From an uncultured Pseudomonadota bacterium (GTDB taxonomy: Bacteria > Pseudomonadota > Gammaproteobacteria > Burkholderiales > JALYOK01), in the NCBI GenBank assembly GCA_902826775.1, contig CADEHE010000009.1, positions 1 through 64,000 on the forward strand: 64,000 nt of DNA. The letters are read 5' to 3'. The translations under genes were made by a program, and so were the position numbers. The notes under the pieces are model-generated. The model was not told the origin of the DNA. It was given only the letters and a program-made list of their open reading frames with translations, and searched no databases. Shown piece after piece: positions 1 through 64,000 of the stretch (positions within the stretch are counted from its first letter, which is position 1; each line of letters begins with the position of its first letter).

Positions 1-50
1 ATCCTAACCCCATCCTCTACTTCTGATTGGCTCAAAAAAACGAGGAGGCT

Positions 51-2438
51 TCACACCTCATTCCAAAACCGTTCCGACCCGAGCTTGGTCGCTATCGCAT
101 CGGGCACGTTGAGAATATTAAACGATCCGGGCGCAGCAGGTCCGCCAATCACGGTGGACTGCTGGTAGTCCAGACTTTGCATGATCCTATCGGTGTCTGA
201 CCGAAAACTACCAAGGACGGTGGTTGACTTGTCTGGGTTTGCTCGGATCATGACGCCGCTTGAAGTTTGGAGTTCGCGCGGAAAATCTATCGCGCTTCCG
301 TCGGCATAAAAATTATTGTTCACCTTCGCCCGCTCGACTGCGGCCTGATCGATCCGAGCATCGTCCAATTTGTCGATCAGCGCGCGCCCGCTGCTGATCA
401 TTCCACGACCCGAAGCTATTGCCGTTTCCCCACCCGTGACAACCGCCGCGGAAATGTTCGCCACCAAATTAGCGCGCAGATGCGCTGCTTGAACAGTTTC
501 CCCTCTTGCTTCCAATCGATCGGCTTCCGCCCAGGTCGCGCTGATCTGGCTCTTGATGGCGGCAGGCAACTTGTCGATGTTGGCAACTACATTCGCAGCC
601 GCTTCACTGCGCGCCTGTGCGCTCTCGAACACTGTGTCGCCGATGAGCACGTTGGCAATTTGTCCATAGCCGGCACCGATGAGCTTGCTCGTATCAACTA
701 CACCATCAACGAAGCCTTTGACCGTATCCAAGCCCGCTTGGAGCACCCCGAGCCCGCCACCTGCCACACGCTTGCCCAAGGTCAGTCCGACAAAGCCGTA
801 GCTTCTCATCTCGCCGTTGAGGTATGCGGTCTGATTGTCGAAGCTGAGATAGTCGTCAATGACCTGAGAATTCGCACCACGCAGGTTTAGGTCAAAGCCA
901 GTACCAGACTTCGCCTGTTCGGCCATCCCTTGGCATTGCCACTCATCGGCGCAAGTAAGAAGCTTCTTGTCTTGCTCGTCGCTGGTTACTTTCCATTTGG
1001 CCCAAACGCGTTGTTGGCACTGGATGTCCGTAGCCGCGCACTGGTTGAACTCCTTTTGGAGGGCGCCCATCTGTGCGTGGTTGAGGTAGTTGTTCTGCAC
1101 CTCATTGCTAGCCGCGTTAAGCGCAACCGAGCTATCGAGTCCCGCGCCGCCCGCCACTAATGCGCTGACCAGCGAGCTTCCTGCCGTGATCAATGCACGC
1201 TCGCCTGTCGTCCAACTGCGCGCATTGCCATTCGCATCAGTCGGCACATCCAAGGACGAAGTCAGAAGCGCCGAGATGGCTCCGCCGCCCGCGCCGCTCG
1301 CGCAGTCCTTGTCCGTTGCTGCAGCCGCCGCACAACCGAGCGCCCCATGCGCCAGCACATGACCCACGCCGCCGAACTCGCCCAGCAATTGCCCCACACC
1401 GGCGTGATCGCCAATCCAGTTGGCGGCCCTTGCCGCCGCGCTGCTGACGAAGTTACTGACGAAGGCCGTTTGGAAACTGCCGCCGTTGATCGCGGTGTTC
1501 ACGCCCGCCGAGACCAGGGCTCTGCCGCCCCAGTTGATGAGGTATTCACCAAAGCTCGGATTGACCGGCAGCTTGCTCAAGCCCAGATTGCCCGTCAGGC
1601 CGGCAGTTAGCCCTGCGGTCGCGCCAGCCTTGAGTACATTCTCCAAACTCAAATCGCCGCTGATGGCACCGGTGACCACGCTGCTGGCCATGGAGGAAAC
1701 AGCGGTGTTGGCCACCGTTGCGCCCAAGCCGGCTTCCAGACCGAAGAGCTGCGCACCCCAACCGCCGCTTAGTGCCGTGACAGCGATACCGACCACCGCC
1801 ATCGCAATCTGCTCGAACTCGTGATCTTTCGTCTGCACCCACTCCTGATGCAGGTGGTCGGCAACCGTGCTCTCAGTGAAATTGCCGCCGAGATCACTCC
1901 TGAGCTTGGCCAGCAACTCTTGCGTTTTCTGCTCGCTCACCTCTTGCGTGTCGGCCAGCAACTGAAATTCGCCGCTGATCGACTGCACACGCTCGGCGTT
2001 GAGCGTCAAGTTGGCAGCGCTGAGGAAACCGCCGGCTTGCAAAGCTTCGCCTGTGATGCGGAAGTAGCCTTCGCTGTTGGGGCGGTCGGTGCGAGTGCCG
2101 ATGTCAGCGAGGCGCTTTTGGTTGATGAACTCGGCCGCCGTGATCGAGAGGTTCTCGGCGACGATGAAGCCGGTGTTGGTGAGGGTGCCGGGGGTGGAGA
2201 GGAAGACGTCTTGGCCTTGGATGAGGCCACCGGCTAGGTTTTGGGTGCTCTCGCTGAAGAGCTTAGGCAGGTAGACGGTGGGAACGAGTGCGGCGGTCTC
2301 ACTGCCGTCTTTCTGTTTGATTTTCTGCTCGACGTACCACAGCAGCGGACGGTCGAGCGTGTTTTGTTGTTCTTCGGTGAGCGCTAAACCGTTGACGAAG
2401 TAGGCGCGGCCGATTTCTTTGAGGGCGGCTTGTTTGAG
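51..2438 (-). pseudogene. Orphan CdiA C-terminal (toxin tip) cassette, no start codon
   Basis: The open frame runs from an in-frame TAA (2441-2439) to a TGA at 51, with no ATG or GTG seen before a TTG at 2042. It is therefore probably not translated by itself. The translation matches the distal part of the large CdiA-like gene next door: FHA-type end, a DUF637-like hydrophobic Ala/Gly-rich pretoxin region, a VQNNYL motif, then a different pretoxin segment. It ends in a domain related to the main toxin tip (TTVLGSF, NILNVPD, FW). It stops at FWNEV, whereas the main protein continues about 65 residues further, so the tip is shorter or truncated. 1792-2384 is identical to 4852-5444 in the main gene. 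The arrangement fits an orphan cdiA-CT module used as a recombination donor. No immunity gene is visible before the window edge. Confidence 0.75.
1792..2384. repeat. 593-bp perfect direct repeat, copy 1 (orphan cassette)
   Basis: By eye this is identical base for base to 4852-5444 (offset 3060). It encodes the last FHA-type segment and the start of the pretoxin region. Flanking similarity continues at lower identity toward the toxin end, while the other side breaks abruptly at 2385. Confidence 0.92.
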
Positions 2439-2607
2439 TTACCCGACTGATAGTCGTGTCTATGCAAACGGCTGGAAGAATATCGAACACGGCCCCTCAT
2501 ATTCGCCTCATATTCGCGCCTTTTCCCCACGGGCGTAGAGCGGGGTTTGGTGTTCGGTGTCGGACGGAACGTTCGGGAGGCATATTCAACAATACTTTCG
2601 ACGTCCG

Positions 2608-2976
2608 CTACACGCGATTCAGGTGGTGATACTCGGTTTCGTAAGGCACTGATTCCGCGAAAACCCAACTTCCATTCTTAACCAGGAATTCCAACTGATT
2701 CTCCAACGACGGTTTGGGTAACGCTTTTCCGCTGGACTTCTCGAACACCTGCATGAGAATACGGACGGAGAATTCTACTTTTGGTTGGCCCAGTTTGTTT
2801 CGAACCACCAAGAGATCAAAGGCCGGTGCTGCGTAGCGCTCGCCCTCAAACTCGATATCCCAGCCCGCTCCATTCGAAAAGGACGCGCGGTAATCGTCAT
2901 CCCGCCGTAGCCCGAATCCAATTGACATCAAAGATCGCTCAACGTTGCGGAGCAAATGGCTATACGGCTCAATCAT
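2608..2976 (-). CDS. cdiI: Candidate CDI immunity protein (122 aa)
   Basis: This small, soluble, charged protein has no signal peptide. Its ATG lies 8 bases beyond the stop of the large cdiA-like gene, on the same strand. The only ribosome-binding-like sequence (CGGAGG) lies inside the last codons of cdiA, so translation is probably coupled. Position, size and the lack of export signals fit an immunity protein that neutralises the adjacent toxin tip in the cytoplasm. I do not recognise the family from sequence, so the assignment rests on context. The following 165 bases contain an 11-bp tandem repeat (about 2498-2519) and then the orphan cassette. Confidence 0.6.
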   Translation of the reverse strand: MIEPYSHLLRNVERSLMSIGFGLRRDDDYRASFSNGAGWDIEFEGERYAAPAFDLLVVRNKLGQPKVEFSVRILMQVFEKSSGKALPKPSLENQLEFLVKNGSWVFAESVPYETEYHHLNRV

Positions 2977-2984
2977 TGCTTTGC

Positions 2985-5900
2985 TTACCTCCGAATCATC
3001 ATCGACCGAGCCTCATCGTACCGGTAACCAGCAGCCAGAAGGTGGTCGTACTCTCTCCCAAATCCAGTCTTAACCACTCTTCCGTCGGGCAACGCCCGCC
3101 TGAGAACGTTAGCGGTAGGTCTTGTGGCGAGCACGATATCATCCCCCCGCTTAATCGCGGCGTCGAGGAACGGTTTATTGTATTTCTCCCAAAACTCCAG
3201 GCTCGAGAGGGACTTGTAAAACTCATCTGGGACATTCAGGACGTTGAAACCACCGACTTTCGCATCAAAATCAAGTGTCTTCGGATAGTTCAGTTCGGTA
3301 ACAATGCGCTCCATGTCAGAGGCATAGCTCCCAAGTACCGTGGTTGTCCTCTCGGAGTTGACCAATACCCGAACCCCGCTGCTTGGCGTTAACTCTTTTT
3401 TCATGAGGCTAACTACGACCGGCGTCAGCGCGTTTGCACTGTCGCCAATGGAAGTTGCAACTTTGGCGCCGCTTGCGGCCGCAGCAGTCACAGCCACGCC
3501 CATGGGAAGCGCGTCGCCGGCCGCGACTTCGCTCGCGGCAATCCCAAGGCGGTTGAAGCACAGCACCGCGTTGGCGGCGCAGGCACGAGCGGCTGTGGCG
3601 CTCATGGCAGCAATCTCAGGCAGCAACGGCGCTGCCAAGGCTCCCAACAACAGCGCAGTGCCAATGAGAGCACGCTTGTTCTGATCCTGTTCGCGCTTTA
3701 GATACGTCGTAACCGCTTCAGGGGTCGGATTGCTGCCGAGAAGGTTCTTGTCAAGATTCTCGTAAGCGAAATCCTGTAGTACCTTGTTGTTGTAGGTATC
3801 GTCATAAAGACTGGGGTTGTAGAAATCATCCCTCAGCAAAGCGTTGACTGACGGGTCTGCAGAGCGTGTCGTAAAATACCGAATCGCGTATCCGCGGGGA
3901 TCGACGAAACTGCCGGCCTGCTTGCCGATTTCGATCAGGTAGATACTGGCCTGCGCGTTCAGGAACTTGTCCATCCCATCGGGCGCGATCTGATCAAACT
4001 GATCGATTGCATCGGCTGCGCGTTGCGCGAGGATTTTGGTCGCTTCTGCTTCAGTAAGGTTGTAGCCCTCCTGTCTCATGCGCTCCGCAAAGTCCCTGGC
4101 GCGCGCCTTAATGAGTTCAATTTCCTTCGGATGCAGCAATCGATTGTTCTGAAACTCGTTGGCCGCTGCGTTGAAGGCGATCATGGCGTCCAGCCCAGCG
4201 TTCTCGGCGATGAGCGCACCAGCGCTGGTGACCGCCGCAGTGATCAGTGCAGCGGGCAAGGTGGCCGGGCGCAACTGGCCGTTTTCATCGCGCACCATCG
4301 GCACCGCGATGAAGTTGCTGGCGATCGCACTAACCGCCGCGCCTGTCGCACCGCTGGCGCAGTCATTGCCCTGCGCCGCGGCGGCCGCACAACCCAGTGC
4401 CGCATGGCTCACCGCATGGGCCACACTCGTGCCGAAGTTGGCATCCTCAGCGCTGATGTTGAAGGTGTCGCCGATCCAAGTGGCCGCGCTCGCCGCTGCG
4501 TTGTTCACGAAGCTGCTCACGAAGGCGTTGCCGAAACTCCCGCCGTTGATCGCGGTGTTCACCCCTGCCGAGACTAAGGCTCTGCCGCCCCAGTTGATGA
4601 GGTGGTCACCAAAGCTCGGATCGACCGGCAGCTTGCTTAAGCCCAGATTGCCCGTCAGGCCGGCGGTTAGCCCTGCGGTAACGCCAGCCCTGAGCACGTT
4701 CTCCAGGCTCAAATCACCGCTGATTGCACCGGTGACTAGGCTGCTGGCCATTGAAGAGAAGGCGGCGTTGGCGATGGTTGAACCGAGGGCGGTTTGCGTC
4801 CCTAGCAGCGTCGCGCCCATTCCACCCGTCATCGCCGTAACCGCGATGCTCACCACCGCCATCGCAATCTGCTCGAACTCGTGATCTTTCGTCTGCACCC
4901 ACTCCTGATGCAGGTGGTCGGCAACCGTGCTCTCAGTGAAATTGCCGCCGAGATCACTCCTGAGCTTGGCCAGCAACTCTTGCGTTTTCTGCTCGCTCAC
5001 CTCTTGCGTGTCGGCCAGCAACTGAAATTCGCCGCTGATCGACTGCACACGCTCGGCGTTGAGCGTCAAGTTGGCAGCGCTGAGGAAACCGCCGGCTTGC
5101 AAAGCTTCGCCTGTGATGCGGAAGTAGCCTTCGCTGTTGGGGCGGTCGGTGCGAGTGCCGATGTCAGCGAGGCGCTTTTGGTTGATGAACTCGGCCGCCG
5201 TGATCGAGAGGTTCTCGGCGACGATGAAGCCGGTGTTGGTGAGGGTGCCGGGGGTGGAGAGGAAGACGTCTTGGCCTTGGATGAGGCCACCGGCTAGGTT
5301 TTGGGTGCTCTCGCTGAAGAGCTTAGGCAGGTAGACGGTGGGAACGAGTGCGGCGGTCTCACTGCCGTCTTTCTGTTTGATTTTCTGCTCGACGTACCAC
5401 AGCAGCGGACGGTCGAGCGTGTTTTGTTGTTCTTCGGTGAGCGCCACACCGAGATTTAGGTTACTCGCTTGGGCGAATGCGGCGGCGTTTTGGTAGAGCA
5501 GGGCCTGCTGTTGGGTGTCGATGGAGACGTTGTTTTGATCGTCGAATGCCAATCCGTTAACAAAGTAGGCGCCGCCGGTTTCTCTTAGCGCAGCTTGCCG
5601 CAGCAACTGTTGTTCGACGTAAGGGTCAGCGAAGAACAGCAGATCGTTGCTGGTGACTAAGTTCTGCGGCAGCAGCGAGAGCAGGTAGTCGGGACCTAAG
5701 GGTGTGAGCACAGCGCTGGCAGCGTTGCTGTTCATGTAGCGCAGATTTAGTGTGCGCGCGCTGCTCGCCTCCAAGGTGGCGTTAACGCCTGCGGCGGGCG
5801 GAGCGGGGCTATACGTGGCGGCGGTAGTGCTTTGACGCTCTTGTGCGATTACTGCGCCAATCACCTCTTTCGTGATCTCGCTTTTCGCCAGGTCGGCCAG

Positions 5901-8900
5901 CGAGCCCGGCGTGTGGAACTCCTGATCATGCAGGCGACGCTCGCCGAGGTCTACCGCAACCGAGCTGACGCTCACGATGTTGGCAACTGTCTCTGGTGCG
6001 CTCGGCGCAGCGATGTTGATAGTCACTGCGGTGGCCGCCGCGAGGTGGCCTTGAGCGTTGGTGATGCCTGCGCCCAAGATCACATCGCCTAGGCTGATCA
6101 CGCGGTTGGGGTTGGTTGGCAGCGGGGTCTGGCTATGGTAGTCGGTCAGGCCGTTGGTGATGGCGGAGCCCGACAAGGCAACGTATTCGCCTAGGATGTT
6201 GCCAGTATTCTGGAGTATGCCCCCAGAAGTAACGTTTAAATTGCCCCCTGCTTGTATCGTGCTGGGAGTATTCTCCGGAATACCGGTCGCATGGATTTCC
6301 CTTTTGCGATCGGCCCAATCCCACTCGCGGCCATCCGATTCGTAGTGCGACAACACGTATTTGACGGCGCGCTGACGCGCTTCGTTATCGACTGCGCCGG
6401 TCGCGGTGACGGTCAAGTCACGCCCGGCGTTGATGAGTGAGCCCTTGTTGTCCAATGCGCCGGTGTTCGCAACGACGTCGCGCCCTGCACTGATCACCCC
6501 CGCCGGCGCAGTTTCGACTTGCTTAATGACTTCGAAGAAGTCTTCTTCATCGTGTTTGGCGCGCCGCCCTTCAAACCAAAGCTGCCAGTTCACCAACCAC
6601 GCCGTATCGGCGCGCGTGTTGCCGATCGCTGCGGCGCTCAGCGCGACGTCTCCAGTGCGCGATTCGATCGTGCCGGAGGCGTTTTCGATTTGAGCAAACG
6701 AGCTGACGGAGACATCGCCTTGTGCCAGCAGTTGCGCGTTGGCGTTCGTCACTGCTTGCGCGCTGATGCTAAGTTTGCCGCCAGCGGCGACCACCGCCGG
6801 GGTTTGTGTACTGGTGAGTTGCTGATCGAAGTAGACGACCGATTTGCCGCGGAATGGGTCGCGCGAAACGACGTTGCCGTTCTCATCCAACACCGGAACG
6901 ATCAGCGGCGCTGTGTCGCTGCCTCTGCGCGTAACAACCGTATCGACGGCGTAGCTCGACTCACCCACGTTGGCGAACGTGCCTAAAGTGCGGATGGACA
7001 AATCCCCTGCAGCAAGGACTGTCCCCTCGTTAGTCAGATTGGCAAAGTCCAAACCAATGTCGCCACCGCTGCGAATGGTCCCGAAAAATCCTTTCTCTTC
7101 GGTTGCAACTCGCGTGGCCGCAGGTATCAAGTTCACGTAGGTACGATCGGCCACCAGGCTTTGCGTCCGGTTCAAGTCAGTGATGAACTGTTCCGCCTCG
7201 ACCGGATTGATCCCTTCCTCATAGCTTTCAACGAGTGAATCGGAACGGCCATTGCGTAGCCCCGAAGCGTTCAAACTCACCGATTGGCCGGCCTCGATCG
7301 TGCTGCCGCGGTTGCTGATCGTGCCTTTGACGCTTACGTCCAGGTGTGCGCCGGCTGTGATGCGGCCTTCTGCGCCATGCGATTGCGTGATGCGCGTGGT
7401 TTCGTACTGCGGCAGCGCGATCGTCTCCGTCACGTCGCGTTTCGGGTTGAACAATCGGTAGCTGCGGGCGACGGTTCCGGCCAAATAGTCGGGGTTGAGA
7501 GACGCGACCGTTAGCTCCGGCAAGTAGTATCCCGAACAGGTAGGAATACAACCGCTACTCACGTACTCCTGCAAAGAGACGACAATCGGATCAAGAATCG
7601 ATTGGTTAAAGGTTGCGGTGTGCTCGGTCACCGATAGCGGCGGTTCGCGATCATTGTTCAGCGACGTGGCTCGGATGGTGACGTCACTAGCCGCTTCCAG
7701 TACACCGCCCACATTGTTCGCGGCACCCGACACGTCTACGTTTAAGTCGCGATCCGCATGCACGCGACCCTTGCCATTGTCGAACGCGCTGCCGCCGACG
7801 ATGACATCGCGCCCTGCTTCCACCGTACCGCGATTGGTGACGTTGCCTCTTAACGCGACGTCGACGTCAGCTTTCAGCACGTTCGTGTTGGTCACGCTCG
7901 TGCCGCTCAGCGCAATGCTGCCACCGGTTTTGATTGCACCGCTGTTGTAGATATTGCCAGTGGTGTTGATGCGGAAATCGCCTGCCATCTCAATTAGACC
8001 GGCGTTGCTGAAGTCGCCGAAGCTCGTAAGCGATAGCCCCTTGGACTGCGGCGTCCACGCGCCCGAGTTGTTGATCACGTCCGCATTGACCGCGAGTAGA
8101 TTGCCTGCCTTCATCGTGCCGGCGCTCGTGGCCGAGAGATCGAACGCGCCTGCAGCATTGGCCGTGAGATCGTGGCCGGCCGCGATGCGTCCACCGGTGT
8201 TCTTGAGCGTGCCGGTGAAATTGAAGAGCAGGTCGCCGTCCGCGGCGAACAACCCACCGGCGTTGTTGGTGAGCGTTGTGCGTTTGACTTCCAGGCGATC
8301 GCCCGCGAGCACTTGGCCGCCGGCGTTATCGATCTGCGACGCCTCTAGCGTTGTAGCGAACCCGTAGAGCGTCCCGCGATTGATCAGGCTGCTGGCCGTC
8401 ACGCTGCTTGCGCCCATCGTCGACAGGCTCGCATTGTTGATCAACGTGCCGGCATTTACCGTAAGGTCGACGCCCGCGCTGACCGGTGCGGCGTTGGAAA
8501 ACGTTCCCACTGCGCCGAGCTGCGCGTTGCCCTTGACGACGATCTCGCCCTGCAACCGCAAGTTGCCGCGCGCCTGTGCCGTAACGTTGCCGTTGGTTGC
8601 AGCAGCAGACAAGGAAACGTCGCCGCCGGTCACGTTGATCGCATTCTGCGCGTTGAGCCTGCCCGACGCGTTCAGTATGCGTCCCGCGCTTGCGTTGATG
8701 ACATCACGCGACTCGATCGCGGCGGTGCTCAGCAAATCGCGCCCTGTGTAGAGATCGATGCGACCCGTCGCCGAGATGGTGCCATTGAACTTGGCGTCGG
8801 TTCCGGCGCCCGCGTTAAGCGAACCCGTCGCGACGCTGATCGGCCCGATGACCTCTAGCGCGCCATCGCGCGCTTTCAGCACGACATTGCCTAGTGCATT

Positions 8901-11900
8901 GACTTCGCCGTTGGCCACCGCGTTGTTCTTCGCATCGACGTTGATTTTGCCGCCAGCCAGCAGCGCACCGTTCACCGTTACATCGCTCGCGCGCGAGATG
9001 ACGTTCGCATCACTGATGGCGCTCACGCCGCCGGCGCGCACGCTTTGTTGCGCTTCCAGTGTGGCATTCCCGCCGGCCGAGATGTTTCCGTCGCTTTCGA
9101 TCGCGGCCTGCGCAGCCACTTGCACATCGCCGCGAGCAGCAACAGTGCCGGCGCCGCGCACGTCGGTGGCGGCGCGCAGGGTGATGTTGCCGTTGGATTC
9201 AATACTGGCGTCGCTGACGATACCGGCACCCGTCGCCGTGAGCGCCGCATCGCCCATCGTCTTTACCGCGCCGGTGGCATGCAAGGCGTTGGCCGTCGCG
9301 GTTAACGCGCCGCGAGCAGACGTCGTGCCACCGAGGGTAGCGAGTGCGCCGGCGCGCAGATCGATGTTGCCGCCTGCGTCCAGTGCGCCGCCGGTGGTCA
9401 GCGCGCTGCCCGCGCTAAGGCTCGCATCACGTGCAATGCTGATGCTGCCGCCAGTGGCGAGATCACCGTCTTGTGCGCGCAGCGCGGCGTTGCCGGCCAC
9501 CTGCACTGCGCCGCTCACGTTGGCGTGACGTTGCGCAAACAGCTCAAGATTGGCGCCCGCTGCGAGCGTGCCGCTAAACAGCGCATCGCGCCCGGCGCTG
9601 GTGCTGAGGTTGCCAAACGCTAGCGTGACGCCGCCGTTAGTCAGATCGCGGCCGGCTTGCTGCAGCAAGTCGCCGCCCACGATCGCGTTGCCGGTATTGC
9701 TCAGATCGCCGTCGGCGCGTAGCTGTGCGCTTAATACTACGCCTAGGTTACCATTGATATTTAGTTGATTAGAGGATTCAATGAATAAGGTGGTAGCAGT
9801 AATGTCACCTTGGAGGTTCGCATCGCCCTGCGTCGCGCGCAACGTCGCAACACCGCCGACTTCGGTTTGACCGGCTAGCAGCAGAGTTTGGCCGGTTAGA
9901 TTTGCGTCGGCGCCGACGCGCAAACTCCCCCCGGTGGACAGCGCGCGACCCGCGGTGATCCTGCTGTGACCCATGACCGTCACGCTGCCGTTCAGCGCGG
10001 CGTCGGTGCCGGCAGTCACGTTGCTGTTATTGCCAACGATGAAATCGCCGTTATTGATCAACGCACCTTCGCGCGCCGCGATGCGTGCATCACCCGCTAC
10101 CGTCATACCGCGCTGCAACGTCACATCGGTCTTCGCGTTGAGTTCGAGATTGCCGAGCACACCCAGCATGCTGCCGAACGTCGCCGCTGCGCCGCTGTCG
10201 ACGCGCACATTGCCGCCGACGAGCGCGTTGCCGTCGCCGCCGAAACTGCCGCCAGCGTTGACGGACAAATCACCCGCCACCTGGACTTCACCGCCCAGCG
10301 AGACATCGCGCCCGGCTTCGATGCGCGCGCTCTCGTTGGCTTGCATCGCGCCGCCGATGCGCACGTCGCGCCCGGCACTCAGGTTGACGGCACCGTTGGC
10401 GTGGGTTTGCCCGGTTAGCGCTGCGTCGCCCTGCACGGCGCGCACATTCAACGCGCCGAGGGCTGTCGTACCGCCGGCAAGTAGCGCGCCGCCTTGCGTA
10501 TTGACACTCAACTGGCCGTTGGTCGCCACGCTGCCGAGGCTAGTCACGTTGCCGTTGCTTGAAGTGATATCGATGCCGGCAAGCGCGATGGTGTCGCCAC
10601 TGCCGGTAACATCGCCCGCGGCGTTGAGCGTGAATGTTTGCTGTGTGGCGAGGTTGCCGAATGCGATCGCGCCCGTCGCGTTGAAATCGATCGCGCCATC
10701 GACCACAGTGTCGCCGGTCGCACGAATGCTGCCTGCGTTTACGCTGTAGTTGCCGCCAACGCTGACTTGTCCAACTTGGGTTAGATTGCCACTGACGTTC
10801 AGCGCTGCGTTCTGCGTCGCCAACATCGAACCGGAAAACGCCGCATCGCGGGCGGCTTGCACATGCAGTTGCTGCCCCGCTTCGACATCGCCGGCTACGC
10901 TGAGCGCGCCGCCTGTTGCGAGCGCGCTGTTTTGCGCGGCGACTACTTTGCCGGCGACGTTCAAGTCGCCGCGCGCGTTGAGATTCACATCCTGTTTCGC
11001 GTACGCATCGCCCACCCGGATCTGACCGCTGCTGTCGATCGTCAAGTTGCCGGCGGTCGCGGCGAGCGCGCCGTCGCTCTTCACGCCCAAACCTTCAGTG
11101 GTGGCGATGACCTTGATCTGCCCCGCCGTCATCGCGCCGAGCGCGCTGGCGTCGATCGCGTAGCCGTTCTGCACGCTGCTTTGGTTCGGGCTCGCCGCCT
11201 TGATTGCCTCCGCGCTGTTTGCCGCGGCGTTTGCGGAGATGACATAGTTACCGTTCGCGTCTTCGGTGACGCGGTTGCGTCCGGCGATCAAGTTGATTTG
11301 GCTGTTTGTGCCGCTGCCCAAGTTCGCGCGCAGCGCCGCTTCGATCGTCATGGTTTGCGCGATGATGTCCATGCGGCCGGTAGTGCCTTCGATGCCGATG
11401 CCACCGACCGTGACGTGCCCGGAAGTAACGTCGAATGCCAGCGCGGTGGCGTTGGCAAACGCGGTCAGGCTGCCGTTTGGCGCCGAGAGAAACTCCACCG
11501 CACCGGTGGTCAAGGTCAAGCGCGGTGTATTGACGAAGGCGCAGCCGGTACAGCTGATGCCGTTCGGGTTGGCGATGATGACGTGCGCCGGCGCGCCAAA
11601 CACTTCCAAGCTGCCGTTCAGTTGTGAAGCGAACGCGCCGGAATTCACTTCATTGATGATCAAGCTTGCGGTGTGGCCATTTAGATTGGCATTGCCGTCG
11701 ACGTTGCCCCCCAGCAGCGTGCCGCCGCCGACCAAGCTGTTATTCAGAATCAGTCCAGCGGCATCGATGTTGAACTGTTGGTAGCGGTTCATCGACATAC
11801 CGGCGGCGTTCGGCGCCGTGATGTTCACCACTGGCACACCGGCCGAGCTTTGCCTCAGCTTCGGTTGAAATTGCACGGGCGCGTACGGGTCGGCGATCGG

Positions 11901-12089
11901 TCCGCCGGCATACGCGGCATTGAAGCCGAAGCGCAACTCCAAGATGCCGTCGATAGAAGCTTTCAGCGGGGCGAGTTCAAGACTGACGATCAGCGTCGCC
12001 GCAAGCGTGCGTTGCCAGAGCGGGCGCCTTGTAAGTGCCGGCGTAGCGCGCTCTAAGGTGTTGCTGACCACGGATTTCGTACGATTCAT
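2985..12089 (-). CDS. cdiA: CdiA-like filamentous haemagglutinin / contact-dependent toxin exoprotein (3034 aa)
   Basis: This is a giant TpsA exoprotein exported by the neighbouring TpsB. It has a long signal region (about 60 residues) and a TPS secretion domain with NPNGI near residue 172. A very long run of FHA-type beta-helix repeats follows (roughly 330-1480). A less repetitive middle holds a Cys pair (GCIPTC) near 1510, followed by more FHA repeats. A DUF637-like Ala/Gly-rich pretoxin region lies around 2410-2480 and an ENN-like motif (EFQNN) near 2645. The C-terminal tip has TTVLGSY near 2915, then VLNVPD, FWEKYNKPFLDAAI, RGDDIVLAT and FGREYDHLL. I recall that arrangement as a recurrent terminal domain of polymorphic toxins, but I cannot state its activity. 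The start is supported by AGGTGG five bases upstream. The operon context (TpsB and parvulin upstream, small gene downstream) fits CDI. Confidence 0.85.
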   Translation of the reverse strand: MNRTKSVVSNTLERATPALTRRPLWQRTLAATLIVSLELAPLKASIDGILELRFGFNAAYAGGPIADPYAPVQFQPKLRQSSAGVPVVNITAPNAAGMSMNRYQQFNIDAAGLILNNSLVGGGTLLGGNVDGNANLNGHTASLIINEVNSGAFASQLNGSLEVFGAPAHVIIANPNGISCTGCAFVNTPRLTLTTGAVEFLSAPNGSLTAFANATALAFDVTSGHVTVGGIGIEGTTGRMDIIAQTMTIEAALRANLGSGTNSQINLIAGRNRVTEDANGNYVISANAAANSAEAIKAASPNQSSVQNGYAIDASALGAMTAGQIKVIATTEGLGVKSDGALAATAGNLTIDSSGQIRVGDAYAKQDVNLNARGDLNVAGKVVAAQNSALATGGALSVAGDVEAGQQLHVQAARDAAFSGSMLATQNAALNVSGNLTQVGQVSVGGNYSVNAGSIRATGDTVVDGAIDFNATGAIAFGNLATQQTFTLNAAGDVTGSGDTIALAGIDITSSNGNVTSLGSVATNGQLSVNTQGGALLAGGTTALGALNVRAVQGDAALTGQTHANGAVNLSAGRDVRIGGAMQANESARIEAGRDVSLGGEVQVAGDLSVNAGGSFGGDGNALVGGNVRVDSGAAATFGSMLGVLGNLELNAKTDVTLQRGMTVAGDARIAAREGALINNGDFIVGNNSNVTAGTDAALNGSVTVMGHSRITAGRALSTGGSLRVGADANLTGQTLLLAGQTEVGGVATLRATQGDANLQGDITATTLFIESSNQLNINGNLGVVLSAQLRADGDLSNTGNAIVGGDLLQQAGRDLTNGGVTLAFGNLSTSAGRDALFSGTLAAGANLELFAQRHANVSGAVQVAGNAALRAQDGDLATGGSISIARDASLSAGSALTTGGALDAGGNIDLRAGALATLGGTTSARGALTATANALHATGAVKTMGDAALTATGAGIVSDASIESNGNITLRAATDVRGAGTVAARGDVQVAAQAAIESDGNISAGGNATLEAQQSVRAGGVSAISDANVISRASDVTVNGALLAGGKINVDAKNNAVANGEVNALGNVVLKARDGALEVIGPISVATGSLNAGAGTDAKFNGTISATGRIDLYTGRDLLSTAAIESRDVINASAGRILNASGRLNAQNAINVTGGDVSLSAAATNGNVTAQARGNLRLQGEIVVKGNAQLGAVGTFSNAAPVSAGVDLTVNAGTLINNASLSTMGASSVTASSLINRGTLYGFATTLEASQIDNAGGQVLAGDRLEVKRTTLTNNAGGLFAADGDLLFNFTGTLKNTGGRIAAGHDLTANAAGAFDLSATSAGTMKAGNLLAVNADVINNSGAWTPQSKGLSLTSFGDFSNAGLIEMAGDFRINTTGNIYNSGAIKTGGSIALSGTSVTNTNVLKADVDVALRGNVTNRGTVEAGRDVIVGGSAFDNGKGRVHADRDLNVDVSGAANNVGGVLEAASDVTIRATSLNNDREPPLSVTEHTATFNQSILDPIVVSLQEYVSSGCIPTCSGYYLPELTVASLNPDYLAGTVARSYRLFNPKRDVTETIALPQYETTRITQSHGAEGRITAGAHLDVSVKGTISNRGSTIEAGQSVSLNASGLRNGRSDSLVESYEEGINPVEAEQFITDLNRTQSLVADRTYVNLIPAATRVATEEKGFFGTIRSGGDIGLDFANLTNEGTVLAAGDLSIRTLGTFANVGESSYAVDTVVTRRGSDTAPLIVPVLDENGNVVSRDPFRGKSVVYFDQQLTSTQTPAVVAAGGKLSISAQAVTNANAQLLAQGDVSVSSFAQIENASGTIESRTGDVALSAAAIGNTRADTAWLVNWQLWFEGRRAKHDEEDFFEVIKQVETAPAGVISAGRDVVANTGALDNKGSLINAGRDLTVTATGAVDNEARQRAVKYVLSHYESDGREWDWADRKREIHATGIPENTPSTIQAGGNLNVTSGGILQNTGNILGEYVALSGSAITNGLTDYHSQTPLPTNPNRVISLGDVILGAGITNAQGHLAAATAVTINIAAPSAPETVANIVSVSSVAVDLGERRLHDQEFHTPGSLADLAKSEITKEVIGAVIAQERQSTTAATYSPAPPAAGVNATLEASSARTLNLRYMNSNAASAVLTPLGPDYLLSLLPQNLVTSNDLLFFADPYVEQQLLRQAALRETGGAYFVNGLAFDDQNNVSIDTQQQALLYQNAAAFAQASNLNLGVALTEEQQNTLDRPLLWYVEQKIKQKDGSETAALVPTVYLPKLFSESTQNLAGGLIQGQDVFLSTPGTLTNTGFIVAENLSITAAEFINQKRLADIGTRTDRPNSEGYFRITGEALQAGGFLSAANLTLNAERVQSISGEFQLLADTQEVSEQKTQELLAKLRSDLGGNFTESTVADHLHQEWVQTKDHEFEQIAMAVVSIAVTAMTGGMGATLLGTQTALGSTIANAAFSSMASSLVTGAISGDLSLENVLRAGVTAGLTAGLTGNLGLSKLPVDPSFGDHLINWGGRALVSAGVNTAINGGSFGNAFVSSFVNNAAASAATWIGDTFNISAEDANFGTSVAHAVSHAALGCAAAAAQGNDCASGATGAAVSAIASNFIAVPMVRDENGQLRPATLPAALITAAVTSAGALIAENAGLDAMIAFNAAANEFQNNRLLHPKEIELIKARARDFAERMRQEGYNLTEAEATKILAQRAADAIDQFDQIAPDGMDKFLNAQASIYLIEIGKQAGSFVDPRGYAIRYFTTRSADPSVNALLRDDFYNPSLYDDTYNNKVLQDFAYENLDKNLLGSNPTPEAVTTYLKREQDQNKRALIGTALLLGALAAPLLPEIAAMSATAARACAANAVLCFNRLGIAASEVAAGDALPMGVAVTAAAASGAKVATSIGDSANALTPVVVSLMKKELTPSSGVRVLVNSERTTTVLGSYASDMERIVTELNYPKTLDFDAKVGGFNVLNVPDEFYKSLSSLEFWEKYNKPFLDAAIKRGDDIVLATRPTANVLRRALPDGRVVKTGFGREYDHLLAAGYRYDEARSMMIRR
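4852..5444. repeat. 593-bp perfect direct repeat, copy 2 (main cdiA)
   Basis: This is the second copy of the repeat at 1792-2384, inside the large CdiA-like gene and just before its variable C-terminal part. Recombination between the copies would delete the resident toxin tip and immunity gene and fuse the orphan tip in frame. Confidence 0.92.
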
Positions 12090-12143
12090 ACCGCCACCTG
12101 ACTGATAAATGAGAGCTGAGAGTTGTTTCGGAAGATCGATCGA

Positions 12144-12998
12144 CTACTGTGAAATCTTGGCGCTCTTGAGCAGGTTCGCTACCAACGCTGCGCTTGCGCG
12201 TTCGATTTCCTGTTGCACCAGCGCGCGGGCCAACGCCGGTTTGACTTGTTCGTACGCGGGAATTCGCGTGGCGCGACTCTCGTCCAGCTTGAGCACGTAG
12301 TACGCGCCGTTCCATTGGATCGGCTCCGCATGCACCATGCCCGGCTGCAGCTTGATTAAACTCTGCGCGAGCGGCAGCGGGAAGTGCTGCGTCGCGCCTT
12401 CCTTGAGTGGCGTCTTGAAGCTCACCCAATCGAGCGCGCCGCCGGCTTTGGCCGAAGGCGCTTTGCTGTGTTGCTGCGCGAGTTCGGCAAAGGTCTTGCC
12501 GGCCTTGAGTTGCGCCAACACCAGCTTGGCGCTCGCCTCATTGGCGACTTGGATGATGCGCGCCTTGAATTCCTGCGCGCCGAGCGAGGCGACGATCCTT
12601 TCGTAGTGCTCCTTGACCCGCGCTTCGGTGATCGGATTCGGCTTGATCGCGCTGCGCAGATACTTCTGCAGCATCGCCGCTTGTTGCGCTTGCTTGGCCG
12701 CAGCCTGTATTTCCGGATCGTCGGCAAGGTTTTGCGCTTGCGCCGCCTGGCGCAGCAACTCGCGCGCGATGAGCTGGCTCTTGAGCGCACCGCGCAGCTC
12801 AGCGCTGTCTTTCGCGCCTGCGGCGAGCGCCTGCCTGAGCGCGGCATCGAACTGCGCCTGATCGATGGCTACGCCATTGATGGTGGCGACGCTGGCCGGT
12901 GCAGCGTTGGAGGCAGCAGTGGCCATCAGCGTTTGGGCGTGGATCGAGGTGCTGGCCAAGACAGCCAACAACATTGCGGTTCGAACGGGTTTGAACAT
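12144..12998 (-). CDS. Exported parvulin-type peptidyl-prolyl isomerase (284 aa)
   Basis: A signal peptide (cleavage probably after IHAQ) is followed by a helical SurA/PpiC-like N-terminal segment and a parvulin rotamase domain at about 135-225 (FAELAQQHS, AGGALDWV, LQPGMVHAEPIQ, YYVLKLDE). A charged helix closes the protein. It should act in the periplasm as a foldase or chaperone. It lies between the TPS transporter gene and the giant exoprotein gene on the same strand, with a good AGGAG site, so the likely client is the unfolded TpsA. Known precedent: Bordetella Par27, a parvulin that chaperones FHA. The client assignment here is inference from position. Confidence 0.82.
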   Translation of the reverse strand: MFKPVRTAMLLAVLASTSIHAQTLMATAASNAAPASVATINGVAIDQAQFDAALRQALAAGAKDSAELRGALKSQLIARELLRQAAQAQNLADDPEIQAAAKQAQQAAMLQKYLRSAIKPNPITEARVKEHYERIVASLGAQEFKARIIQVANEASAKLVLAQLKAGKTFAELAQQHSKAPSAKAGGALDWVSFKTPLKEGATQHFPLPLAQSLIKLQPGMVHAEPIQWNGAYYVLKLDESRATRIPAYEQVKPALARALVQQEIERASAALVANLLKSAKISQ

Positions 12999-13016
12999 GA
13001 CTTGACTCCTGCTTTC

Positions 13017-14693
13017 TTAGAAATTGAAGTTGACGCTGGCGTGCGCACGTGTGTCTTTTTCGATCGTCTCCGGCGCCTTCAAGGGCTCACCGATCGCGAT
13101 CTCCGCGCTGAAGCGCCTGCCGTTCGCGCGCACGCCGAAGCCGGCGCCGACCAGGTTTTTCCATTCACCTTCAGCGATGAGCTGCACGCGTGCTGCATCG
13201 AGGAAGAGGAACGGTTGGAGCTTGACCTTCTCGTCCAGCAGCGCCGGCCAGCCGTCGCAGGAAAGCTCATGACGCATGGCCAAACCGCGTTCGCCCGCTG
13301 CGGTGCTCTCGGCAAAGCCGCGCACACTCGCCGCGCCGCCGACGAAGAACTGCTCCGAGCCGAACAGTCCTTCGTTCGCCCATTGCGCATCGAAGCCGCC
13401 GCGGTAGGCCCAACGCTGGTTGAGTGCGAGCGATACGTTCGCCGCGACATTGATCTTGTCGAACTGGGCGTGCGCGCTGTCCGATGGCAAATCGGCCACA
13501 TCATCATCATCGGTGGCATCGAGGGCGTCGAGACCGCGCGAGTAGCTCAGATCGATCGTCCAGAATCCCGCCTTCTCGCCAAGCTGAAAACGCCGCAGTT
13601 GGTTGTAGCCCAGGCGCAGCACCGCAAGCTTCTGCGGTGTGAGCGCGAGGTTGTTGATTTCGCGTTGCGACTCGCGCGCACTGAGACTTAGATCGAGCGC
13701 GGACTTGCCAAAGCGCGAACGCGCGAGCAGCCGGTTCCAACTGAGCGTGTGCCCGCGCGAACGGCCGAACACCAGGGCGACGTCGCCGATCAGATTCTGA
13801 AATTCCGAGTGCGAGTAAGCGTAAGAAAAGGTGCTGTAGGCGAGCGGCAGCGAAGCGCCAAGCACGAGCGCGTTGGTGTCGAGGCTGCCGCTGTAGTTGA
13901 GGTTAAGGCTCTCTTGCAGACCAAGCACGTTGTTCGCTTCCACGCCTGCGCGCAGGCGCAATGCGCCGGTCGCTTTGTCGCCGCCGTTGTCGAAACCGAG
14001 GGTGTAGTACAGACGATCGCCGGGCGCGTTGGCGATCGCGATGACCGAGCCGCCGGGTGTCGCGCCGGGTTGAATCTGCACCTGGGCTTCATTGCGACGC
14101 AGGCGGTTTAACTGGTCCATGCCCTGTTCCAGATCCTGCAGCTTTAGCACCTCGCCTTCGCGCACCGGCAGCGCCAGATTTTCGCCAAAGGAAAGCGCCT
14201 TGCCGTTCATGGTTATCCGCTCGATCTTGCCCGGAATGACGGTCAACTCCAGCGTGCCTGCGCTCAGGTTCTGCTCGCCGACGTACACACGCGTGGTCAA
14301 GTAGCCGCGCTCGACGTACGCTTGCATGAGCTTGTGCAGCAGGAGGTTAATGCGGTTGACGCCGAGCTGCATGCCGGTGAACGGCTTGGTGGTTGCTGCG
14401 AGCTCGGCTTCGCCAAGCAACGTGTCGCCCTTGGCGACGATGCGCTCGATCGTAAAAGTCGCGCCGGATTCTTGAATGCTCTGCGGCGCGGCGTTCGGAT
14501 CGAACGCCGGCTGCTGCGGCAGCGCGACTGCCGGTGTCTCCTGCCGCAAGCGCTGCAGGCGTTCTTGATCTTGTTGCTCGCGCAGCAGCCGATCCGCAGG
14601 ATCTTGTACAACGGGCACGGCGTCCTGCGCGGCGGCGAGGCTTGCTGCGCAAACTATGACGATGGCCACGAAGAGTTTGTTGAGCGTGCGCAT
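13017..14693 (-). CDS. TpsB two-partner secretion transporter, FhaC/ShlB family (558 aa)
   Basis: This Omp85-superfamily outer-membrane transporter secretes TpsA proteins. After a signal peptide ending SLAAAQ comes a Gln/Arg-rich helix. Two POTRA domains follow (first about 60-140, with LLLHKLMQAYVERGY and TTRVYVG). The rest is a 16-strand-type barrel with VRGF near residue 456, the conserved loop-6 motif, and a C-terminal aromatic strand ending NFNF. A TTG 15 bases upstream is also possible, but the ATG gives a cleaner signal peptide. The reading frame overlaps or abuts the end of the short TpsA gene, so the genes are cotranscribed. One transporter probably serves both exoproteins. Confidence 0.92.
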   Translation of the reverse strand: MRTLNKLFVAIVIVCAASLAAAQDAVPVVQDPADRLLREQQDQERLQRLRQETPAVALPQQPAFDPNAAPQSIQESGATFTIERIVAKGDTLLGEAELAATTKPFTGMQLGVNRINLLLHKLMQAYVERGYLTTRVYVGEQNLSAGTLELTVIPGKIERITMNGKALSFGENLALPVREGEVLKLQDLEQGMDQLNRLRRNEAQVQIQPGATPGGSVIAIANAPGDRLYYTLGFDNGGDKATGALRLRAGVEANNVLGLQESLNLNYSGSLDTNALVLGASLPLAYSTFSYAYSHSEFQNLIGDVALVFGRSRGHTLSWNRLLARSRFGKSALDLSLSARESQREINNLALTPQKLAVLRLGYNQLRRFQLGEKAGFWTIDLSYSRGLDALDATDDDDVADLPSDSAHAQFDKINVAANVSLALNQRWAYRGGFDAQWANEGLFGSEQFFVGGAASVRGFAESTAAGERGLAMRHELSCDGWPALLDEKVKLQPFLFLDAARVQLIAEGEWKNLVGAGFGVRANGRRFSAEIAIGEPLKAPETIEKDTRAHASVNFNF

Positions 14694-14695
14694 GG

Positions 14696-16834
14696 CTAGT
14701 CGAACCAAGACATGATGCCGATGCGGTTACCGCGGATTACGAGCGACTCGCGCTGCACCGGGCGCACTTCGATGACACCACCGCTCGCTTCCACGCCTTC
14801 GGCAGCGCTGAAAGCCGCGCCTTCGGCGTAGGCGGTGCCATTGACGGTGAGCTTGCCGCTGCTCGCCGTGAACGATCCACCGACGTCAGCCGCGTATACT
14901 TGTGCCCAGGTGTCGCCGAACCACGCCTTCATGCCGTGGTTGCGACCGATCGAGCTGTAGCCGGCCACGCCGCGCGCCGTGACCTTGGGTGCAGTCAGCG
15001 TAATGTCGTTAAGCGCCAACACACGGCCGCCGGTGTTCGAGATCGCTTCGCCGGCGGAGAAGCCGATATCGCGTGCTGCGCTGACCTCGCCGCCGAGCAC
15101 TTCGACGTGGCTGTCGGCGCGCGCACGGCAGAACAGCACGTTGCACCTGCGTTCGAAGTGCGCGCTGCCGGTCGCTAGGCCGATGTTGTCGATGCGCGCA
15201 GTCGCGCCAAAGCGTACGTCGCCGGCATCGGCGTAGATGTTGCCGCCGTGGTTGGTGATGTTTGCGGCTTCGATGACGACGTCATTGCCGGCTTTGAGGA
15301 AGGCTTCGGTGTGCGTTCCGGTCAACCGTCCGTAGTTGACGCTGAATCCCGATTCACGCACCGGCAGCCCGAGCCAGTTGTGATCGTGTTCACGATAGGC
15401 TTGCACTTCGCCGCTGGCCACCTCACCGCTGCGCGCGACTGCGTTCACGACATCACCACCGGCACTCAGGATCAGGTTCGCCGCCGCCAGCATGCGCGCG
15501 CTGTCATTGCGGATGTCACCTTTGGCTTCCAGGCGAACATCGCTCGCACCGGCATAGATCACTGACGGCTGCACCGCCGCATCGTCACTGGCGTTGTAAA
15601 TCGCACCGCCGGCTTTTATCGTCACCGCCGCGCCATCGGCCGCGGCCGCGTTGCCCTGAATGAGGCTGCCGACGTTGCGCACGTCGCCCGCACTGTCGAT
15701 CAGCACGCTGCCTTGCGTGGCGATCGTGCTGGATTTCATCGCGGCGGCGTTGCGCTGCGTGAACGTGCCCGCGCGGATCACCACATCGCCGCCGGCCGCG
15801 AGTTCAGCCGCGTTCAGTTCCACCGCGCCAGCCGCTTGGATGGCGATTGATCCACTATCGCTGTGCAAACGCGAACTGCGTTCCGCGGTACCTTCGACGA
15901 CGACTGCCGCCGCCGCCACATCAACGTGGCGCGCGGCACGCACGCTGCCGCTCGCCACGAGCACTTCACCGCTCGCGTTCAGGATGAAATCGCCGACGTT
16001 GGCGTACAACTCGCCGGCGTTGTGCACACCGGCGCCGCGATCGGTGACGGCGATCTCGATTTTGCCCGCGGCGAGACTGCCGAGCGGGGTGATGTCGACC
16101 AGGACCGCGTTCGCGTTCGACGTATCGCCGCCCTCATATTCGATCCAAGGCGTCAAGTTGTCGGTCGGCGAAACGGCGGCGTCGATCACGGCTTTGGAGT
16201 CGCCCGCGACCACGCGTATGCGCGCATCCGCGCGCGAAACCGTATTGCTGACCGGACCGTTGACACGCAATTGCTTCGCGATCAACTCCAAACTGTTGAA
16301 CGCGCCGCTCAAACCGGCTGGACCAATCTCGATCGCGCCTCGATTCGTCGTCAGCACGACATCGCGTTGCGGCACACCGGGCGCGATATCGAAATCGTTG
16401 AATTGCACGCGCCCGGTGGACAGGGCCACGTTGCCGGTGTTGGCGAATGTGCCTCCGTTTACCGTGATGCCGTTCGGATTGGCGATGATTACGTTCGCGC
16501 GCGGACCCGTGACCGAAATAGGACCCTCGATCAAGCTCGGACGTGTGGAATTTACTTCGTTGATGATGACGCGGGCCTGCGCCGTACTATTGGCGAACTC
16601 CAGCCCGGGCTTGCCGACGTTGAAGTCGAGGTAAACGTTGTGAGATACGCCGGCTACGGTCGGCGCAACGTTGACAATGGCTTGGCCGTTCGCCCCGCTG
16701 AACACGCTTGTGACGGTGCTAGCGTCTGGGACAACCTGCGCGTTAGCCACGCTCAGATGACAGCACAGCGCCACCCAAATGACACGTTGATCCGATGTAG
16801 ATTGTTTTAAGCGCCCTTTTTTCTCGGTCTTCAT
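14696..16834 (-). CDS. Short TpsA exoprotein with haemagglutination/TPS domain (712 aa)
   Basis: A signal region (VALCCHLSVANAQ) is followed by a TPS domain with NPNGITVNG near residue 118 and FHA-type repeats (GDVRNVGSLI, GGDVVIRAG and similar). The C-terminus ends SLVIRGNRIGIMSWFD. It lacks a pretoxin or toxin region, so it looks like a complete small filamentous adhesin rather than a CdiA. It is the first gene of the minus-strand operon and its stop overlaps the tpsB start region. A pair of cysteines near 570 (NVLFC) is unusual in FHA repeats. It could also be the remnant of a longer TpsA, but the stop is followed directly by an intact tpsB. Confidence 0.85.
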   Translation of the reverse strand: MKTEKKGRLKQSTSDQRVIWVALCCHLSVANAQVVPDASTVTSVFSGANGQAIVNVAPTVAGVSHNVYLDFNVGKPGLEFANSTAQARVIINEVNSTRPSLIEGPISVTGPRANVIIANPNGITVNGGTFANTGNVALSTGRVQFNDFDIAPGVPQRDVVLTTNRGAIEIGPAGLSGAFNSLELIAKQLRVNGPVSNTVSRADARIRVVAGDSKAVIDAAVSPTDNLTPWIEYEGGDTSNANAVLVDITPLGSLAAGKIEIAVTDRGAGVHNAGELYANVGDFILNASGEVLVASGSVRAARHVDVAAAAVVVEGTAERSSRLHSDSGSIAIQAAGAVELNAAELAAGGDVVIRAGTFTQRNAAAMKSSTIATQGSVLIDSAGDVRNVGSLIQGNAAAADGAAVTIKAGGAIYNASDDAAVQPSVIYAGASDVRLEAKGDIRNDSARMLAAANLILSAGGDVVNAVARSGEVASGEVQAYREHDHNWLGLPVRESGFSVNYGRLTGTHTEAFLKAGNDVVIEAANITNHGGNIYADAGDVRFGATARIDNIGLATGSAHFERRCNVLFCRARADSHVEVLGGEVSAARDIGFSAGEAISNTGGRVLALNDITLTAPKVTARGVAGYSSIGRNHGMKAWFGDTWAQVYAADVGGSFTASSGKLTVNGTAYAEGAAFSAAEGVEASGGVIEVRPVQRESLVIRGNRIGIMSWFD

Positions 16835-17289
16835 GATCTTCGTCTCGCTAAGAAATCTGATGCATTGCCGGTTTCAAACGAATGTTCACTTGAGCAATAA
16901 GCGCTCCGACCCGGCAGAGTGGTATGTAAAGTTTTGTAGGGCGCGATTTACTGGCTTGTATTGAAAGCACTTTGCTGACGGCAGGTAGACGAGATATAAA
17001 GCTGAGCTGATCAGTTTTGGAGTTGAAGGGAGCGTCCATATGTCAGCGCTTCTGACACTCGATGTCAGCGCAGCGTCAGCTCGACACTTAAGAGCAAGCC
17101 ACTTCGGCTCACCTTTCAGCAGGGAAAAGCCTGCTTATGCGGACCAAATTCGCGATTGGCGGAGGATCGTTGCACGCCGCTTCGTTTTCTGTGACAGTAG
17201 GCGCGTTAGTTTTTACGTGCCTGATCGGCTGGTTCAGTTGGAGGCGGGAGGAGATATCTTGCTAGTGCAACTGGCGAGTCTTTGATCGA
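16835..17289. other. Divergent intergenic region without a supported gene
   Basis: These 455 bases separate the TPS operon (minus) from the DUF4105 gene (plus). Open frames at 16848-17039 (minus) and 17040-17285 (plus) have no recognisable protein features. The promoter of the TPS operon should lie here, but I could not assign -35/-10 boxes with confidence. Confidence 0.5.
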
Positions 17290-18120
17290 GTGAACTTGAA
17301 ACGCCGCATTCTCGGGCTACTTGCCGTCGCGTTCGCCTTGCCGTTCGCTTATGCACGCGTCTTTGAGCATCCTTCCCTTACGCGCGACTGGTCACCCGAC
17401 CAGCGCGTGTTGGCGCAAGCTTCGATTGCCGCTGATGTCGTTACAATCGAAAACGTACGCAATTTCTCTTACCGTTCGGTAAGCGACTACGATGCGCGCT
17501 ACGAGCGGCGCGCATATGACCTCAATCAGCTCGATAGCGTTTGGTACTTGGTCGAACGTTTGCCGAGTCCTGGTCTTGCGCACACGTTGCTGAGTTTCGG
17601 CTTCGGCGACGAGTATCTCGCCATTTCTGTCGAGATTCGCAAGGAGCGCGGCGAGACCTACTCGCCCTTGCGCGGTTTGCTGCGCCAATACGAATTGACC
17701 TACGTCATCGCTGACGAGCGCGACGTGATCGGGTTGCGCACTAACCAGCGGCGTGATGTCGTTTACATGTATCCGGTGCGCGCTACGCGCGAGCAGATGC
17801 GGCGCCTGTTTGTCGACATGGTGACGCGTGCCAACCAGCTTGCTGCCGAACCGGAGTTTTATAACTCGCTAACCAACAACTGCACGTCGAACATCGTACG
17901 CCACGTGAACGCGATCGCACCGCGCGTTCCGTTTAGCTACAAAGTCGTGCTGCCAGCGTACTCCGATGAGCTGGCTTACGACTTGGAACTTATTCCGACC
18001 GATCAGGCGTTCGAGCAGGTGCAGGCGGCACATCGCATTGATCTGCTGGCGCAACAGGCCGGTGTCGGCGCGGATTTTTCGCGCATGATACGAAGTCAGG
18101 TGGCGCTACCAAGAAAGTAG
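17290..18120 (+). CDS. DUF4105 (Lnb N-terminal periplasmic domain) protein (276 aa)
   Basis: The start is GTG, followed by a signal peptide (LLAVAFALPFAYA). The body matches the DUF4105/Lnb periplasmic family as I recall it: the ENVRNF.YRS segment, DLNQL, AHTLLSFGF, EIRKERGE.YSP, YVIADERDVI.LRTN and LTNNCTSNI. The conserved Cys in NNCTSN and His in AHTLLSF resemble a papain/NlpC-like catalytic pair, though this is inference. It is probably periplasmic and involved in the envelope. It stands alone before the TRAP protein gene. Confidence 0.75.
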   Translation: MNLKRRILGLLAVAFALPFAYARVFEHPSLTRDWSPDQRVLAQASIAADVVTIENVRNFSYRSVSDYDARYERRAYDLNQLDSVWYLVERLPSPGLAHTLLSFGFGDEYLAISVEIRKERGETYSPLRGLLRQYELTYVIADERDVIGLRTNQRRDVVYMYPVRATREQMRRLFVDMVTRANQLAAEPEFYNSLTNNCTSNIVRHVNAIAPRVPFSYKVVLPAYSDELAYDLELIPTDQAFEQVQAAHRIDLLAQQAGVGADFSRMIRSQVALPRK

Positions 18121-18237
18121 GCGCTTTCGGTACGGCCAACCATGTGCCGACTGGTGCGTTGTTCTCGCCTAGGCGCACACTTGCGCACGTCCGGTAAGAT
18201 GCGCGCTTGCTATCCCATGTTGCATAAGGAGAATGTC

Positions 18238-19290
18238 ATGTGTAGTAGGAGAGGGCTTGGCCGGGTGTTGGCGGTGCTGGTGTTGCAATGCGGATTGGCC
18301 GGGACAGCCTTGGCTCAAGAGATTACGCTTAAGCTGCATCATTTCTTGCCGCCGGTATCCCCATTTCACACCGATTTCGTAATTCCTTGGACGCAGAAAG
18401 TAACCAAGGAATCCGGCGGCCGCATTAAGTTTCAAGTGTATCCCTCGATGCAAATGGGCGGCACGCCGCCGCAGTTGTATGACCAAGCCAAAGACGGTGT
18501 TGCGGATATTATCTGGACGGTATCCGGTTACACGGCAGGCCGTTTTCCGGCCTTCGAAGTGTTCGAGTTGCCGTTCATGGCCAACACGGGTCCAGGCGCC
18601 AGTCGCGCGCTATGGGAATACGTGCAGGCGAATAAACTCAACCAGACTGAGTTCAAAGACGTGCGCTTGCTTGCGGTGCACACGCACGATGAGCCGCACT
18701 TCCACATGATCGGCAAGGCGATCAAGACGTTGGCCGATTTGAAAGGCATGAAGGTGCGCGCGCCGACGCGCGTCACCAATAAGATGCTGGCGGCACTCGG
18801 GGCGGTGCCGGTTGGCATGCCGGTCACGCAAGTGCCGGACGCGCTGTCGAAAGGGGTGATCGATGGTGCGCTGCTGCCTTGGGAGATCGTGCCTGCGGTC
18901 AAGGCGCACGAACTGGTAAAGTTTCATTCAGAGATCGATCACAAATCTTCATGGCTTTATTCTGCGGTATTCGTGTTCGCCATGAATCCCGGCAAGTACG
19001 CAGGCCTGTCAGAGGACCTCAAGAAAGTGATCGACGCCAATAGTGGCGCTGAAGCGTCCGCGTGGCTCGGCCGCGTGTTCGATGAATCCGCCGCGCGCGG
19101 TCGCAAGAAGGCTCAAGAGCGCGGAAACGCGTTTAACACCATTCCGCTGGCGGAGTTGCAGGGCTGGCAGAAAGTTACGCAGACCGTGACTGACGAGTGG
19201 CTCAAAGACCTCGACAAGCGCGGCATGAACGGCAAAGCGCTGTACGAGAGCGCGCGCCAACTGCTTCGCAAGCACGACGCTCCCAAGTAA
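18238..19290 (+). CDS. TRAP transporter substrate-binding protein, DctP family (350 aa)
   Basis: The signal peptide (LAVLVLQCGLAGTALAQ) is preceded by AAGGAG seven bases before the ATG, which decides this start over an upstream in-frame ATG. The mature protein shows DctP-family features: ITLKLHHFLPP at the N-terminus, GRIKFQVYPSMQMGG, GVADIIWTVSGYT, FELPFM, LADLKGMKVRAPTR with the ligand-carboxylate-binding Arg, and VPDALSKGVIDGAL. It should capture an organic acid or amino acid in the periplasm. No DctQ or DctM membrane subunits are nearby, so it is an orphan binding protein that must work with a transporter elsewhere. Confidence 0.9.
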   Translation: MCSRRGLGRVLAVLVLQCGLAGTALAQEITLKLHHFLPPVSPFHTDFVIPWTQKVTKESGGRIKFQVYPSMQMGGTPPQLYDQAKDGVADIIWTVSGYTAGRFPAFEVFELPFMANTGPGASRALWEYVQANKLNQTEFKDVRLLAVHTHDEPHFHMIGKAIKTLADLKGMKVRAPTRVTNKMLAALGAVPVGMPVTQVPDALSKGVIDGALLPWEIVPAVKAHELVKFHSEIDHKSSWLYSAVFVFAMNPGKYAGLSEDLKKVIDANSGAEASAWLGRVFDESAARGRKKAQERGNAFNTIPLAELQGWQKVTQTVTDEWLKDLDKRGMNGKALYESARQLLRKHDAPK

Positions 19291-19333
19291 GTCTCACACC
19301 GGTCCCGGCGCTCGCCGCTGGACCGCGACTCTA

Positions 19334-19395
19334 GCCGGCGCGGCCTGCGCCGGCGCAACCCTAGTTTTGCGCAGCGCGCCCTATGTTGGCGCGCT
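19334..19395 (+). terminator. Two tandem GC-rich stem-loops after the TRAP gene
   Basis: The first has perfect 8-bp arms at 19334-19341 and 19347-19354. The second has perfect 8-bp arms at 19373-19380 and 19388-19395. Neither is followed by a strong T run, so they may stop transcription weakly or protect the 3' end of the mRNA. Confidence 0.45.
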
Positions 19396-19646
19396 ACGTC
19401 AACGTTGCCTCCGCGTTCGCATATCCCTCGTTGGTAGGAGGGGCGTGGAACGAGTCGGTTGGTGTACCGTGCTCATATCATGCTGATTTTTAGGGTGTTT
19501 TAGGTGATTCCCTAAGCGGCTTGGCCATTTGTCTTAAGCCCTAAGGCCAAATGACTCGGAGGCTCGGGGACACTAAAGTGACACATATGTGATGTGGAAC
19601 AGAAGTTGCTGAACCAGAATCAAGTGTCGATGAAGGATATCGAACT
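19396..19646. other. Intergenic region with nested inverted repeats
   Basis: Arms TTAGGG/CCCTAA (19490-19495, 19510-19515) and TTGGCC/GGCCAA (19521-19526, 19545-19550) follow each other. A perfect CACATATGTG palindrome lies further on, before the gene at 19647. No coding potential was recognised. The region could be an operator or a structured leader. Confidence 0.4.
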
Positions 19647-20108
19647 ATGCGGACTCGAAAGTCAGTTTGCACCACGCTGGTGGTCTCAAGTGCCCTAGCG
19701 CTAAGCGCCCAGCGCGCCAACGCAGAGCATGTGAACTGCTGGGATACGCAGATGTCCGAAATCGTTGCTCACTCCGCGGAGCAGACTATCGGCAACTTCG
19801 AGGTCGGCGGCGTCTCGATAGCGAGCGATCAACCGTTGATCGTCTACAAGTGCAACGGCACTTTCCTGCTGCGCGGCGAGCGCAAGCAATACAGCTACCT
19901 GTGCGATCTGCAGGATGCGGCAGGAGACAAGTTTTCCCTCCAGAACAATGATGCGACGCTCGGCGCCATGCAATACGTGGCGGGGGGTGGCACGGGCAAG
20001 TACATTGAACGCGCGGGCCTTGCGGCCGAATACACGCTTTTTCCAGTCAATCGCGACGGCAGCTTGCCAAGTTGCGATCCCACCCAAACTGCGGGGAAAT
20101 TGCCATGA
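19647..20108 (+). CDS. Small exported protein of unknown function (153 aa)
   Basis: A signal peptide (VSSALALSAQRANA) is followed by a mature domain of about 125 residues with four cysteines (NCWDT, YKCNGTF, YLCDLQD, LPSCDP), suggesting disulfides in the periplasm. I do not recognise a family. Its TGA overlaps the ATG of the next gene (ATGA), so the two are translationally coupled and probably work together. Confidence 0.65.
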   Translation: MRTRKSVCTTLVVSSALALSAQRANAEHVNCWDTQMSEIVAHSAEQTIGNFEVGGVSIASDQPLIVYKCNGTFLLRGERKQYSYLCDLQDAAGDKFSLQNNDATLGAMQYVAGGGTGKYIERAGLAAEYTLFPVNRDGSLPSCDPTQTAGKLP

Positions 20109-20677
20109 AAACCAGCCACGAAAGTGTATTTGTGTCTAACTGGCGCTCAATTGCGGTGCGCACAGTTCTACTCGCGACAAGCCTGTTTGGTATGAGTGGG
20201 GCGCGCGCGGAAGAGCCTTTGTTCACTGCTGATGCCGGCACGTTCATGTCCAAGCGTTTGCAGTCCATGCCGGATTTGGTGATTAGCTTGTTCGGTGCAA
20301 TCGAAAGAATCGCGAAATACGAACCCCCCGCAACTTATCCGCGCGTGCGGCAGGTTACGCGCTTGGAGCTCGAGCGCGAGGCTTGTGAGGGGCGCAAATG
20401 CCGTTTCGTCAAAGCGGCTTACGTGCCGGAAAAAGGCCTTTACATGGATAACGCGCTTGATCCGCAAGCAAGTGTAATGGACCGCTCCATCTTGCTGCAC
20501 GAATTGGTACATCACTTCCAAGCTTCGACGCGGCGCTATGCCCATCTCGCGGATTGCGAGCGCGCCCGGGCTGAAGAAGAAGAGGCGTACGCAATCCAGA
20601 ACGCTTACCTGGCGCAAAATGGAGGCGGCTATGTGCCGTTTCCGGCGCGTGCCTACAACTGCCACGCACAGGGTTGA
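20105..20677 (+). CDS. Exported HExxH-motif protein, DUF6647-like (190 aa)
   Basis: The start overlaps the upstream stop as ATGA. A signal peptide (VLLATSLFGMSGARA) precedes a domain with LLHELVHHFQ, an HExxH zinc-metalloprotease-type motif, followed by a conserved EEEAYAIQNAYL segment that could supply the third ligand. Two cysteine pairs (EACEGRKC, DCERA and YNCHA) suggest periplasmic folding. The protein resembles the DUF6647 group as I recall it. Protease activity is not shown. It may simply be a metal-binding fold. Confidence 0.65.
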   Translation: MKTSHESVFVSNWRSIAVRTVLLATSLFGMSGARAEEPLFTADAGTFMSKRLQSMPDLVISLFGAIERIAKYEPPATYPRVRQVTRLELEREACEGRKCRFVKAAYVPEKGLYMDNALDPQASVMDRSILLHELVHHFQASTRRYAHLADCERARAEEEEAYAIQNAYLAQNGGGYVPFPARAYNCHAQG

Positions 20678-20697
20678 TTTAATAAGGCGCCCGCGCC

Positions 20698-22146
20698 TCA
20701 AGCGCGGCTCAACACATGGCCGCTACGGGCGCCGGTGGCGCCGGCATGATTCCAGGCGCATCTGCCATTGACAAAAACGTCGCGCACGCCCGCCGCGTTT
20801 TGCCGCGGCTGCTCGAACGTGGCTCGGTCCTGGATTTGCTGCGCGTCGAACAACACGATGTCGGCATAGAAACCGGGCTGGAGCAGACCGCGCCCCGCTA
20901 GACCGAATTTCGCAGCAGGCAGTCCGGTCATCTTGTGCACGGCGGTTTCAAGATCGAATAATCCCACCTCGCGCGTGTAGTGCCCGAGCACGCGCGGAAA
21001 CGTTCCCCATAAGCGCGGATGCGGAAACGCGTCGTGCGGCAAGCCGTCCGAGCCGATCATGGTCTCCTCGAATGAGAGGATGCGGCGCACGTCGTCTTCT
21101 TGCATCGAAAAGTAAATCGCGCCGGCCGGCAACAGCCGTTGCGCCGCGGCCTCCGCGCTCACGCCCATGCGCTGGGCGACCGTGCTCAACTCCATGCCGG
21201 CAAACTCGGGGTGCGGTTTGGACCACGTTACCAGCACGCGCAAGGCCGACTTGAGCCGATCCGCTGAGAGTACCGTCGAAGAGGCGGCGTAGGGGTAGCA
21301 ATCGAGCCCGATCGGCTGTTGCGGCAGATGACGCGCGATATGCGCCAGCGTTTCCTTCGAGCGGCCGAAATTCGCTATGCCCGCGACTTTGTGATGCGAT
21401 ATCACCACCGGCACGCCGAGCGTGCGGCCGATGAGAAAAGTCTCGTCGAGCGAATCGATCACGTGCTCGGACTCGTCGCGCATATGCGTGACGAATACGC
21501 CGCCGTGCTCGCGCAGCGGGCGGCAGACTTCGATCAGTTCTTGCGTTGGTGCGGCGGCAGCGGGCGGATAGTAAGTGCCGGTAGAAATGCCGACAGCGCC
21601 GGCTTGCAGTGCCGCGCGCGCCAACTCTTGCATTCGTGCTATTTCTTTCGAGTTCGCCGGGCGCTCGAGTTCGTCCATGGTCTGAATGCGCAATGTCGAG
21701 TGGCCGACCAGGCACGCCGCGTTTATCGCGGCGGGGCACGAGCGCAATTCTGCGAGGTAGGCAGCGAAACTGGGAAATCTGAACCATGTCCCGTCGTCCA
21801 GCAAATCCAGCGGCGGCGGCATCGCGCCGCGCGCCGAACTCCATTCCAGCGGCGCCAGGCTGATGCCGCAATTGCCGACCACCACCGTGGTCACGCCTTG
21901 GCTGAGCTTGGGCGTCATCTCGGGGGCGGATAGCAGCAGGCGATCGTCGTGCGTGTGGGCGTCGATGAAACCCGGCGCGGCAACGAGGCCAGAGGCATCC
22001 AATTCGCTGTCCGCGCCCGCGCCGTCGAGTTTGCCCACGGCGGCGATCTTGTCGGCGCGGATAGCGATGTCAGCGTGGAAGCGCGGCGCCTTGCTGCCGT
22101 CGATGACGCTGGCGTTGCGGATGATGAGGTCGAAGGTCTGGTTCAT
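20698..22146 (-). CDS. N-acyl-D-amino-acid deacylase / D-aminoacylase, amidohydrolase family (482 aa)
   Basis: The N-terminus FDLIIRNASVIDGS is followed by the metal-binding HTHDD (GFIDAHTHDDRL), VVVGNCGISLAP, GISTGTYYPP, HMRDESEHV and VISHHK. Near the C-terminus come GSDGLP and HPRLWGTFPRVLG. These are hallmarks of D-aminoacylases, which remove the N-acyl group from D-amino acids (zinc enzyme, cytoplasmic). The ATG at 22146 places the start where family members begin. An ATG at 22203 would add 19 residues of no known role. It is divergent from the RraA-like gene, with about 80 bases between them. Confidence 0.88.
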   Translation of the reverse strand: MNQTFDLIIRNASVIDGSKAPRFHADIAIRADKIAAVGKLDGAGADSELDASGLVAAPGFIDAHTHDDRLLLSAPEMTPKLSQGVTTVVVGNCGISLAPLEWSSARGAMPPPLDLLDDGTWFRFPSFAAYLAELRSCPAAINAACLVGHSTLRIQTMDELERPANSKEIARMQELARAALQAGAVGISTGTYYPPAAAAPTQELIEVCRPLREHGGVFVTHMRDESEHVIDSLDETFLIGRTLGVPVVISHHKVAGIANFGRSKETLAHIARHLPQQPIGLDCYPYAASSTVLSADRLKSALRVLVTWSKPHPEFAGMELSTVAQRMGVSAEAAAQRLLPAGAIYFSMQEDDVRRILSFEETMIGSDGLPHDAFPHPRLWGTFPRVLGHYTREVGLFDLETAVHKMTGLPAAKFGLAGRGLLQPGFYADIVLFDAQQIQDRATFEQPRQNAAGVRDVFVNGRCAWNHAGATGARSGHVLSRA

Positions 22147-22227
22147 GAGGTTAAGCGGATGTAGAGTTGCCGAGGTTGTGGCGTTCAGTAATACTTCCTG
22201 CATCGATCGATCTCAAGCGAGGACGGC

Positions 22228-22950
22228 ATGAGTGCAATCACTATCTCCGAAGAAACGCGGCGCAAGCTGGCGCGATGCAGCACCGCCACCTTGACCACGC
22301 AGCTATTCAAGCGCGGCCTGCGCAATACATTCATTCAAAACGTCGCGCGCCTGACGCGCGAAGCTCCGACCATGGTCGGCGAAGCATACACCTTGCGCAA
22401 TATTCCGGCGCGCGAAGACTTGGATCACGTCGGCGTGTTCGAGAATCCCGAGCATCCGCAGCGCAAGGCCATCGAAACTTGCCCGCCCGGCCACGTGCTG
22501 GTGATCGACTGCCGCGGCGAGAAGCGCGTGGCCTCCGGCGGCGGCATTTTGCTCACGCGTTTGCAAGTGCGCGGCACAGCGGGTTTCGTTTCCGACGGCG
22601 CGCTGCGCGATACCGCCGAGATCGCGCAGCTCAAGTTTCCGGTGTATTGCGCCGGCGGCGCGGCGCCGCTGAATTTGGTACATCACCACGCCACAGACAT
22701 CAACGTGCCGATCGCATGCGGCGGTGTGGCGGTGTATCCCGGCGACATCATGGTGGGCGATGCCGAAGGCGTGGTCGTCGTGCCGCGCCATCTCGCGGCG
22801 GAAGTGGCGAACGATGCCGCCGAACAAGAAATAATGGAAGAATTCATCACCGAAGAAATCCGCTCGGGCAAAGCACTGCCGGGAACGTATCCGCCGAACG
22901 AGGCGACCAAGGCGCGCTATCAAGAGTGGAAGAAAGCGCGCGGCAGATAA
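22228..22950 (+). CDS. RraA-like / HMG-CHA aldolase family protein (240 aa)
   Basis: The fold signature is clear: GEAYTLRN, GHVLVIDCRG, GGILLTRLQVRGTAGFVSDGALRD (the Asp and Arg bind metal and substrate in RraA-like aldolases), then PVYCAGGA, GGVAVYPGDIMVGDAEGVVVVP. Members act as 4-carboxy-4-hydroxy-2-oxoadipate or 4-hydroxy-4-methyl-2-oxoglutarate aldolases, or as RNase E regulators. At 240 residues it is longer than RraA (about 160), which favours the catabolic aldolase-like or dehydratase-like group. The substrate is unknown. It may share a catabolic role with the divergent D-aminoacylase. Confidence 0.8.
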   Translation: MSAITISEETRRKLARCSTATLTTQLFKRGLRNTFIQNVARLTREAPTMVGEAYTLRNIPAREDLDHVGVFENPEHPQRKAIETCPPGHVLVIDCRGEKRVASGGGILLTRLQVRGTAGFVSDGALRDTAEIAQLKFPVYCAGGAAPLNLVHHHATDINVPIACGGVAVYPGDIMVGDAEGVVVVPRHLAAEVANDAAEQEIMEEFITEEIRSGKALPGTYPPNEATKARYQEWKKARGR

Positions 22951-22972
22951 GCACGCGCTGAACAAGATACTA

Positions 22973-23007
22973 TCGCCAGATTAGTCTGGCGAGTCTCTTT
23001 CCTTTTG
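22973..23007 (+). terminator. Stem-loop with T-rich tail after the RraA-like gene
   Basis: Perfect 8-bp arms (22973-22980, 22985-22992) enclose a TTAG loop and are followed by a pyrimidine-rich tail. It lies between two converging genes. Confidence 0.6.
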
Positions 23008-23037
23008 ACTCTAGAATGTATGCTAGCTAAAGTATAC

Positions 23038-23934
23038 TCAACTCGCGTGCTCCGACACCCACCGCACCACCTGCGCATGTGTCGCAAACCACACGCTGCC
23101 GAGCGCCCTCGCGCGGCGGATGAGTTCTTCTAAAATCCAAATGCGTGAGCGGTAGCCGATGATGTGCGGGTGCATGGTGAGCTGAAACAAGCCGCCTTCG
23201 TCGTACGCGGCATCGAGTTCGCGTTGAAAGATTTCGAATACGGCGGACGGTGGCGTGTAGGGCCGGAACGATTGCCCGCGATGCATCCAAAAGTACACCG
23301 CGTCGTCGCGCACCCATTCGACCGGCAGCTCAATCACGCCGCTCGGCGCGCCGTCGAGCAGCAGTTCGTAGCAATCTTCGTCCGCCACCAGCGACGAGTC
23401 GTACAGCAAGCCCATCTCCTTGGCGATGGCGAGCGTATGCGCACTGAAATCCCATGAGGGCGTACGCATGCCGACCGGCCGCGTGCCTGTGATCTGTGCC
23501 AGCGTGTCCGCTGCGCGCAGCATCAGATCGCGCTCTGCTTCATGCGGCAGCACCGAATTCAGTTCGTGTATCCAGCCGTGTATGCCGATTTCGTGTCCGT
23601 CCGCGATGAGTTGGCGCTGCTCGTCCGGGTACAGCAGTGCGGTGACTGCCGGCACGTAAAACGAAGCCGGCACTTGGTAGCGCCGCAACAGTTCGGCAAT
23701 GCGCGGCACACCGACGCGGCTGCCGTACTGGCCCCACGACAAGCGCCCGATCGACTTGCCGCCGTCGCGCAGCTCGTTGGTTTCGTGATCGGAATCGAAC
23801 GATAGCGCCACGGCGCAGCGCGCGTTGTCCGGCCAATGCGTCGGACGCAAGCGGCGGCCGGCACGCACTTGGTTGACGATCTTGCGCCAGTGCGGCTCCG
23901 GCCATTGCCAGGGTTCCAGTAGGGGTTCGCTCAT
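23038..23934 (-). CDS. Polysaccharide deacetylase family protein, PuuE-like (298 aa)
   Basis: A NodB-homology fold is visible: SFDSDHETN (catalytic/metal Asp pair), QYGSRVGVPRIAELL, HEIGIHGWIHE (metal His residues), GTRPVGMRTPSWDFS and TMHPHIIGYRSR. The arrangement matches the cytoplasmic PuuE-like allantoinase/deacetylase branch rather than secreted chitin deacetylases. There is no signal peptide. The start is set by GAGG nine bases upstream. It is the third gene of a minus-strand operon after the EamA and MFS transporters. Probable role: hydrolysis of a small amide or ureide imported by those transporters (inference). Confidence 0.85.
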   Translation of the reverse strand: MSEPLLEPWQWPEPHWRKIVNQVRAGRRLRPTHWPDNARCAVALSFDSDHETNELRDGGKSIGRLSWGQYGSRVGVPRIAELLRRYQVPASFYVPAVTALLYPDEQRQLIADGHEIGIHGWIHELNSVLPHEAERDLMLRAADTLAQITGTRPVGMRTPSWDFSAHTLAIAKEMGLLYDSSLVADEDCYELLLDGAPSGVIELPVEWVRDDAVYFWMHRGQSFRPYTPPSAVFEIFQRELDAAYDEGGLFQLTMHPHIIGYRSRIWILEELIRRARALGSVWFATHAQVVRWVSEHAS

Positions 23935-23960
23935 CGCTGCCTCGTGCAGAAATTGGGATG

Positions 23961-25226
23961 TCAGCGCAGCGCTTCGTGCGCGGTTTCGCGCTGCGCTGCA
24001 ATTGTGATCGCACTCACCAGCGCCGCGCCGATGACGTAGTAGGTTGGTGCCAGGGGCGAACCGGTGCGCCCGATCAACCACGTTGCCACATACGGCGCGA
24101 AGCCGCCGAACAGCGCTGCAGCCAGACTATAACCAATCGACATCCAAGTCGAGCGCATCCGCGTAGGGAACATTTCTGCAATGGCCGCCGGCCCGGGCCC
24201 GGAAAACAGCGCGAGCGCCAGCGCGAACAGCGCTTGAATGGCGACCACCACTGCGAACGCCGGTTGCGCGGCGAGCAGCACGAACAGCGGATAGGGCAGC
24301 AGCACGAAGGCGGCGCACGCGGCGAGCAGCAGCGGCTTGCGCCCGATGCGGTCGGATAGCGCGCCCAGCGCCGGCACCGCCAGCACCAGCACGATCAAGC
24401 CTACCGTGTTCGACCACAGCGCGTGCGCGCGATCCAGCCCCGCATGCTTTTGCAGGAAGGTCGGCATGTAAGTGAGGAAGATGTAGTAGGCCACGGTCCA
24501 CACCACCGTAAAGCCGAACGCTCGCGCCGCCAGTGGCCAGCCGGACTGCGGCGGCGCGCGGTCTTGCGCCGGATACGCTGCTTCGAAATGCGGCGTTTCG
24601 CCGATGCGGCGGCGCATGTATAGGCCGACCGGCCCGAGCAAACCGCCGAGCAGAAATGGAATGCGCCAGCCCCAACTTTCCAGCGCGGCAGGTTGCAGCA
24701 GTGTGCCGAGCAGTGCGGTGACCAGCGAGCCGAGCAAGAAGCCGCCCGCCACGCTGGCTTGCTGCAAGCTGCCGAACAAACCGCGCCGCTGCGGCGGCGC
24801 CCACTCGACGATAAAGGCGGTGGCGCTGCCCCATTCGCCGCCGGCGGAAAAGCCTTGCAGCAAGCGCGCCGCAACCAGCAGCGCCGAGGCGGCCGGCCCG
24901 ATCGCGCCGTAGCTGGGCAGCAAGCCGATCACGACCGTGCCGAGCGCCATCAGCGCGATGGTGAGCGTCAGTGCGCGCTTGCGCCCGTGCGTGTCGCCCA
25001 AGCGGCCGATGACGATGCCGCCGAGCGGGCGCACCACAAAGCCGACGCCGAACACGGCGAAGGTGGCAAGCAGCGCGCTGACGTCGTCGCCGCTCGGGAA
25101 AAACTGCTTGGCGAGTGTGGTCGCCAAGAATGCGTACACGGCAAAGTCGTACCACTCCAGCACGTTGCCGATCACCGCGGCGCTGAGCGCGCGGCGGCGC
25201 TGCGCTGAGGTTGCGCCATGCGTCAT
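23961..25226 (-). CDS. MFS transporter, metabolite:H+ symporter (MHS) type (421 aa)
   Basis: About 12 hydrophobic segments are seen. The MHS/ProP signature is present: NVLEWYDFAVYAF in TM1 and RPLGGIVIGRLGDTHGRKRAL in the TM2-3 loop, with LQGFSAGGEWGSA in TM4-5. It should import an organic acid, betaine-like or amino-acid-like compound across the inner membrane using protons. Its ATG overlaps the stop of the EamA gene (ATGA), so the two are coupled. The deacetylase gene follows after 26 bases. Confidence 0.9.
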   Translation of the reverse strand: MTHGATSAQRRRALSAAVIGNVLEWYDFAVYAFLATTLAKQFFPSGDDVSALLATFAVFGVGFVVRPLGGIVIGRLGDTHGRKRALTLTIALMALGTVVIGLLPSYGAIGPAASALLVAARLLQGFSAGGEWGSATAFIVEWAPPQRRGLFGSLQQASVAGGFLLGSLVTALLGTLLQPAALESWGWRIPFLLGGLLGPVGLYMRRRIGETPHFEAAYPAQDRAPPQSGWPLAARAFGFTVVWTVAYYIFLTYMPTFLQKHAGLDRAHALWSNTVGLIVLVLAVPALGALSDRIGRKPLLLAACAAFVLLPYPLFVLLAAQPAFAVVVAIQALFALALALFSGPGPAAIAEMFPTRMRSTWMSIGYSLAAALFGGFAPYVATWLIGRTGSPLAPTYYVIGAALVSAITIAAQRETAHEALR

Positions 25227-26113
25227 CGGCGGTTGACCAAGTAGATGCCGCCGGCCACGAGCGCCAGCGCCAGCACGAACAGTGGGCGCACCGGTTCGCT
25301 GAGCAACCACGCGCCTGCGACGACACTCAATAGCGGCGTGAGGAACGCGAATACCGACAGCCGCGCGGCAAAGTAGCGCGTCAGCAGCCAGAACCAGACG
25401 AGGTAGCTGACGAAGGCAACCACCACCGCCTGGTAGGCCAGGCAAGCGACAACCAGCGGCGTCAGGGCGACCACGCCGGCCTCGCCCATGGCGACGGAAA
25501 CGAGCGGTAGCGTGATGCCGGCGATACCGGTCTGGTAGAGCAGCGTCTTGGTCGGACTGGTGGCGCCGAGTTTAGTGGCGCGCAGCACCACCGTCGTCGC
25601 GGCCCATAGCGCCGCGGCGATGACGCCGAATGCATCGCCGAGCAGTGAGCTGCGCTCGGAGATAAAGCCATCGCCGAAGGCAACGATGATGCCGGCGAAG
25701 GCAACGAGAACGCCGCTCCATTGCCGTGCGCTCAGGCGCTCGCTGCTTACGGTCCAATGCAGACCGAGGGCGGTGAAGCACGGCGCTAGATAAACGAAAA
25801 CCGCCATGCGCGAAGCGCCGGTGCGCGTTAAGCCGATGGCGATGAAGACGAACTCAGCCGCAAATAACACGCCGGCCAGCAGTCCCGGCCAGAGCGAACC
25901 ATCGCGACTCAGCAATTGCACGCCGCGCCAGTGCGCCCATGCGAGCAGTAACACGCTGGCGACGATGAAACGAATTCCGGCTTGCATCACCGCCGACACG
26001 CCCGGCAATGCGAGCTTGACCGTGACGTAAGTCAGGCTCCAGGCACAGCACAGGCACAGCATGGCCGTGAAGGCGTGGGCGTCGAGCGGGCGGCGGAGAG
26101 CGATGGCAGCCAA
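25223..26113 (-). CDS. EamA/DMT family transporter (296 aa)
   Basis: Ten hydrophobic segments occur in two EamA repeats (CCAWSLTYVTVKLALPGV in the first half, GVIAAALWAATTVVLRA in the second), typical of drug/metabolite exporters of the inner membrane. The annotated start is TTG without a clear ribosome-binding site. An ATG at 26062 is an alternative but would cut into the first TM. It is first gene of a three-gene operon with the MFS transporter and the deacetylase. The substrate is unknown. Confidence 0.85.
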   Translation of the reverse strand: MAAIALRRPLDAHAFTAMLCLCCAWSLTYVTVKLALPGVSAVMQAGIRFIVASVLLLAWAHWRGVQLLSRDGSLWPGLLAGVLFAAEFVFIAIGLTRTGASRMAVFVYLAPCFTALGLHWTVSSERLSARQWSGVLVAFAGIIVAFGDGFISERSSLLGDAFGVIAAALWAATTVVLRATKLGATSPTKTLLYQTGIAGITLPLVSVAMGEAGVVALTPLVVACLAYQAVVVAFVSYLVWFWLLTRYFAARLSVFAFLTPLLSVVAGAWLLSEPVRPLFVLALALVAGGIYLVNRR

Positions 26114-26242
26114 TGGGTAATGGGTCGTTGCGGGCTGGCGTGATTAGAGCATCAAATCGGCTTTGCGATAAGGCCGCGGCGCAAACACGCCGCGCCGAGA
26201 GCTTTGTTACACTGGGCCGAAAATCACGTAGGAGTCACGCTC

Positions 26243-27025
26243 ATGCCCGCCATCGTCAATCCCGCCAAGCAACGGCTGCAAGCAGGCGAACTCAGCGTCG
26301 GTATCGGCGTGCGCGTGGTGCGCGGCGTCGAAGTCGCGCGCATTATGAAAAGCGCCGGCTTCGACTGGCTGTTCATCGATTTAGAGCACGGCCAGACTTC
26401 AGTGGAAACGGCGTTTCAGATTTCGGTCGCGGCGCTCGATGCCGGCATCGCGCCGCTGGTGCGCGTGCCGCATGGCGAACTGCGCCTGGCCACGCGCTGC
26501 TTGGATGGCGGCGCGCTCGGCATCGTCATGCCGCACGTGGACACGGCCGAGGAAGCGCGCGCCTTGGTCGATGCGTGCCGGTTCCCGCAGCTTGGCCATC
26601 GCTCTATCGCGGGCGGCTATCCACAATTCGGCTTTGCCGCTAAACCGGCGGTGGAAGCAATGCCGGCAATGAACGATGCGACGCTGCTGGTCGTGATGTT
26701 GGAGACGCCGCGCGCGATCGAGAACGCCGCCGCGATCGCTGCCGTGCCGGGCATCGACGCGTTGTTGATCGGCACCAACGATTTGAGTTTGGAGATGGGC
26801 ATACCCGGTCAGCTTAGCCACGAGCGCGTAATCGCCTGCTACGAAAAGGTAGTGGCCGCGTGCAAAGCCAACGGCAAGTGGGCCGGCATGGGCGGGGTGT
26901 ACACCAAGGATTTGCTGCAGCGCTACATCGCCATGGGCGTGCGCTTGATACTTGCGGGCAACGACTTGAGCTTGCTGATGAGCGCGGGCCAGGATCAAGC
27001 CGGTTTCGTGCGTGGCTGCAAGTAG
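26243..27025 (+). CDS. HpcH/HpaI-type aldolase (260 aa)
   Basis: This is a class II pyruvate aldolase of the HpcH/HpaI (CitE-like TIM-barrel) family. Motifs: DWLFIDLEHGQTS, PLVRVPHGE, GALGIVMPHVDTAEEA, VVMLETPRAIEN (metal-binding Glu), GTNDLS (metal-binding Asp) and GVRLILAGNDLSLL. It cleaves 4-hydroxy-2-oxo acids to pyruvate or a related keto acid plus an aldehyde. An in-frame ATG upstream was discarded because AGGAG sits at the right distance from this ATG. The gamma-glutamyltransferase gene follows within 18 bases, suggesting cotranscription. Confidence 0.9.
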   Translation: MPAIVNPAKQRLQAGELSVGIGVRVVRGVEVARIMKSAGFDWLFIDLEHGQTSVETAFQISVAALDAGIAPLVRVPHGELRLATRCLDGGALGIVMPHVDTAEEARALVDACRFPQLGHRSIAGGYPQFGFAAKPAVEAMPAMNDATLLVVMLETPRAIENAAAIAAVPGIDALLIGTNDLSLEMGIPGQLSHERVIACYEKVVAACKANGKWAGMGGVYTKDLLQRYIAMGVRLILAGNDLSLLMSAGQDQAGFVRGCK

Positions 27026-27042
27026 CGCGGCGGCCAGTGAGC

Positions 27043-28605
27043 ATGCAGGACAATTTTTCCGCTAGCTTAATTTTGCGCAAGCCGGCGCAGCGCGGCATGC
27101 GCGGCATGGTGGCGGCGCAACACCGGCGTGCCGCAGAGGCCGGGGCGGCGGTGCTTGCGCGCGGCGGCGACGCGGTCGACGCCGCCATCGCAACCTCGTT
27201 TGCGCTCGGCGTGCTGGAACCGTGGATGAGCGGCATTGGCGGCGGCGGGGCGATGGTGCTATATCGCGCCGCCGAGCAGCGCTACTACGTCATCGATTTC
27301 GGCATGCACGCGCCGAACGCGCTCGATCCGGCCGACTACGCATTGAGCGGCGCTGGCGTGGTGTCCGATTTGTTTCCATGGCCGCGCGTGCGCGATGACC
27401 GCAATGTGCACGGCGCCGGCGCCGTTGCGGTGCCGGGCGTGGTCGACGGCATGCGCGTGGCGCACGAGCGTTTCGCGCGGCTGGCTTGGGCTGATCTGCT
27501 GCAACCGGCGATCGCTTGTGCCGAACAAGGATTGCTGATCGATTGGTTCGCGGTGGAAGCGATCGCCAGCGCCGCCGCCGATCTGCGCCGTTACGACGCA
27601 AGCAAAGCGGCCTACCTGATCGACGGCTTGCCGCCGGTGCCGCCGTGGTCGGCGAAGGCCGCAGTGCGTCTGCCGCAGGCGCGCCTTGCCGAAACTCTGT
27701 CTACGTTGGCGCGGGGCGGGCCGCGCGCCTTTTACGAAGGCGCTTTGGCACAGCGCATTGTCCAGGACATACAAGCGGCGGGCGGTGCGCTATCCGCGCA
27801 GGATCTGGCCGGCTATCGCGCGCGCCTGCGCGAGCCGCTGATCATCGACTATCGCGATGCGCGCGTGGCGGTTACACCCGAATTGACCGGCGGGCCGACG
27901 TTGGCGCGCGCCCTGCGACTGCTGCAGGACCAACTCGCGCCGGGGCAAGCTTTGAACGCCTCAACCTACGCCGCTTACGCGCAAAGCATGCAACAAGCTT
28001 ATGCGGAGCGGCTGACGCGCATGGGCGATGTCGATGGCGCGCGCGCGCCGGGTTGCACCACGCACTTCAATGTCATCGATCGCGACGGCAATATGGTGGC
28101 GGTGACGCAGACGTTGTTGTCTATTTTCGGTTCGCGGCTGGTATTGCCGGACACCGGCATCCTCATGAACAACGGCATTATGTGGTTCGATCCGGAGCCG
28201 GGTAAGCCCAACTCGTTGGCGGCGGGCAAGCGCTGCTTGACCAACTACTGCCCGGCGATTGCCGAGGGCAGTGGCCGGCGCATGGCGGTGGGCGCGTCCG
28301 GCGGGCGCCGCATCTTGCCGGCGGTGGCGCAGTTGCTGTCCTTCGTCTTCGATTACGGCCTGGACTTGGATGCGGCGATTCACGCGCCGCGCATCGACGC
28401 CAGCGAGGGCGGTACCGTTGTCGGCGACAGCAACCTCGCTGCGGAGATCCACCGCACGCTCGGTGAGCGTTTCGACTACGTGCCGATGCGCCGCCAAACG
28501 CTGCCGTTCAAGTTCGCCTGTCCAAGCGCCATTGTGAACACCGCTGCGGGCAATTGGGGCGCGACTGAGATCGCCGCGCCGTGGGCGGATGTAGCGTTAG
28601 AATGA
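27043..28605 (+). CDS. Gamma-glutamyltransferase family protein (520 aa)
   Basis: This is an Ntn-hydrolase. The large-subunit start shows GGDAVDAAIATSFALGVLEP and GIGGGGAMV. The autoprocessing site is CTTH, with the catalytic Thr at about residue 339 and the small subunit running from there. Downstream motifs are NMVAVTQTLLSIFGSRLVLPDTGILMNN split across the active site, then ASGGRRILPA. No signal peptide is evident, unlike E. coli Ggt, so it may be cytoplasmic. The family also includes cephalosporin acylases and oxamate amidohydrolases. Which amide it hydrolyses is open. The start could be a GTG two codons earlier. Confidence 0.88.
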   Translation: MQDNFSASLILRKPAQRGMRGMVAAQHRRAAEAGAAVLARGGDAVDAAIATSFALGVLEPWMSGIGGGGAMVLYRAAEQRYYVIDFGMHAPNALDPADYALSGAGVVSDLFPWPRVRDDRNVHGAGAVAVPGVVDGMRVAHERFARLAWADLLQPAIACAEQGLLIDWFAVEAIASAAADLRRYDASKAAYLIDGLPPVPPWSAKAAVRLPQARLAETLSTLARGGPRAFYEGALAQRIVQDIQAAGGALSAQDLAGYRARLREPLIIDYRDARVAVTPELTGGPTLARALRLLQDQLAPGQALNASTYAAYAQSMQQAYAERLTRMGDVDGARAPGCTTHFNVIDRDGNMVAVTQTLLSIFGSRLVLPDTGILMNNGIMWFDPEPGKPNSLAAGKRCLTNYCPAIAEGSGRRMAVGASGGRRILPAVAQLLSFVFDYGLDLDAAIHAPRIDASEGGTVVGDSNLAAEIHRTLGERFDYVPMRRQTLPFKFACPSAIVNTAAGNWGATEIAAPWADVALE

Positions 28606-28748
28606 CGTCGAGAAGGTGGAAGGTGCGGTAAAGAGAATGATGATGTTTCCCCAGTCGGATAAAGATCGTGAGACCTGGCAACGCAATAGCGCTTGCCAGG
28701 TGCCGGGCCAGCAGCCAAACTCCAAAGAAAACCACAAGAGGCACGATC

Positions 28749-29105
28749 TTGGAGACATTCGATTTTGACGAACTAGCCGCGCTGGCGAAGAACGATCCGG
28801 CAGCCTTCGAGGCGCGCCGGCGCCAGATGATCGACGGCTTATTCGCGAGCATCGAGGCGCGTAACGACGATCCGCAGTTCCTGCAACGCCTGCGTGGATT
28901 GCAGTTCCGCATCGATATGGAACGCCAGCGCTCGCGCACCTCCATGCGCGCCTTGCTGCGCATCTATTCGATGATGTGGGATTCGTTCGTGGAAATGAAC
29001 GACTTGCTGCAGCGCGTCAGTTCTCCCAACGCACCGCTCGCCGCGCCGGTACCAGCGCTGGTGCGCAACGCCAAGATCCTCCCGTTCAAGCCCGCCGCCG
29101 AGTAG
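28749..29105 (+). CDS. DUF3135 family protein (118 aa)
   Basis: This small helical, charged cytoplasmic protein has the features I associate with DUF3135: FDFDELAALAKNDPAAFE, LQRLRGLQFRIDMERQRS, SMMWDSFVEMNDLL. The TTG start is chosen because AGAGG lies seven bases upstream and homologues begin at this point. An ATG at 28668 would add an unrelated stretch. Function is unknown. It lies alone after the gamma-glutamyltransferase. Confidence 0.7.
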   Translation: METFDFDELAALAKNDPAAFEARRRQMIDGLFASIEARNDDPQFLQRLRGLQFRIDMERQRSRTSMRALLRIYSMMWDSFVEMNDLLQRVSSPNAPLAAPVPALVRNAKILPFKPAAE

Positions 29106-29210
29106 CGGCCGACGCAAATGTTTGCCGGGCGCTTCGCTCTGAGCGCCCGACGTCATTCCCGCATAACAAAAGCCGCGTAGAATCGTCGCTGAATTTTCTT
29201 AGCGGCAGCG

Positions 29211-30182
29211 ATGGCTCGTATTGATGTTTTTAACGGCGACGCGGACGGTATCTGCGCGTTGCACCAATTGCGCTTGGCGGAACCGGCCGAAGCCACGCTC
29301 ATTACCGGGCCAAAGCGCGCCATCGATTTGTTGCAGCGCGCGCATGCGCAGGCGGGCGACACGGTCACAGTGTGCGATATCTCGCTGGACGTCAACGCCA
29401 CTGCATTGAGAGACTTGCTGGCGCGCGGCATCGACGTTCTCTACTTCGATCATCACGCGGCGACGCAGCGTCCGGCGCATCCGAACTTGCGCGGCGCGAT
29501 CGATACCTCACCCGACATATGCACCAGCGCTTTGGTGGATCGCTTTCTCAACGGCGCGCATCGTGCGTGGGCGGTCGTCGCCGCTTTTGGCGACGGCATG
29601 CCGTCGCTGGCGCAGCGCTTGGCCGAGCCGTTACAGATCGGCACCAGGCATTTGCAGCAATTGCGCGAATTGGGAGAACTACTCAACTACAACGCCTATG
29701 GCGAGCATCTTGCCGATTTGTTGATCCATCCTGAACAGCTGTATCGACTCGTTGCGCCGCATGGGAACCCGGCGTCGTTCATGGAGCAAGAGACGCTGCT
29801 TGTGACGCAGTTGCGCGCGCTGCGCGCTGCCGACGCCGAACATTTGCGCGCGTTGCAGCCAAAATTCGCCAATGACGCGGGCGCCGTCTATCTGTTGCCG
29901 GATGCGAGTTGGAGCCGGCGGGTGCGCGGCGATTTTTCCAATAAAATCGCGCAGCGCGAACCGACGCAAGCGCATGCGGTCTTAAGCGTAAACGAACAGG
30001 GCGGCTATATGGTCAGCGTGCGCGCACCGCTGGCGCGAAACGTCGGCGCGGATACGCTATGCAAGCGGTTTGCCAGCGGCGGCGGACGCGCTGCGGCGGC
30101 CGGCATTAATCACCTGGACACCGATCAACTGGAGGCGTTTGTTGCACAGTTCTTCGCACAGTTTTCGCCTTCATCGCCCTAG
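29211..30182 (+). CDS. DHH-family phosphoesterase (323 aa)
   Basis: Motifs of the DHH superfamily are clear: NGDADGI at the N-terminus, VCDISLD, LYFDHHA (the DHH motif), AAFGDGM, and a DHHA1-type C-terminal GGGRAAAAG that binds substrate phosphate. Such enzymes use Mn2+ to cleave phosphodiester or phosphoanhydride bonds (nanoRNase, RecJ-like, cyclic-dinucleotide phosphodiesterase, acetyltransferase-associated types). The compact size, with no CBS or GGDEF domain, leaves the substrate undetermined. Confidence 0.85.
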   Translation: MARIDVFNGDADGICALHQLRLAEPAEATLITGPKRAIDLLQRAHAQAGDTVTVCDISLDVNATALRDLLARGIDVLYFDHHAATQRPAHPNLRGAIDTSPDICTSALVDRFLNGAHRAWAVVAAFGDGMPSLAQRLAEPLQIGTRHLQQLRELGELLNYNAYGEHLADLLIHPEQLYRLVAPHGNPASFMEQETLLVTQLRALRAADAEHLRALQPKFANDAGAVYLLPDASWSRRVRGDFSNKIAQREPTQAHAVLSVNEQGGYMVSVRAPLARNVGADTLCKRFASGGGRAAAAGINHLDTDQLEAFVAQFFAQFSPSSP

Positions 30183-30226
30183 GCGCCGCGTACTGCTGAG
30201 AGGCACATAATGCCGACCTACCCTAG

Positions 30227-30302
30227 CCGTTCCTGCGAAGGCAGACATTCGCGCGGCCTCTGCAGAGAGGTATAGATTCCAGCTTTCGCGGGAATGACGG
30301 GA
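30227..30302. repeat. Intergenic palindromic element (VIPAKAGI-type)
   Basis: The right end (30272-30301) is a very common proteobacterial intergenic repeat whose reverse complement reads as VIPAKAGIY. The left end (30228-30245) is its imperfect inverted copy. Translation products across it, such as a 76-codon frame on the minus strand, are artefacts. It is probably a mobile miniature repeat or a transcription-stop element between converging genes. Confidence 0.65.
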
Positions 30303-30413
30303 TTATGATTTCTCTTGTCACGAGATTGTGCAATCCTCATTAGTCGCGGGTTCAACATGCCATTGGATGCCCTGGAATTAGGCAAGCTATTTGCGGGACA
30401 CCGCGTTGCAATG

Positions 30414-32102
30414 CTAAACAGCGGCAGCCGCAGATGATTCCTCGTCACGCCACATCGGCGCGGGCGCCAACGGTGGCCGCGTAAGAATCAAATCGGCGGC
30501 TTTCTCCGCGATCATCATCGTTGCCGCGCAGGTGTTCGCCGACGGAATGCTCGGCATTACCGAAGCATCCACCACGCGCAGCCCCTGCGTCCCGTGCACG
30601 CGCAACTGATCGTCGACCACGGCGCCAGCGTCGTTGGCCGGCCCCATGCGCGCCGTGCCATTGACGTGGTAGGAAGACACGCCATAGCGCTGCGCGAAGT
30701 CCAACAATTCGTCGTCGCTTTGCACCTGCGCGCCCGGTAGTGACTCGCCGCGCGAGATCGAGGCTAGCTCGGGCGTGCTCAGCAACTGCCGCGCTAGGCG
30801 CATGCCTGCCACCAAAGTGACTCGATCGCGTTCGTCGCTCAAGTAATTTGCGTGAATCAACGGCGGCGCGATCGGTTCGGCTGAGCGCGCCGCCACCGTC
30901 CCGCGGCTGTATGGACGGTGCACCCAAACGCCCGCCGTCATCCCCGGAAATTTATCGAGCACGCCGACATAGCCTTCGCGGTAACTGGCGGGCGAAAACA
31001 CACCCTGCAAGTCGGGGCGCGATAAACCGGGACGCGACTGCCAGAACCAATGAACCACCGAGGGGCTGAGCGTCAAGATGCTCGGCCGGCCGGCCAGCCA
31101 CTTGGCGATTTCACCCCACAGTCGCGGCGCGCGCGAGAGTTCGTTGATGGTCGGAATGCCTTTCACCCCGACGACGAGTCGAATCGAATAGTGATCGCTC
31201 AAATTGGCGCCGACCCCGGGCAGATCGCGCAGCACGGGCACACCCAGGCTTTGCAGCAAGGCTGCGGGGCCGATACCCGAGAGTTGCAAGAGTTTAGGCG
31301 TGCTCAAGGCGCCGGCGCAGACCAGTACTTCACGACGCGCGCGCACTTCGCGCGCGCCACCGATGGAGGCGCCGCGTGCGTAACGCACGCCCACGGCACG
31401 ATTGCCATCGAACAGCAGCGCGAGTGCGTGCGCATCGGTTTGGATGGTCAAATTGGCGCGCCGCTGCGCCGGCCACAAGTAAGCGCGTGCCGTGCTCATG
31501 CGCCAGCGTCCGCGAATGGTGCGCTGAAAGTAACCGACGCCCGCTTGCGTTGCGCCGTTGTAGTCGGGGTTGCGCGGGATGCCCAAACCTTGCGCGCCGG
31601 CAATGAAACGCTCGCAGATCGGGTGCTGCCAATGCGCGTCGGTGACGGGCAAGGGTCCCTGTCGTCCGCGATAGAGCTCATCTGCGATGCCGAAGCGCTG
31701 CTCGTTGCGCTTAAAGTAGGGCAGCACTTCCGCATAGCTCCAGCCGCGATTGCCGCGCGCCGCCCAGTCGTCGAAATCTTCGCGATGGCCGCGGTTGTAA
31801 ACCAGGCCGTTGATGGAGGTCGAACCGCCAAGTGTGCGGCCCTGCGGCAGCGGAATGCGCCGCCCATTGGTTTGCGCGCTCGGCTCGGCGGCGTACGGCC
31901 AAGTGAGATTCGGGTGAAACAGGACTTTGATGAAGCCGGCCGGAAGGTGCAGAAATGGATGGCGATCGGGTGGCCCGGCTTCGAGCACGCAGACCGTGTA
32001 ACGTCCGTCTTCGCTCAGTCGGTTGGCGAGAATGGCGCCGGCCGCTCCGGCGCCCACGATGACGTAGTCGAAGCTATCGACGCCTTGCGCAGCGGCTTGC
32101 AT
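30414..32102 (-). CDS. GMC family FAD-dependent oxidoreductase, choline-dehydrogenase-like (562 aa)
   Basis: The FAD dinucleotide-binding motif DYVIVGAGAAGAILANRLSE is at the N-terminus, followed by LEAGP, GRTLGGSTSINGLVYNRG (GMC signature 1) and GALSTPKLLQLSGIGP (signature 2). The catalytic His is in YHVNGTARMG and the partner Asn in PSANTCAA. It oxidises an alcohol to an aldehyde or acid. Its substrate is not predictable, and no betaine-aldehyde dehydrogenase is nearby. The ATG at 32102 is preferred over a TTG at 32156 because the FAD motif follows at the usual distance. Confidence 0.9.
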   Translation of the reverse strand: MQAAAQGVDSFDYVIVGAGAAGAILANRLSEDGRYTVCVLEAGPPDRHPFLHLPAGFIKVLFHPNLTWPYAAEPSAQTNGRRIPLPQGRTLGGSTSINGLVYNRGHREDFDDWAARGNRGWSYAEVLPYFKRNEQRFGIADELYRGRQGPLPVTDAHWQHPICERFIAGAQGLGIPRNPDYNGATQAGVGYFQRTIRGRWRMSTARAYLWPAQRRANLTIQTDAHALALLFDGNRAVGVRYARGASIGGAREVRARREVLVCAGALSTPKLLQLSGIGPAALLQSLGVPVLRDLPGVGANLSDHYSIRLVVGVKGIPTINELSRAPRLWGEIAKWLAGRPSILTLSPSVVHWFWQSRPGLSRPDLQGVFSPASYREGYVGVLDKFPGMTAGVWVHRPYSRGTVAARSAEPIAPPLIHANYLSDERDRVTLVAGMRLARQLLSTPELASISRGESLPGAQVQSDDELLDFAQRYGVSSYHVNGTARMGPANDAGAVVDDQLRVHGTQGLRVVDASVMPSIPSANTCAATMMIAEKAADLILTRPPLAPAPMWRDEESSAAAAV

Positions 32103-32221
32103 TGCGGAGTGTGCTGAGTGGCCTTTTAGATGTTGGCGCGCATTATAGGCTGGCAATCCAGGCGTCGGCGTAGCGACGGACTGTTAAACTTCCGCTATCA
32201 GTAGGTCTCTTACAAGATGCC

Positions 32222-33385
32222 ATGAAAGCTGGTGGTTCAGATAAATTCCAAGAAATCCGCGACGCGGTGCGCGCGCTGTGCGCCGCGTTTCCGGATGAAT
32301 ACCATCGCAAAATCGATGCGGCGCGCAGCTATCCGGAAGAGTTCGTCGACGCGCTGACCAAGGCCGGCTGGCTGGCCGCGATGATTCCGCAAGAGTTCGG
32401 CGGCTCGGGTCTCGGTTTGAGCGAAGCCTCGGTGATCATGGAAGAGATCAACCGCAGCGGCGGCAACGCCGGCGCATGCCACGGCCAGATGTACAACATG
32501 GGCACGCTGCTGCGCCACGGCTCCGCGCGGCAGAAGCAGCATTACTTGCCGAAAATTGCCAGCGGCGAGTTGCGCTTGCAATCGATGGGTGTGACCGAGC
32601 CTTCCACCGGCACGGATACCACCAAGATCAAAACCATGGCGGTCAAGCAGGGCGACCGCTATGTCGTCAACGGACAGAAGGTGTGGATCTCGCGCGTGCA
32701 GCACTCGGATTTAATGATCTTGCTGGCGCGCACGACGCCGCTGGCGGAGGTGAAAAAGAAATCCGAAGGCATGTCGATTTTCATCGTCGATTTGCGCCAG
32801 GCCATCGGCAAGGGCATGACGGTGCGGCCGATTGCCAATATGGTCAATCACGAAACCAACGAACTGTTCTTCGACAATCTGGAAATCCCCACCGAGAACT
32901 TGATCGGTGAAGAAGGGCAGGGATTCCGCTATATCCTCGACGGACTGAACGCCGAGCGCACGCTTATCGCGGCCGAGTGCATCGGCGATGGGTATTGGTT
33001 CATCGACCGCGTCGCGCACTACGCCAAAGATCGCAATGTCTTCGGCCGGCCCATCGGCCAAAACCAGGGCGTGCAATTTCCCATTGCGGAATCCTACATC
33101 GAGGTCGAAGCGGCGAATCTGATGCGCTGGAAGGCGTGCGAATTGTTCGACCGGCATTTGCCGTGCGGCGCAGAGGCCAACATGGCGAAATACCTCGCCG
33201 CCAAAGCCTCATGGGAAGCGGCCAATACCTGCTTGCAGTTTCACGGCGGTTTTGGCTTCGCCGCCGAGTACGACATCGAGCGCAAGTTCCGCGAGACGCG
33301 CTTGTATCAAGTCGCGCCGATTTCCACCAACTTGATCTTGGCCTACATCGCCGAGCACGTGCTGCAACTACCGCGCTCGTTCTAG
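32222..33385 (+). CDS. Acyl-CoA dehydrogenase family protein (387 aa)
   Basis: The fold is complete: N-terminal helical domain, FAD/substrate motifs MGVTEPSTGTDTTKIKT and WISRVQHSDLMI, and a C-terminal domain with QFHGGFGFAAEYDIERKFRETR. Where classical short/medium-chain enzymes carry the catalytic Glu (YEGT), this protein reads LYQVAP, with Gln. It belongs to a branch with the same ending (ISTNLILAYIAEHVL..PRSF), so the base may lie elsewhere. It is divergent from the GMC gene and probably works in acyl-CoA catabolism. Confidence 0.88.
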   Translation: MKAGGSDKFQEIRDAVRALCAAFPDEYHRKIDAARSYPEEFVDALTKAGWLAAMIPQEFGGSGLGLSEASVIMEEINRSGGNAGACHGQMYNMGTLLRHGSARQKQHYLPKIASGELRLQSMGVTEPSTGTDTTKIKTMAVKQGDRYVVNGQKVWISRVQHSDLMILLARTTPLAEVKKKSEGMSIFIVDLRQAIGKGMTVRPIANMVNHETNELFFDNLEIPTENLIGEEGQGFRYILDGLNAERTLIAAECIGDGYWFIDRVAHYAKDRNVFGRPIGQNQGVQFPIAESYIEVEAANLMRWKACELFDRHLPCGAEANMAKYLAAKASWEAANTCLQFHGGFGFAAEYDIERKFRETRLYQVAPISTNLILAYIAEHVLQLPRSF

Positions 33386-33468
33386 GCGCCTACCAAGGAT
33401 ATACCCTTGCTAGGATAACTGTGTTACTGGCCACTCGTCTTACCTAAGACAGCTAGCTCTACCGAGTA

Positions 33469-36165
33469 TTAGCTGTTCCACGGATGCGGGCGATCGGCCT
33501 CGATGCGGTACTTCTGCATCGCCTGCTTGACGATTTTGCGCTCGATGGTGCCCTCGTCAGCCAGCGCACTCAGTGCGGCGAGCGCAACGTGATGGCGATC
33601 GACCTCGAAGAAGCTGCGCAGCGCTTCGCGCGTGTCGCTGCGGCCGTAGCCGTCGGTGCCGAGCGTGACGTAGCGGCGCGGCACCCAAGTGCGGATCATG
33701 TCGGTGACCGCGCGCATGTAGTCGCTGGCTGCGATCACCGGGCCACCGCTGCCGGCCAGACATTGCTCGACATAACTCTGCTTGGGTTCTTGCTCCGGGT
33801 GAAAGCGGTTGACGCGCTCGGTTTCGAGCCCGTCGCGGCGCAACTCGCTGAAGCTGGTGACGCTCCAGACATCCGCGGCGACGCCCCAATCTTTTTCCAA
33901 CAGTTCCGCAGCGGCGATGACTTCGCGCAAGATGGTGCCGGCGCCGAGCAGCTGGGCTTGCTTCTTCGTCTTGCTCTTGCCGCCTTGTGCTTCGCGCAAC
34001 TTGTACATGCCTTTGAGGATGCCGGCTTCGGCGCCCTTCGGCATGGCCGGATGCGCGTAGTTTTCGTTCATCACCGTGACGTAATAGAAAACATCTTCCT
34101 GCGCATCCAGCATGCGGCGCATGCCGTCTTGCAGAATGACGATTAACTCGTAGCCGAAGCACGGATCGTATTGCACGCAGTTCGGCACGGTGGAAAACAG
34201 CAGATGGCTGGAGCCGTCCTCGTGCTGCAAGCCTTCGCCCGAGAGCGTGGTGCGCCCGGCGGTGGCGCCGAGCAGAAAGCCGCGCGCGCGAGAGTCGCCC
34301 GCGACCCAAACCAGATCGCCGATGCGCTGGAAGCCGAAGCAGGAATAGAAGATGTAGAACGGCAGCATCGGCACGCCGTGCGCGTGGTAGCTGGTGGCCG
34401 CGGCAATCCAGGAGGAAGTCGCCCCAGCTTCGCTGATGCCTTCTTCGAGTATCTGGCCGTCGGTGGCTTCCTTGTAGTAGAGCAACTCGTCTTTGTCTTC
34501 CGGCTCGTACAACTGGCCGGTGGAAGAATAGATCGCCACTTGGCGGAACAAGGATTGCATGCCGAACGTGCGCGCTTCGTCGGCGACGATCGGCACGATG
34601 TGCTTGCCGATGCCGGCATCGCGCAGCATCTGCGCCAGCATCTGCACGAAGATCATGGTGGTGGACTGCTCGCGCGTGCCGGTGCCGTCGAGCAACTTGG
34701 TGAACGCGGACAAAGCCGGCACCGGCAGCTTGGGCGAACTCGTCGCGCGCGCCGGCGTGAAGCCGCCGAGCGCTTGGCGGCGCGTCTGCATGTATTTCAT
34801 TTCCGGGCTGTCCGCGGCCGGTTTGACGAAGCGCAGACTCTTGATGTCCTCATCCGAAAGCGGCAGCGCGAAGCGATCGCGGAAGGCGAGCAGGGCGTCG
34901 TCCTCCAGTTTTTTCGCCTGATGCGCCGTCATCTTGCCTTGCGCCCAGTGGCCCATGCCGTAGCCTTTTTTGGTCTGCGCGAGGATGACGGTGGGCTGGC
35001 CTTTGTGCTGCATGGCGGCGTGATAGGCGGCGTAAATCTTTACCGGATCGTGGCCGCCGCGCTTCAAGCGATCGATGTCTTCATCCGACATGTGCGCAAC
35101 GATCGCTTGCAGCTCGGGATATTTGTTGAAGAAATTCTCGCGATTGAAGCGCCCGTCGGTCGCGGCGTATTTCTGGAATTCGCCGTCGACGGTTTCGTGC
35201 AAGCGCTTCAGAATCACGTTTTCCGTATCGCGCGCGAACAGCGCATCCCAATCCGAGCCCCACATCAGTTTGATGACGTTCCAGCCGGCGCCGGCGAATA
35301 GGCCTTCCAACTCTTGCACCACCGAGCCGTTGCCGCGCACCGGGCCGTCGAGACGCTGCAAGTTGCAGTTGACGACGAAGATCAAATTGTCGAGCCCCTC
35401 GCGCGCGGCGAGCGACAAGCCGGCGATGGATTCGGGCTCGTCCATCTCGCCGTCGCCGACGAATTCCCACACTTTGCGTCCCTGCGTTTGCAGGATGCCG
35501 CGATTCTCCAAGTAGCGCATAAAGCGCGCTTGATAGATCGCGGTGATCGGGCCCAAGCCCATCGAGCCGGTAGGGAATTGCCAAATCGATGGCATGAGCC
35601 ATGGATGGCAATAGGAGGAAAGCCCTTTGCCTTGCGTTTCGCGGCGATAATTCTTGAGATTTTCTTCGCTCAAACGTCCTTCCAAGAACGCGCGCGAATA
35701 CACGCCGGGAGCCGCGTGCGGCTGCCAGTAAATGAGATCGCCTTTATCGCCGGCGCGGAAGAAGTGGTTCAAGCCGACCTCGAACAGATCCGCGCAGGAA
35801 GAGTACGTCGCCAAGTGGCCGCCAAGCTCGGAATTTTCGCGATTGGCGCGCACCACCATCGCCAGCGCATTCCAGCGCACCAGTCCGCTCAAGCGCGCCT
35901 CGACATCTAGGTTGCCCGGATACTGCGGCTGATCCGCGAGCGAAACGGTATTGGCATAGGGTGTGTTGAGCACCGGCGGCAGCGGCACGCGGCGCGCGCG
36001 CGCGTGATCGAGCAGTGTGCGCAGCAGATAAGTTGCGCGCTCGCGCCCTTCATGCTCGACGACGGTGTCGAAGGCGTCGAGCCATTCTTTGGTTTCGATC
36101 GGATCGAGGTCTTTCGGCATGACGCGCCAAAAGCCGGTGAAATTGAGATTGGACAGATCGGTCAT
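33469..36165 (-). CDS. aceE: Pyruvate dehydrogenase E1 component, homodimeric (898 aa)
   Basis: This is a full-length homodimeric E1 of the pyruvate dehydrogenase complex: thiamine-diphosphate-dependent decarboxylation of pyruvate and transfer of the acetyl group to E2 lipoate. Landmarks: GGHLATYSSCADLFEVGLNHFF in the N-terminal part, then VWEFVGDGEMDEPES and a ThDP-binding GDG...NCNLQRLDG segment, KGYGMGHWAQGK, IVADEARTFGMQ and TTLSGEGLQHEDGSSH. E2 (aceF) and E3 are not adjacent, which is unusual since aceE-aceF are often linked. It is divergent from an Lrp/AsnC regulator across a region carrying a long inverted repeat. Confidence 0.95.
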   Translation of the reverse strand: MTDLSNLNFTGFWRVMPKDLDPIETKEWLDAFDTVVEHEGRERATYLLRTLLDHARARRVPLPPVLNTPYANTVSLADQPQYPGNLDVEARLSGLVRWNALAMVVRANRENSELGGHLATYSSCADLFEVGLNHFFRAGDKGDLIYWQPHAAPGVYSRAFLEGRLSEENLKNYRRETQGKGLSSYCHPWLMPSIWQFPTGSMGLGPITAIYQARFMRYLENRGILQTQGRKVWEFVGDGEMDEPESIAGLSLAAREGLDNLIFVVNCNLQRLDGPVRGNGSVVQELEGLFAGAGWNVIKLMWGSDWDALFARDTENVILKRLHETVDGEFQKYAATDGRFNRENFFNKYPELQAIVAHMSDEDIDRLKRGGHDPVKIYAAYHAAMQHKGQPTVILAQTKKGYGMGHWAQGKMTAHQAKKLEDDALLAFRDRFALPLSDEDIKSLRFVKPAADSPEMKYMQTRRQALGGFTPARATSSPKLPVPALSAFTKLLDGTGTREQSTTMIFVQMLAQMLRDAGIGKHIVPIVADEARTFGMQSLFRQVAIYSSTGQLYEPEDKDELLYYKEATDGQILEEGISEAGATSSWIAAATSYHAHGVPMLPFYIFYSCFGFQRIGDLVWVAGDSRARGFLLGATAGRTTLSGEGLQHEDGSSHLLFSTVPNCVQYDPCFGYELIVILQDGMRRMLDAQEDVFYYVTVMNENYAHPAMPKGAEAGILKGMYKLREAQGGKSKTKKQAQLLGAGTILREVIAAAELLEKDWGVAADVWSVTSFSELRRDGLETERVNRFHPEQEPKQSYVEQCLAGSGGPVIAASDYMRAVTDMIRTWVPRRYVTLGTDGYGRSDTREALRSFFEVDRHHVALAALSALADEGTIERKIVKQAMQKYRIEADRPHPWNS

Positions 36166-36227
36166 TTCGGGGGGTGAATGGGGCGAAAAGTTGTCAGCAT
36201 GATACCCAGCTTCGCGCGAAATGTCCT

Positions 36228-36270
36228 GTCGAATATGCTACCCTGAGCGCCCGATAACAGCATATTCGAC
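36228..36270. promoter_or_regulatory. Operator candidate: perfect 12-bp inverted repeat between aceE and the lrp-type gene
   Basis: The arms GTCGAATATGCT (36228-36239) and AGCATATTCGAC (36259-36270) are perfect complements separated by 19 bases. A third partial copy (GAATATGTCG) begins at 36294 in the first codons of the regulator gene. Its placement six bases before the regulator ATG fits autoregulation by the Lrp/AsnC protein and perhaps control of aceE. Confidence 0.65.
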
Positions 36271-36276
36271 TACTAA

Positions 36277-36882
36277 ATGGCTTCAGAAACGCAGAATATG
36301 TCGTCACCGCTGGACGCGGTCGATCTCCACATTCTCGATCGCTTGCAGCGCGATGCGCGCATCGCCAACGTCGATTTGGCCAAGCAGGTGCACTTGTCGC
36401 CGTCGCCTTGCTTAAGCCGCGTGCGGCGCTTGGAACAAAGCGGCATCGTCAAGCAGTACGTTGCGCTGCTCGATCCGCGCCGGCTCGGCTTGACGGTGAG
36501 CGTCTTCATCCAGGTGAGCTTGGAAAAACAAGTCGAGAGCGCACTGGAAGTTTTCGAAAACTCCATCGGCGGCCGCCCTGAAGTGATGGAGTGTTATCTG
36601 ATGACCGGCGATGCCGATTACTTGCTGCGTGTAGTCGTGCCCGATTTGCAGTCGCTGGAGCGATTCATCCTCGATCACTTGACCAAAATCCCGGGGGTCG
36701 CGAGCATCAAGTCGAGCTTCGCTTTGAAGCAAGTCAAGTATCAGACGGCGTTGCCGCTAGATCACGTCGATCGTAGTGGCGATGCGCGCCTGGTGTCTAC
36801 AGTGCAACCGGCTACAAGTCAGCGGCGGCGTGACGCCGTTAAGTCGGCGCGAGCGCGCGGCGCAAGCAAAGGACGCGGGTAA
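36277..36882 (+). CDS. Lrp/AsnC family transcriptional regulator (201 aa)
   Basis: An N-terminal winged helix-turn-helix ([43 protein letters not shown]) leads to a C-terminal RAM/AsnC ligand-binding domain ([47 protein letters not shown]). A basic, Arg/Ser-rich tail of about 40 residues is longer than usual for Lrp and may bind DNA or be disordered. It is divergent from aceE with a perfect inverted repeat directly upstream. The ligand is probably an amino acid. No good ribosome-binding site precedes this ATG. One at 36298 is an alternative. Confidence 0.9.
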
Positions 36883-37055
36883 CGCAAGAATCGACGCAAT
36901 CGCACTGGGCAGCGATTCGTTTGCGCTTTGGTCCGCTGTGTACGTTGTCTGATTACATCAATGGTTGGCAGACTGGGGCAATGCCGAACTGTGTAGGAAA
37001 GCCCGGTGTGGTTCTTAGCAACCATCATGCATAGCGCATTCGCGCTCGCATTTGA

Positions 37056-37083
37056 TTGACAGTGCACCACCCTAGCTTATAGC
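37056..37083 (+). promoter_or_regulatory. Sigma-70-type promoter candidate of the NRPS cluster
   Basis: A perfect TTGACA (-35, 37056-37061), a 16-base spacer and TATAGC (-10, 37078-37083). Transcription would start near 37090, leaving a leader of about 10 bases before the first ATG (37101), or nearly 40 bases if the ATG at 37128 is used. Confidence 0.5.
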
Positions 37084-37100
37084 ATCCACAATCAGGATCG

Positions 37101-38291
37101 ATGTTGATTGACATAAAATGGCACTTAATGGCACTTCCAAAGCTAAAGTCTCCGTTCGATTTAGTTCGCTACTTTCTTCACGCCCGACGTCAACCGCACA
37201 GCAAGTCTATTGGGCGCCAGTTAAGGGAGTTGGTTAGTTTGCGCCGCGGACGCAATCGGCTAGGATTCAGCGAGTATTTCGACTACAGCTTATACGACCA
37301 TGACCGTTTTCCCGACGATGTAGCGCGCACTTTCGTCGGTTACAAAGTCGACGGACCGCTCATGGAAGCGGTCAACTCCTTCAAGTGGCGTGCAGCTGAC
37401 GAGGACAAGTTGCTGTTTTCGACGTTGCTGCACATGTTCGGGTTGCCTCACCCAAAGCTTTATGCATTTTACTGGACACGTGCCCGGCCAACGCTGAATG
37501 GTGTGCCTTGCATTGTGAATCCTGAGGAGATGATCGATTTTTTACGCGAGCGCATGCCCTATCCGTGCTTTTCTAAGCCCGTCGACGGCTATCGCAGCGT
37601 TGGCGCCGTTGCAATTACCGACTACGACCGCGCGCAGGACAGCTTGGTGTTTCTAGATGGTACGCGGCAGCGCGTACCCGACTTCGTCAAAGCGCTGCCG
37701 GCCCCGTATAAGCAAACTGAGCCGCGCGTGTTTCATGGGCACCTGTTTCAAGAGTTGCTAAGGCCGAGCCGTGAAGTGCTGGATATCGTGCCGGCAACTG
37801 GCTTGTCGACGCTTCGCTTGGTATTGCTGTGTGACACCGATCCGCCGGAATTGTTTCGCTCGGTCTGGAAGATTCCAATGGAAGGCAATATGGCCGATAA
37901 CTTCTGGCGCCAGGGAAATCTGTTAGTGGACATCGACCCAAACAGCGGCATCTTGGGTCGCGCGATTCGATCGCTGAACGACGGATTCGAGACTGTGGCA
38001 GATGAACGCAGCGACAAATTTCATTTGGCGGGTAAGAGGGTACCGAACTGGGAAGCCGCCGTGGCCGCGTGCCAGCAGGCTGCTTCGTTATTTCCAGAGA
38101 CGCATTGTCAGCATTGGGATGTCGCGCTGTGCGACCAAGGTCCAATATTGATTGAGTTGAATGCCATCGGCGACCTCGCGTTGATTCAATCGGTCTCGCG
38201 CTCCGGTGTGCTGGATCAGCGTTTTGACACTTTTCTTCAACGCATGCGGGTCATTTGGGATCGCGATGGTCCGCGTGCACCTCGCCCCTAG
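37101..38291 (+). CDS. ATP-grasp enzyme, sugar-transfer-associated type (396 aa)
   Basis: The C-terminal half shows an ATP-grasp fold of the ATPgrasp_ST kind as I recall it: PCFSKPVDGYRSVGAVAI, FVKALPAPYKQTEPRVFHGHLFQELL, RLVLLCDTD, GRAIRSLNDGFETV and HWDVALCDQGPILIELNAIGDLALIQ (the ELN metal site near the end). The N-terminal 100 residues are basic. ATP-grasp ligases form amide or peptide-like bonds through acyl-phosphates. As first gene of the NRPS cluster it probably ligates an amino acid or amine to the product or a precursor, but this is inference. The start could be the ATG at 37128. Confidence 0.75.
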   Translation: MLIDIKWHLMALPKLKSPFDLVRYFLHARRQPHSKSIGRQLRELVSLRRGRNRLGFSEYFDYSLYDHDRFPDDVARTFVGYKVDGPLMEAVNSFKWRAADEDKLLFSTLLHMFGLPHPKLYAFYWTRARPTLNGVPCIVNPEEMIDFLRERMPYPCFSKPVDGYRSVGAVAITDYDRAQDSLVFLDGTRQRVPDFVKALPAPYKQTEPRVFHGHLFQELLRPSREVLDIVPATGLSTLRLVLLCDTDPPELFRSVWKIPMEGNMADNFWRQGNLLVDIDPNSGILGRAIRSLNDGFETVADERSDKFHLAGKRVPNWEAAVAACQQAASLFPETHCQHWDVALCDQGPILIELNAIGDLALIQSVSRSGVLDQRFDTFLQRMRVIWDRDGPRAPRP

Positions 38292-38320
38292 TCGAATTGG
38301 CAATCGTACCGCTGACGCGC

Positions 38321-39940
38321 ATGGTTGATGCGTTGAACGATTTCGGCCAACTTGGCCTACTGGCGAATCTTGATGCCTTGCTTGCCACTGGCGTCGATAG
38401 CCGCGGTTCGCTTGTGCTGCGGACCAAAGCGAATCGTTATCACTGCACGATGGCGCCGCGGCCACACCTAGTACCAATGGGGTCTTGCACCGCATCCACG
38501 ATTTCGGAGCTTGGCTATCGTTGCGCCGAGCAGACACTGCGCCGATTGCGCGCAGTTAGTCCGGGCGCCGAACTGCAGACCGCTATCGAAGAGAGTTTTC
38601 GCGGCATGCGCGCAGACCTACGCCACATGCTGGCGCGCGGTCAGCTAGGAAATCTGAGCGTGCTAATGACGCCTTCGGGCACTGACGCGGAACTGATCGC
38701 CGTCCTGTTTGCATCGATTGGCCATGATCGGCGCATTTGCAACATCATCGTGGGCACCAATGAACTGGGCAGCGGCACGTTGATGGCATCCAGCTGCCGA
38801 TTCTTTGACGAGTTCACGCCCGCAGGTCGCACCGTGACCATAGGTGAACCGGTCGATGCGGCGCTCAGCGATCGAATTGATTGCATCGAGCTCGCTTTAC
38901 GTGACCCTGGGGGCTTAGCGCGCAGCACGGAAGATATCGACGCCCAGATTAACGAAATTGTGGAAGAGCGGGTTGGGTTAGGGCAGCACGTGTTGCTGCA
39001 TGTAACTGCGCACAGTAAGACCGGAGCGCATGCGCCAAGTCTGAGTCTAGTAGCGCAACTCAAACAAAAACACGGCGATCATATCGACATCGTGGTCGAC
39101 GCTGCTCAGGGCCGTTTCAGCCGGCGCGGGCTGTTGCGTATCTTGCAACAAGGCTATTTGGTCATCATCACGGGATCTAAGTTCTACGGCGGCCCGCCGT
39201 TCGCAGGAGCGCTGCTTATACCCGAGCAGTTCCGCGCCCGAATCGATGCCTTACCCTCTTTGCCGTCAGGATTCGCGCATTTCTTGACGCGCGCTCAGAT
39301 GCCCACGAGTTGGAAGAGATTGCGCGCGTCATTGCCGCAAACAAGTAATCTTGGGCTGTTGCTGCGTTGGTCCGCTGCGATCGAAGAAATGCGCCGCTAT
39401 TACGCTATTCCATCGAGTTTACGCTTAGCCGTGTTACGGGCTTTCGAGCGGCTTGCACCAGAAGTGTTCGGCACATCATCAAGCATTCAAATTGATGCCG
39501 TATCACCGCCGATTATTTCTGATGACTACGATCGCCTGTTGCAATCCAAAACGACCGTGTTTACTTTTCGGCTATGGGACGACTCGCGGCAGTGCTACTT
39601 TCCGCGTGAAGAACTAAAGACCATTTACGACTGGATGGATACCGATCTGTCCCGCAGCGTGGACCAGCTCGGTCCGGTGGCGCGTGATGCAATGGCTACT
39701 TTGTTCCAGATCGGGCAGCCGGTGCATTTAGGTCGCGCAACCCAAGGCGACATAGCGGCATTGCGCATTGCGAACGGCGGCGTTCTCATCTCGAAGATTG
39801 CAGAGGATCTTGAGCTGGGCGCGACGCTCGATGCGCGCATCGACTGGCTTAGGGAACAATTGGTTCGCGTCAAGCTTAAACTCGAAGCCAGCGCAGAGCA
39901 CTTTAGCAACGTTTTGCAGCGCTCAAAGCAAATTGCCTAG
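38321..39940 (+). CDS. Fold-type-I PLP-dependent enzyme, aminotransferase/desulfurase-like (539 aa)
   Basis: The visible PLP signature is LMTPSGTDAELIAVLFAS (phosphate-binding turn), DIVVDAAQGRFSRRG (the Asp that pairs with the pyridine N) and ITGSKFYGGPPFAGALL with the Schiff-base Lys near residue 287. This places it in the class V aminotransferase/Cys-desulfurase-like superfamily. At about 540 residues it is longer than typical members (about 400) and has an additional C-terminal domain. I do not recognise a named family. It lies between the ATP-grasp and the PLP decarboxylase genes, spaced by 29 bases and 1 base, so it should modify an amino-acid precursor of the NRPS product. A TTG at 38297 is an alternative start. 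Confidence 0.7.
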   Translation: MVDALNDFGQLGLLANLDALLATGVDSRGSLVLRTKANRYHCTMAPRPHLVPMGSCTASTISELGYRCAEQTLRRLRAVSPGAELQTAIEESFRGMRADLRHMLARGQLGNLSVLMTPSGTDAELIAVLFASIGHDRRICNIIVGTNELGSGTLMASSCRFFDEFTPAGRTVTIGEPVDAALSDRIDCIELALRDPGGLARSTEDIDAQINEIVEERVGLGQHVLLHVTAHSKTGAHAPSLSLVAQLKQKHGDHIDIVVDAAQGRFSRRGLLRILQQGYLVIITGSKFYGGPPFAGALLIPEQFRARIDALPSLPSGFAHFLTRAQMPTSWKRLRASLPQTSNLGLLLRWSAAIEEMRRYYAIPSSLRLAVLRAFERLAPEVFGTSSSIQIDAVSPPIISDDYDRLLQSKTTVFTFRLWDDSRQCYFPREELKTIYDWMDTDLSRSVDQLGPVARDAMATLFQIGQPVHLGRATQGDIAALRIANGGVLISKIAEDLELGATLDARIDWLREQLVRVKLKLEASAEHFSNVLQRSKQIA

Positions 39941-39941
39941 C

Positions 39942-41222
39942 ATGGATTGGAACACACCGATCGACTTAAATCGCATTAGCCACGCCTGGCGGCAAGGGCG
40001 CGCGCTGGGATTGGTTCGTGAAGACGCCACCGCCGTGCTCTTCCATGATTTGCTGCGCATGGGCGCACGCGTGGCGGAGTTGCAAGCGGTTTTCCCGCCA
40101 AGAACCGTCCACGCGCTCGCGATTAAGGCCAATCCATTGGTCCAGGTGTTGCGCTGCGCGGTCGGGGCGGGGGCAGGACTGGAGGCGGCCTCGCTGGAGG
40201 AGGTGTGGCTGGCGCAGGCGGCCGGTTGTCCGCCGAGTCGAATCATTTTCGATTCTCCCGCCAAGAGCACGCAAGAGATTCACCGCGCGATTGAACTTGG
40301 CGTCTGGATAAATGCGGACAACACCGATGAGTTGGCCCGCATCGAGCAAGCACTAACGCTTCGGCGCGGCTATCGAGGCCGCATTGGCTTGCGTGTCAAC
40401 CCGTTGGTTGGTGAAGGCAAGATCGCGATGACCAGCGTCGGTGGGCATCAGTCGAAATTCGGCGTGCCGGTAAGTGATGCTGCTGCATTGCTGGATTTGT
40501 ATCGCCGGTACCACTGGCTGACCGGCATTCACGTGCATGTTGGTTCGCAAGGTGCACCTTTGCAGCAGCTGGTCGCCGCCGCGCGCGTGGCCTTCGATCT
40601 GCGCGCGTCGATCGAGAACGTAACAGGTAGAGCAATTGAATTTATTGACCTCGGCGGCGGGCTGCCGGCGCGTTACGACATTGATGCGGATCCGCCCACC
40701 CCGCGAGACTACGTGGCCGCGTTGCGCGCTGCCGTTCCCGAATTGTTTGACTTCCAAGGCGTTCTCCTAACCGAGTTTGGACGTGCGGTGCAAGCATCGT
40801 GTGGGTGGGCGGTGTCGCGCGTTGAGTACGTTAAGACCGTGGCAAATCAGTGCTGCGCGGTGTTGCACTTGGGCGCGGATTTTTTGATGCGTCCGGTTTA
40901 TCGCCCGGCAGAGTGGCGTCACCGTTTTTACGTGCTGGATCAGGCGGGTCGGCCTAAAGCGGGCGACGCGCGACCGGTACAACTGCTAGGGCCGCTATGT
41001 TTTGCCGGCGATATCGTCGCGCCTTCTGTACTGTTGCCACCGATAGAAACCGATGACCTGGTGGTCATCGGTGATACCGGCGCGTACACATTGAGTTTGT
41101 GGTCGCGCCACTGCAACCGTGCGATTCCGATGGTGATTGGCGTGCGTGATACAGCAGCCGAGCGGCTAGAACCCCTCAAGGCGCGTGAGACCGCAGCCGA
41201 AATTGTTGCATTATGGTCGTAA
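39942..41222 (+). CDS. PLP-dependent decarboxylase, DapDC/ODC fold-type III family (426 aa)
   Basis: An alanine-racemase-type barrel with HALAIKANPLVQVLR (the PLP Lys near residue 62) is followed by GLEAASLEEV and IIFDSPAKS. Further on are GLRVNPLVGEG, HVHVGSQG, FIDLGGGLP, LLTEFGRAV in place of the usual EPGR, and GPLCFAGDIV, whose Cys (about residue 353) donates across the dimer. DTGAYT follows. These show a decarboxylase of the diaminopimelate/ornithine group, as found in several siderophore pathways. The ATG is one base after the stop of the previous gene. It probably converts a diamino acid into a building block for the neighbouring NRPS or ATP-grasp enzyme (inference). Confidence 0.85.
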   Translation: MDWNTPIDLNRISHAWRQGRALGLVREDATAVLFHDLLRMGARVAELQAVFPPRTVHALAIKANPLVQVLRCAVGAGAGLEAASLEEVWLAQAAGCPPSRIIFDSPAKSTQEIHRAIELGVWINADNTDELARIEQALTLRRGYRGRIGLRVNPLVGEGKIAMTSVGGHQSKFGVPVSDAAALLDLYRRYHWLTGIHVHVGSQGAPLQQLVAAARVAFDLRASIENVTGRAIEFIDLGGGLPARYDIDADPPTPRDYVAALRAAVPELFDFQGVLLTEFGRAVQASCGWAVSRVEYVKTVANQCCAVLHLGADFLMRPVYRPAEWRHRFYVLDQAGRPKAGDARPVQLLGPLCFAGDIVAPSVLLPPIETDDLVVIGDTGAYTLSLWSRHCNRAIPMVIGVRDTAAERLEPLKARETAAEIVALWS

Positions 41223-41437
41223 GGCACGTACCTTTGCTCGCAGATCCATCGCTCCAGATCTGGAGCATGCGCGCCCGTTGTCAGAACTCATCCGCCAAAC
41301 CACTCGGGCAGAATCGCGATGGAAAGTGTTTGCGATTGTTGCTTGCGATCGTGAATACGATCGCCAACTGCGTGGTTATCAACCGCGCGAACTGAAACGG
41401 ATAGCGTGCCGCGTTGTTCGGTGCGCAGGGTGAGACG
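41223..41437. other. Gap inside the NRPS cluster
   Basis: These 215 bases separate the decarboxylase and NRPS genes, the only sizeable gap in the cluster. Two short plus-strand frames have no recognisable features. It may hold a secondary promoter, but none is convincing. Confidence 0.4.
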
Positions 41438-44400
41438 ATGAACGCGAAATTCATAAGCCTAGGAAAGCCGGAAGCGGAAACCGCAAAGAATGAAACGACA
41501 ATTCACTCACTAGTCAGCGCTGCTTCGCGACGCTACCCATCTGCAACCGCGGCGGTATATGAGGATCAGCAGCATAGCTACAGTGAATTGGAGGCGCGCA
41601 GCGATCATCTCGCGCTGCGACTGCAAGCGTTGGGCGTCGTACCGGGCGCGCTAGTGGGGCTCTACCTCGAGCGCTCGCTCGAGATGCTGATCGGCGTGCT
41701 CGGGGTACTAAAAGCTGGCGGCGCCTATGTGCCGCTTGATCCGGCCTATCCAGCCGATCGCATCGCTTACATTCTGAACGACGCGAAACTCCACACCATA
41801 CTCACGCAATCAAAGCTCTTGCCGACGCTACCGGAGCATTCCGTCCAGACGATTTGCCTGGATGTGAGCGCATCGCCGAGCACTGCTGGGGCGGCGCCGC
41901 TGCCTCTGGCCAGCGGTGATGACTTGGCGTATGTGATTTACACATCGGGCTCTACCGGGTGGCCCAAAGGTGTGCAAATTCCGCATAAGGCCGTCGTCAA
42001 CTTTTTGCGCAGTATGCAGCGGCAGCCTGGCATCGATCAAAGCGATCGTCTTTTGGCCGTGACGACTCTGTCGTTCGACGTCGCTGGGCTTGAGCTTTAC
42101 CTGCCCTTATCTATGGGTGCTCAAGTCGTTATCGCCAGCCGCGAAGCGGCAAGCGACGGCGCAGCACTAGCGCGTTTGATTGAAGCTCAACAAATTTCCA
42201 TGATGCAAGCAACACCGGCCACTTGGCGATTGTTGCTTGATGCGGAATGGCCGGGTCGTGCGACGATGCGCATCCTTTGCGGAGGCGAAACGCTTACTCG
42301 CGATCTTGCGGACAAACTTCTGCCGCTCTGCCGCGAACTGTGGAATCTATACGGACCAACCGAGACGACCATTTGGTCAACAGTGCATAGGGTAACGCAC
42401 GGGCAAGGTCCGGTACCGATAGGTCACCCGATTGCCAATACGGACGTGCACATCCTCGACCAGCAGAGCCGCCCTGTGCCCAACGGCCATACGGGAGAGC
42501 TTTTCATCGGCGGTGAGGGACTGGCGCGGGGCTATTGGAATCGGCCGGAGCTAACCGCTGAGCGCTTTGTTGCGCACCCGTTTGTTCCCGGCGCGCGGCT
42601 ATACCGCACCGGAGATCTGGCCAAAGGGCTTCCAGACGGAGCGCTTGAACACCTTGGGCGCGTTGATTTCCAAGTGAAGGTGCGCGGCTTCAGAATTGAG
42701 TTGGGTGAAATCGAAGCCGCGCTAGAGCGTCACGCTAGCGTGCGTCAGGCCATCGTACTTGCACGTGAAGATGTTCCGGGGGATAAGCGTTTAGTCGCCT
42801 ACGTGCTTGCTGCCAAGGGGCAGGCGCCCGTGGCAAGGGAGCTGCGCGCCAAACTAGCCAAGGACTTACCCGAGTATATGGTCCCCGCTATGTACGTGGT
42901 TATGGAAGCCTTTCCCTTGACCCCGAACGGCAAGGTTGACCGCAAGGCCTTCCCGCCACCGGTTGCGGAGCGTCTTGCCCTCTCCGAAAATTACGCCGCC
43001 CCGAGCGACGATGTTCAGAGTCGGTTAGCGGCGATCTGGGCGGAAGTGCTGCGGGTGGACACGGTTGGCATTCACGACGACTTCTTTGAGCTAGGCGGCG
43101 ACTCGCTCAAAGTCGCGCAAGTGGCCACTCGGATTCGTGCGAGTTTCGGCGTTGAACTGCCGCTGCGCACCGTGTTCGAACAGCGAACTATCGCCAAACT
43201 GGCGCCTGCGCTTGCGGCGCTCGACGGCACCGCGCTGCAGGCCAGCGAGCTGCCGCTCACCGCTGTTAAGCGCGGCGGGGCGATCCCGCTATCCTTCGCG
43301 CAAGAACGTGTGTGGTTCATCCATCAACTCAATCCAGACAACCTTGCCTATAACTTTCAATCGACAATTGCATTTGACGGCAAGCTGGATCTGAAGGCGC
43401 TCGAGCGGGCCCTTGACGAAGTGTTGAGGCGTCACGAAAGTTATCGCACGACTTTTCCGACGATTGATGGCAAACCGGTGCAAATCGTGCACCCGCACAC
43501 GCCGTTAGCACTACGCGTGGTGGACTTTTCGGATCATCCTGAGAGCGCCCGCCGTGCCGCAGCCAAGGCGTGGTGCGACAACGAGTTTCAGCACCGCTTT
43601 GACCTTGCCCGTTTGCCGCTCGTGCGCTGGACTCTGCTGCGCTTTAGCGACCAGGAAAATGTGCTCGTACACATGGAGCATCATCTGGTTCACGATGGCT
43701 GGTCGTTCAACGTTTTCTTACGCGAACTGGTTCCCTTGTATACGGCGTTTCGCGCTGGGCGGCCCTCACCGTTGCCTGCGCTGACCGTACAGTTTGCTGA
43801 GTTTGCGACTTGGCAGCATGAATGGATGCGAGGCGCGGTATCTGATCGTCAGTTGGACTATTGGAAAGTGCGCTTCCAAACCACGCCGCCACCGCTTGAA
43901 TTGCCTATGAAAGGCGCGCGGCCTTCGTTGCAGAGTTTTCGCGGCACTTCGCTGCGGCCGGAAATTCCGCTCGATTTGTGCAATCGCTTGCGCGCGCTAA
44001 GTCGCCAACAGGGCAGCACCCTTTTCATGACGATGTTGGCGGGTTTCGTGGCCTTGTTGCATCGCTACACGGGCGAATCGGACATCGGCGTCGGGACCTT
44101 TTTTGCCAATCGCCGGTTGCCGGAGTCGGAGAGTTTGATCGGCATGATCCTCAACAACGTGGTCGTGCGCACCACCCTGGAGAGCGATCCGAGTGTGCGA
44201 CAGCTGATCGGTCAGGTGCGCGATGTTCTACTGGAGAGTGCGAGCTACCAAGACGTGCCCTTTGATCGCGTGGTAGAGGCGGTGCAACCTAAGCGCGATC
44301 CCAGCCTAAACCCGCTGTTTCAGGTGATGTTCAGCTTTCACGACGAACCGATGCCAGAGGCAAAAATGCCGGAGCTGGAAGTCAAGTTGACCCCGGTGAT

Positions 44401-47218
44401 CAGCAATGGGTCGGCTAAGTTTGATTTGGGCGTGATCGGTATCCCCCACTCGGCGCAGGTGCTTGGGCTCGCTCAAGGATCCGATCAAGATGGTCTGACA
44501 ATGATCTGGGAGTACAACACCGATCTGTTTGACACTGCCACCATCGCTCGCATGGTTGCGCATTACATCAACCTGCTGCGCGCGATGGTGGACGATCCTG
44601 AATCGCGCATATCGGTGCTGTCCCTCCTGCAGCCGCAAGAGCGAGAAGAGTTGCTGTTTGCGCGCAACAGCACGCGCCGGGAGTTTGCGACTGGCGATCG
44701 GTTGTGCGATATGTTTGCTGAGCAAGCCAGGCGCACGCCCGACGCTTGTGCGGTGGTTTTTGAGTATCAAGCGCTCAGTTACCAAGAACTAGATCGCCGT
44801 TCCACGCAACTTGCCAATTACTTGATCGAGCAAGGCGTCGCGCCGAATGTCGTGGTGGGTGTTTGCGTCGAGCGCTCGCCGAACATGTTGATCGCGCTCC
44901 TGGCCATCCAGAAGGCCAGCGGTGCGTACGTGCCCATCGATCCGAGCTTTCCGGCGGATCGGCAAGTGTTCATGCTGCAAGATGCAGGTATCCAGTTGCT
45001 GGTCACAGAAGCAGATCTTTGCGCAAGCCTGCCGATTTGCGATGTCAAGCTCATCCACTTGGCTGGCGACGCGCAAGCAATTTCCGCTCGAGCGGAACGG
45101 CTAGGCGAAGCGCCGCGCGCCGGAGCGGAGGATCTCGCTTACGTCATCTACACCTCCGGCTCGACCGGTCGGCCCAAGGGCGTGCGCATTCCAAACCGTG
45201 CCCTGACGAACTTTCTCCGAGCAATGCGCGATGAGCCTGGTCTCAGCGCTGATGACCGCTTGGTCGCGGTGACGACGCTCTCCTTTGATATTGCGGGTTT
45301 AGAGATGTATTTGCCGCTGGTCGTTGGTGCGCGCGTCGTGATTGCAAGCCGAGCCGTTGCCACAAACGGGGAAGCTCTGGCGGAACTGCTAGCCAGTTCG
45401 GGCGCAACCATAATGCAAGCGACGCCGACCACCTGGCAATTGTTGATAGATACCGGCTGGAAAGGGGGCGCGCATTTCACAGCGTTGTGCGGTGGCGAAG
45501 CGATGCCGCGGGCGCTCGCAGAGCAGCTACTGCCGCGCGTGAGAAAACTGTGGAACATGTATGGTCCAACCGAAACCACTATCTGGTCTACGGTGCATCA
45601 AGTTCGCTCCGGCAGCGGTCCGGTGCCGATTGGTAAACCGATCGACAATACGCAGATCTACCTGCTTGATCGACATGCGCAACTGGTACCGCCCGGCGTG
45701 GTCGGCGAACTGTGCATCGCCGGAGCGGGGGTGGCGCTGGGTTACCTGAACCGTCCTGAGCTCTCGGCGGAAAAGTTTTGCGCGAACCCGTTTGATGCTA
45801 CGGGTCAGTCGAAGCTCTACCGCACGGGGGATCTGGCGCGTTATCGCGCGGACGGCGCGCTTGAATGTCTGGGTAGAACAGATCATCAAATTAAGCTGCG
45901 CGGTTTTCGCATCGAACTTGGGGAAATAGAGGCTTTGCTGGATCGCACGCCAGGTGTTGCGCAATCGATCGTAGTGGCGCGCGAAGACGCACCCGGCGAC
46001 CAACGTCTGATCGCTTATATCGCGCCAGCGCAAGGTGCAAGCTTCGACCCTGCGCAGCTTACGGCCAGCTTGCGGCAAAGCTTGCCCGACTACATGGTGC
46101 CAACCGTGTGGGTGGAGTTGATTACTGTGCCCCTGACTGCAAACGGCAAAATAGATCGACGCGCCTTGCCTGCCCCTTCCGGCGAGCGCTCGGCCGCGGC
46201 CAAGTCATACCTTGCGCCTCGCAACGCGCAAGAACGTTTGCTGGTCGCGATTTGGGAAGAACTGCTGGGGACAGCACCGATTGGAATACGCGATGACTTC
46301 TTTGCCGTCGGTGGACATTCGTTGTTGGCAGTGCGTTTGATTGCTCGTATCGAGCAAAAGACCGGACAAAAGGTCTCGTTGGCCGCATTGCTGCAAGGAC
46401 GCACCATCGAGCACGTCACCGCGCTGCTACGAAGCAACACCCAAACGCAGAGCCGAGCTGGCTTCATCGTGCGGCAAAGCAGCGGTTGCAAGCCGCCCTT
46501 CTTCGCAATTGGCAGCCATCCGCGTTATGCGGACATGCCGGCTCGCGTCGCACCCGATCGTCCCTTCTATCAGCTGGACGTCTACTCGCTGCTCGCCGAG
46601 CGCATGCAGAAGCGCTTGCGGCCGCTCAAGACGGTAGAGGCATTAGCGGAGCATTACTTGGAGCTGCTGGCGGAAGTCCAGCCGAATGGGCCGTATTGTC
46701 TTGGCGGTGGTTGCGAAGGTGCTTATATCGCGTACGAGATGGCGGTCCGGCTGCAGCGGATGGGACACGAATTGGGGTGCCTCATTATGTGGATTCCACC
46801 GGCCCTAAACGAATCCAAAGGTCTCAGTTTGCGCCGTTTCCCCACCTACCTCTCTGCCTTGCGATGGCGGTACCTGCTGAGCGATGCCGCGCTGCGTTAT
46901 GGCGGCCGCGCAGCTTGGCGAAACATCTGGGCACACGAGCGCATCGAATACCAAATTCTCAAGGCGTTGTGTGATTACGCACCCAAGCATAATTATGAGG
47001 GTGACATTACATTGATTCGTACTGCCGAGAGCCCGCCTCATTCACCTCCTAACATCAATCGCGAATGGGCCGATCGCGCTATGCAAGGTGCTCAAGTGCA
47101 CATCGTGCAAGGTAATCACAGCAATTGGCTTTACGAGCACTTTGATGATTTCACTCAGGTCATCCGCGATCGGTTAGAGGTCGAGCGGACGACCGCTGGC
47201 CCCGCTTCGCAACCGTGA
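41438..47218 (+). CDS. Nonribosomal peptide synthetase, A-T-C-A-T-TE (1926 aa)
   Basis: A bimodular synthetase. A1 has YTSGSTG near 167 and NGKVDRK near 496. T1 has LGGDSL near 553. C has HHLVHDGWS near 747, an intact HHxxxDG. A2 has YTSGSTG near 1237 and NGKIDRR near 1568. T2 has VGGHSL near 1624. The C-terminal thioesterase carries LGGGCEGAYIAYEMA near 1756 (Cys in the nucleophile elbow) and GNHSNWL as the likely catalytic His. Initiation lacks a C domain and there is no epimerisation or methylation domain, so the expected product is a dipeptide, cyclised or hydrolysed by the TE. Hand-aligned specificity residues are DVLAICLIWK (A1) and DILAACMIWK (A2): similar to each other, and matching no code I know. 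The ATG follows AGGG at seven bases. An upstream TTG is unlikely. Confidence 0.93.
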   Translation: MNAKFISLGKPEAETAKNETTIHSLVSAASRRYPSATAAVYEDQQHSYSELEARSDHLALRLQALGVVPGALVGLYLERSLEMLIGVLGVLKAGGAYVPLDPAYPADRIAYILNDAKLHTILTQSKLLPTLPEHSVQTICLDVSASPSTAGAAPLPLASGDDLAYVIYTSGSTGWPKGVQIPHKAVVNFLRSMQRQPGIDQSDRLLAVTTLSFDVAGLELYLPLSMGAQVVIASREAASDGAALARLIEAQQISMMQATPATWRLLLDAEWPGRATMRILCGGETLTRDLADKLLPLCRELWNLYGPTETTIWSTVHRVTHGQGPVPIGHPIANTDVHILDQQSRPVPNGHTGELFIGGEGLARGYWNRPELTAERFVAHPFVPGARLYRTGDLAKGLPDGALEHLGRVDFQVKVRGFRIELGEIEAALERHASVRQAIVLAREDVPGDKRLVAYVLAAKGQAPVARELRAKLAKDLPEYMVPAMYVVMEAFPLTPNGKVDRKAFPPPVAERLALSENYAAPSDDVQSRLAAIWAEVLRVDTVGIHDDFFELGGDSLKVAQVATRIRASFGVELPLRTVFEQRTIAKLAPALAALDGTALQASELPLTAVKRGGAIPLSFAQERVWFIHQLNPDNLAYNFQSTIAFDGKLDLKALERALDEVLRRHESYRTTFPTIDGKPVQIVHPHTPLALRVVDFSDHPESARRAAAKAWCDNEFQHRFDLARLPLVRWTLLRFSDQENVLVHMEHHLVHDGWSFNVFLRELVPLYTAFRAGRPSPLPALTVQFAEFATWQHEWMRGAVSDRQLDYWKVRFQTTPPPLELPMKGARPSLQSFRGTSLRPEIPLDLCNRLRALSRQQGSTLFMTMLAGFVALLHRYTGESDIGVGTFFANRRLPESESLIGMILNNVVVRTTLESDPSVRQLIGQVRDVLLESASYQDVPFDRVVEAVQPKRDPSLNPLFQVMFSFHDEPMPEAKMPELEVKLTPVISNGSAKFDLGVIGIPHSAQVLGLAQGSDQDGLTMIWEYNTDLFDTATIARMVAHYINLLRAMVDDPESRISVLSLLQPQEREELLFARNSTRREFATGDRLCDMFAEQARRTPDACAVVFEYQALSYQELDRRSTQLANYLIEQGVAPNVVVGVCVERSPNMLIALLAIQKASGAYVPIDPSFPADRQVFMLQDAGIQLLVTEADLCASLPICDVKLIHLAGDAQAISARAERLGEAPRAGAEDLAYVIYTSGSTGRPKGVRIPNRALTNFLRAMRDEPGLSADDRLVAVTTLSFDIAGLEMYLPLVVGARVVIASRAVATNGEALAELLASSGATIMQATPTTWQLLIDTGWKGGAHFTALCGGEAMPRALAEQLLPRVRKLWNMYGPTETTIWSTVHQVRSGSGPVPIGKPIDNTQIYLLDRHAQLVPPGVVGELCIAGAGVALGYLNRPELSAEKFCANPFDATGQSKLYRTGDLARYRADGALECLGRTDHQIKLRGFRIELGEIEALLDRTPGVAQSIVVAREDAPGDQRLIAYIAPAQGASFDPAQLTASLRQSLPDYMVPTVWVELITVPLTANGKIDRRALPAPSGERSAAAKSYLAPRNAQERLLVAIWEELLGTAPIGIRDDFFAVGGHSLLAVRLIARIEQKTGQKVSLAALLQGRTIEHVTALLRSNTQTQSRAGFIVRQSSGCKPPFFAIGSHPRYADMPARVAPDRPFYQLDVYSLLAERMQKRLRPLKTVEALAEHYLELLAEVQPNGPYCLGGGCEGAYIAYEMAVRLQRMGHELGCLIMWIPPALNESKGLSLRRFPTYLSALRWRYLLSDAALRYGGRAAWRNIWAHERIEYQILKALCDYAPKHNYEGDITLIRTAESPPHSPPNINREWADRAMQGAQVHIVQGNHSNWLYEHFDDFTQVIRDRLEVERTTAGPASQP

Positions 47219-47856
47219 GCGATCAGATCTCGATCGCGGGGCTTGATAATGTTGTGCTCTTGCTCGCGCCTATCGGAGACTTTAGTAGCCTCCTGTCGGA
47301 CGACGAAGCACGAATCGTTGCGGCTGCAATCGCAGGACGGCGGCGCGAGTATTCCACCGGGCGCGCGCTTGCGCACCGCGCTTTTGAAAGATTAGGCATA
47401 GCAGCAACGACACTGCCAACGGGGCCTGTTGGTCAACCGCTGTGGCCGCAAGGAGTGGTCGGCAGCATAAGCCATACGAGCGAACAAGCTATTTGCGCTG
47501 CAGCTTCTCAGGCAAATTACCAAGCGATTGGGGTCGACCTTGAACATGCTGGCCGAGTAACGCCAGATCTCGTCGAGCTATTGATTACCCGCGTTGAGCA
47601 GCAGCGCTACGAGCACCTTGACTTAACGCTGATCTTCAGCGCAAAGGAAGCCTGCTACAAGTTGTTACATGCCTTGGTCGGAGAGTTCGTAGATTTCCTT
47701 TCGGTGGAAATTGCATTGGACGTTGGCGAGCAACGCTTTTGTGCGCGGTACCTTGGCGAGAAGCGGAGAAACGCTGTGATTACCAAAGCACGCGGCTACT
47801 ACCGTAGTCTTGGCAATCACTGGCTTACTTGCATCGTGCTGCCGGTGGCCTCTTAG
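47215..47856 (+). CDS. 4'-phosphopantetheinyl transferase, Sfp/EntD type (213 aa)
   Basis: The GTG start overlaps the NRPS stop (GTGA), so translation is coupled. Family motifs: STGRALAHRAFERLG, VGSISHTSEQAICAA, GVDLE near residue 106 and FSAKEACYKL near 141 (Mg2+ and CoA binding, the WxxKEAxxK equivalent). It transfers phosphopantetheine from CoA to the Ser of the two NRPS carrier domains. A dedicated PPTase inside the cluster suggests the cluster is a self-contained unit suited to horizontal transfer. Confidence 0.92.
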   Translation: MSDQISIAGLDNVVLLLAPIGDFSSLLSDDEARIVAAAIAGRRREYSTGRALAHRAFERLGIAATTLPTGPVGQPLWPQGVVGSISHTSEQAICAAASQANYQAIGVDLEHAGRVTPDLVELLITRVEQQRYEHLDLTLIFSAKEACYKLLHALVGEFVDFLSVEIALDVGEQRFCARYLGEKRRNAVITKARGYYRSLGNHWLTCIVLPVAS

Positions 47857-47947
47857 AAAAGGACCTTGTGGGTGGGCAACCCCAAGAGGTGGTTTCTTTG
47901 CAAGCCACAAATGACCGCGCGGAGGAGAACCCGAGGCGGTGGGAATT

Positions 47948-48023
<76 letters not shown>

Positions 48024-48423
48024 GCAGAGTCGAATCTTATCAAAGATTGCCTTTGGGTCGCGCGAAGGCGGCGATTTTCGCGCGCGTGAACCCATAGACT
48101 GGAAACTGCCCGCGCGCCATTGATATTTTTACCGAAGGCTGGGGTGCCCAGCCTTCAAACAATGCGTTAACTGTCTCATTCGCGATACATCCCTCTTGAT
48201 GAAGGCGTCTGCGTAACTCATTGAATCGCTGTCACAGATTCTTGCATTTCGAGGATTGTATCAAGAACGAAACACTCCCCCGCTCGACATTGATCTCTAC
48301 ACATCGAAATAATTATTCAGAATCAATTGATTAAGTCTCTTGAGTCGGATGGCATGATGCTTGCAGTAAGTTTGCCGAAGGTATCGCATGGGGCGATGCC
48401 CGACTCTTGTGGAGAAATAAGAG
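48024..48423. other. Upstream region of the amyloid operon, with a hairpin and a palindrome
   Basis: The region contains a perfect 10-bp hairpin with a GTG loop (48134-48156) lacking a T tail. A perfect 12-bp palindrome AATCAATTGATT lies at 48321-48332. The -24/-12 promoter is described separately. No gene is supported. The palindrome, about 20 bases above the -24 box, could bind IHF or an activator. Confidence 0.5.
48350..48365 (+). promoter_or_regulatory. Sigma-54 promoter (-24/-12) of the amyloid-like operon
   Basis: TGGCATGATGCTTGCA fits TGGCACG-N4-TTGCW with one mismatch. The GG and GC elements have the required 12-base periodicity. The transcription start would be near 48376, about 48 bases before the fibre gene ATG. 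A sigma-54 activator gene lies in the same locus. Confidence 0.8.
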
Positions 48424-50766
48424 ATGAACTTTAAGAAGACAATCCTTGCTACAGCGATCGGCCTCGCTTTCGGTACGTCAGCAACGGTCCTGTGGGCAAA
48501 TCCGGTCAATAACTCGAATGATCCGAACGGTTCGAACACCCAAACCGCTACGGCGACTTCGGCCCAAGACAACAACAGCGGCGCACAGGCGAATGAGTAT
48601 GCCAACGCCAACAACAACTCGAACAACCCGAACAATTCGGACAATTCTTCGAATCGGGATAACGAGCAATGGACCGACAACACCAATAACTCAGACAACT
48701 CGTCCAATCGCGACAACGAGCAATGGACTGATAACTCCAACAACTCAGACAACTCCAACAACTCTGATCAGAACAATGACAAGAGTGTCAACAATTCTGA
48801 CCAGAACAACAACAAGAGCACCAACAACTCCGGCAGCGGCGATGCGTGGCTAGATGGCTCGAACCACCAAGGCAATGCCATTGGCAACAACGGCGCGACG
48901 GTCACCAGCGTCGTTGCTATCAGCAACCTAAACGCAACGGTGACTGACAACACCGTCAGCAACATCGGTAATGTCCTTACCAGCAGCGGCAACAACGCAA
49001 ACGCCAGCGGCGGCCAAGGCGGCCAAGGCGGCGTCGGCAACGGCGGCACGGGCAACAGCGGCAGCCAAACGGCTAACGGCGGCAACGGCGCTGAAGGCGG
49101 CGCGGGCGCAGTCGGCGCAGCAGGTGCAGCAGGCGGTTCGAACGGCAGCAACACCAACTCGCAAACCAACGGCAACGCGGGCAACGGCGGCGATGCCAAC
49201 ACCGCAGGTGGTGGTCAAGACGCCAGCGGCAACAGCAACAACGGCGGCAATTCCGGCGCCTCGACCAACGCTAACGGCGGCACCTCCAACGGTGGCCAAG
49301 GCGGTCAAGGCAATGGCGGCACGGCGAATGCCAACGGCGGCAACGGCGGCGTAGGCGGCGCGGGTGGCAACACCGGTGACGCGGCTGGCGGTGCTGGCGG
49401 TGCAGGTGGCGGCACGGGCAATGCAGCTGGCGGTGCAGGCGGCAACGGCGGCGCAGGTGGCAACACCGGCAACGCGAACGGCGGTTCGGGCGGTAGCGGT
49501 GGCAGCACCGGTGACGCAGTCGGCGGTGCAGGCGGCGCGGGTGGCAGCAACGGGAACGCAGCCGGCGGCGCTGGCGGCGCGGGCGGCAACACCGGCAACG
49601 CTAATGGCGGCAGCGGCGGCAACGGCGGCAACACGGCCGATGCGAACGGTGGCGCAGGTGGCGCGGGTGGCGCAGGCGCGGCGGGTAACGGCAACGGCGG
49701 TACCAATGGTGGCAACGGCACGGGCTCGGGTGGCAGCAACCAGGCAGACGGTAGCGGCACCGGCGGCGGCACCAACAGCCAAGGCAATGGCAGCGCCAAC
49801 GGCGGCGGTGCTGGCAACGACCAAACCGGCGACAACAACGGTGGCGCAGGCGGAGCCGGTGGCAGCACGGCTGGCGCGGGCGGTAACGGCGGCGGCACGG
49901 GCGGCAACGGCTCGGCGCAAGGCGCGGGCACAGCGGGTAACGGTACCGCCACCGGTACGGGCACGGGCGGCAACGGTGCGACGGCTGGTAACGGCGCAGG
50001 CGGCACCAACAACGGCGGTGCAGGCGCGGGCGGTGCGACGGGCAGCAATGCCGGTGGCGCAGGCTCAACGGGTGCCGCGGGCACCAACAACGCTGGCGCG
50101 GGCGCGACCGGTGCAACTGGCAGCAATGCTGGCGGTGCGGGTGCAACTGGCGCGGCGGGCACCAACAATGGTGGCGCAGGTGCAGTAGGCGCAGCGGGTG
50201 CGGCTGGCACCAACAACGGTGGCGCAGGCGCGACCGGTGCGGCTGGCAGCAATGCCGGTGGCGCAGGCGCAGCAGGTGGCACGGGCGCGGCAGGCACGGC
50301 TAACGCCGGTGCTGGCACGGGCGGCACGGGCACGGGCGCTTCCGGTGGCAACGCCAACAACCAGACCGGCAACGGTGGTAACGGCGGCACGGGCACGGGC
50401 GGCAGCAACACCGCCACCTCCAATGGCGGCGCTGGCGGCAACAACGGCGGCAACTCCAACACCCAGAGCATCGGTAACGCCGGCAACGGCGGCAACGGTG
50501 GCGCCGGCGGTAACGGCGGCACGGGTGGCAACGGCGCAGCTGGCGGCAGCAACACTGCCAACGGCGGCACGGGCAATGGCGGCGCAGGTGCGGTCGGCGG
50601 TGCTGGCGGCACGGTGACGGTGACTGCAGGTTCGTTCGATATGTCGAACACCATCAGCGCCAGCTTCACCAACGGTGCCGGCATTATGGTTAACAGCCAA
50701 AACACCGGTATCGCTGCTTCCGTCATGCAAAGCGTGAACGTTCAGGCCAACCTGACCGTCCGCTAA
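48424..50766 (+). CDS. Exported Gly/Asn-rich repeat protein, candidate functional-amyloid fibre subunit (780 aa)
   Basis: A signal peptide (FKKTILATAIGLAFGTSATVLWA) is followed by an Asn/Asp/Ser-rich low-complexity segment with an imperfect tandem repeat around NNSDNSSNRDNEQWTDN. A conserved-looking block near 147-195 contains VVAISNLNATVTDNTVSNIGNVLT. About 540 residues of GGx and GAxGAxG repeats follow. The last 45 residues are non-repetitive (SFDMSNTISASF, GIMVNSQNTGIAASVMQSVNVQANLTV). A GGAG site precedes the ATG. Position first in a sigma-54 operon with a C39 peptidase and a FapF-like pore suggests the FapC role: extracellular fibre. The repeat type differs from Pseudomonas FapC as I know it. 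Long antisense frames across it are repeat artefacts. Confidence 0.75.
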   Translation: MNFKKTILATAIGLAFGTSATVLWANPVNNSNDPNGSNTQTATATSAQDNNSGAQANEYANANNNSNNPNNSDNSSNRDNEQWTDNTNNSDNSSNRDNEQWTDNSNNSDNSNNSDQNNDKSVNNSDQNNNKSTNNSGSGDAWLDGSNHQGNAIGNNGATVTSVVAISNLNATVTDNTVSNIGNVLTSSGNNANASGGQGGQGGVGNGGTGNSGSQTANGGNGAEGGAGAVGAAGAAGGSNGSNTNSQTNGNAGNGGDANTAGGGQDASGNSNNGGNSGASTNANGGTSNGGQGGQGNGGTANANGGNGGVGGAGGNTGDAAGGAGGAGGGTGNAAGGAGGNGGAGGNTGNANGGSGGSGGSTGDAVGGAGGAGGSNGNAAGGAGGAGGNTGNANGGSGGNGGNTADANGGAGGAGGAGAAGNGNGGTNGGNGTGSGGSNQADGSGTGGGTNSQGNGSANGGGAGNDQTGDNNGGAGGAGGSTAGAGGNGGGTGGNGSAQGAGTAGNGTATGTGTGGNGATAGNGAGGTNNGGAGAGGATGSNAGGAGSTGAAGTNNAGAGATGATGSNAGGAGATGAAGTNNGGAGAVGAAGAAGTNNGGAGATGAAGSNAGGAGAAGGTGAAGTANAGAGTGGTGTGASGGNANNQTGNGGNGGTGTGGSNTATSNGGAGGNNGGNSNTQSIGNAGNGGNGGAGGNGGTGGNGAAGGSNTANGGTGNGGAGAVGGAGGTVTVTAGSFDMSNTISASFTNGAGIMVNSQNTGIAASVMQSVNVQANLTVR

Positions 50767-50822
50767 GCTTCGGCGAGTGCAGTTTGTTGTTAGCTGTTAG
50801 TAATAGATAAGTAGTGCTGGAA

Positions 50823-50852
50823 GGATCGAGGGGCCTGCGGGCTCCTCGATCC
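50823..50852 (+). promoter_or_regulatory. Strong stem-loop between the fibre gene and downstream genes
   Basis: A 13-bp stem (one G-T pair) with a TGCG loop and no T tract follows the fibre stop by 57 bases. It resembles mRNA-stabilising or attenuating hairpins that let the first gene of a pilin or amyloid operon be expressed above the rest. Confidence 0.6.
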
Positions 50853-50906
50853 AGCCAGATTGGTAACGCTCTCACACATCAAAAACACTAAGTAATGGAG
50901 AACAAC

Positions 50907-51344
50907 ATGACATTAAGAACGTGTTTGGCGGCGAGTGTCTTCCTGGCGCTTAGCAGCACCTTGCCCGCGTTCGGTGACTGGTCCGGTGTCATTGTTCAGA
51001 CCGAGACGCAAGTGCAAGCTGCGGATTTGCAGCTGCAGCCCGAGGCGCCTGCTGCAACGCAAGAGGAAGCAGCCGGTGGCAGCTTCGAAAATGAAATGGG
51101 CGTGCAAGCGCTCGACCTCGACGAGAATCGCGGCCGCGAAGGCACGACGACGCTGAACCAAGTCAACAAGATGACGCTCGACGCAGTCATGACCAACAAC
51201 GTGACGGAGAACGTGGTTAGCGGCAATAACGTAATCACCGATGGATCGTTTGCCGGAACCAACGGCTTCCCCATGGTGATACAGAATACCGGCAGCAACG
51301 TTATTATTCAGAACGCGACCATTCTGAACCTAAACGTCAAGTAA
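50907..51344 (+). CDS. Small exported protein of the amyloid-like locus (145 aa)
   Basis: The ATG at 50907 has GGAG six bases upstream and starts a good signal peptide (CLAASVFLALSSTLPAFG). An ATG at 50895 lacks a site. The mature protein has an acidic, Ala/Glu-rich linker. The C-terminal half is Asn/Thr/Val-rich with alternating hydrophobics (TLDAVMTNNVTENVVSGNNVI, then FPMVIQNTGSNVIIQNATIL), typical of beta-stacking subunits. The VIQNT..N..I pattern recurs in the protein at 52070. It is a candidate minor subunit or nucleator (FapB/FapE-like role by position, not by clear homology). Confidence 0.65.
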   Translation: MTLRTCLAASVFLALSSTLPAFGDWSGVIVQTETQVQAADLQLQPEAPAATQEEAAGGSFENEMGVQALDLDENRGREGTTTLNQVNKMTLDAVMTNNVTENVVSGNNVITDGSFAGTNGFPMVIQNTGSNVIIQNATILNLNVK

Positions 51345-51363
51345 GCATCGGCTCGGCAGTCAA

Positions 51364-52050
51364 ATGAAGAATAATCTGAGCACAGCGCTGTTCGCGCTCG
51401 TGCTGATGTGCGGCGGCGCCGCGCGTGCGGGCACGGTAGAGCTCACGCAAAACGGCGCTTGGTATTCCGTTCCCATCACAACGCTCAAGGAAGCGCGCTT
51501 CAAGCAAACGGTGCGGCAGCAGGAGGACTTCAGCTGCGGTTCGGCTGCGCTTGCAACCCTGCTCACCTATCACTACAACCGGCCGGTATCGGAGCGCGTG
51601 GTGCTCGAAGCCATGTTCGCGCGCGGCAATCAAGCGAAAATCAAGCGCGAAGGATTTTCGCTGCTCGATATGAAGACGTACTTGGAAGGTATCGGTTATA
51701 CGGCGAACGGTTTTCAGGCGCCGCTTGAGAAGCTTGTTGATACGACCACGCCGGCGATCGTGCTGGTGCGCGAGAACGGTTATAACCACTTCGTCGTGGT
51801 CAAAGGGTTAAACGAGCGCAAAGTGCTGGTTGGCGACCCGGCTATCGGCACACGCGTGGTGCCGCGCGAGCAGTTCAACCAGTTATGGACGAATGGAATC
51901 GTATTCGTCATTCATGGCAAAGGCGTCAAAGGCAGCTTCAACGCTTCGGCCGACTGGGCGATTCGTCCCAGCGCGCCATTGGGCGAAGCAATCGCCCGGG
52001 AAAGTCTGGCTAACATCACAGTATCGCGCTTTGGATCAGGCGACTTCTAG
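51364..52050 (+). CDS. Exported C39-family cysteine peptidase, FapD-like (228 aa)
   Basis: A signal peptide (TALFALVLMCGGAARA) precedes a C39 peptidase domain with catalytic Cys in EDFSCGSAALATLL, His in GYNHFVVVKG and Asp in VGDPAIGTRVV. C39 peptidases normally cut bacteriocin leaders inside ABC exporters. A free-standing periplasmic version is the hallmark of FapD in Fap amyloid operons. Here it probably processes or monitors the fibre subunits before export. It lies between the two small exported proteins on the same strand. Confidence 0.88.
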   Translation: MKNNLSTALFALVLMCGGAARAGTVELTQNGAWYSVPITTLKEARFKQTVRQQEDFSCGSAALATLLTYHYNRPVSERVVLEAMFARGNQAKIKREGFSLLDMKTYLEGIGYTANGFQAPLEKLVDTTTPAIVLVRENGYNHFVVVKGLNERKVLVGDPAIGTRVVPREQFNQLWTNGIVFVIHGKGVKGSFNASADWAIRPSAPLGEAIARESLANITVSRFGSGDF

Positions 52051-52069
52051 ATTGCAGAGGCGTACCTAT

Positions 52070-52567
52070 ATGAGTATGAACAAAAGCACACTGTTTCTCG
52101 GTATCGCGCTGGCGCTCGGTAGCGGCGGCATGAGCCGCGCGGAAAGTGATAACGTTTGGCCGATCGATGCCTCGCTTCAAGGCGATGTGCTGGAAGAGAT
52201 GCGCGGCGGCATGCTGACCGAACATGGGCTAAGCGTGAATGTCGGCTTGCAGCGCGATGTTTACATCAATGGCGAGTTGGTTTCCACTACTACGCTGACG
52301 TTGACGGAGCTGACGCGCTTGCTCGGCGGCGCTGCACCGCGGGCCGAACTCGGCGGCGATGCCGGCATGTTGGTGCAGACTGGCGCTGGCAACACCAGCG
52401 TCATGCCGCTCGATTCGTCCTCTTTCGCTACTGTTATCCAGAACACGCTGGATAACCAGGTCATTCGCGGCGTCACCCAGATCAATGCGGATGTTTCGAA
52501 CTTGGAGTTGCTGCGCGGGATGGCGGTGACATCCAGTGCCGCGGAGATGATCGGCCGCTCGCGCTAG
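52070..52567 (+). CDS. FapA/FapE-like small exported protein (165 aa)
   Basis: The ATG at 52070 has AGAGG upstream. A second ATG two codons later is equally possible. A signal peptide (TLFLGIALALGSGGMSRA) is followed by VLEEMRGGMLTEHGLSVNVGLQRDVYINGELV and a C-terminal block FATVIQNTLDNQVIRGVTQINADVSNLELLR. As I recall, an IQN..DNQ.I...T.IN pattern is typical of accessory Fap proteins. No cysteines are present in the mature part. It is last gene of the plus-strand operon. Likely role: assembly or chaperoning of the fibre in the periplasm. Confidence 0.65.
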   Translation: MSMNKSTLFLGIALALGSGGMSRAESDNVWPIDASLQGDVLEEMRGGMLTEHGLSVNVGLQRDVYINGELVSTTTLTLTELTRLLGGAAPRAELGGDAGMLVQTGAGNTSVMPLDSSSFATVIQNTLDNQVIRGVTQINADVSNLELLRGMAVTSSAAEMIGRSR

Positions 52568-52775
52568 GGCAGCGCAGCAGTATTTCTCTGTTCGTCGCAT
52601 AGGCCGCACCGCGTGCGGCTGAGCGAGCCGACGACAGAACTGACGTTCACGGCGAATAGCGATCGGCGCCATCTCGCGATCCGCGCCAACATCTGGTAAG
52701 GCAAACCCGCGAGGCTTGCCCCCGTCGCGCCAAAAGCGAGTCCAATCTCTCCTCGATTCAAGAGCCTCGATTTAG

Positions 52776-52830
52776 GGCCACGCTTTGCGTGGCCGCACGG
52801 CTACAAATCAAGGCCTCTTTGACCGAGGCC
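52776..52830 (-). terminator. Two stem-loops between converging operons
   Basis: An 8-bp perfect stem with TTT loop (52776-52794) and a 6-bp perfect stem with a 7-base loop (52812-52830) lie between the ends of the plus-strand fibre operon and the minus-strand pore gene. T runs are weak, so termination is plausible in either direction but not proven. Confidence 0.5.
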
Positions 52831-52846
52831 CATCCAGAGGTTGTTC

Positions 52847-54244
52847 CTAGTTCTTAGTGACGGTGGTCGGCACGCGCAGACGTAAAGTCACGTCCGGCGT
52901 ATCTTTAGTCACGCCGATGCCGAGCGACCAATTCCAGGTGCGCTTGGTGGAGGAGCGATACGAGTAACCCAGCGAGAGTGTGCCGAGCTGAGTCGAGGTC
53001 GTCGCGGGCGGCACGACGCCGTCTTGTTCCAGTTTGCCGATGGTGCTGTGTTCGTAGCCGACGCTGAACGAGGCTTTCTCGTTCAGACCCAAGCCCATGC
53101 CGAAGCTGAAACCAAAAATGTCGCCGGGGTCAATGCGGCCATAACCGTTACCGACATTGCGTTCAAAGTTGTGCAGATAGCTGAGGTTGCCGAAAAATAC
53201 GACCGGGTCTGACGGATAAATGGCCGACACTCCAAGCTGCAAACCATAAAAACCCGAGCCGGTCGGCAATTCTTTCTGCAGCAGCCCGCTGCCCGCGAAC
53301 GGTGAGAACGTCTCGACCTCAAACGGGCTTTCGCCGGTGCGCGTTTTGAAGCGCACGCTGCCGACGTAGTACGCTTTGTCCGGTGCCGGCTGATTCAGCT
53401 GGTAGCGCGCAGTGAGTTCAACGTCGCCGAGTTTGCTGCCATCGGCAGTGAATGCGCGCTCGGTTTGCAGCGTATTTTCATCCTCGCCGAACGGTCGGGC
53501 GATGGTGCTGTCACGCCGGTAGACGAAAGGCACGCGCGCTTCGACCTCGAGGCGATTGGTCAAACCGTAACGGCCGGTGAGCGCCGCCGTCCACGTGCTG
53601 CGATTGACGGTGCGGACATCAATCAAGCCAACCACGATGGTTGGCAGCACCGAAAAACCGGCAATGGCCGCGCGGTTGTTGGTCGAATAGTCATACTGCA
53701 GTGACGGCTCCAAGACCAGCCGCGCCTTGGGGGTGAGCACGCCAGGTTGCTGGAACAGCGGCGCAACTTCTGGCGGTTTCGTGTCTTTGGGTTTATCGGG
53801 TGCCTGGCCCACGGTGCCGGGGCCGCCAGTGCCCGGCGCGCCCGCGGCGGGCGGCGCGTTCGAGGGTTGTGGTTTAGGCGGGGTAGCTGTCTGCCCGCCC
53901 GTTTGCTGCGGCTGATTCTGCGCTTGCTGTTGGCTGGCATTCGGCGTGCCGCGTCCGGCGTAGAGGTCCAACACGCGATCGGGTTGCGGCAAGCGGCGAT
54001 TCAAATCCGCCGTCTGCGTTTCGATTTGTCGTTGCAGTTCTTCGATTTGAGTTTGCTGCGCTTCCAGCGAGCGCCGGTCCTGCTCTGACTTGCGTTGCTG
54101 CTCCTCCAGCGATTGCTTCAATTCACGCAGCTGCTGGGCTTGCACTTCGATCTGCTGCTTCAGCTCGCCGAGTTCAGGCTCGGCGGCCGTAGCCAGGGCG
54201 GTCGCGCTTAGCGCGAGCAGGGCAAAAGTTGTTTGTTTGTACAT
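52847..54244 (-). CDS. fapF: FapF-like outer-membrane amyloid secretion pore (465 aa)
   Basis: The domain order matches FapF: a signal peptide (LLALSATALATAA), a heptad coiled coil (about 25-85), a Pro/Gln/Gly-rich linker (about 95-160) and a C-terminal beta-barrel. Barrel strands include LVLEPSLQYDYSTNN, LIDVRTVNRSTW, LTGRYGLTNRLEVEARVPFVYRRDS and a C-terminal RLRVPTTVTKN. FapF is the trimeric pore that exports Fap subunits, with a coiled-coil gate. Such proteins are often misnamed transporter or acetate kinase. It follows the sigma-54 activator gene by 37 bases on the same strand and converges on the fibre operon. Confidence 0.82.
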   Translation of the reverse strand: MYKQTTFALLALSATALATAAEPELGELKQQIEVQAQQLRELKQSLEEQQRKSEQDRRSLEAQQTQIEELQRQIETQTADLNRRLPQPDRVLDLYAGRGTPNASQQQAQNQPQQTGGQTATPPKPQPSNAPPAAGAPGTGGPGTVGQAPDKPKDTKPPEVAPLFQQPGVLTPKARLVLEPSLQYDYSTNNRAAIAGFSVLPTIVVGLIDVRTVNRSTWTAALTGRYGLTNRLEVEARVPFVYRRDSTIARPFGEDENTLQTERAFTADGSKLGDVELTARYQLNQPAPDKAYYVGSVRFKTRTGESPFEVETFSPFAGSGLLQKELPTGSGFYGLQLGVSAIYPSDPVVFFGNLSYLHNFERNVGNGYGRIDPGDIFGFSFGMGLGLNEKASFSVGYEHSTIGKLEQDGVVPPATTSTQLGTLSLGYSYRSSTKRTWNWSLGIGVTKDTPDVTLRLRVPTTVTKN

Positions 54245-54281
54245 AGTTCTGTGCCTTCTCGAAAAACGCGAAACTTCGCTA

Positions 54282-55634
<1,353 letters not shown>

Positions 55635-55670
55635 TCTTCGACCTTCGAGCGTGTTCGAAAAAGTTGTCAC

Positions 55671-56029
55671 GCGCGAGCATCGCCAGGAATAAACCCCGGA
55701 TAAAGCTCAGAGCCCTAAACTACTAACTACGTCTTCTTGGATAACTGTGCTGCAGCTTTTATAGTTATTCGCGACGCTTGCTCTATTGCTTAACGATGCC
55801 GCTCTCGATTTTGATTCTGCCCTACTTACCTGGTAAGTGAATCTGCCGTTCAGGTTATTGCTTTTGGTCTATGTCGGGGTTCTTGACACCGAAGTGCCCC
55901 GTGAGCCAGGTGTCGCAAGAATGATGCCACGCGCCGCGCAGTTGCATTAACCGCATCTTATCAAGAGCTTAAGGGGGTGTTAAGTTTTTGTTACAGTAGT
56001 GGCTGTAAATCGCACCGACAAAGCGAGAG
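55671..56029. other. Upstream region of the activator gene
   Basis: This region holds the -24/-12 element described separately and otherwise AT-richer sequence with no supported gene. It also contains the 3' flank of lgt. Confidence 0.5.
55915..55929 (-). promoter_or_regulatory. Second sigma-54-type promoter, upstream of the activator-fapF operon
   Basis: On the minus strand TGGCATCATTCTTGC gives GG and GC 12 bases apart, close to TGGCACG-N4-TTGC. It would start transcription near 55903, about 270 bases before the activator gene. It suggests autoactivation together with the fibre operon. Confidence 0.65.
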
Positions 56030-56914
56030 CTATTTTGTTTTTTTCGGCTGCACCAAAACCGATTCCACGCCGTGTCGAGTTCGACGATAAGCCCAGCGCA
56101 ACATTACGAATCCCCCCAAAATCATGGGGACGCTTAACCACTGTCCCATACTTAGACCCATTCCAAGTATGCCGAGGAACTCGTCGGGCTCTCGCGTGAA
56201 TTCCACTATGAAGCGGCACAAACCATAGCCGATCAGGAACAGAGCCGACACCGCGCCGAGCGGGCGCGGCTTGCTGGAGAAAATCCAAAGCACGATAAAC
56301 AGCAACAGCCCATCGAGTGCTGCTTGATAGAGCTGCGAAGGATGGCGTGCCAGTGCGTGCGCGGCGTCGGGCCATACGCAGCTTTGAGTCTGCGCATCCC
56401 ACTCGCTCGGGAACAACATTCCCCAGGCGGCGTTGGTAGGGCGCCCGTACAATTCGGCATTCAAAAAGTTGCCGATGCGTCCGAGCATGTAGCCCGGCAG
56501 CACCACCGGCGCGATGAAATCCGTGACCGCGAACCAATGTTTCGCGTGTTGCCGCGCGAACAGCCACATCGCGAAGATCACACCAAGAAAACCGCCGTGA
56601 AACGACATGCCGCCTTGCCAAATCTTGAATATGTCGAGCACATGAAAAGTCATTTCCGGGTGTGCTGAGTAGTAGGCTGGCATGTAGAACAAAACGTAGC
56701 CAAGGCGCCCGCCGAGGATGACGCCCAGCACCGCGTAGAACAGCAGATCGTCAACTTGGCGCTGTGTCCAGCCGGCTTCGGGTTTGCTGCGAGCCCGGTA
56801 GCGCATGAGCCACAACGCGACGGCGAAGCCGAGCAAATACATCAAGCCGTACCAACGGATCTGAAGCGGACCCAGATGCAGTGCGACCGGATCAATGCAG
56901 GGATGTTTCAGCAT
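56030..56914 (-). CDS. lgt: Prolipoprotein diacylglyceryl transferase (294 aa)
   Basis: This inner-membrane enzyme moves diacylglycerol from phosphatidylglycerol to the lipobox Cys of prolipoproteins. About seven hydrophobic segments are present. Lgt signatures: [34 protein letters not shown] (catalytic His) and [18 protein letters not shown]-terminal [12 protein letters not shown] follows. The ATG at 56914 ([10 protein letters not shown]) matches the family N-terminus. The open frame upstream to 57070 has no family match. It is a housekeeping gene next to the lysR gene on the same strand. Confidence 0.95.
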
Positions 56915-56978
56915 GCGCGGTAGCCGGGAAAAGAAACGATTATACGGGCCGCCGCCGCCCGCCCTGCGGGTAAGGTAG

Positions 56979-57923
56979 TTATAAGCGCGCTCGTCGCGCG
57001 CGCCCTTGGCCCGCTCCGCGCAAGACGCTCGCGCCGGCGGCGTCAACATCCAACGCATCGGCGATCGCAAGAAAATTGCCGAGCATTGCCGCGCCGTTGC
57101 CTTGTTTCCACGCCAGTCCGGTGGTGACCATCGGCGTCTTTTCCTGCAGCCCCCGGTAGATCACGCCGGTGCGGCGCAGGTGCATAAGCGAGGCAGGCAC
57201 CAACGCGACACCCATGCCCACCGAAACCAGGCTGACGATGGTTTGCATCTGAATCGCTTCCTGCCCGATACTGGGGCTGAAACCGGCGCGGTTGCAGGTG
57301 CCGATGATATCGTCGTACAAACCTGTCGCGAGCGGGCGGGGGAACATGATGAAGGGCTCAGCCGCCAATACGGCCAGCGGCAGGCGCTCCAACGCGCGGG
57401 CGCGATGCGTCGCCGGCAGCGCCGCCACCAGCGGCTCGCGAAATACGGCGCGGAAGTTAAGTTGCGCATCGTTGACCGGCCCTAGCACGATGCCCACATC
57501 GAGCCGGTCGCTGCGCAAGGCGCCCAGTTGCACGTCGGAGGTGGCCTCGCGCAAGCGCAGTGTCACGCCCGGGTAGCGCGCGCGAAACTGTTTCAACAGC
57601 GGCGGCAACACACTGTAGTCAGCCACGCTGACGAACCCGATGCTCAGTTCACCCGACCCGCCGCGCGCAACCTCGCGCGTGCGCAGGCCCAAATTGTCCG
57701 CCTGCGCCAGCAGCGCATGAGCATGCTCCAACGCCAGCTTGCCCGCTGCGGTGAGCTCCACGTTGCGATTGTTGCGCGCAAATAGAGTCACGCCTAATTC
57801 TTGCTCCAACTGCTTGATCTGGCGCGTAAGGGGCGGCTGCGAAATGTGCAGCGCCGCGGCGGCGCGGCCAAAATGCAAATGCTCGGCGACGCTAACGAAG
57901 TAGCGCAGATGGCGTAGTTCCAT
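56979..57923 (-). CDS. LysR-type transcriptional regulator (314 aa)
   Basis: An N-terminal winged HTH ([39 protein letters not shown]) is followed by a periplasmic-binding-like effector domain ([38 protein letters not shown]). It resembles the BenM/CatM/AlsR/IlvR group. It is divergent from ilvD, with two LysR-type palindromes between them. In Caulobacter the LysR protein IlvR controls the divergent ilvD, so branched-chain amino-acid control is plausible here. Confidence 0.92.
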
Positions 57924-57935
57924 GCGAGGCCAATC

Positions 57936-57984
57936 ATACTAAATAAGTATCAATAGTGGCATGATATTGTATTGGACGATATCA
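57936..57984. promoter_or_regulatory. LysR-type operator pair between lysR and ilvD
   Basis: ATACT-N5-AGTAT (57936-57950) contains the T-N11-A core. TGATAT-N11-ATATCA (57962-57984) is a second palindrome. Both lie in the short divergent region, 13 and 39 bases from the lysR ATG, the usual place for recognition and activation half-sites. Confidence 0.65.
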
Positions 57985-58097
57985 AACCAGTTTCGTTAAA
58001 GTCCGCGCTGCAGCGGCGCATGGCGCCGGATTTGCCGCGTCCGCGAGCGCGCCGCTTTCACGCGCTTGGCGTTCTTTCAACGCTTTCAGGAGTATCC

Positions 58098-59771
58098 ATG
58101 CCCAACAATTGGCGCAGTCACATGATCACCGGCGGCGTTAGCCGCTCACCCAACCGTTCCATGCTGCGCGCCGTCGGTTTCAAAGACGGCGATTTCGATA
58201 AACCGATCGTCGGCCTGGCCAACGGTCACAGCACCTTGAATCCGTGCAATGCCGGCATTCAGCCGCTGGCCGACGCCGCCGAGAAGGCGCTGTTCGAAGC
58301 CGGCGCCATGCCGCAAACTTTCGGCGTGCTGACCGTCACCGACGGCATCGGCATGGGCACCGAAGGCATGAAGTATTCGCTCGTTTCGCGCGAAGTCATC
58401 GCCGATGCGATCGAGACTTCGGTGAACGGCCAAATGATGGACGGCGTGCTGGTGATCGGCGCCTGCGACAAGAACATGCCGGGCGGCATGATGGCGATCG
58501 CACGCATGAACATTCCGGCGATTTACGTCTATGGCGGCACGATCAAGCCGGGTCACTGGAAGGGCAAGGATCTGACTATCGCCAGCGCCTTCGAATCGGT
58601 TGGCGCGTTCACCGCGGGCAAGATCGACAAGGAGGAGTTCGACGCGATCGAGCGCCACGCGCTGCCGGGGCACGGCGCCTGCGGCGGCATGTTTACCGCC
58701 AACACCATGAGCTCTTCGTTCGAAGCGCTCGGCATGAGCCTGCTCGGTTCTTCGTCGATGGCCAACCCGGACGGCGAGAAGGTCGATTCCGCGGCGCAGT
58801 CGGCGCGCGTTTTGGTGGAGGCGATCAAGAAGAACATCCGACCGCGCGACATCATCACGCGCAAGTCGATCGAAAACGCCATCGCACTGGAGATGGCAAC
58901 GGGCGGTTCGACCAATGCCGTGCTGCACTATCTGGCGATCGCGCACGCGGCGCAAGTGGAATGGACCATCGACGATTTCGAGCGTGTGCGGCAGAAAACG
59001 CCGGTGCTGTGCGACATGAAACCGTCCGGCAAGTACGTAATGACGGATTTGCACCGCGTCGGCGGCGTGCCGATCGTGCTCAATATGCTGCTCAAGCATG
59101 GGTTGATCGACGGCAGCTGCATGACTGTCACCGGCAAGACGCTGGCCGAAGAACTGGCGAAGTGGCCGAGTGAGCCGGGCAAGGATCAAGACGTCATTCG
59201 CCAGTGGGATAACCCCATGTACAAGCAGGGACACTTGGCGATTCTCAAGGGGAACTTGGCGCCCGAAGGCTGCGTGGCAAAAATTACTGGCCTGAAGAAT
59301 CCCGTTATCACTGGGCCGGCGCGCGTGTTCGATAGCGAGGGCGACACCATGAAAGCCATTATCAATCGCCAGATCAAGGCCGGCGATGTCGTGGTCATAC
59401 GCTACGAAGGCCCGAAGGGCGGTCCAGGCATGCAAGAGATGCTCGCGCCCACCGGTGCGCTGATCGGCCAAGGCCTGGGCGACAGCGTCGGGCTACTGAC
59501 CGACGGCCGCTTCTCTGGCGCGACCTGGGGCATGGTGGTCGGGCACGTCGCGCCCGAAGCGTTCGTCGGCGGACCGATTGCGCTGGTGCAGGAAGGCGAC
59601 TCCATCACCATCGACGCGCACCAGCGGCTGATTCAGTTGAACGTGAGCGAGGCAGAGTTGGCGCAACGGCGCGCGAACTGGAAAGCGCCGGCGCCACGCT
59701 ACACGCGCGGTGTGCTGGCGAAGTATACGAAGACCGTCTCTACTGCTAGCAAGGGCGCCGTGACGGACTAA
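58098..59771 (+). CDS. ilvD: Dihydroxy-acid dehydratase (557 aa)
   Basis: This Fe-S enzyme of valine, leucine and isoleucine biosynthesis converts dihydroxy-acids to 2-keto acids. Landmarks: [20 protein letters not shown] with the first cluster Cys, [12 protein letters not shown] with the second, [16 protein letters not shown] with the third. [14 protein letters not shown] and [19 protein letters not shown] near the C-terminus complete the family pattern. AGGAG six bases before the ATG sets the start. The open frame upstream (from 57972) is discarded. A rho-independent terminator follows. Confidence 0.96.
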
Positions 59772-59794
59772 GCCGGACGATACCTGTTGCATGA

Positions 59795-59821
59795 GGCCGC
59801 GCCTTAGCGCGGCCTTTTTTT
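59795..59821 (+). terminator. Rho-independent terminator of ilvD
   Basis: An 8-bp GC stem (59795-59802, 59807-59814) with CTTA loop is followed directly by seven T residues. Confidence 0.92.
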
Positions 59822-59831
59822 GCGCGTTTCA

Positions 59832-61277
59832 TCATGCGAGGCGATCAAAGCACGCGATCGACTCGACGTGCGCCGTATGCGGGAACATGTTGACCACACC
59901 CGCGGCCGAGAGCGTGTAACCCTTTTCATGCACCAGCACGTGGGCATCGCGCGCTAGCGTGGCCGGATTGCAGGAGACGTAGACGATGCGCTTCGGCGCG
60001 TGCGGTACGCGGGTAGCGTCATGCTCGGAGTCGAATGCGGCGGCAGAGAAGGTCGGCGAAATGGCTTGTGCGATGGCTAAGGCGCCGTCCGGTAAGGCCT
60101 GTGCGACGGCTAAAGCGCCGTCCGGTAAAGCCTGAGCGACGGCTAAAGCGCCGTCCGGTAAAGCCTGAGCGACGGCTAAAGCGCCGTCGCGTGGCGGATC
60201 GATCAGCAGTTTGTCGCAGCGCAGAAGCTGCGCGAGCTGTTGCGGTTCGGCTTTGTAGAGATCGGCGGTGCGAAACTGGATTTTGGCGTCGAGCCGGTTC
60301 AGCCGCGCGTTGTGTTGCGCGCGCGCGATCGCGTTGGCGCTGCCCTCAACGCCGGTGACTTGCGCCCCGTGGCGCGCGATAGCAAGGGTGAAATTGCCTA
60401 GTCCGCAGAACAAATCGGTGATGCGTTCGCCCGCTTGCGGCTGCAGCAACTGCATGGCGCGGCGCACCATCACTCGATTGACGGCGAAGTTCACTTGGGT
60501 AAATTCGGTCGGACCGAATTCTAAGCGCAGACCGAAATCCGGCAGCGCGTAGTCGAGCAGCGGCGCATCGTCAGGGTAGAACGGCACCGCGCTTTCCGGG
60601 CCGCTGCGCTGAAACCAGAATTGCACTAGGTGTTGATCGGCGAATGCGCGTAGCGCGGCGCGGTCGGCGTCGCCGGGTTCCTCGAGAACGCGCAGCACCA
60701 GCGCCAGAACGCGCTCGCCCACGGCGACTTCGATCTGCGGCAAGCTCTCGCGCATAGCGAGCCGCACAATCAACTCTCGCAGCGGCTCGATCAGGCGCGC
60801 GGCGCGCGCATCGAGCGTTTCGCAGCCGTGCATGTCCGCCACATAAGGATTGCGCTTTTCGCGGAAACCGACCAGCACCGCATCTTTCTTGATGACATAG
60901 CGCGAGGACAAGCGCGCGCGCTGGCGGTAACCCCAAGGCATGCCGTAGATTGGGGGCAGCAGTTGTTGCACTTCCACTTTGCCGATGCGCTGCAAGTTGT
61001 CTTCCAACACGCGCTGCTTGGCGGCCAATTGCGCGAGCCAGTCGGCATGCTGCATGCTGCAACCGCCGCACACGCCGAAGTGCGGGCAGCGCGGCGTAGT
61101 GCGCACGAAACTGGCGCGGTGCAGGCGCTGAATTTGGGCAAACTCGAACGTGGGTTTCTTGCGGTACGGCGAATAGTCGACGTGCTCTCCCGGAAGAGCG
61201 CCGTCAATAAAGATCGCCTTGCCGTCGGCATGCGCCACACCGCGGCCTTCATGGTCCAAGGATTCAACGATAACCAT
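59832..61277 (-). CDS. rlmD: 23S rRNA (uracil-5-)-methyltransferase RlmD (481 aa)
   Basis: An N-terminal TRAM domain (DHEGRGVAHADGKAIFIDGALPGE) precedes the 4Fe-4S site CPHFGVCGGCSMQH. The SAM-dependent domain follows, with DLFCGLGNFTLAIA, LIDPPRDGA and the catalytic YVSCNPATLARD. It methylates U1939 in 23S rRNA. Directly after DPPRDGA, four copies of an 11-residue unit (ALPDGALAVAQ type) lengthen the protein by about 35 residues in a loop between the DPPR motif and the catalytic Cys. The reading frame is intact, so the enzyme may still be active. Confidence 0.93.
   Translation of the reverse strand: MVIVESLDHEGRGVAHADGKAIFIDGALPGEHVDYSPYRKKPTFEFAQIQRLHRASFVRTTPRCPHFGVCGGCSMQHADWLAQLAAKQRVLEDNLQRIGKVEVQQLLPPIYGMPWGYRQRARLSSRYVIKKDAVLVGFREKRNPYVADMHGCETLDARAARLIEPLRELIVRLAMRESLPQIEVAVGERVLALVLRVLEEPGDADRAALRAFADQHLVQFWFQRSGPESAVPFYPDDAPLLDYALPDFGLRLEFGPTEFTQVNFAVNRVMVRRAMQLLQPQAGERITDLFCGLGNFTLAIARHGAQVTGVEGSANAIARAQHNARLNRLDAKIQFRTADLYKAEPQQLAQLLRCDKLLIDPPRDGALAVAQALPDGALAVAQALPDGALAVAQALPDGALAIAQAISPTFSAAAFDSEHDATRVPHAPKRIVYVSCNPATLARDAHVLVHEKGYTLSAAGVVNMFPHTAHVESIACFDRLA
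60067..60198. repeat. 33-bp tandem minisatellite inside rlmD, four copies
   Basis: Units at 60067-60099, 60100-60132, 60133-60165 and 60166-60198 (the last diverges at its end). Units 2 and 3 differ by a single base. The length is a multiple of three, so copy changes keep the reading frame. Confidence 0.92.
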
Positions 61278-61309
61278 GATCGGCTACGCCCGGGATGCGC
61301 CGCCGCGCA

Positions 61310-62389
61310 CTAGCGCGCGCTCGCGGCGAGCATCACGTCCGCAACGCTATCGGCCCAGTCGGCAAACTCGGGCAACGCCACCAGCGGCGCACCGATGCTG
61401 TGCTGCAAATCGGTCACCAACATCACGCCCAGCTCGCGCTGCGGCAGCATTTTTGCGTAGCGCAGTACATTGCCTAGATAGCGCTGGGCGTCCGGAGCGC
61501 GTTGCAAGGCGACGCAGCGGCGCACCAGCGCGGCGGCAACGGCGTACTGCAAGTCCAGCGCTTGCGGCGGGCGCATGGTTCGACCTTGCAAGATGGCTTC
61601 GATGTCCGGCATCTCGGCCAGATGATCTATGAAGGTCTTCAATTCCGCGCCGGCGGCCATGCCGACCGCGCCCTGCAGGGCTTCGAGCATGAGGTGGGGA
61701 ATGGCGGCGAACTTTTTCAATGCACGATCGGCGTACTCCCAGGTGCGCGGGCTGGGAAACGCAACCGGATTGGCGCTGGGCTTGAACTCGAACAGCAGTT
61801 CAGGACGAAAGCGTAAAAAGGCGATCAGCCGGGCGTCGATATCGTGCTGGTGCGCCCACGTCACCCAATCGTCGAGTTCGGCCTCAACTTCGTAGTGCGT
61901 GAAGCGGTTCGCCAGCGGCGCGGCCATGTGGTAGGTCACGCCACGGTCGCCTTGGCGGTTGCCGGCGGCAAAAATGACCCAGGCATCCGGCACGCGGTAT
62001 TCGCCGAGGCGCCGGTCCAAGATGAGTTGGTACGCCGCGGCGGTGACCGTGGGCGGCGCTGCGGTAATCTCATCGAGAAACAGAATGCCGCGCGGGCCGT
62101 GCCGCGCGGTGTCCGGCAGCAAGTTGGGAATCGACCATTCGACGCGCTCGCCGCTGCGAAACGGGATGCCGCGCAGGTCGGTCGGCTCCATTTGCGATAG
62201 ACGGATATCGATCATCGCCGCGCCGTGTTTGGCGGCGACTTGCGCAACGATTTGCGATTTTCCGACGCCGGGTGGACCCCACAGCATCACCGGTGTATGC
62301 ACGGCGGCGGCGCTTGCTGCGCCTTCGGCGCGCGCACCGGCGCAGAGAAACTCCGTTTCGAGCACGGTCATGACGTGCGAGGGGCGCAT
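61310..62389 (-). CDS. MoxR-type AAA+ ATPase (359 aa)
   Basis: Walker A GPPGVGKSQIV, a following DIRLSQMEPTDLRGIP, Walker B GILFLDEI, sensor-1 FAAGNRQ and an Arg-finger-like MAAPLANRFTHYEV identify a MoxR/RavA-like ATPase. Such chaperones usually act with a VWA-domain protein to load metals or assemble complexes. No VWA gene is present in the window. An ATG six codons downstream (62371) is an alternative start. It precedes rlmD on the same strand by 32 bases. Confidence 0.88.
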   Translation of the reverse strand: MRPSHVMTVLETEFLCAGARAEGAASAAAVHTPVMLWGPPGVGKSQIVAQVAAKHGAAMIDIRLSQMEPTDLRGIPFRSGERVEWSIPNLLPDTARHGPRGILFLDEITAAPPTVTAAAYQLILDRRLGEYRVPDAWVIFAAGNRQGDRGVTYHMAAPLANRFTHYEVEAELDDWVTWAHQHDIDARLIAFLRFRPELLFEFKPSANPVAFPSPRTWEYADRALKKFAAIPHLMLEALQGAVGMAAGAELKTFIDHLAEMPDIEAILQGRTMRPPQALDLQYAVAAALVRRCVALQRAPDAQRYLGNVLRYAKMLPQRELGVMLVTDLQHSIGAPLVALPEFADWADSVADVMLAASAR

Positions 62390-62529
62390 GCAAAAATACT
62401 AACATAGGGGGTGGCCCGAATTGGCAGCACGAGCCGGGCCATCGCCGATTAAGGGCTGCGCTGCTTCCGTCGCCGATGCGTTTCTGGTAGCGTGAGGCCC
62501 CTCAAAACGAAGTAGCGCAAAATAGCGCA

Positions 62530-63078
62530 ATGCTGATCAATTTCTGCGCGCAATGCAGCGCACGTGTCACCCTCAAAATCCCGCCTGGCGATCAATTGCC
62601 GCGCCACGTCTGCGACAGCTGTGGCGCGATCCATTATCAGAACCCGAAGATCGTTGCCGGCTGCCTGATCGAGTGGGAAGACAAGATCGTGCTGTGCAAG
62701 CGCGCGATCGATCCGCGCTTAGGCTACTGGACCCTGCCGGCGGGTTTCATGGAAATCGGTGAAAGCGTTGAGCACGCGGCTGCGCGTGAAGCCTTCGAGG
62801 AGGCCGAAGCGCGCGTGGAAATCGGCGCGATGCTCAGCATGATCAGCGTGCCGCATATTGGGCAAGTGCATATCTTTTTTCACGCCAAACTCATGGGCGG
62901 CAGCATCGGCGTGGGCGCCGAGAGCTTGGAAGTCGGCTTTTATCGGGAGACGGAGATTCCGTGGCGCGAACTGGCGTTTCCCACCGTCAAGCAAACGCTG
63001 CAACGCTACTACGCTGATCTGCACGCCGGCGTGCAGCGCGCGCATGTGTTCGATATCGCACCGCCCAGAAGCGAGTGA
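62530..63078 (+). CDS. NUDIX hydrolase with N-terminal zinc ribbon (182 aa)
   Basis: A CAQC...CDSC zinc ribbon at the N-terminus is followed by a Nudix domain: YWTLPAGFMEIGESVEHAAAREAFEE split over the Nudix box, ending EEAEAR where the canonical Gly is replaced, as in several NudC-like relatives. It cleaves a nucleoside diphosphate linked to another moiety, such as NADH or ADP-ribose. The substrate is undetermined. It is divergent from the MoxR gene. Confidence 0.9.
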   Translation: MLINFCAQCSARVTLKIPPGDQLPRHVCDSCGAIHYQNPKIVAGCLIEWEDKIVLCKRAIDPRLGYWTLPAGFMEIGESVEHAAAREAFEEAEARVEIGAMLSMISVPHIGQVHIFFHAKLMGGSIGVGAESLEVGFYRETEIPWRELAFPTVKQTLQRYYADLHAGVQRAHVFDIAPPRSE

Positions 63079-63200
63079 GTCAAACTTCAGGCAGGACGTG
63101 CGTAGAAGTAGCATACATTGGGGTGGATGTTGCGTTTAATAAGAACCATCTTTCTTTCACAAGATAAACAATAACCAGTATTGGATTTCCTCAGCAGATC

Positions 63201-64000
63201 ATGCAACCGCTACAAGGAATCAAAGTTCTCGACTTCAGCACGCTGTTACCCGGTCCGTTGGCGACGTTGCTGCTCGCCGAAGCCGGCGCGGAAGTCATCA
63301 AGATCGAGCGGCCGGGACATGGCGACGAAGCTCGCTTGTTCGCCCCTAAGATCGACGGCCACAGCATCAGCTTTGCGCTGCTCAATCGCGGCAAGAAAAG
63401 CATCGCCGTCGATCTAAAATCGGCCGACGCCAAGGCGAAGCTGATGCCGCTGCTGCAGAGCGCTGATGTCGTCGTCGAGCAATTTCGTCCGGGCGTGATG
63501 GAGCGCTTGGGCTTCGGTTACGAGCAATTGAAAGCGATCAAACCGGACGTGATTTACTGTTCCATCACCGGCTTCGGCCAGAGCGGGCCGAAAGCACAAT
63601 TTGCCGCGCACGATCTCAACTACATCGCCGACACCGGACTACTTGCCATGAGTGCGGGCGCCGACGGCGCGCCAGTGATACCGCCGGCGTTGATCGCCGA
63701 TATTGCCGGCGGTGCGTACCCCGCAGCGATGAACATATTTCTTGCGCTGTTGCAGCGCGCGCGCACCGGCGCCGGCTGCAAACTCGACGTGTCGATGACC
63801 GACAATCTGTTTCCGCTCGCGTATTGGGCGTTGGGCGCCGGTCAGGCGCTCGGCGCGTGGCCGCGACCCGGCGGCGAAATGCTCAGCGGTGGTTCACCGC
63901 GCTATCAGATCTACCGTACCAAGGACGATCGCTTTGTCGCAGCGGGCCCGCTGGAACAGCGTTTCTGGCAGACGTTCTGCGAGATCATCAATCTGCCCGT
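63201..64000 (+). CDS. CaiB/BaiF-type CoA-transferase, partial at the window edge
   Basis: This class III CoA-transferase has an N-terminal GIKVLDFSTLLPGPLATLLLAEAGAEVIKIERPG, split by the NAD-like fold, then NRGKKSIAVDLKS, VVEQFRPGVMERLG, YCSITGFGQSGP, HDLNYIADTG with the catalytic Asp region, and LDVSMTDNLFPL. It moves CoA between carboxylic acids. The frame is open to the last base, about 266 codons of a family that is usually near 380-400. Confidence 0.9.
   Translation, partial: MQPLQGIKVLDFSTLLPGPLATLLLAEAGAEVIKIERPGHGDEARLFAPKIDGHSISFALLNRGKKSIAVDLKSADAKAKLMPLLQSADVVVEQFRPGVMERLGFGYEQLKAIKPDVIYCSITGFGQSGPKAQFAAHDLNYIADTGLLAMSAGADGAPVIPPALIADIAGGAYPAAMNIFLALLQRARTGAGCKLDVSMTDNLFPLAYWALGAGQALGAWPRPGGEMLSGGSPRYQIYRTKDDRFVAAGPLEQRFWQTFCEIINLP

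Follow-up and report, generated by a model that had tools for sequence, protein, structure and literature searches.

Five genes on the + strand at positions 37101-47856 of the window (the whole 64,000-nucleotide stretch of DNA that was analysed) encode an ATP-grasp ligase, a PLP enzyme, a decarboxylase, an NRPS and a 4'-phosphopantetheinyl transferase (PPTase), as judged from their ORFs, from Pfam and NCBIfam matches and, for the PLP enzyme, from its fold and PLP-site residues. Three of these genes apparently represent an undescribed team of enzymes that is found again in many Proteobacteria, some of its parts being exchanged. Because the partners of the PLP gene are found again in other loci, the window can be regarded as joining a PLP/ligase/decarboxylase module that occurs repeatedly to an NRPS of its own. 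The interpretation put forward here, tentatively and as something less than an even prospect, is that of an undescribed widespread module in which the PLP family is constant, the ligase (an ATP-grasp of any of four types, or else an NRPS) and the decarboxylase (PF00282 or DapDC-like) are exchangeable, and which in this genome would be joined to its own NRPS for making a new class of decarboxylated peptide amide.

Organization of the gene cluster

The ATP-grasp gene (37101-38291) is followed by the genes for the fold-type-I PLP enzyme (38321-39940), the DapDC-like decarboxylase (39942-41222), the NRPS (41438-47218) and the PPTase (47215-47856). The open frame of the PLP enzyme begins with a TTG at 38255, and an ATG is found at 38321. 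The ATP-grasp and PLP genes are separated by 29 bp if the ATG is the start and overlap if the TTG is. The spacing between the PLP and decarboxylase genes is 1 bp, and the stop of the NRPS overlaps the start of the PPTase by 4 bp. These distances, with all frames on the + strand, bear out the description of five same-strand genes, several abutting or overlapping, that was given in an earlier sequence-only reading of this DNA. The weakest joint of the cluster is a gap of 215 bp between the decarboxylase and the NRPS (41223-41437, + strand), across which transcription from the first three genes may or may not continue into the NRPS half. An 82-aa ORF in the gap (41185-41433) has no supporting evidence. 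A sigma-70-like, promoter-like motif match, TTGACA-N18-TAGCAT, is located upstream of the first gene (37056-37085, + strand), but it is of positional interest only, because the region contains no more such matches than chance would give (5, against an expected 5.2).

The G+C content of the five-gene block is 55-60%, compared to roughly 60-65% in most of the flanking DNA. An Lrp/AsnC-type regulator is encoded on the same strand upstream of the cluster (36277-36882), and the genes farther upstream are housekeeping or catabolic (PDH E1, acyl-CoA dehydrogenase, GMC oxidoreductase). No exporter or resistance gene was found among the neighboring genes. Downstream is an unrelated secreted-protein set: a Gly/Asn/Ala-rich secreted protein of 780 aa, a secreted protein of 149 aa and a Peptidase_C39 protein are encoded consecutively at 48424-52050. 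This trio may be a Fap-type functional-amyloid set, in which FapD is a C39 protein. The - strand at 54-16834 carries a two-partner secretion locus with TPS-domain proteins of 3034 and 712 aa, a ShlB/FhaC-type transporter, a PPIC rotamase and a DUF637 hemagglutinin-type protein (54-2042).

The synthetase and its PPTase

The NRPS has 1926 residues and comprises two modules arranged as A1-T1-C-A2-T2-TE, all encoded on the + strand. The A1 domain (approximately 41510-42970) has the glycine-type code DVLQLGLIWK and is followed by the T1 carrier domain (43022-43204) with the motif LGGDS. The condensation domain (43280-44656) contains an intact HHLVHDG. The A2 domain (44690-46240) has the code DILQLGMIWK, also of the glycine type, and the T2 carrier domain (approximately 46265-46445) has the motif VGGHS. 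The C-terminal thioesterase (46463-47215) is related to the thioesterases of FAS and NRPS systems, yet its nucleophile is a cysteine, located in the sequence GGCEG (codon 46712-46714); a GNH histidine is found near its C terminus. The PPTase is of the Sfp/EntD type, with 4PPT_N and ACPS matches. With two A domains, two T domains (GGDS and GGHS), a C domain with HHxxxDG, a TE and a PPTase in place, the Pfam and NCBIfam domains and the intact motifs give the same domain order, and the same dedicated PPTase, as had been read from the sequence alone.

In PDB searches, 5u89, the Gly-activating DhbF module, is the best or second-best match among single A domains; the LgrA chains, which have two A domains, and the multi-domain 8xjz score higher. 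The NRPS shares Gly-type codes and this top single-domain match with Gly-activating modules of the DhbF type, but differs from them in that two modules of the Gly type follow each other, a starter C domain is lacking and the TE is of the Cys type. A code of the Gly type does not bind an A domain to glycine, as other substrates occur with it. The predicted product of the NRPS core, as far as the codes indicate, is a Gly-Gly thioester. The code of A2 has been printed as a Gly code (PMC12283262).

The condensation domain is the only one in the genome, and the PPTase is the only one of the Sfp type; the single other protein of the 4'-PPT superfamily is a 145-aa frame of AcpS size. Thus the cluster is complete in itself and, by its C domain, contains the only NRPS of the genome. 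No orthologue of the NRPS was found among the genomes of the order and the plasmids searched, where the best matches are 34-47% identical and mostly belong to larger assembly lines. At the DNA level, plasmid matches to the cluster are restricted to short NRPS motifs.

The ATP-grasp ligase

The assignment of the first gene product to ATPgrasp_ST (PF14397) is based on its score of 78.7 bits against a cut-off of 31.4, on Lys159, Asp340, Glu352 and Asn354, which are invariant in its relatives, and on its fold. An AF2 model (pLDDT 83) is closest in Foldseek to RimK, PsnB, Ddl and LysX/ArgX, all of which are carboxylate-amine ligases. The relatives of this ligase within the order are often encoded beside genes for an exosortase-A AMP ligase (TIGR03098) and a decarboxylase (TIGR03099), so that these enzyme classes are paired in nature in a second setting too. 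In loci L119, L121 and L123, ATPgrasp_ST genes, paired or single, are next to both. The library descriptions searched do not contain this link. These sets have the same three enzyme classes adjoining as the window, but their ligase is stand-alone, C and TE domains are lacking, no fold-I PLP gene was seen and the decarboxylase belongs to another clade.

The fold-type-I PLP enzyme

The PLP enzyme (P0001, 539 aa) has no profile match to any Pfam or NCBIfam family, and hence belongs to no named family of fold-I PLP enzymes. Its homologues, where searched with profiles, are likewise without a match to a PLP family. The protein has no match among PDB sequences, and a search of the PDB with its family gave only a sub-threshold cysteine desulfurase. 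An AF2 model based on 20 sequences has a pLDDT of 89. In Foldseek its fold is that of fold-type-I PLP enzymes (TM about 0.5), between the group II decarboxylases, SufS and Egt2. In an alignment of 23 sequences of the family, Ser119-Gly-Thr121 (SGT), Asp260 and Lys287 are invariant. This is what would be expected of the phosphate loop, the aspartate at the pyridine nitrogen and the Schiff-base lysine, respectively. The fold, taken together with the Lys, Asp and SGT residues of the PLP site, places the protein among the fold-type-I PLP enzymes, and there is good support for its being a functional member of that class. The overall fold and PLP-binding residues are those of the cysteine desulfurase SufS, the C-S lyase Egt2 and the group II decarboxylases, but the identity is 11-16%, with a TM of about 0.5, and the window protein has additional N- and C-terminal elements.

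Two relatives (L023:9085-11562 and L027:8025-10538) are fused to a C-terminal methyltransferase domain, which suggests that the product of the module is methylated in some lineages. The family members in loci L076, L085 and L087 have an N-terminal extension of roughly 200-300 residues, which in L087 has no Pfam match.

The DapDC-like decarboxylase

The third protein (P0002) has the Orn/DAP decarboxylase domains of the alanine-racemase fold, and its earlier designation as a DapDC-like decarboxylase is upheld; it is distinct from LysA. It scores 210 bits against the LysA model TIGR01048 (cut-off 297.9) and 139 bits against TIGR03099 (cut-off 478). Together with a gene from Simplicispira (locus L045) it forms one clade (100/99), apart from both LysA and TIGR03099; the branches of both proteins are long. 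The active-site cysteine loop is CFAGD in these two proteins, CESGD or CETGD in LysA and CTPLD in TIGR03099. The identity of a housekeeping lysA was rejected, as a separate true lysA is present on another contig (C22), the window protein has a clade of its own and its TIGR01048 score is below the cut-off. Outside the true DapDCs, BtrK (7ru7, 2j66) is among its closest solved relatives. It has been argued that members of the DapDC-derived clade other than DapDC or D-ODC serve specialised metabolism (PMC7857480).

Relatives on plasmids of Embleya, Streptomyces and Arthrobacter are 38-43% identical and have the loop C[FY][AS]GD. No homologues of the other genes of the module were found near them. 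In the two annotated records these actinobacterial genes (L138-L142) are named diaminopimelate decarboxylase, which is probably wrong. One of them adjoins an APC permease and is near a gamma-glutamyltransferase.

Recurrence of the PLP gene and its partners

Among 250 genomes drawn from the order, 31 besides the window's own (32 with it) contain relatives of the PLP enzyme with roughly 30-36% identity. When 398 genomes drawn from the phylum were searched with a profile, the family was detected in 25, again including that of the window, and further members are found on rhizobial plasmids. The neighborhoods of 44 loci other than the window were examined; because these loci are mutually related and were chosen by PLP homology, the counts that follow are not independent trials. 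An ATP-grasp gene of one of four types adjoins the PLP gene in 40 of the 44. Most loci have a TPR-containing ATP-grasp with a weak RimK match, three (L089-L091) a divergent Ddl-like one, two (L085 and L087) a double ATP-grasp similar to cyanophycin synthetase, and one (L086) an ATPgrasp_ST protein, 32% identical to the ligase of the window. In genome G579 the PLP gene is paired with an ATPgrasp_ST gene. Of the four loci that lack an ATP-grasp gene, two (L042 and L044, on rhizobial plasmids) have a giant NRPS in its place, followed directly by the PLP-family gene and then by a PPTase; L042 also contains a SagB-type dehydrogenase. The records of these two clusters give no product name.

An amino-acid decarboxylase, of fold I or fold III, adjoins the PLP gene in 35 of the 44 loci. 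It is of the PF00282 type in 34 of them, with diaminobutyrate decarboxylase as the nearest NCBIfam model. The remaining one is the Simplicispira locus, where a TPR-type ATP-grasp, the PLP enzyme and a DapDC homologue, 40% identical to that of the window, are encoded consecutively. In the tree the PLP protein of the window belongs to a 13-member group (95/90), in which the type of ligase varies between branches; its own position, on a long branch, has a support of only 84/82. The presence of the same partners across many families, with two classes of non-homologous replacement, is hard to explain by chance. The sequence-only reading had called the PLP enzyme a fold-I protein of unclear family. 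It does lie outside Pfam and NCBIfam, but it is no isolated oddity and defines a recurring module.

The set of five genes was found in no other sampled genome, and the closest matches to the synthetase reach an identity of no more than about 47%. Among 399 genomes of the order, none matches the decarboxylase at E<=1e-60. A search of 301 genomes from what is presumed to be the family of Simplicispira gave no hit, a weak result because that search had no positive control. The genome of the window is the sole representative of its family among those sampled, and a scan of genome contigs gave a single relative. The literature searched contains no description of the gene set, with the proviso that a subscription-only paper could be missed. 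With nothing close in about 400 genomes of the order, the PLSDB plasmids, NCBIfam, the PDB sequences and this literature, the cluster still appears to be uncharacterised, as first proposed. Clusters in which an NRPS is accompanied by PLP enzymes and ligases are already known as a kind. The part that merits attention is the unnamed PLP family with its exchangeable partners, of which we found no description in the libraries and papers searched.

Proposed pathway

The five genes may suffice by themselves for the biosynthesis of a small peptide amide that contains glycine, a proposal that we advance with some reserve. T1 and T2 would be primed by the Sfp-type PPTase, glycine would be loaded by both A1 and A2, and the C domain would create Gly-Gly on T2. 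The DapDC-like decarboxylase would convert an amino acid, or one that the ligase has already joined, to an amine, and the fold-I PLP enzyme would make or modify that amino-acid building block. The RimK/Ddl-fold ATP-grasp would make one amide bond off the assembly line. In the sixth step the Cys-type TE would free the dipeptide, either by passing it to the amine or by hydrolysing the thioester. The likeliest product would be a decarboxylated amino acid in amide linkage with a small peptide that contains Gly-Gly, and not a siderophore.

The order of the domains, the intact motifs, the Gly-type codes, the fold classes, the co-linearity of the genes and the recurrence of PLP, ligase and decarboxylase genes are supported at the level of sequence comparison. 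We infer the Gly-Gly core, the formation of the amine, the amide bond made by the ATP-grasp, the role of the PLP enzyme and the release by a Cys-type TE, as well as the order of the third to fifth steps, the amine acceptor, the PLP reaction and the product itself.

Alternative explanations

The gap of 215 bp would also suit two independent pathways lying side by side, the ATP-grasp, PLP enzyme and decarboxylase making one soluble metabolite and the NRPS with its PPTase another. Of the 44 other loci, 42 have the module or the PLP gene but no NRPS, as this explanation would have it. We nevertheless consider it rather doubtful, given the single strand, the low-GC block common to all five genes and the PLP-family genes that are directly beside NRPS genes on rhizobial plasmids. 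Another arrangement is suggested by the butirosin AHBA side-chain pathway, which has an ATP-grasp ligase (BtrJ), a DapDC-like PLP decarboxylase (BtrK) and a carrier domain (BtrI) in common with the window. Decarboxylation might then occur in the manner of BtrI/BtrJ/BtrK on an aminoacyl thioester held by a T domain of the NRPS, with the ATP-grasp loading or extending it, and the exosortase-A neighborhoods would share that logic. The solved structures of BtrK are among the nearest to the window decarboxylase outside the true DapDCs, BtrK decarboxylates Glu-S-BtrI (PMC7857480), and relatives of the window ligase in the order adjoin TIGR03098/TIGR03099 pairs. However, the decarboxylase clade is apart from TIGR03099 and LysA, with CFAGD in place of CTPLD or CESGD, the Simplicispira homologue has no NRPS or AMP ligase beside it, and the actinobacterial homologues are without these partners. 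The cluster lacks the BtrO/BtrV oxygenase genes and differs from the butirosin system in its two-module NRPS with C and TE domains, its extra fold-I PLP enzyme and its CFAGD loop. Carrier-bound decarboxylation is considered unlikely.

The sequence-only reading had seen siderophore-like logic in the combination of decarboxylase and ATP-grasp. Decarboxylases of this DapDC-derived clade are indeed found in the specialised metabolism of NIS siderophores (SbnH, FslC/FigC and AcsE, with vibrioferrin-like logic; PMC7857480). A search of the whole genome, in which positive controls were detected, gave no NIS (IucA/IucC-type) synthetase, and no receptor or transporter gene adjoins the cluster, just as that reading had stated. 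With no such synthetase and with an ATP-grasp of another family, the RimK/Ddl-fold ATPgrasp_ST, the siderophore-like logic is unsupported. Genes for making metal ligands are absent and both A domains are predicted to be for glycine, so that a siderophore is very improbable. It is equally hard to credit that the cluster is a decaying, non-functional remnant. Its lower G+C content and lack of relatives suggest recent acquisition, but all five frames are open and every key catalytic motif that was checked is intact.

Significance

If the reading as a recurring module is right, a PLP family that is named in no curated library searched is the mark of a pathway found repeatedly in lineages of the Alpha- and Betaproteobacteria type, the product of which has apparently never been reported. 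The swapping of ligase and decarboxylase around a constant PLP enzyme would then allow the PLP reaction to be deduced by comparing products. The cluster in the window, with its short two-module NRPS and guessable substrates, is a tractable place for finding that product.
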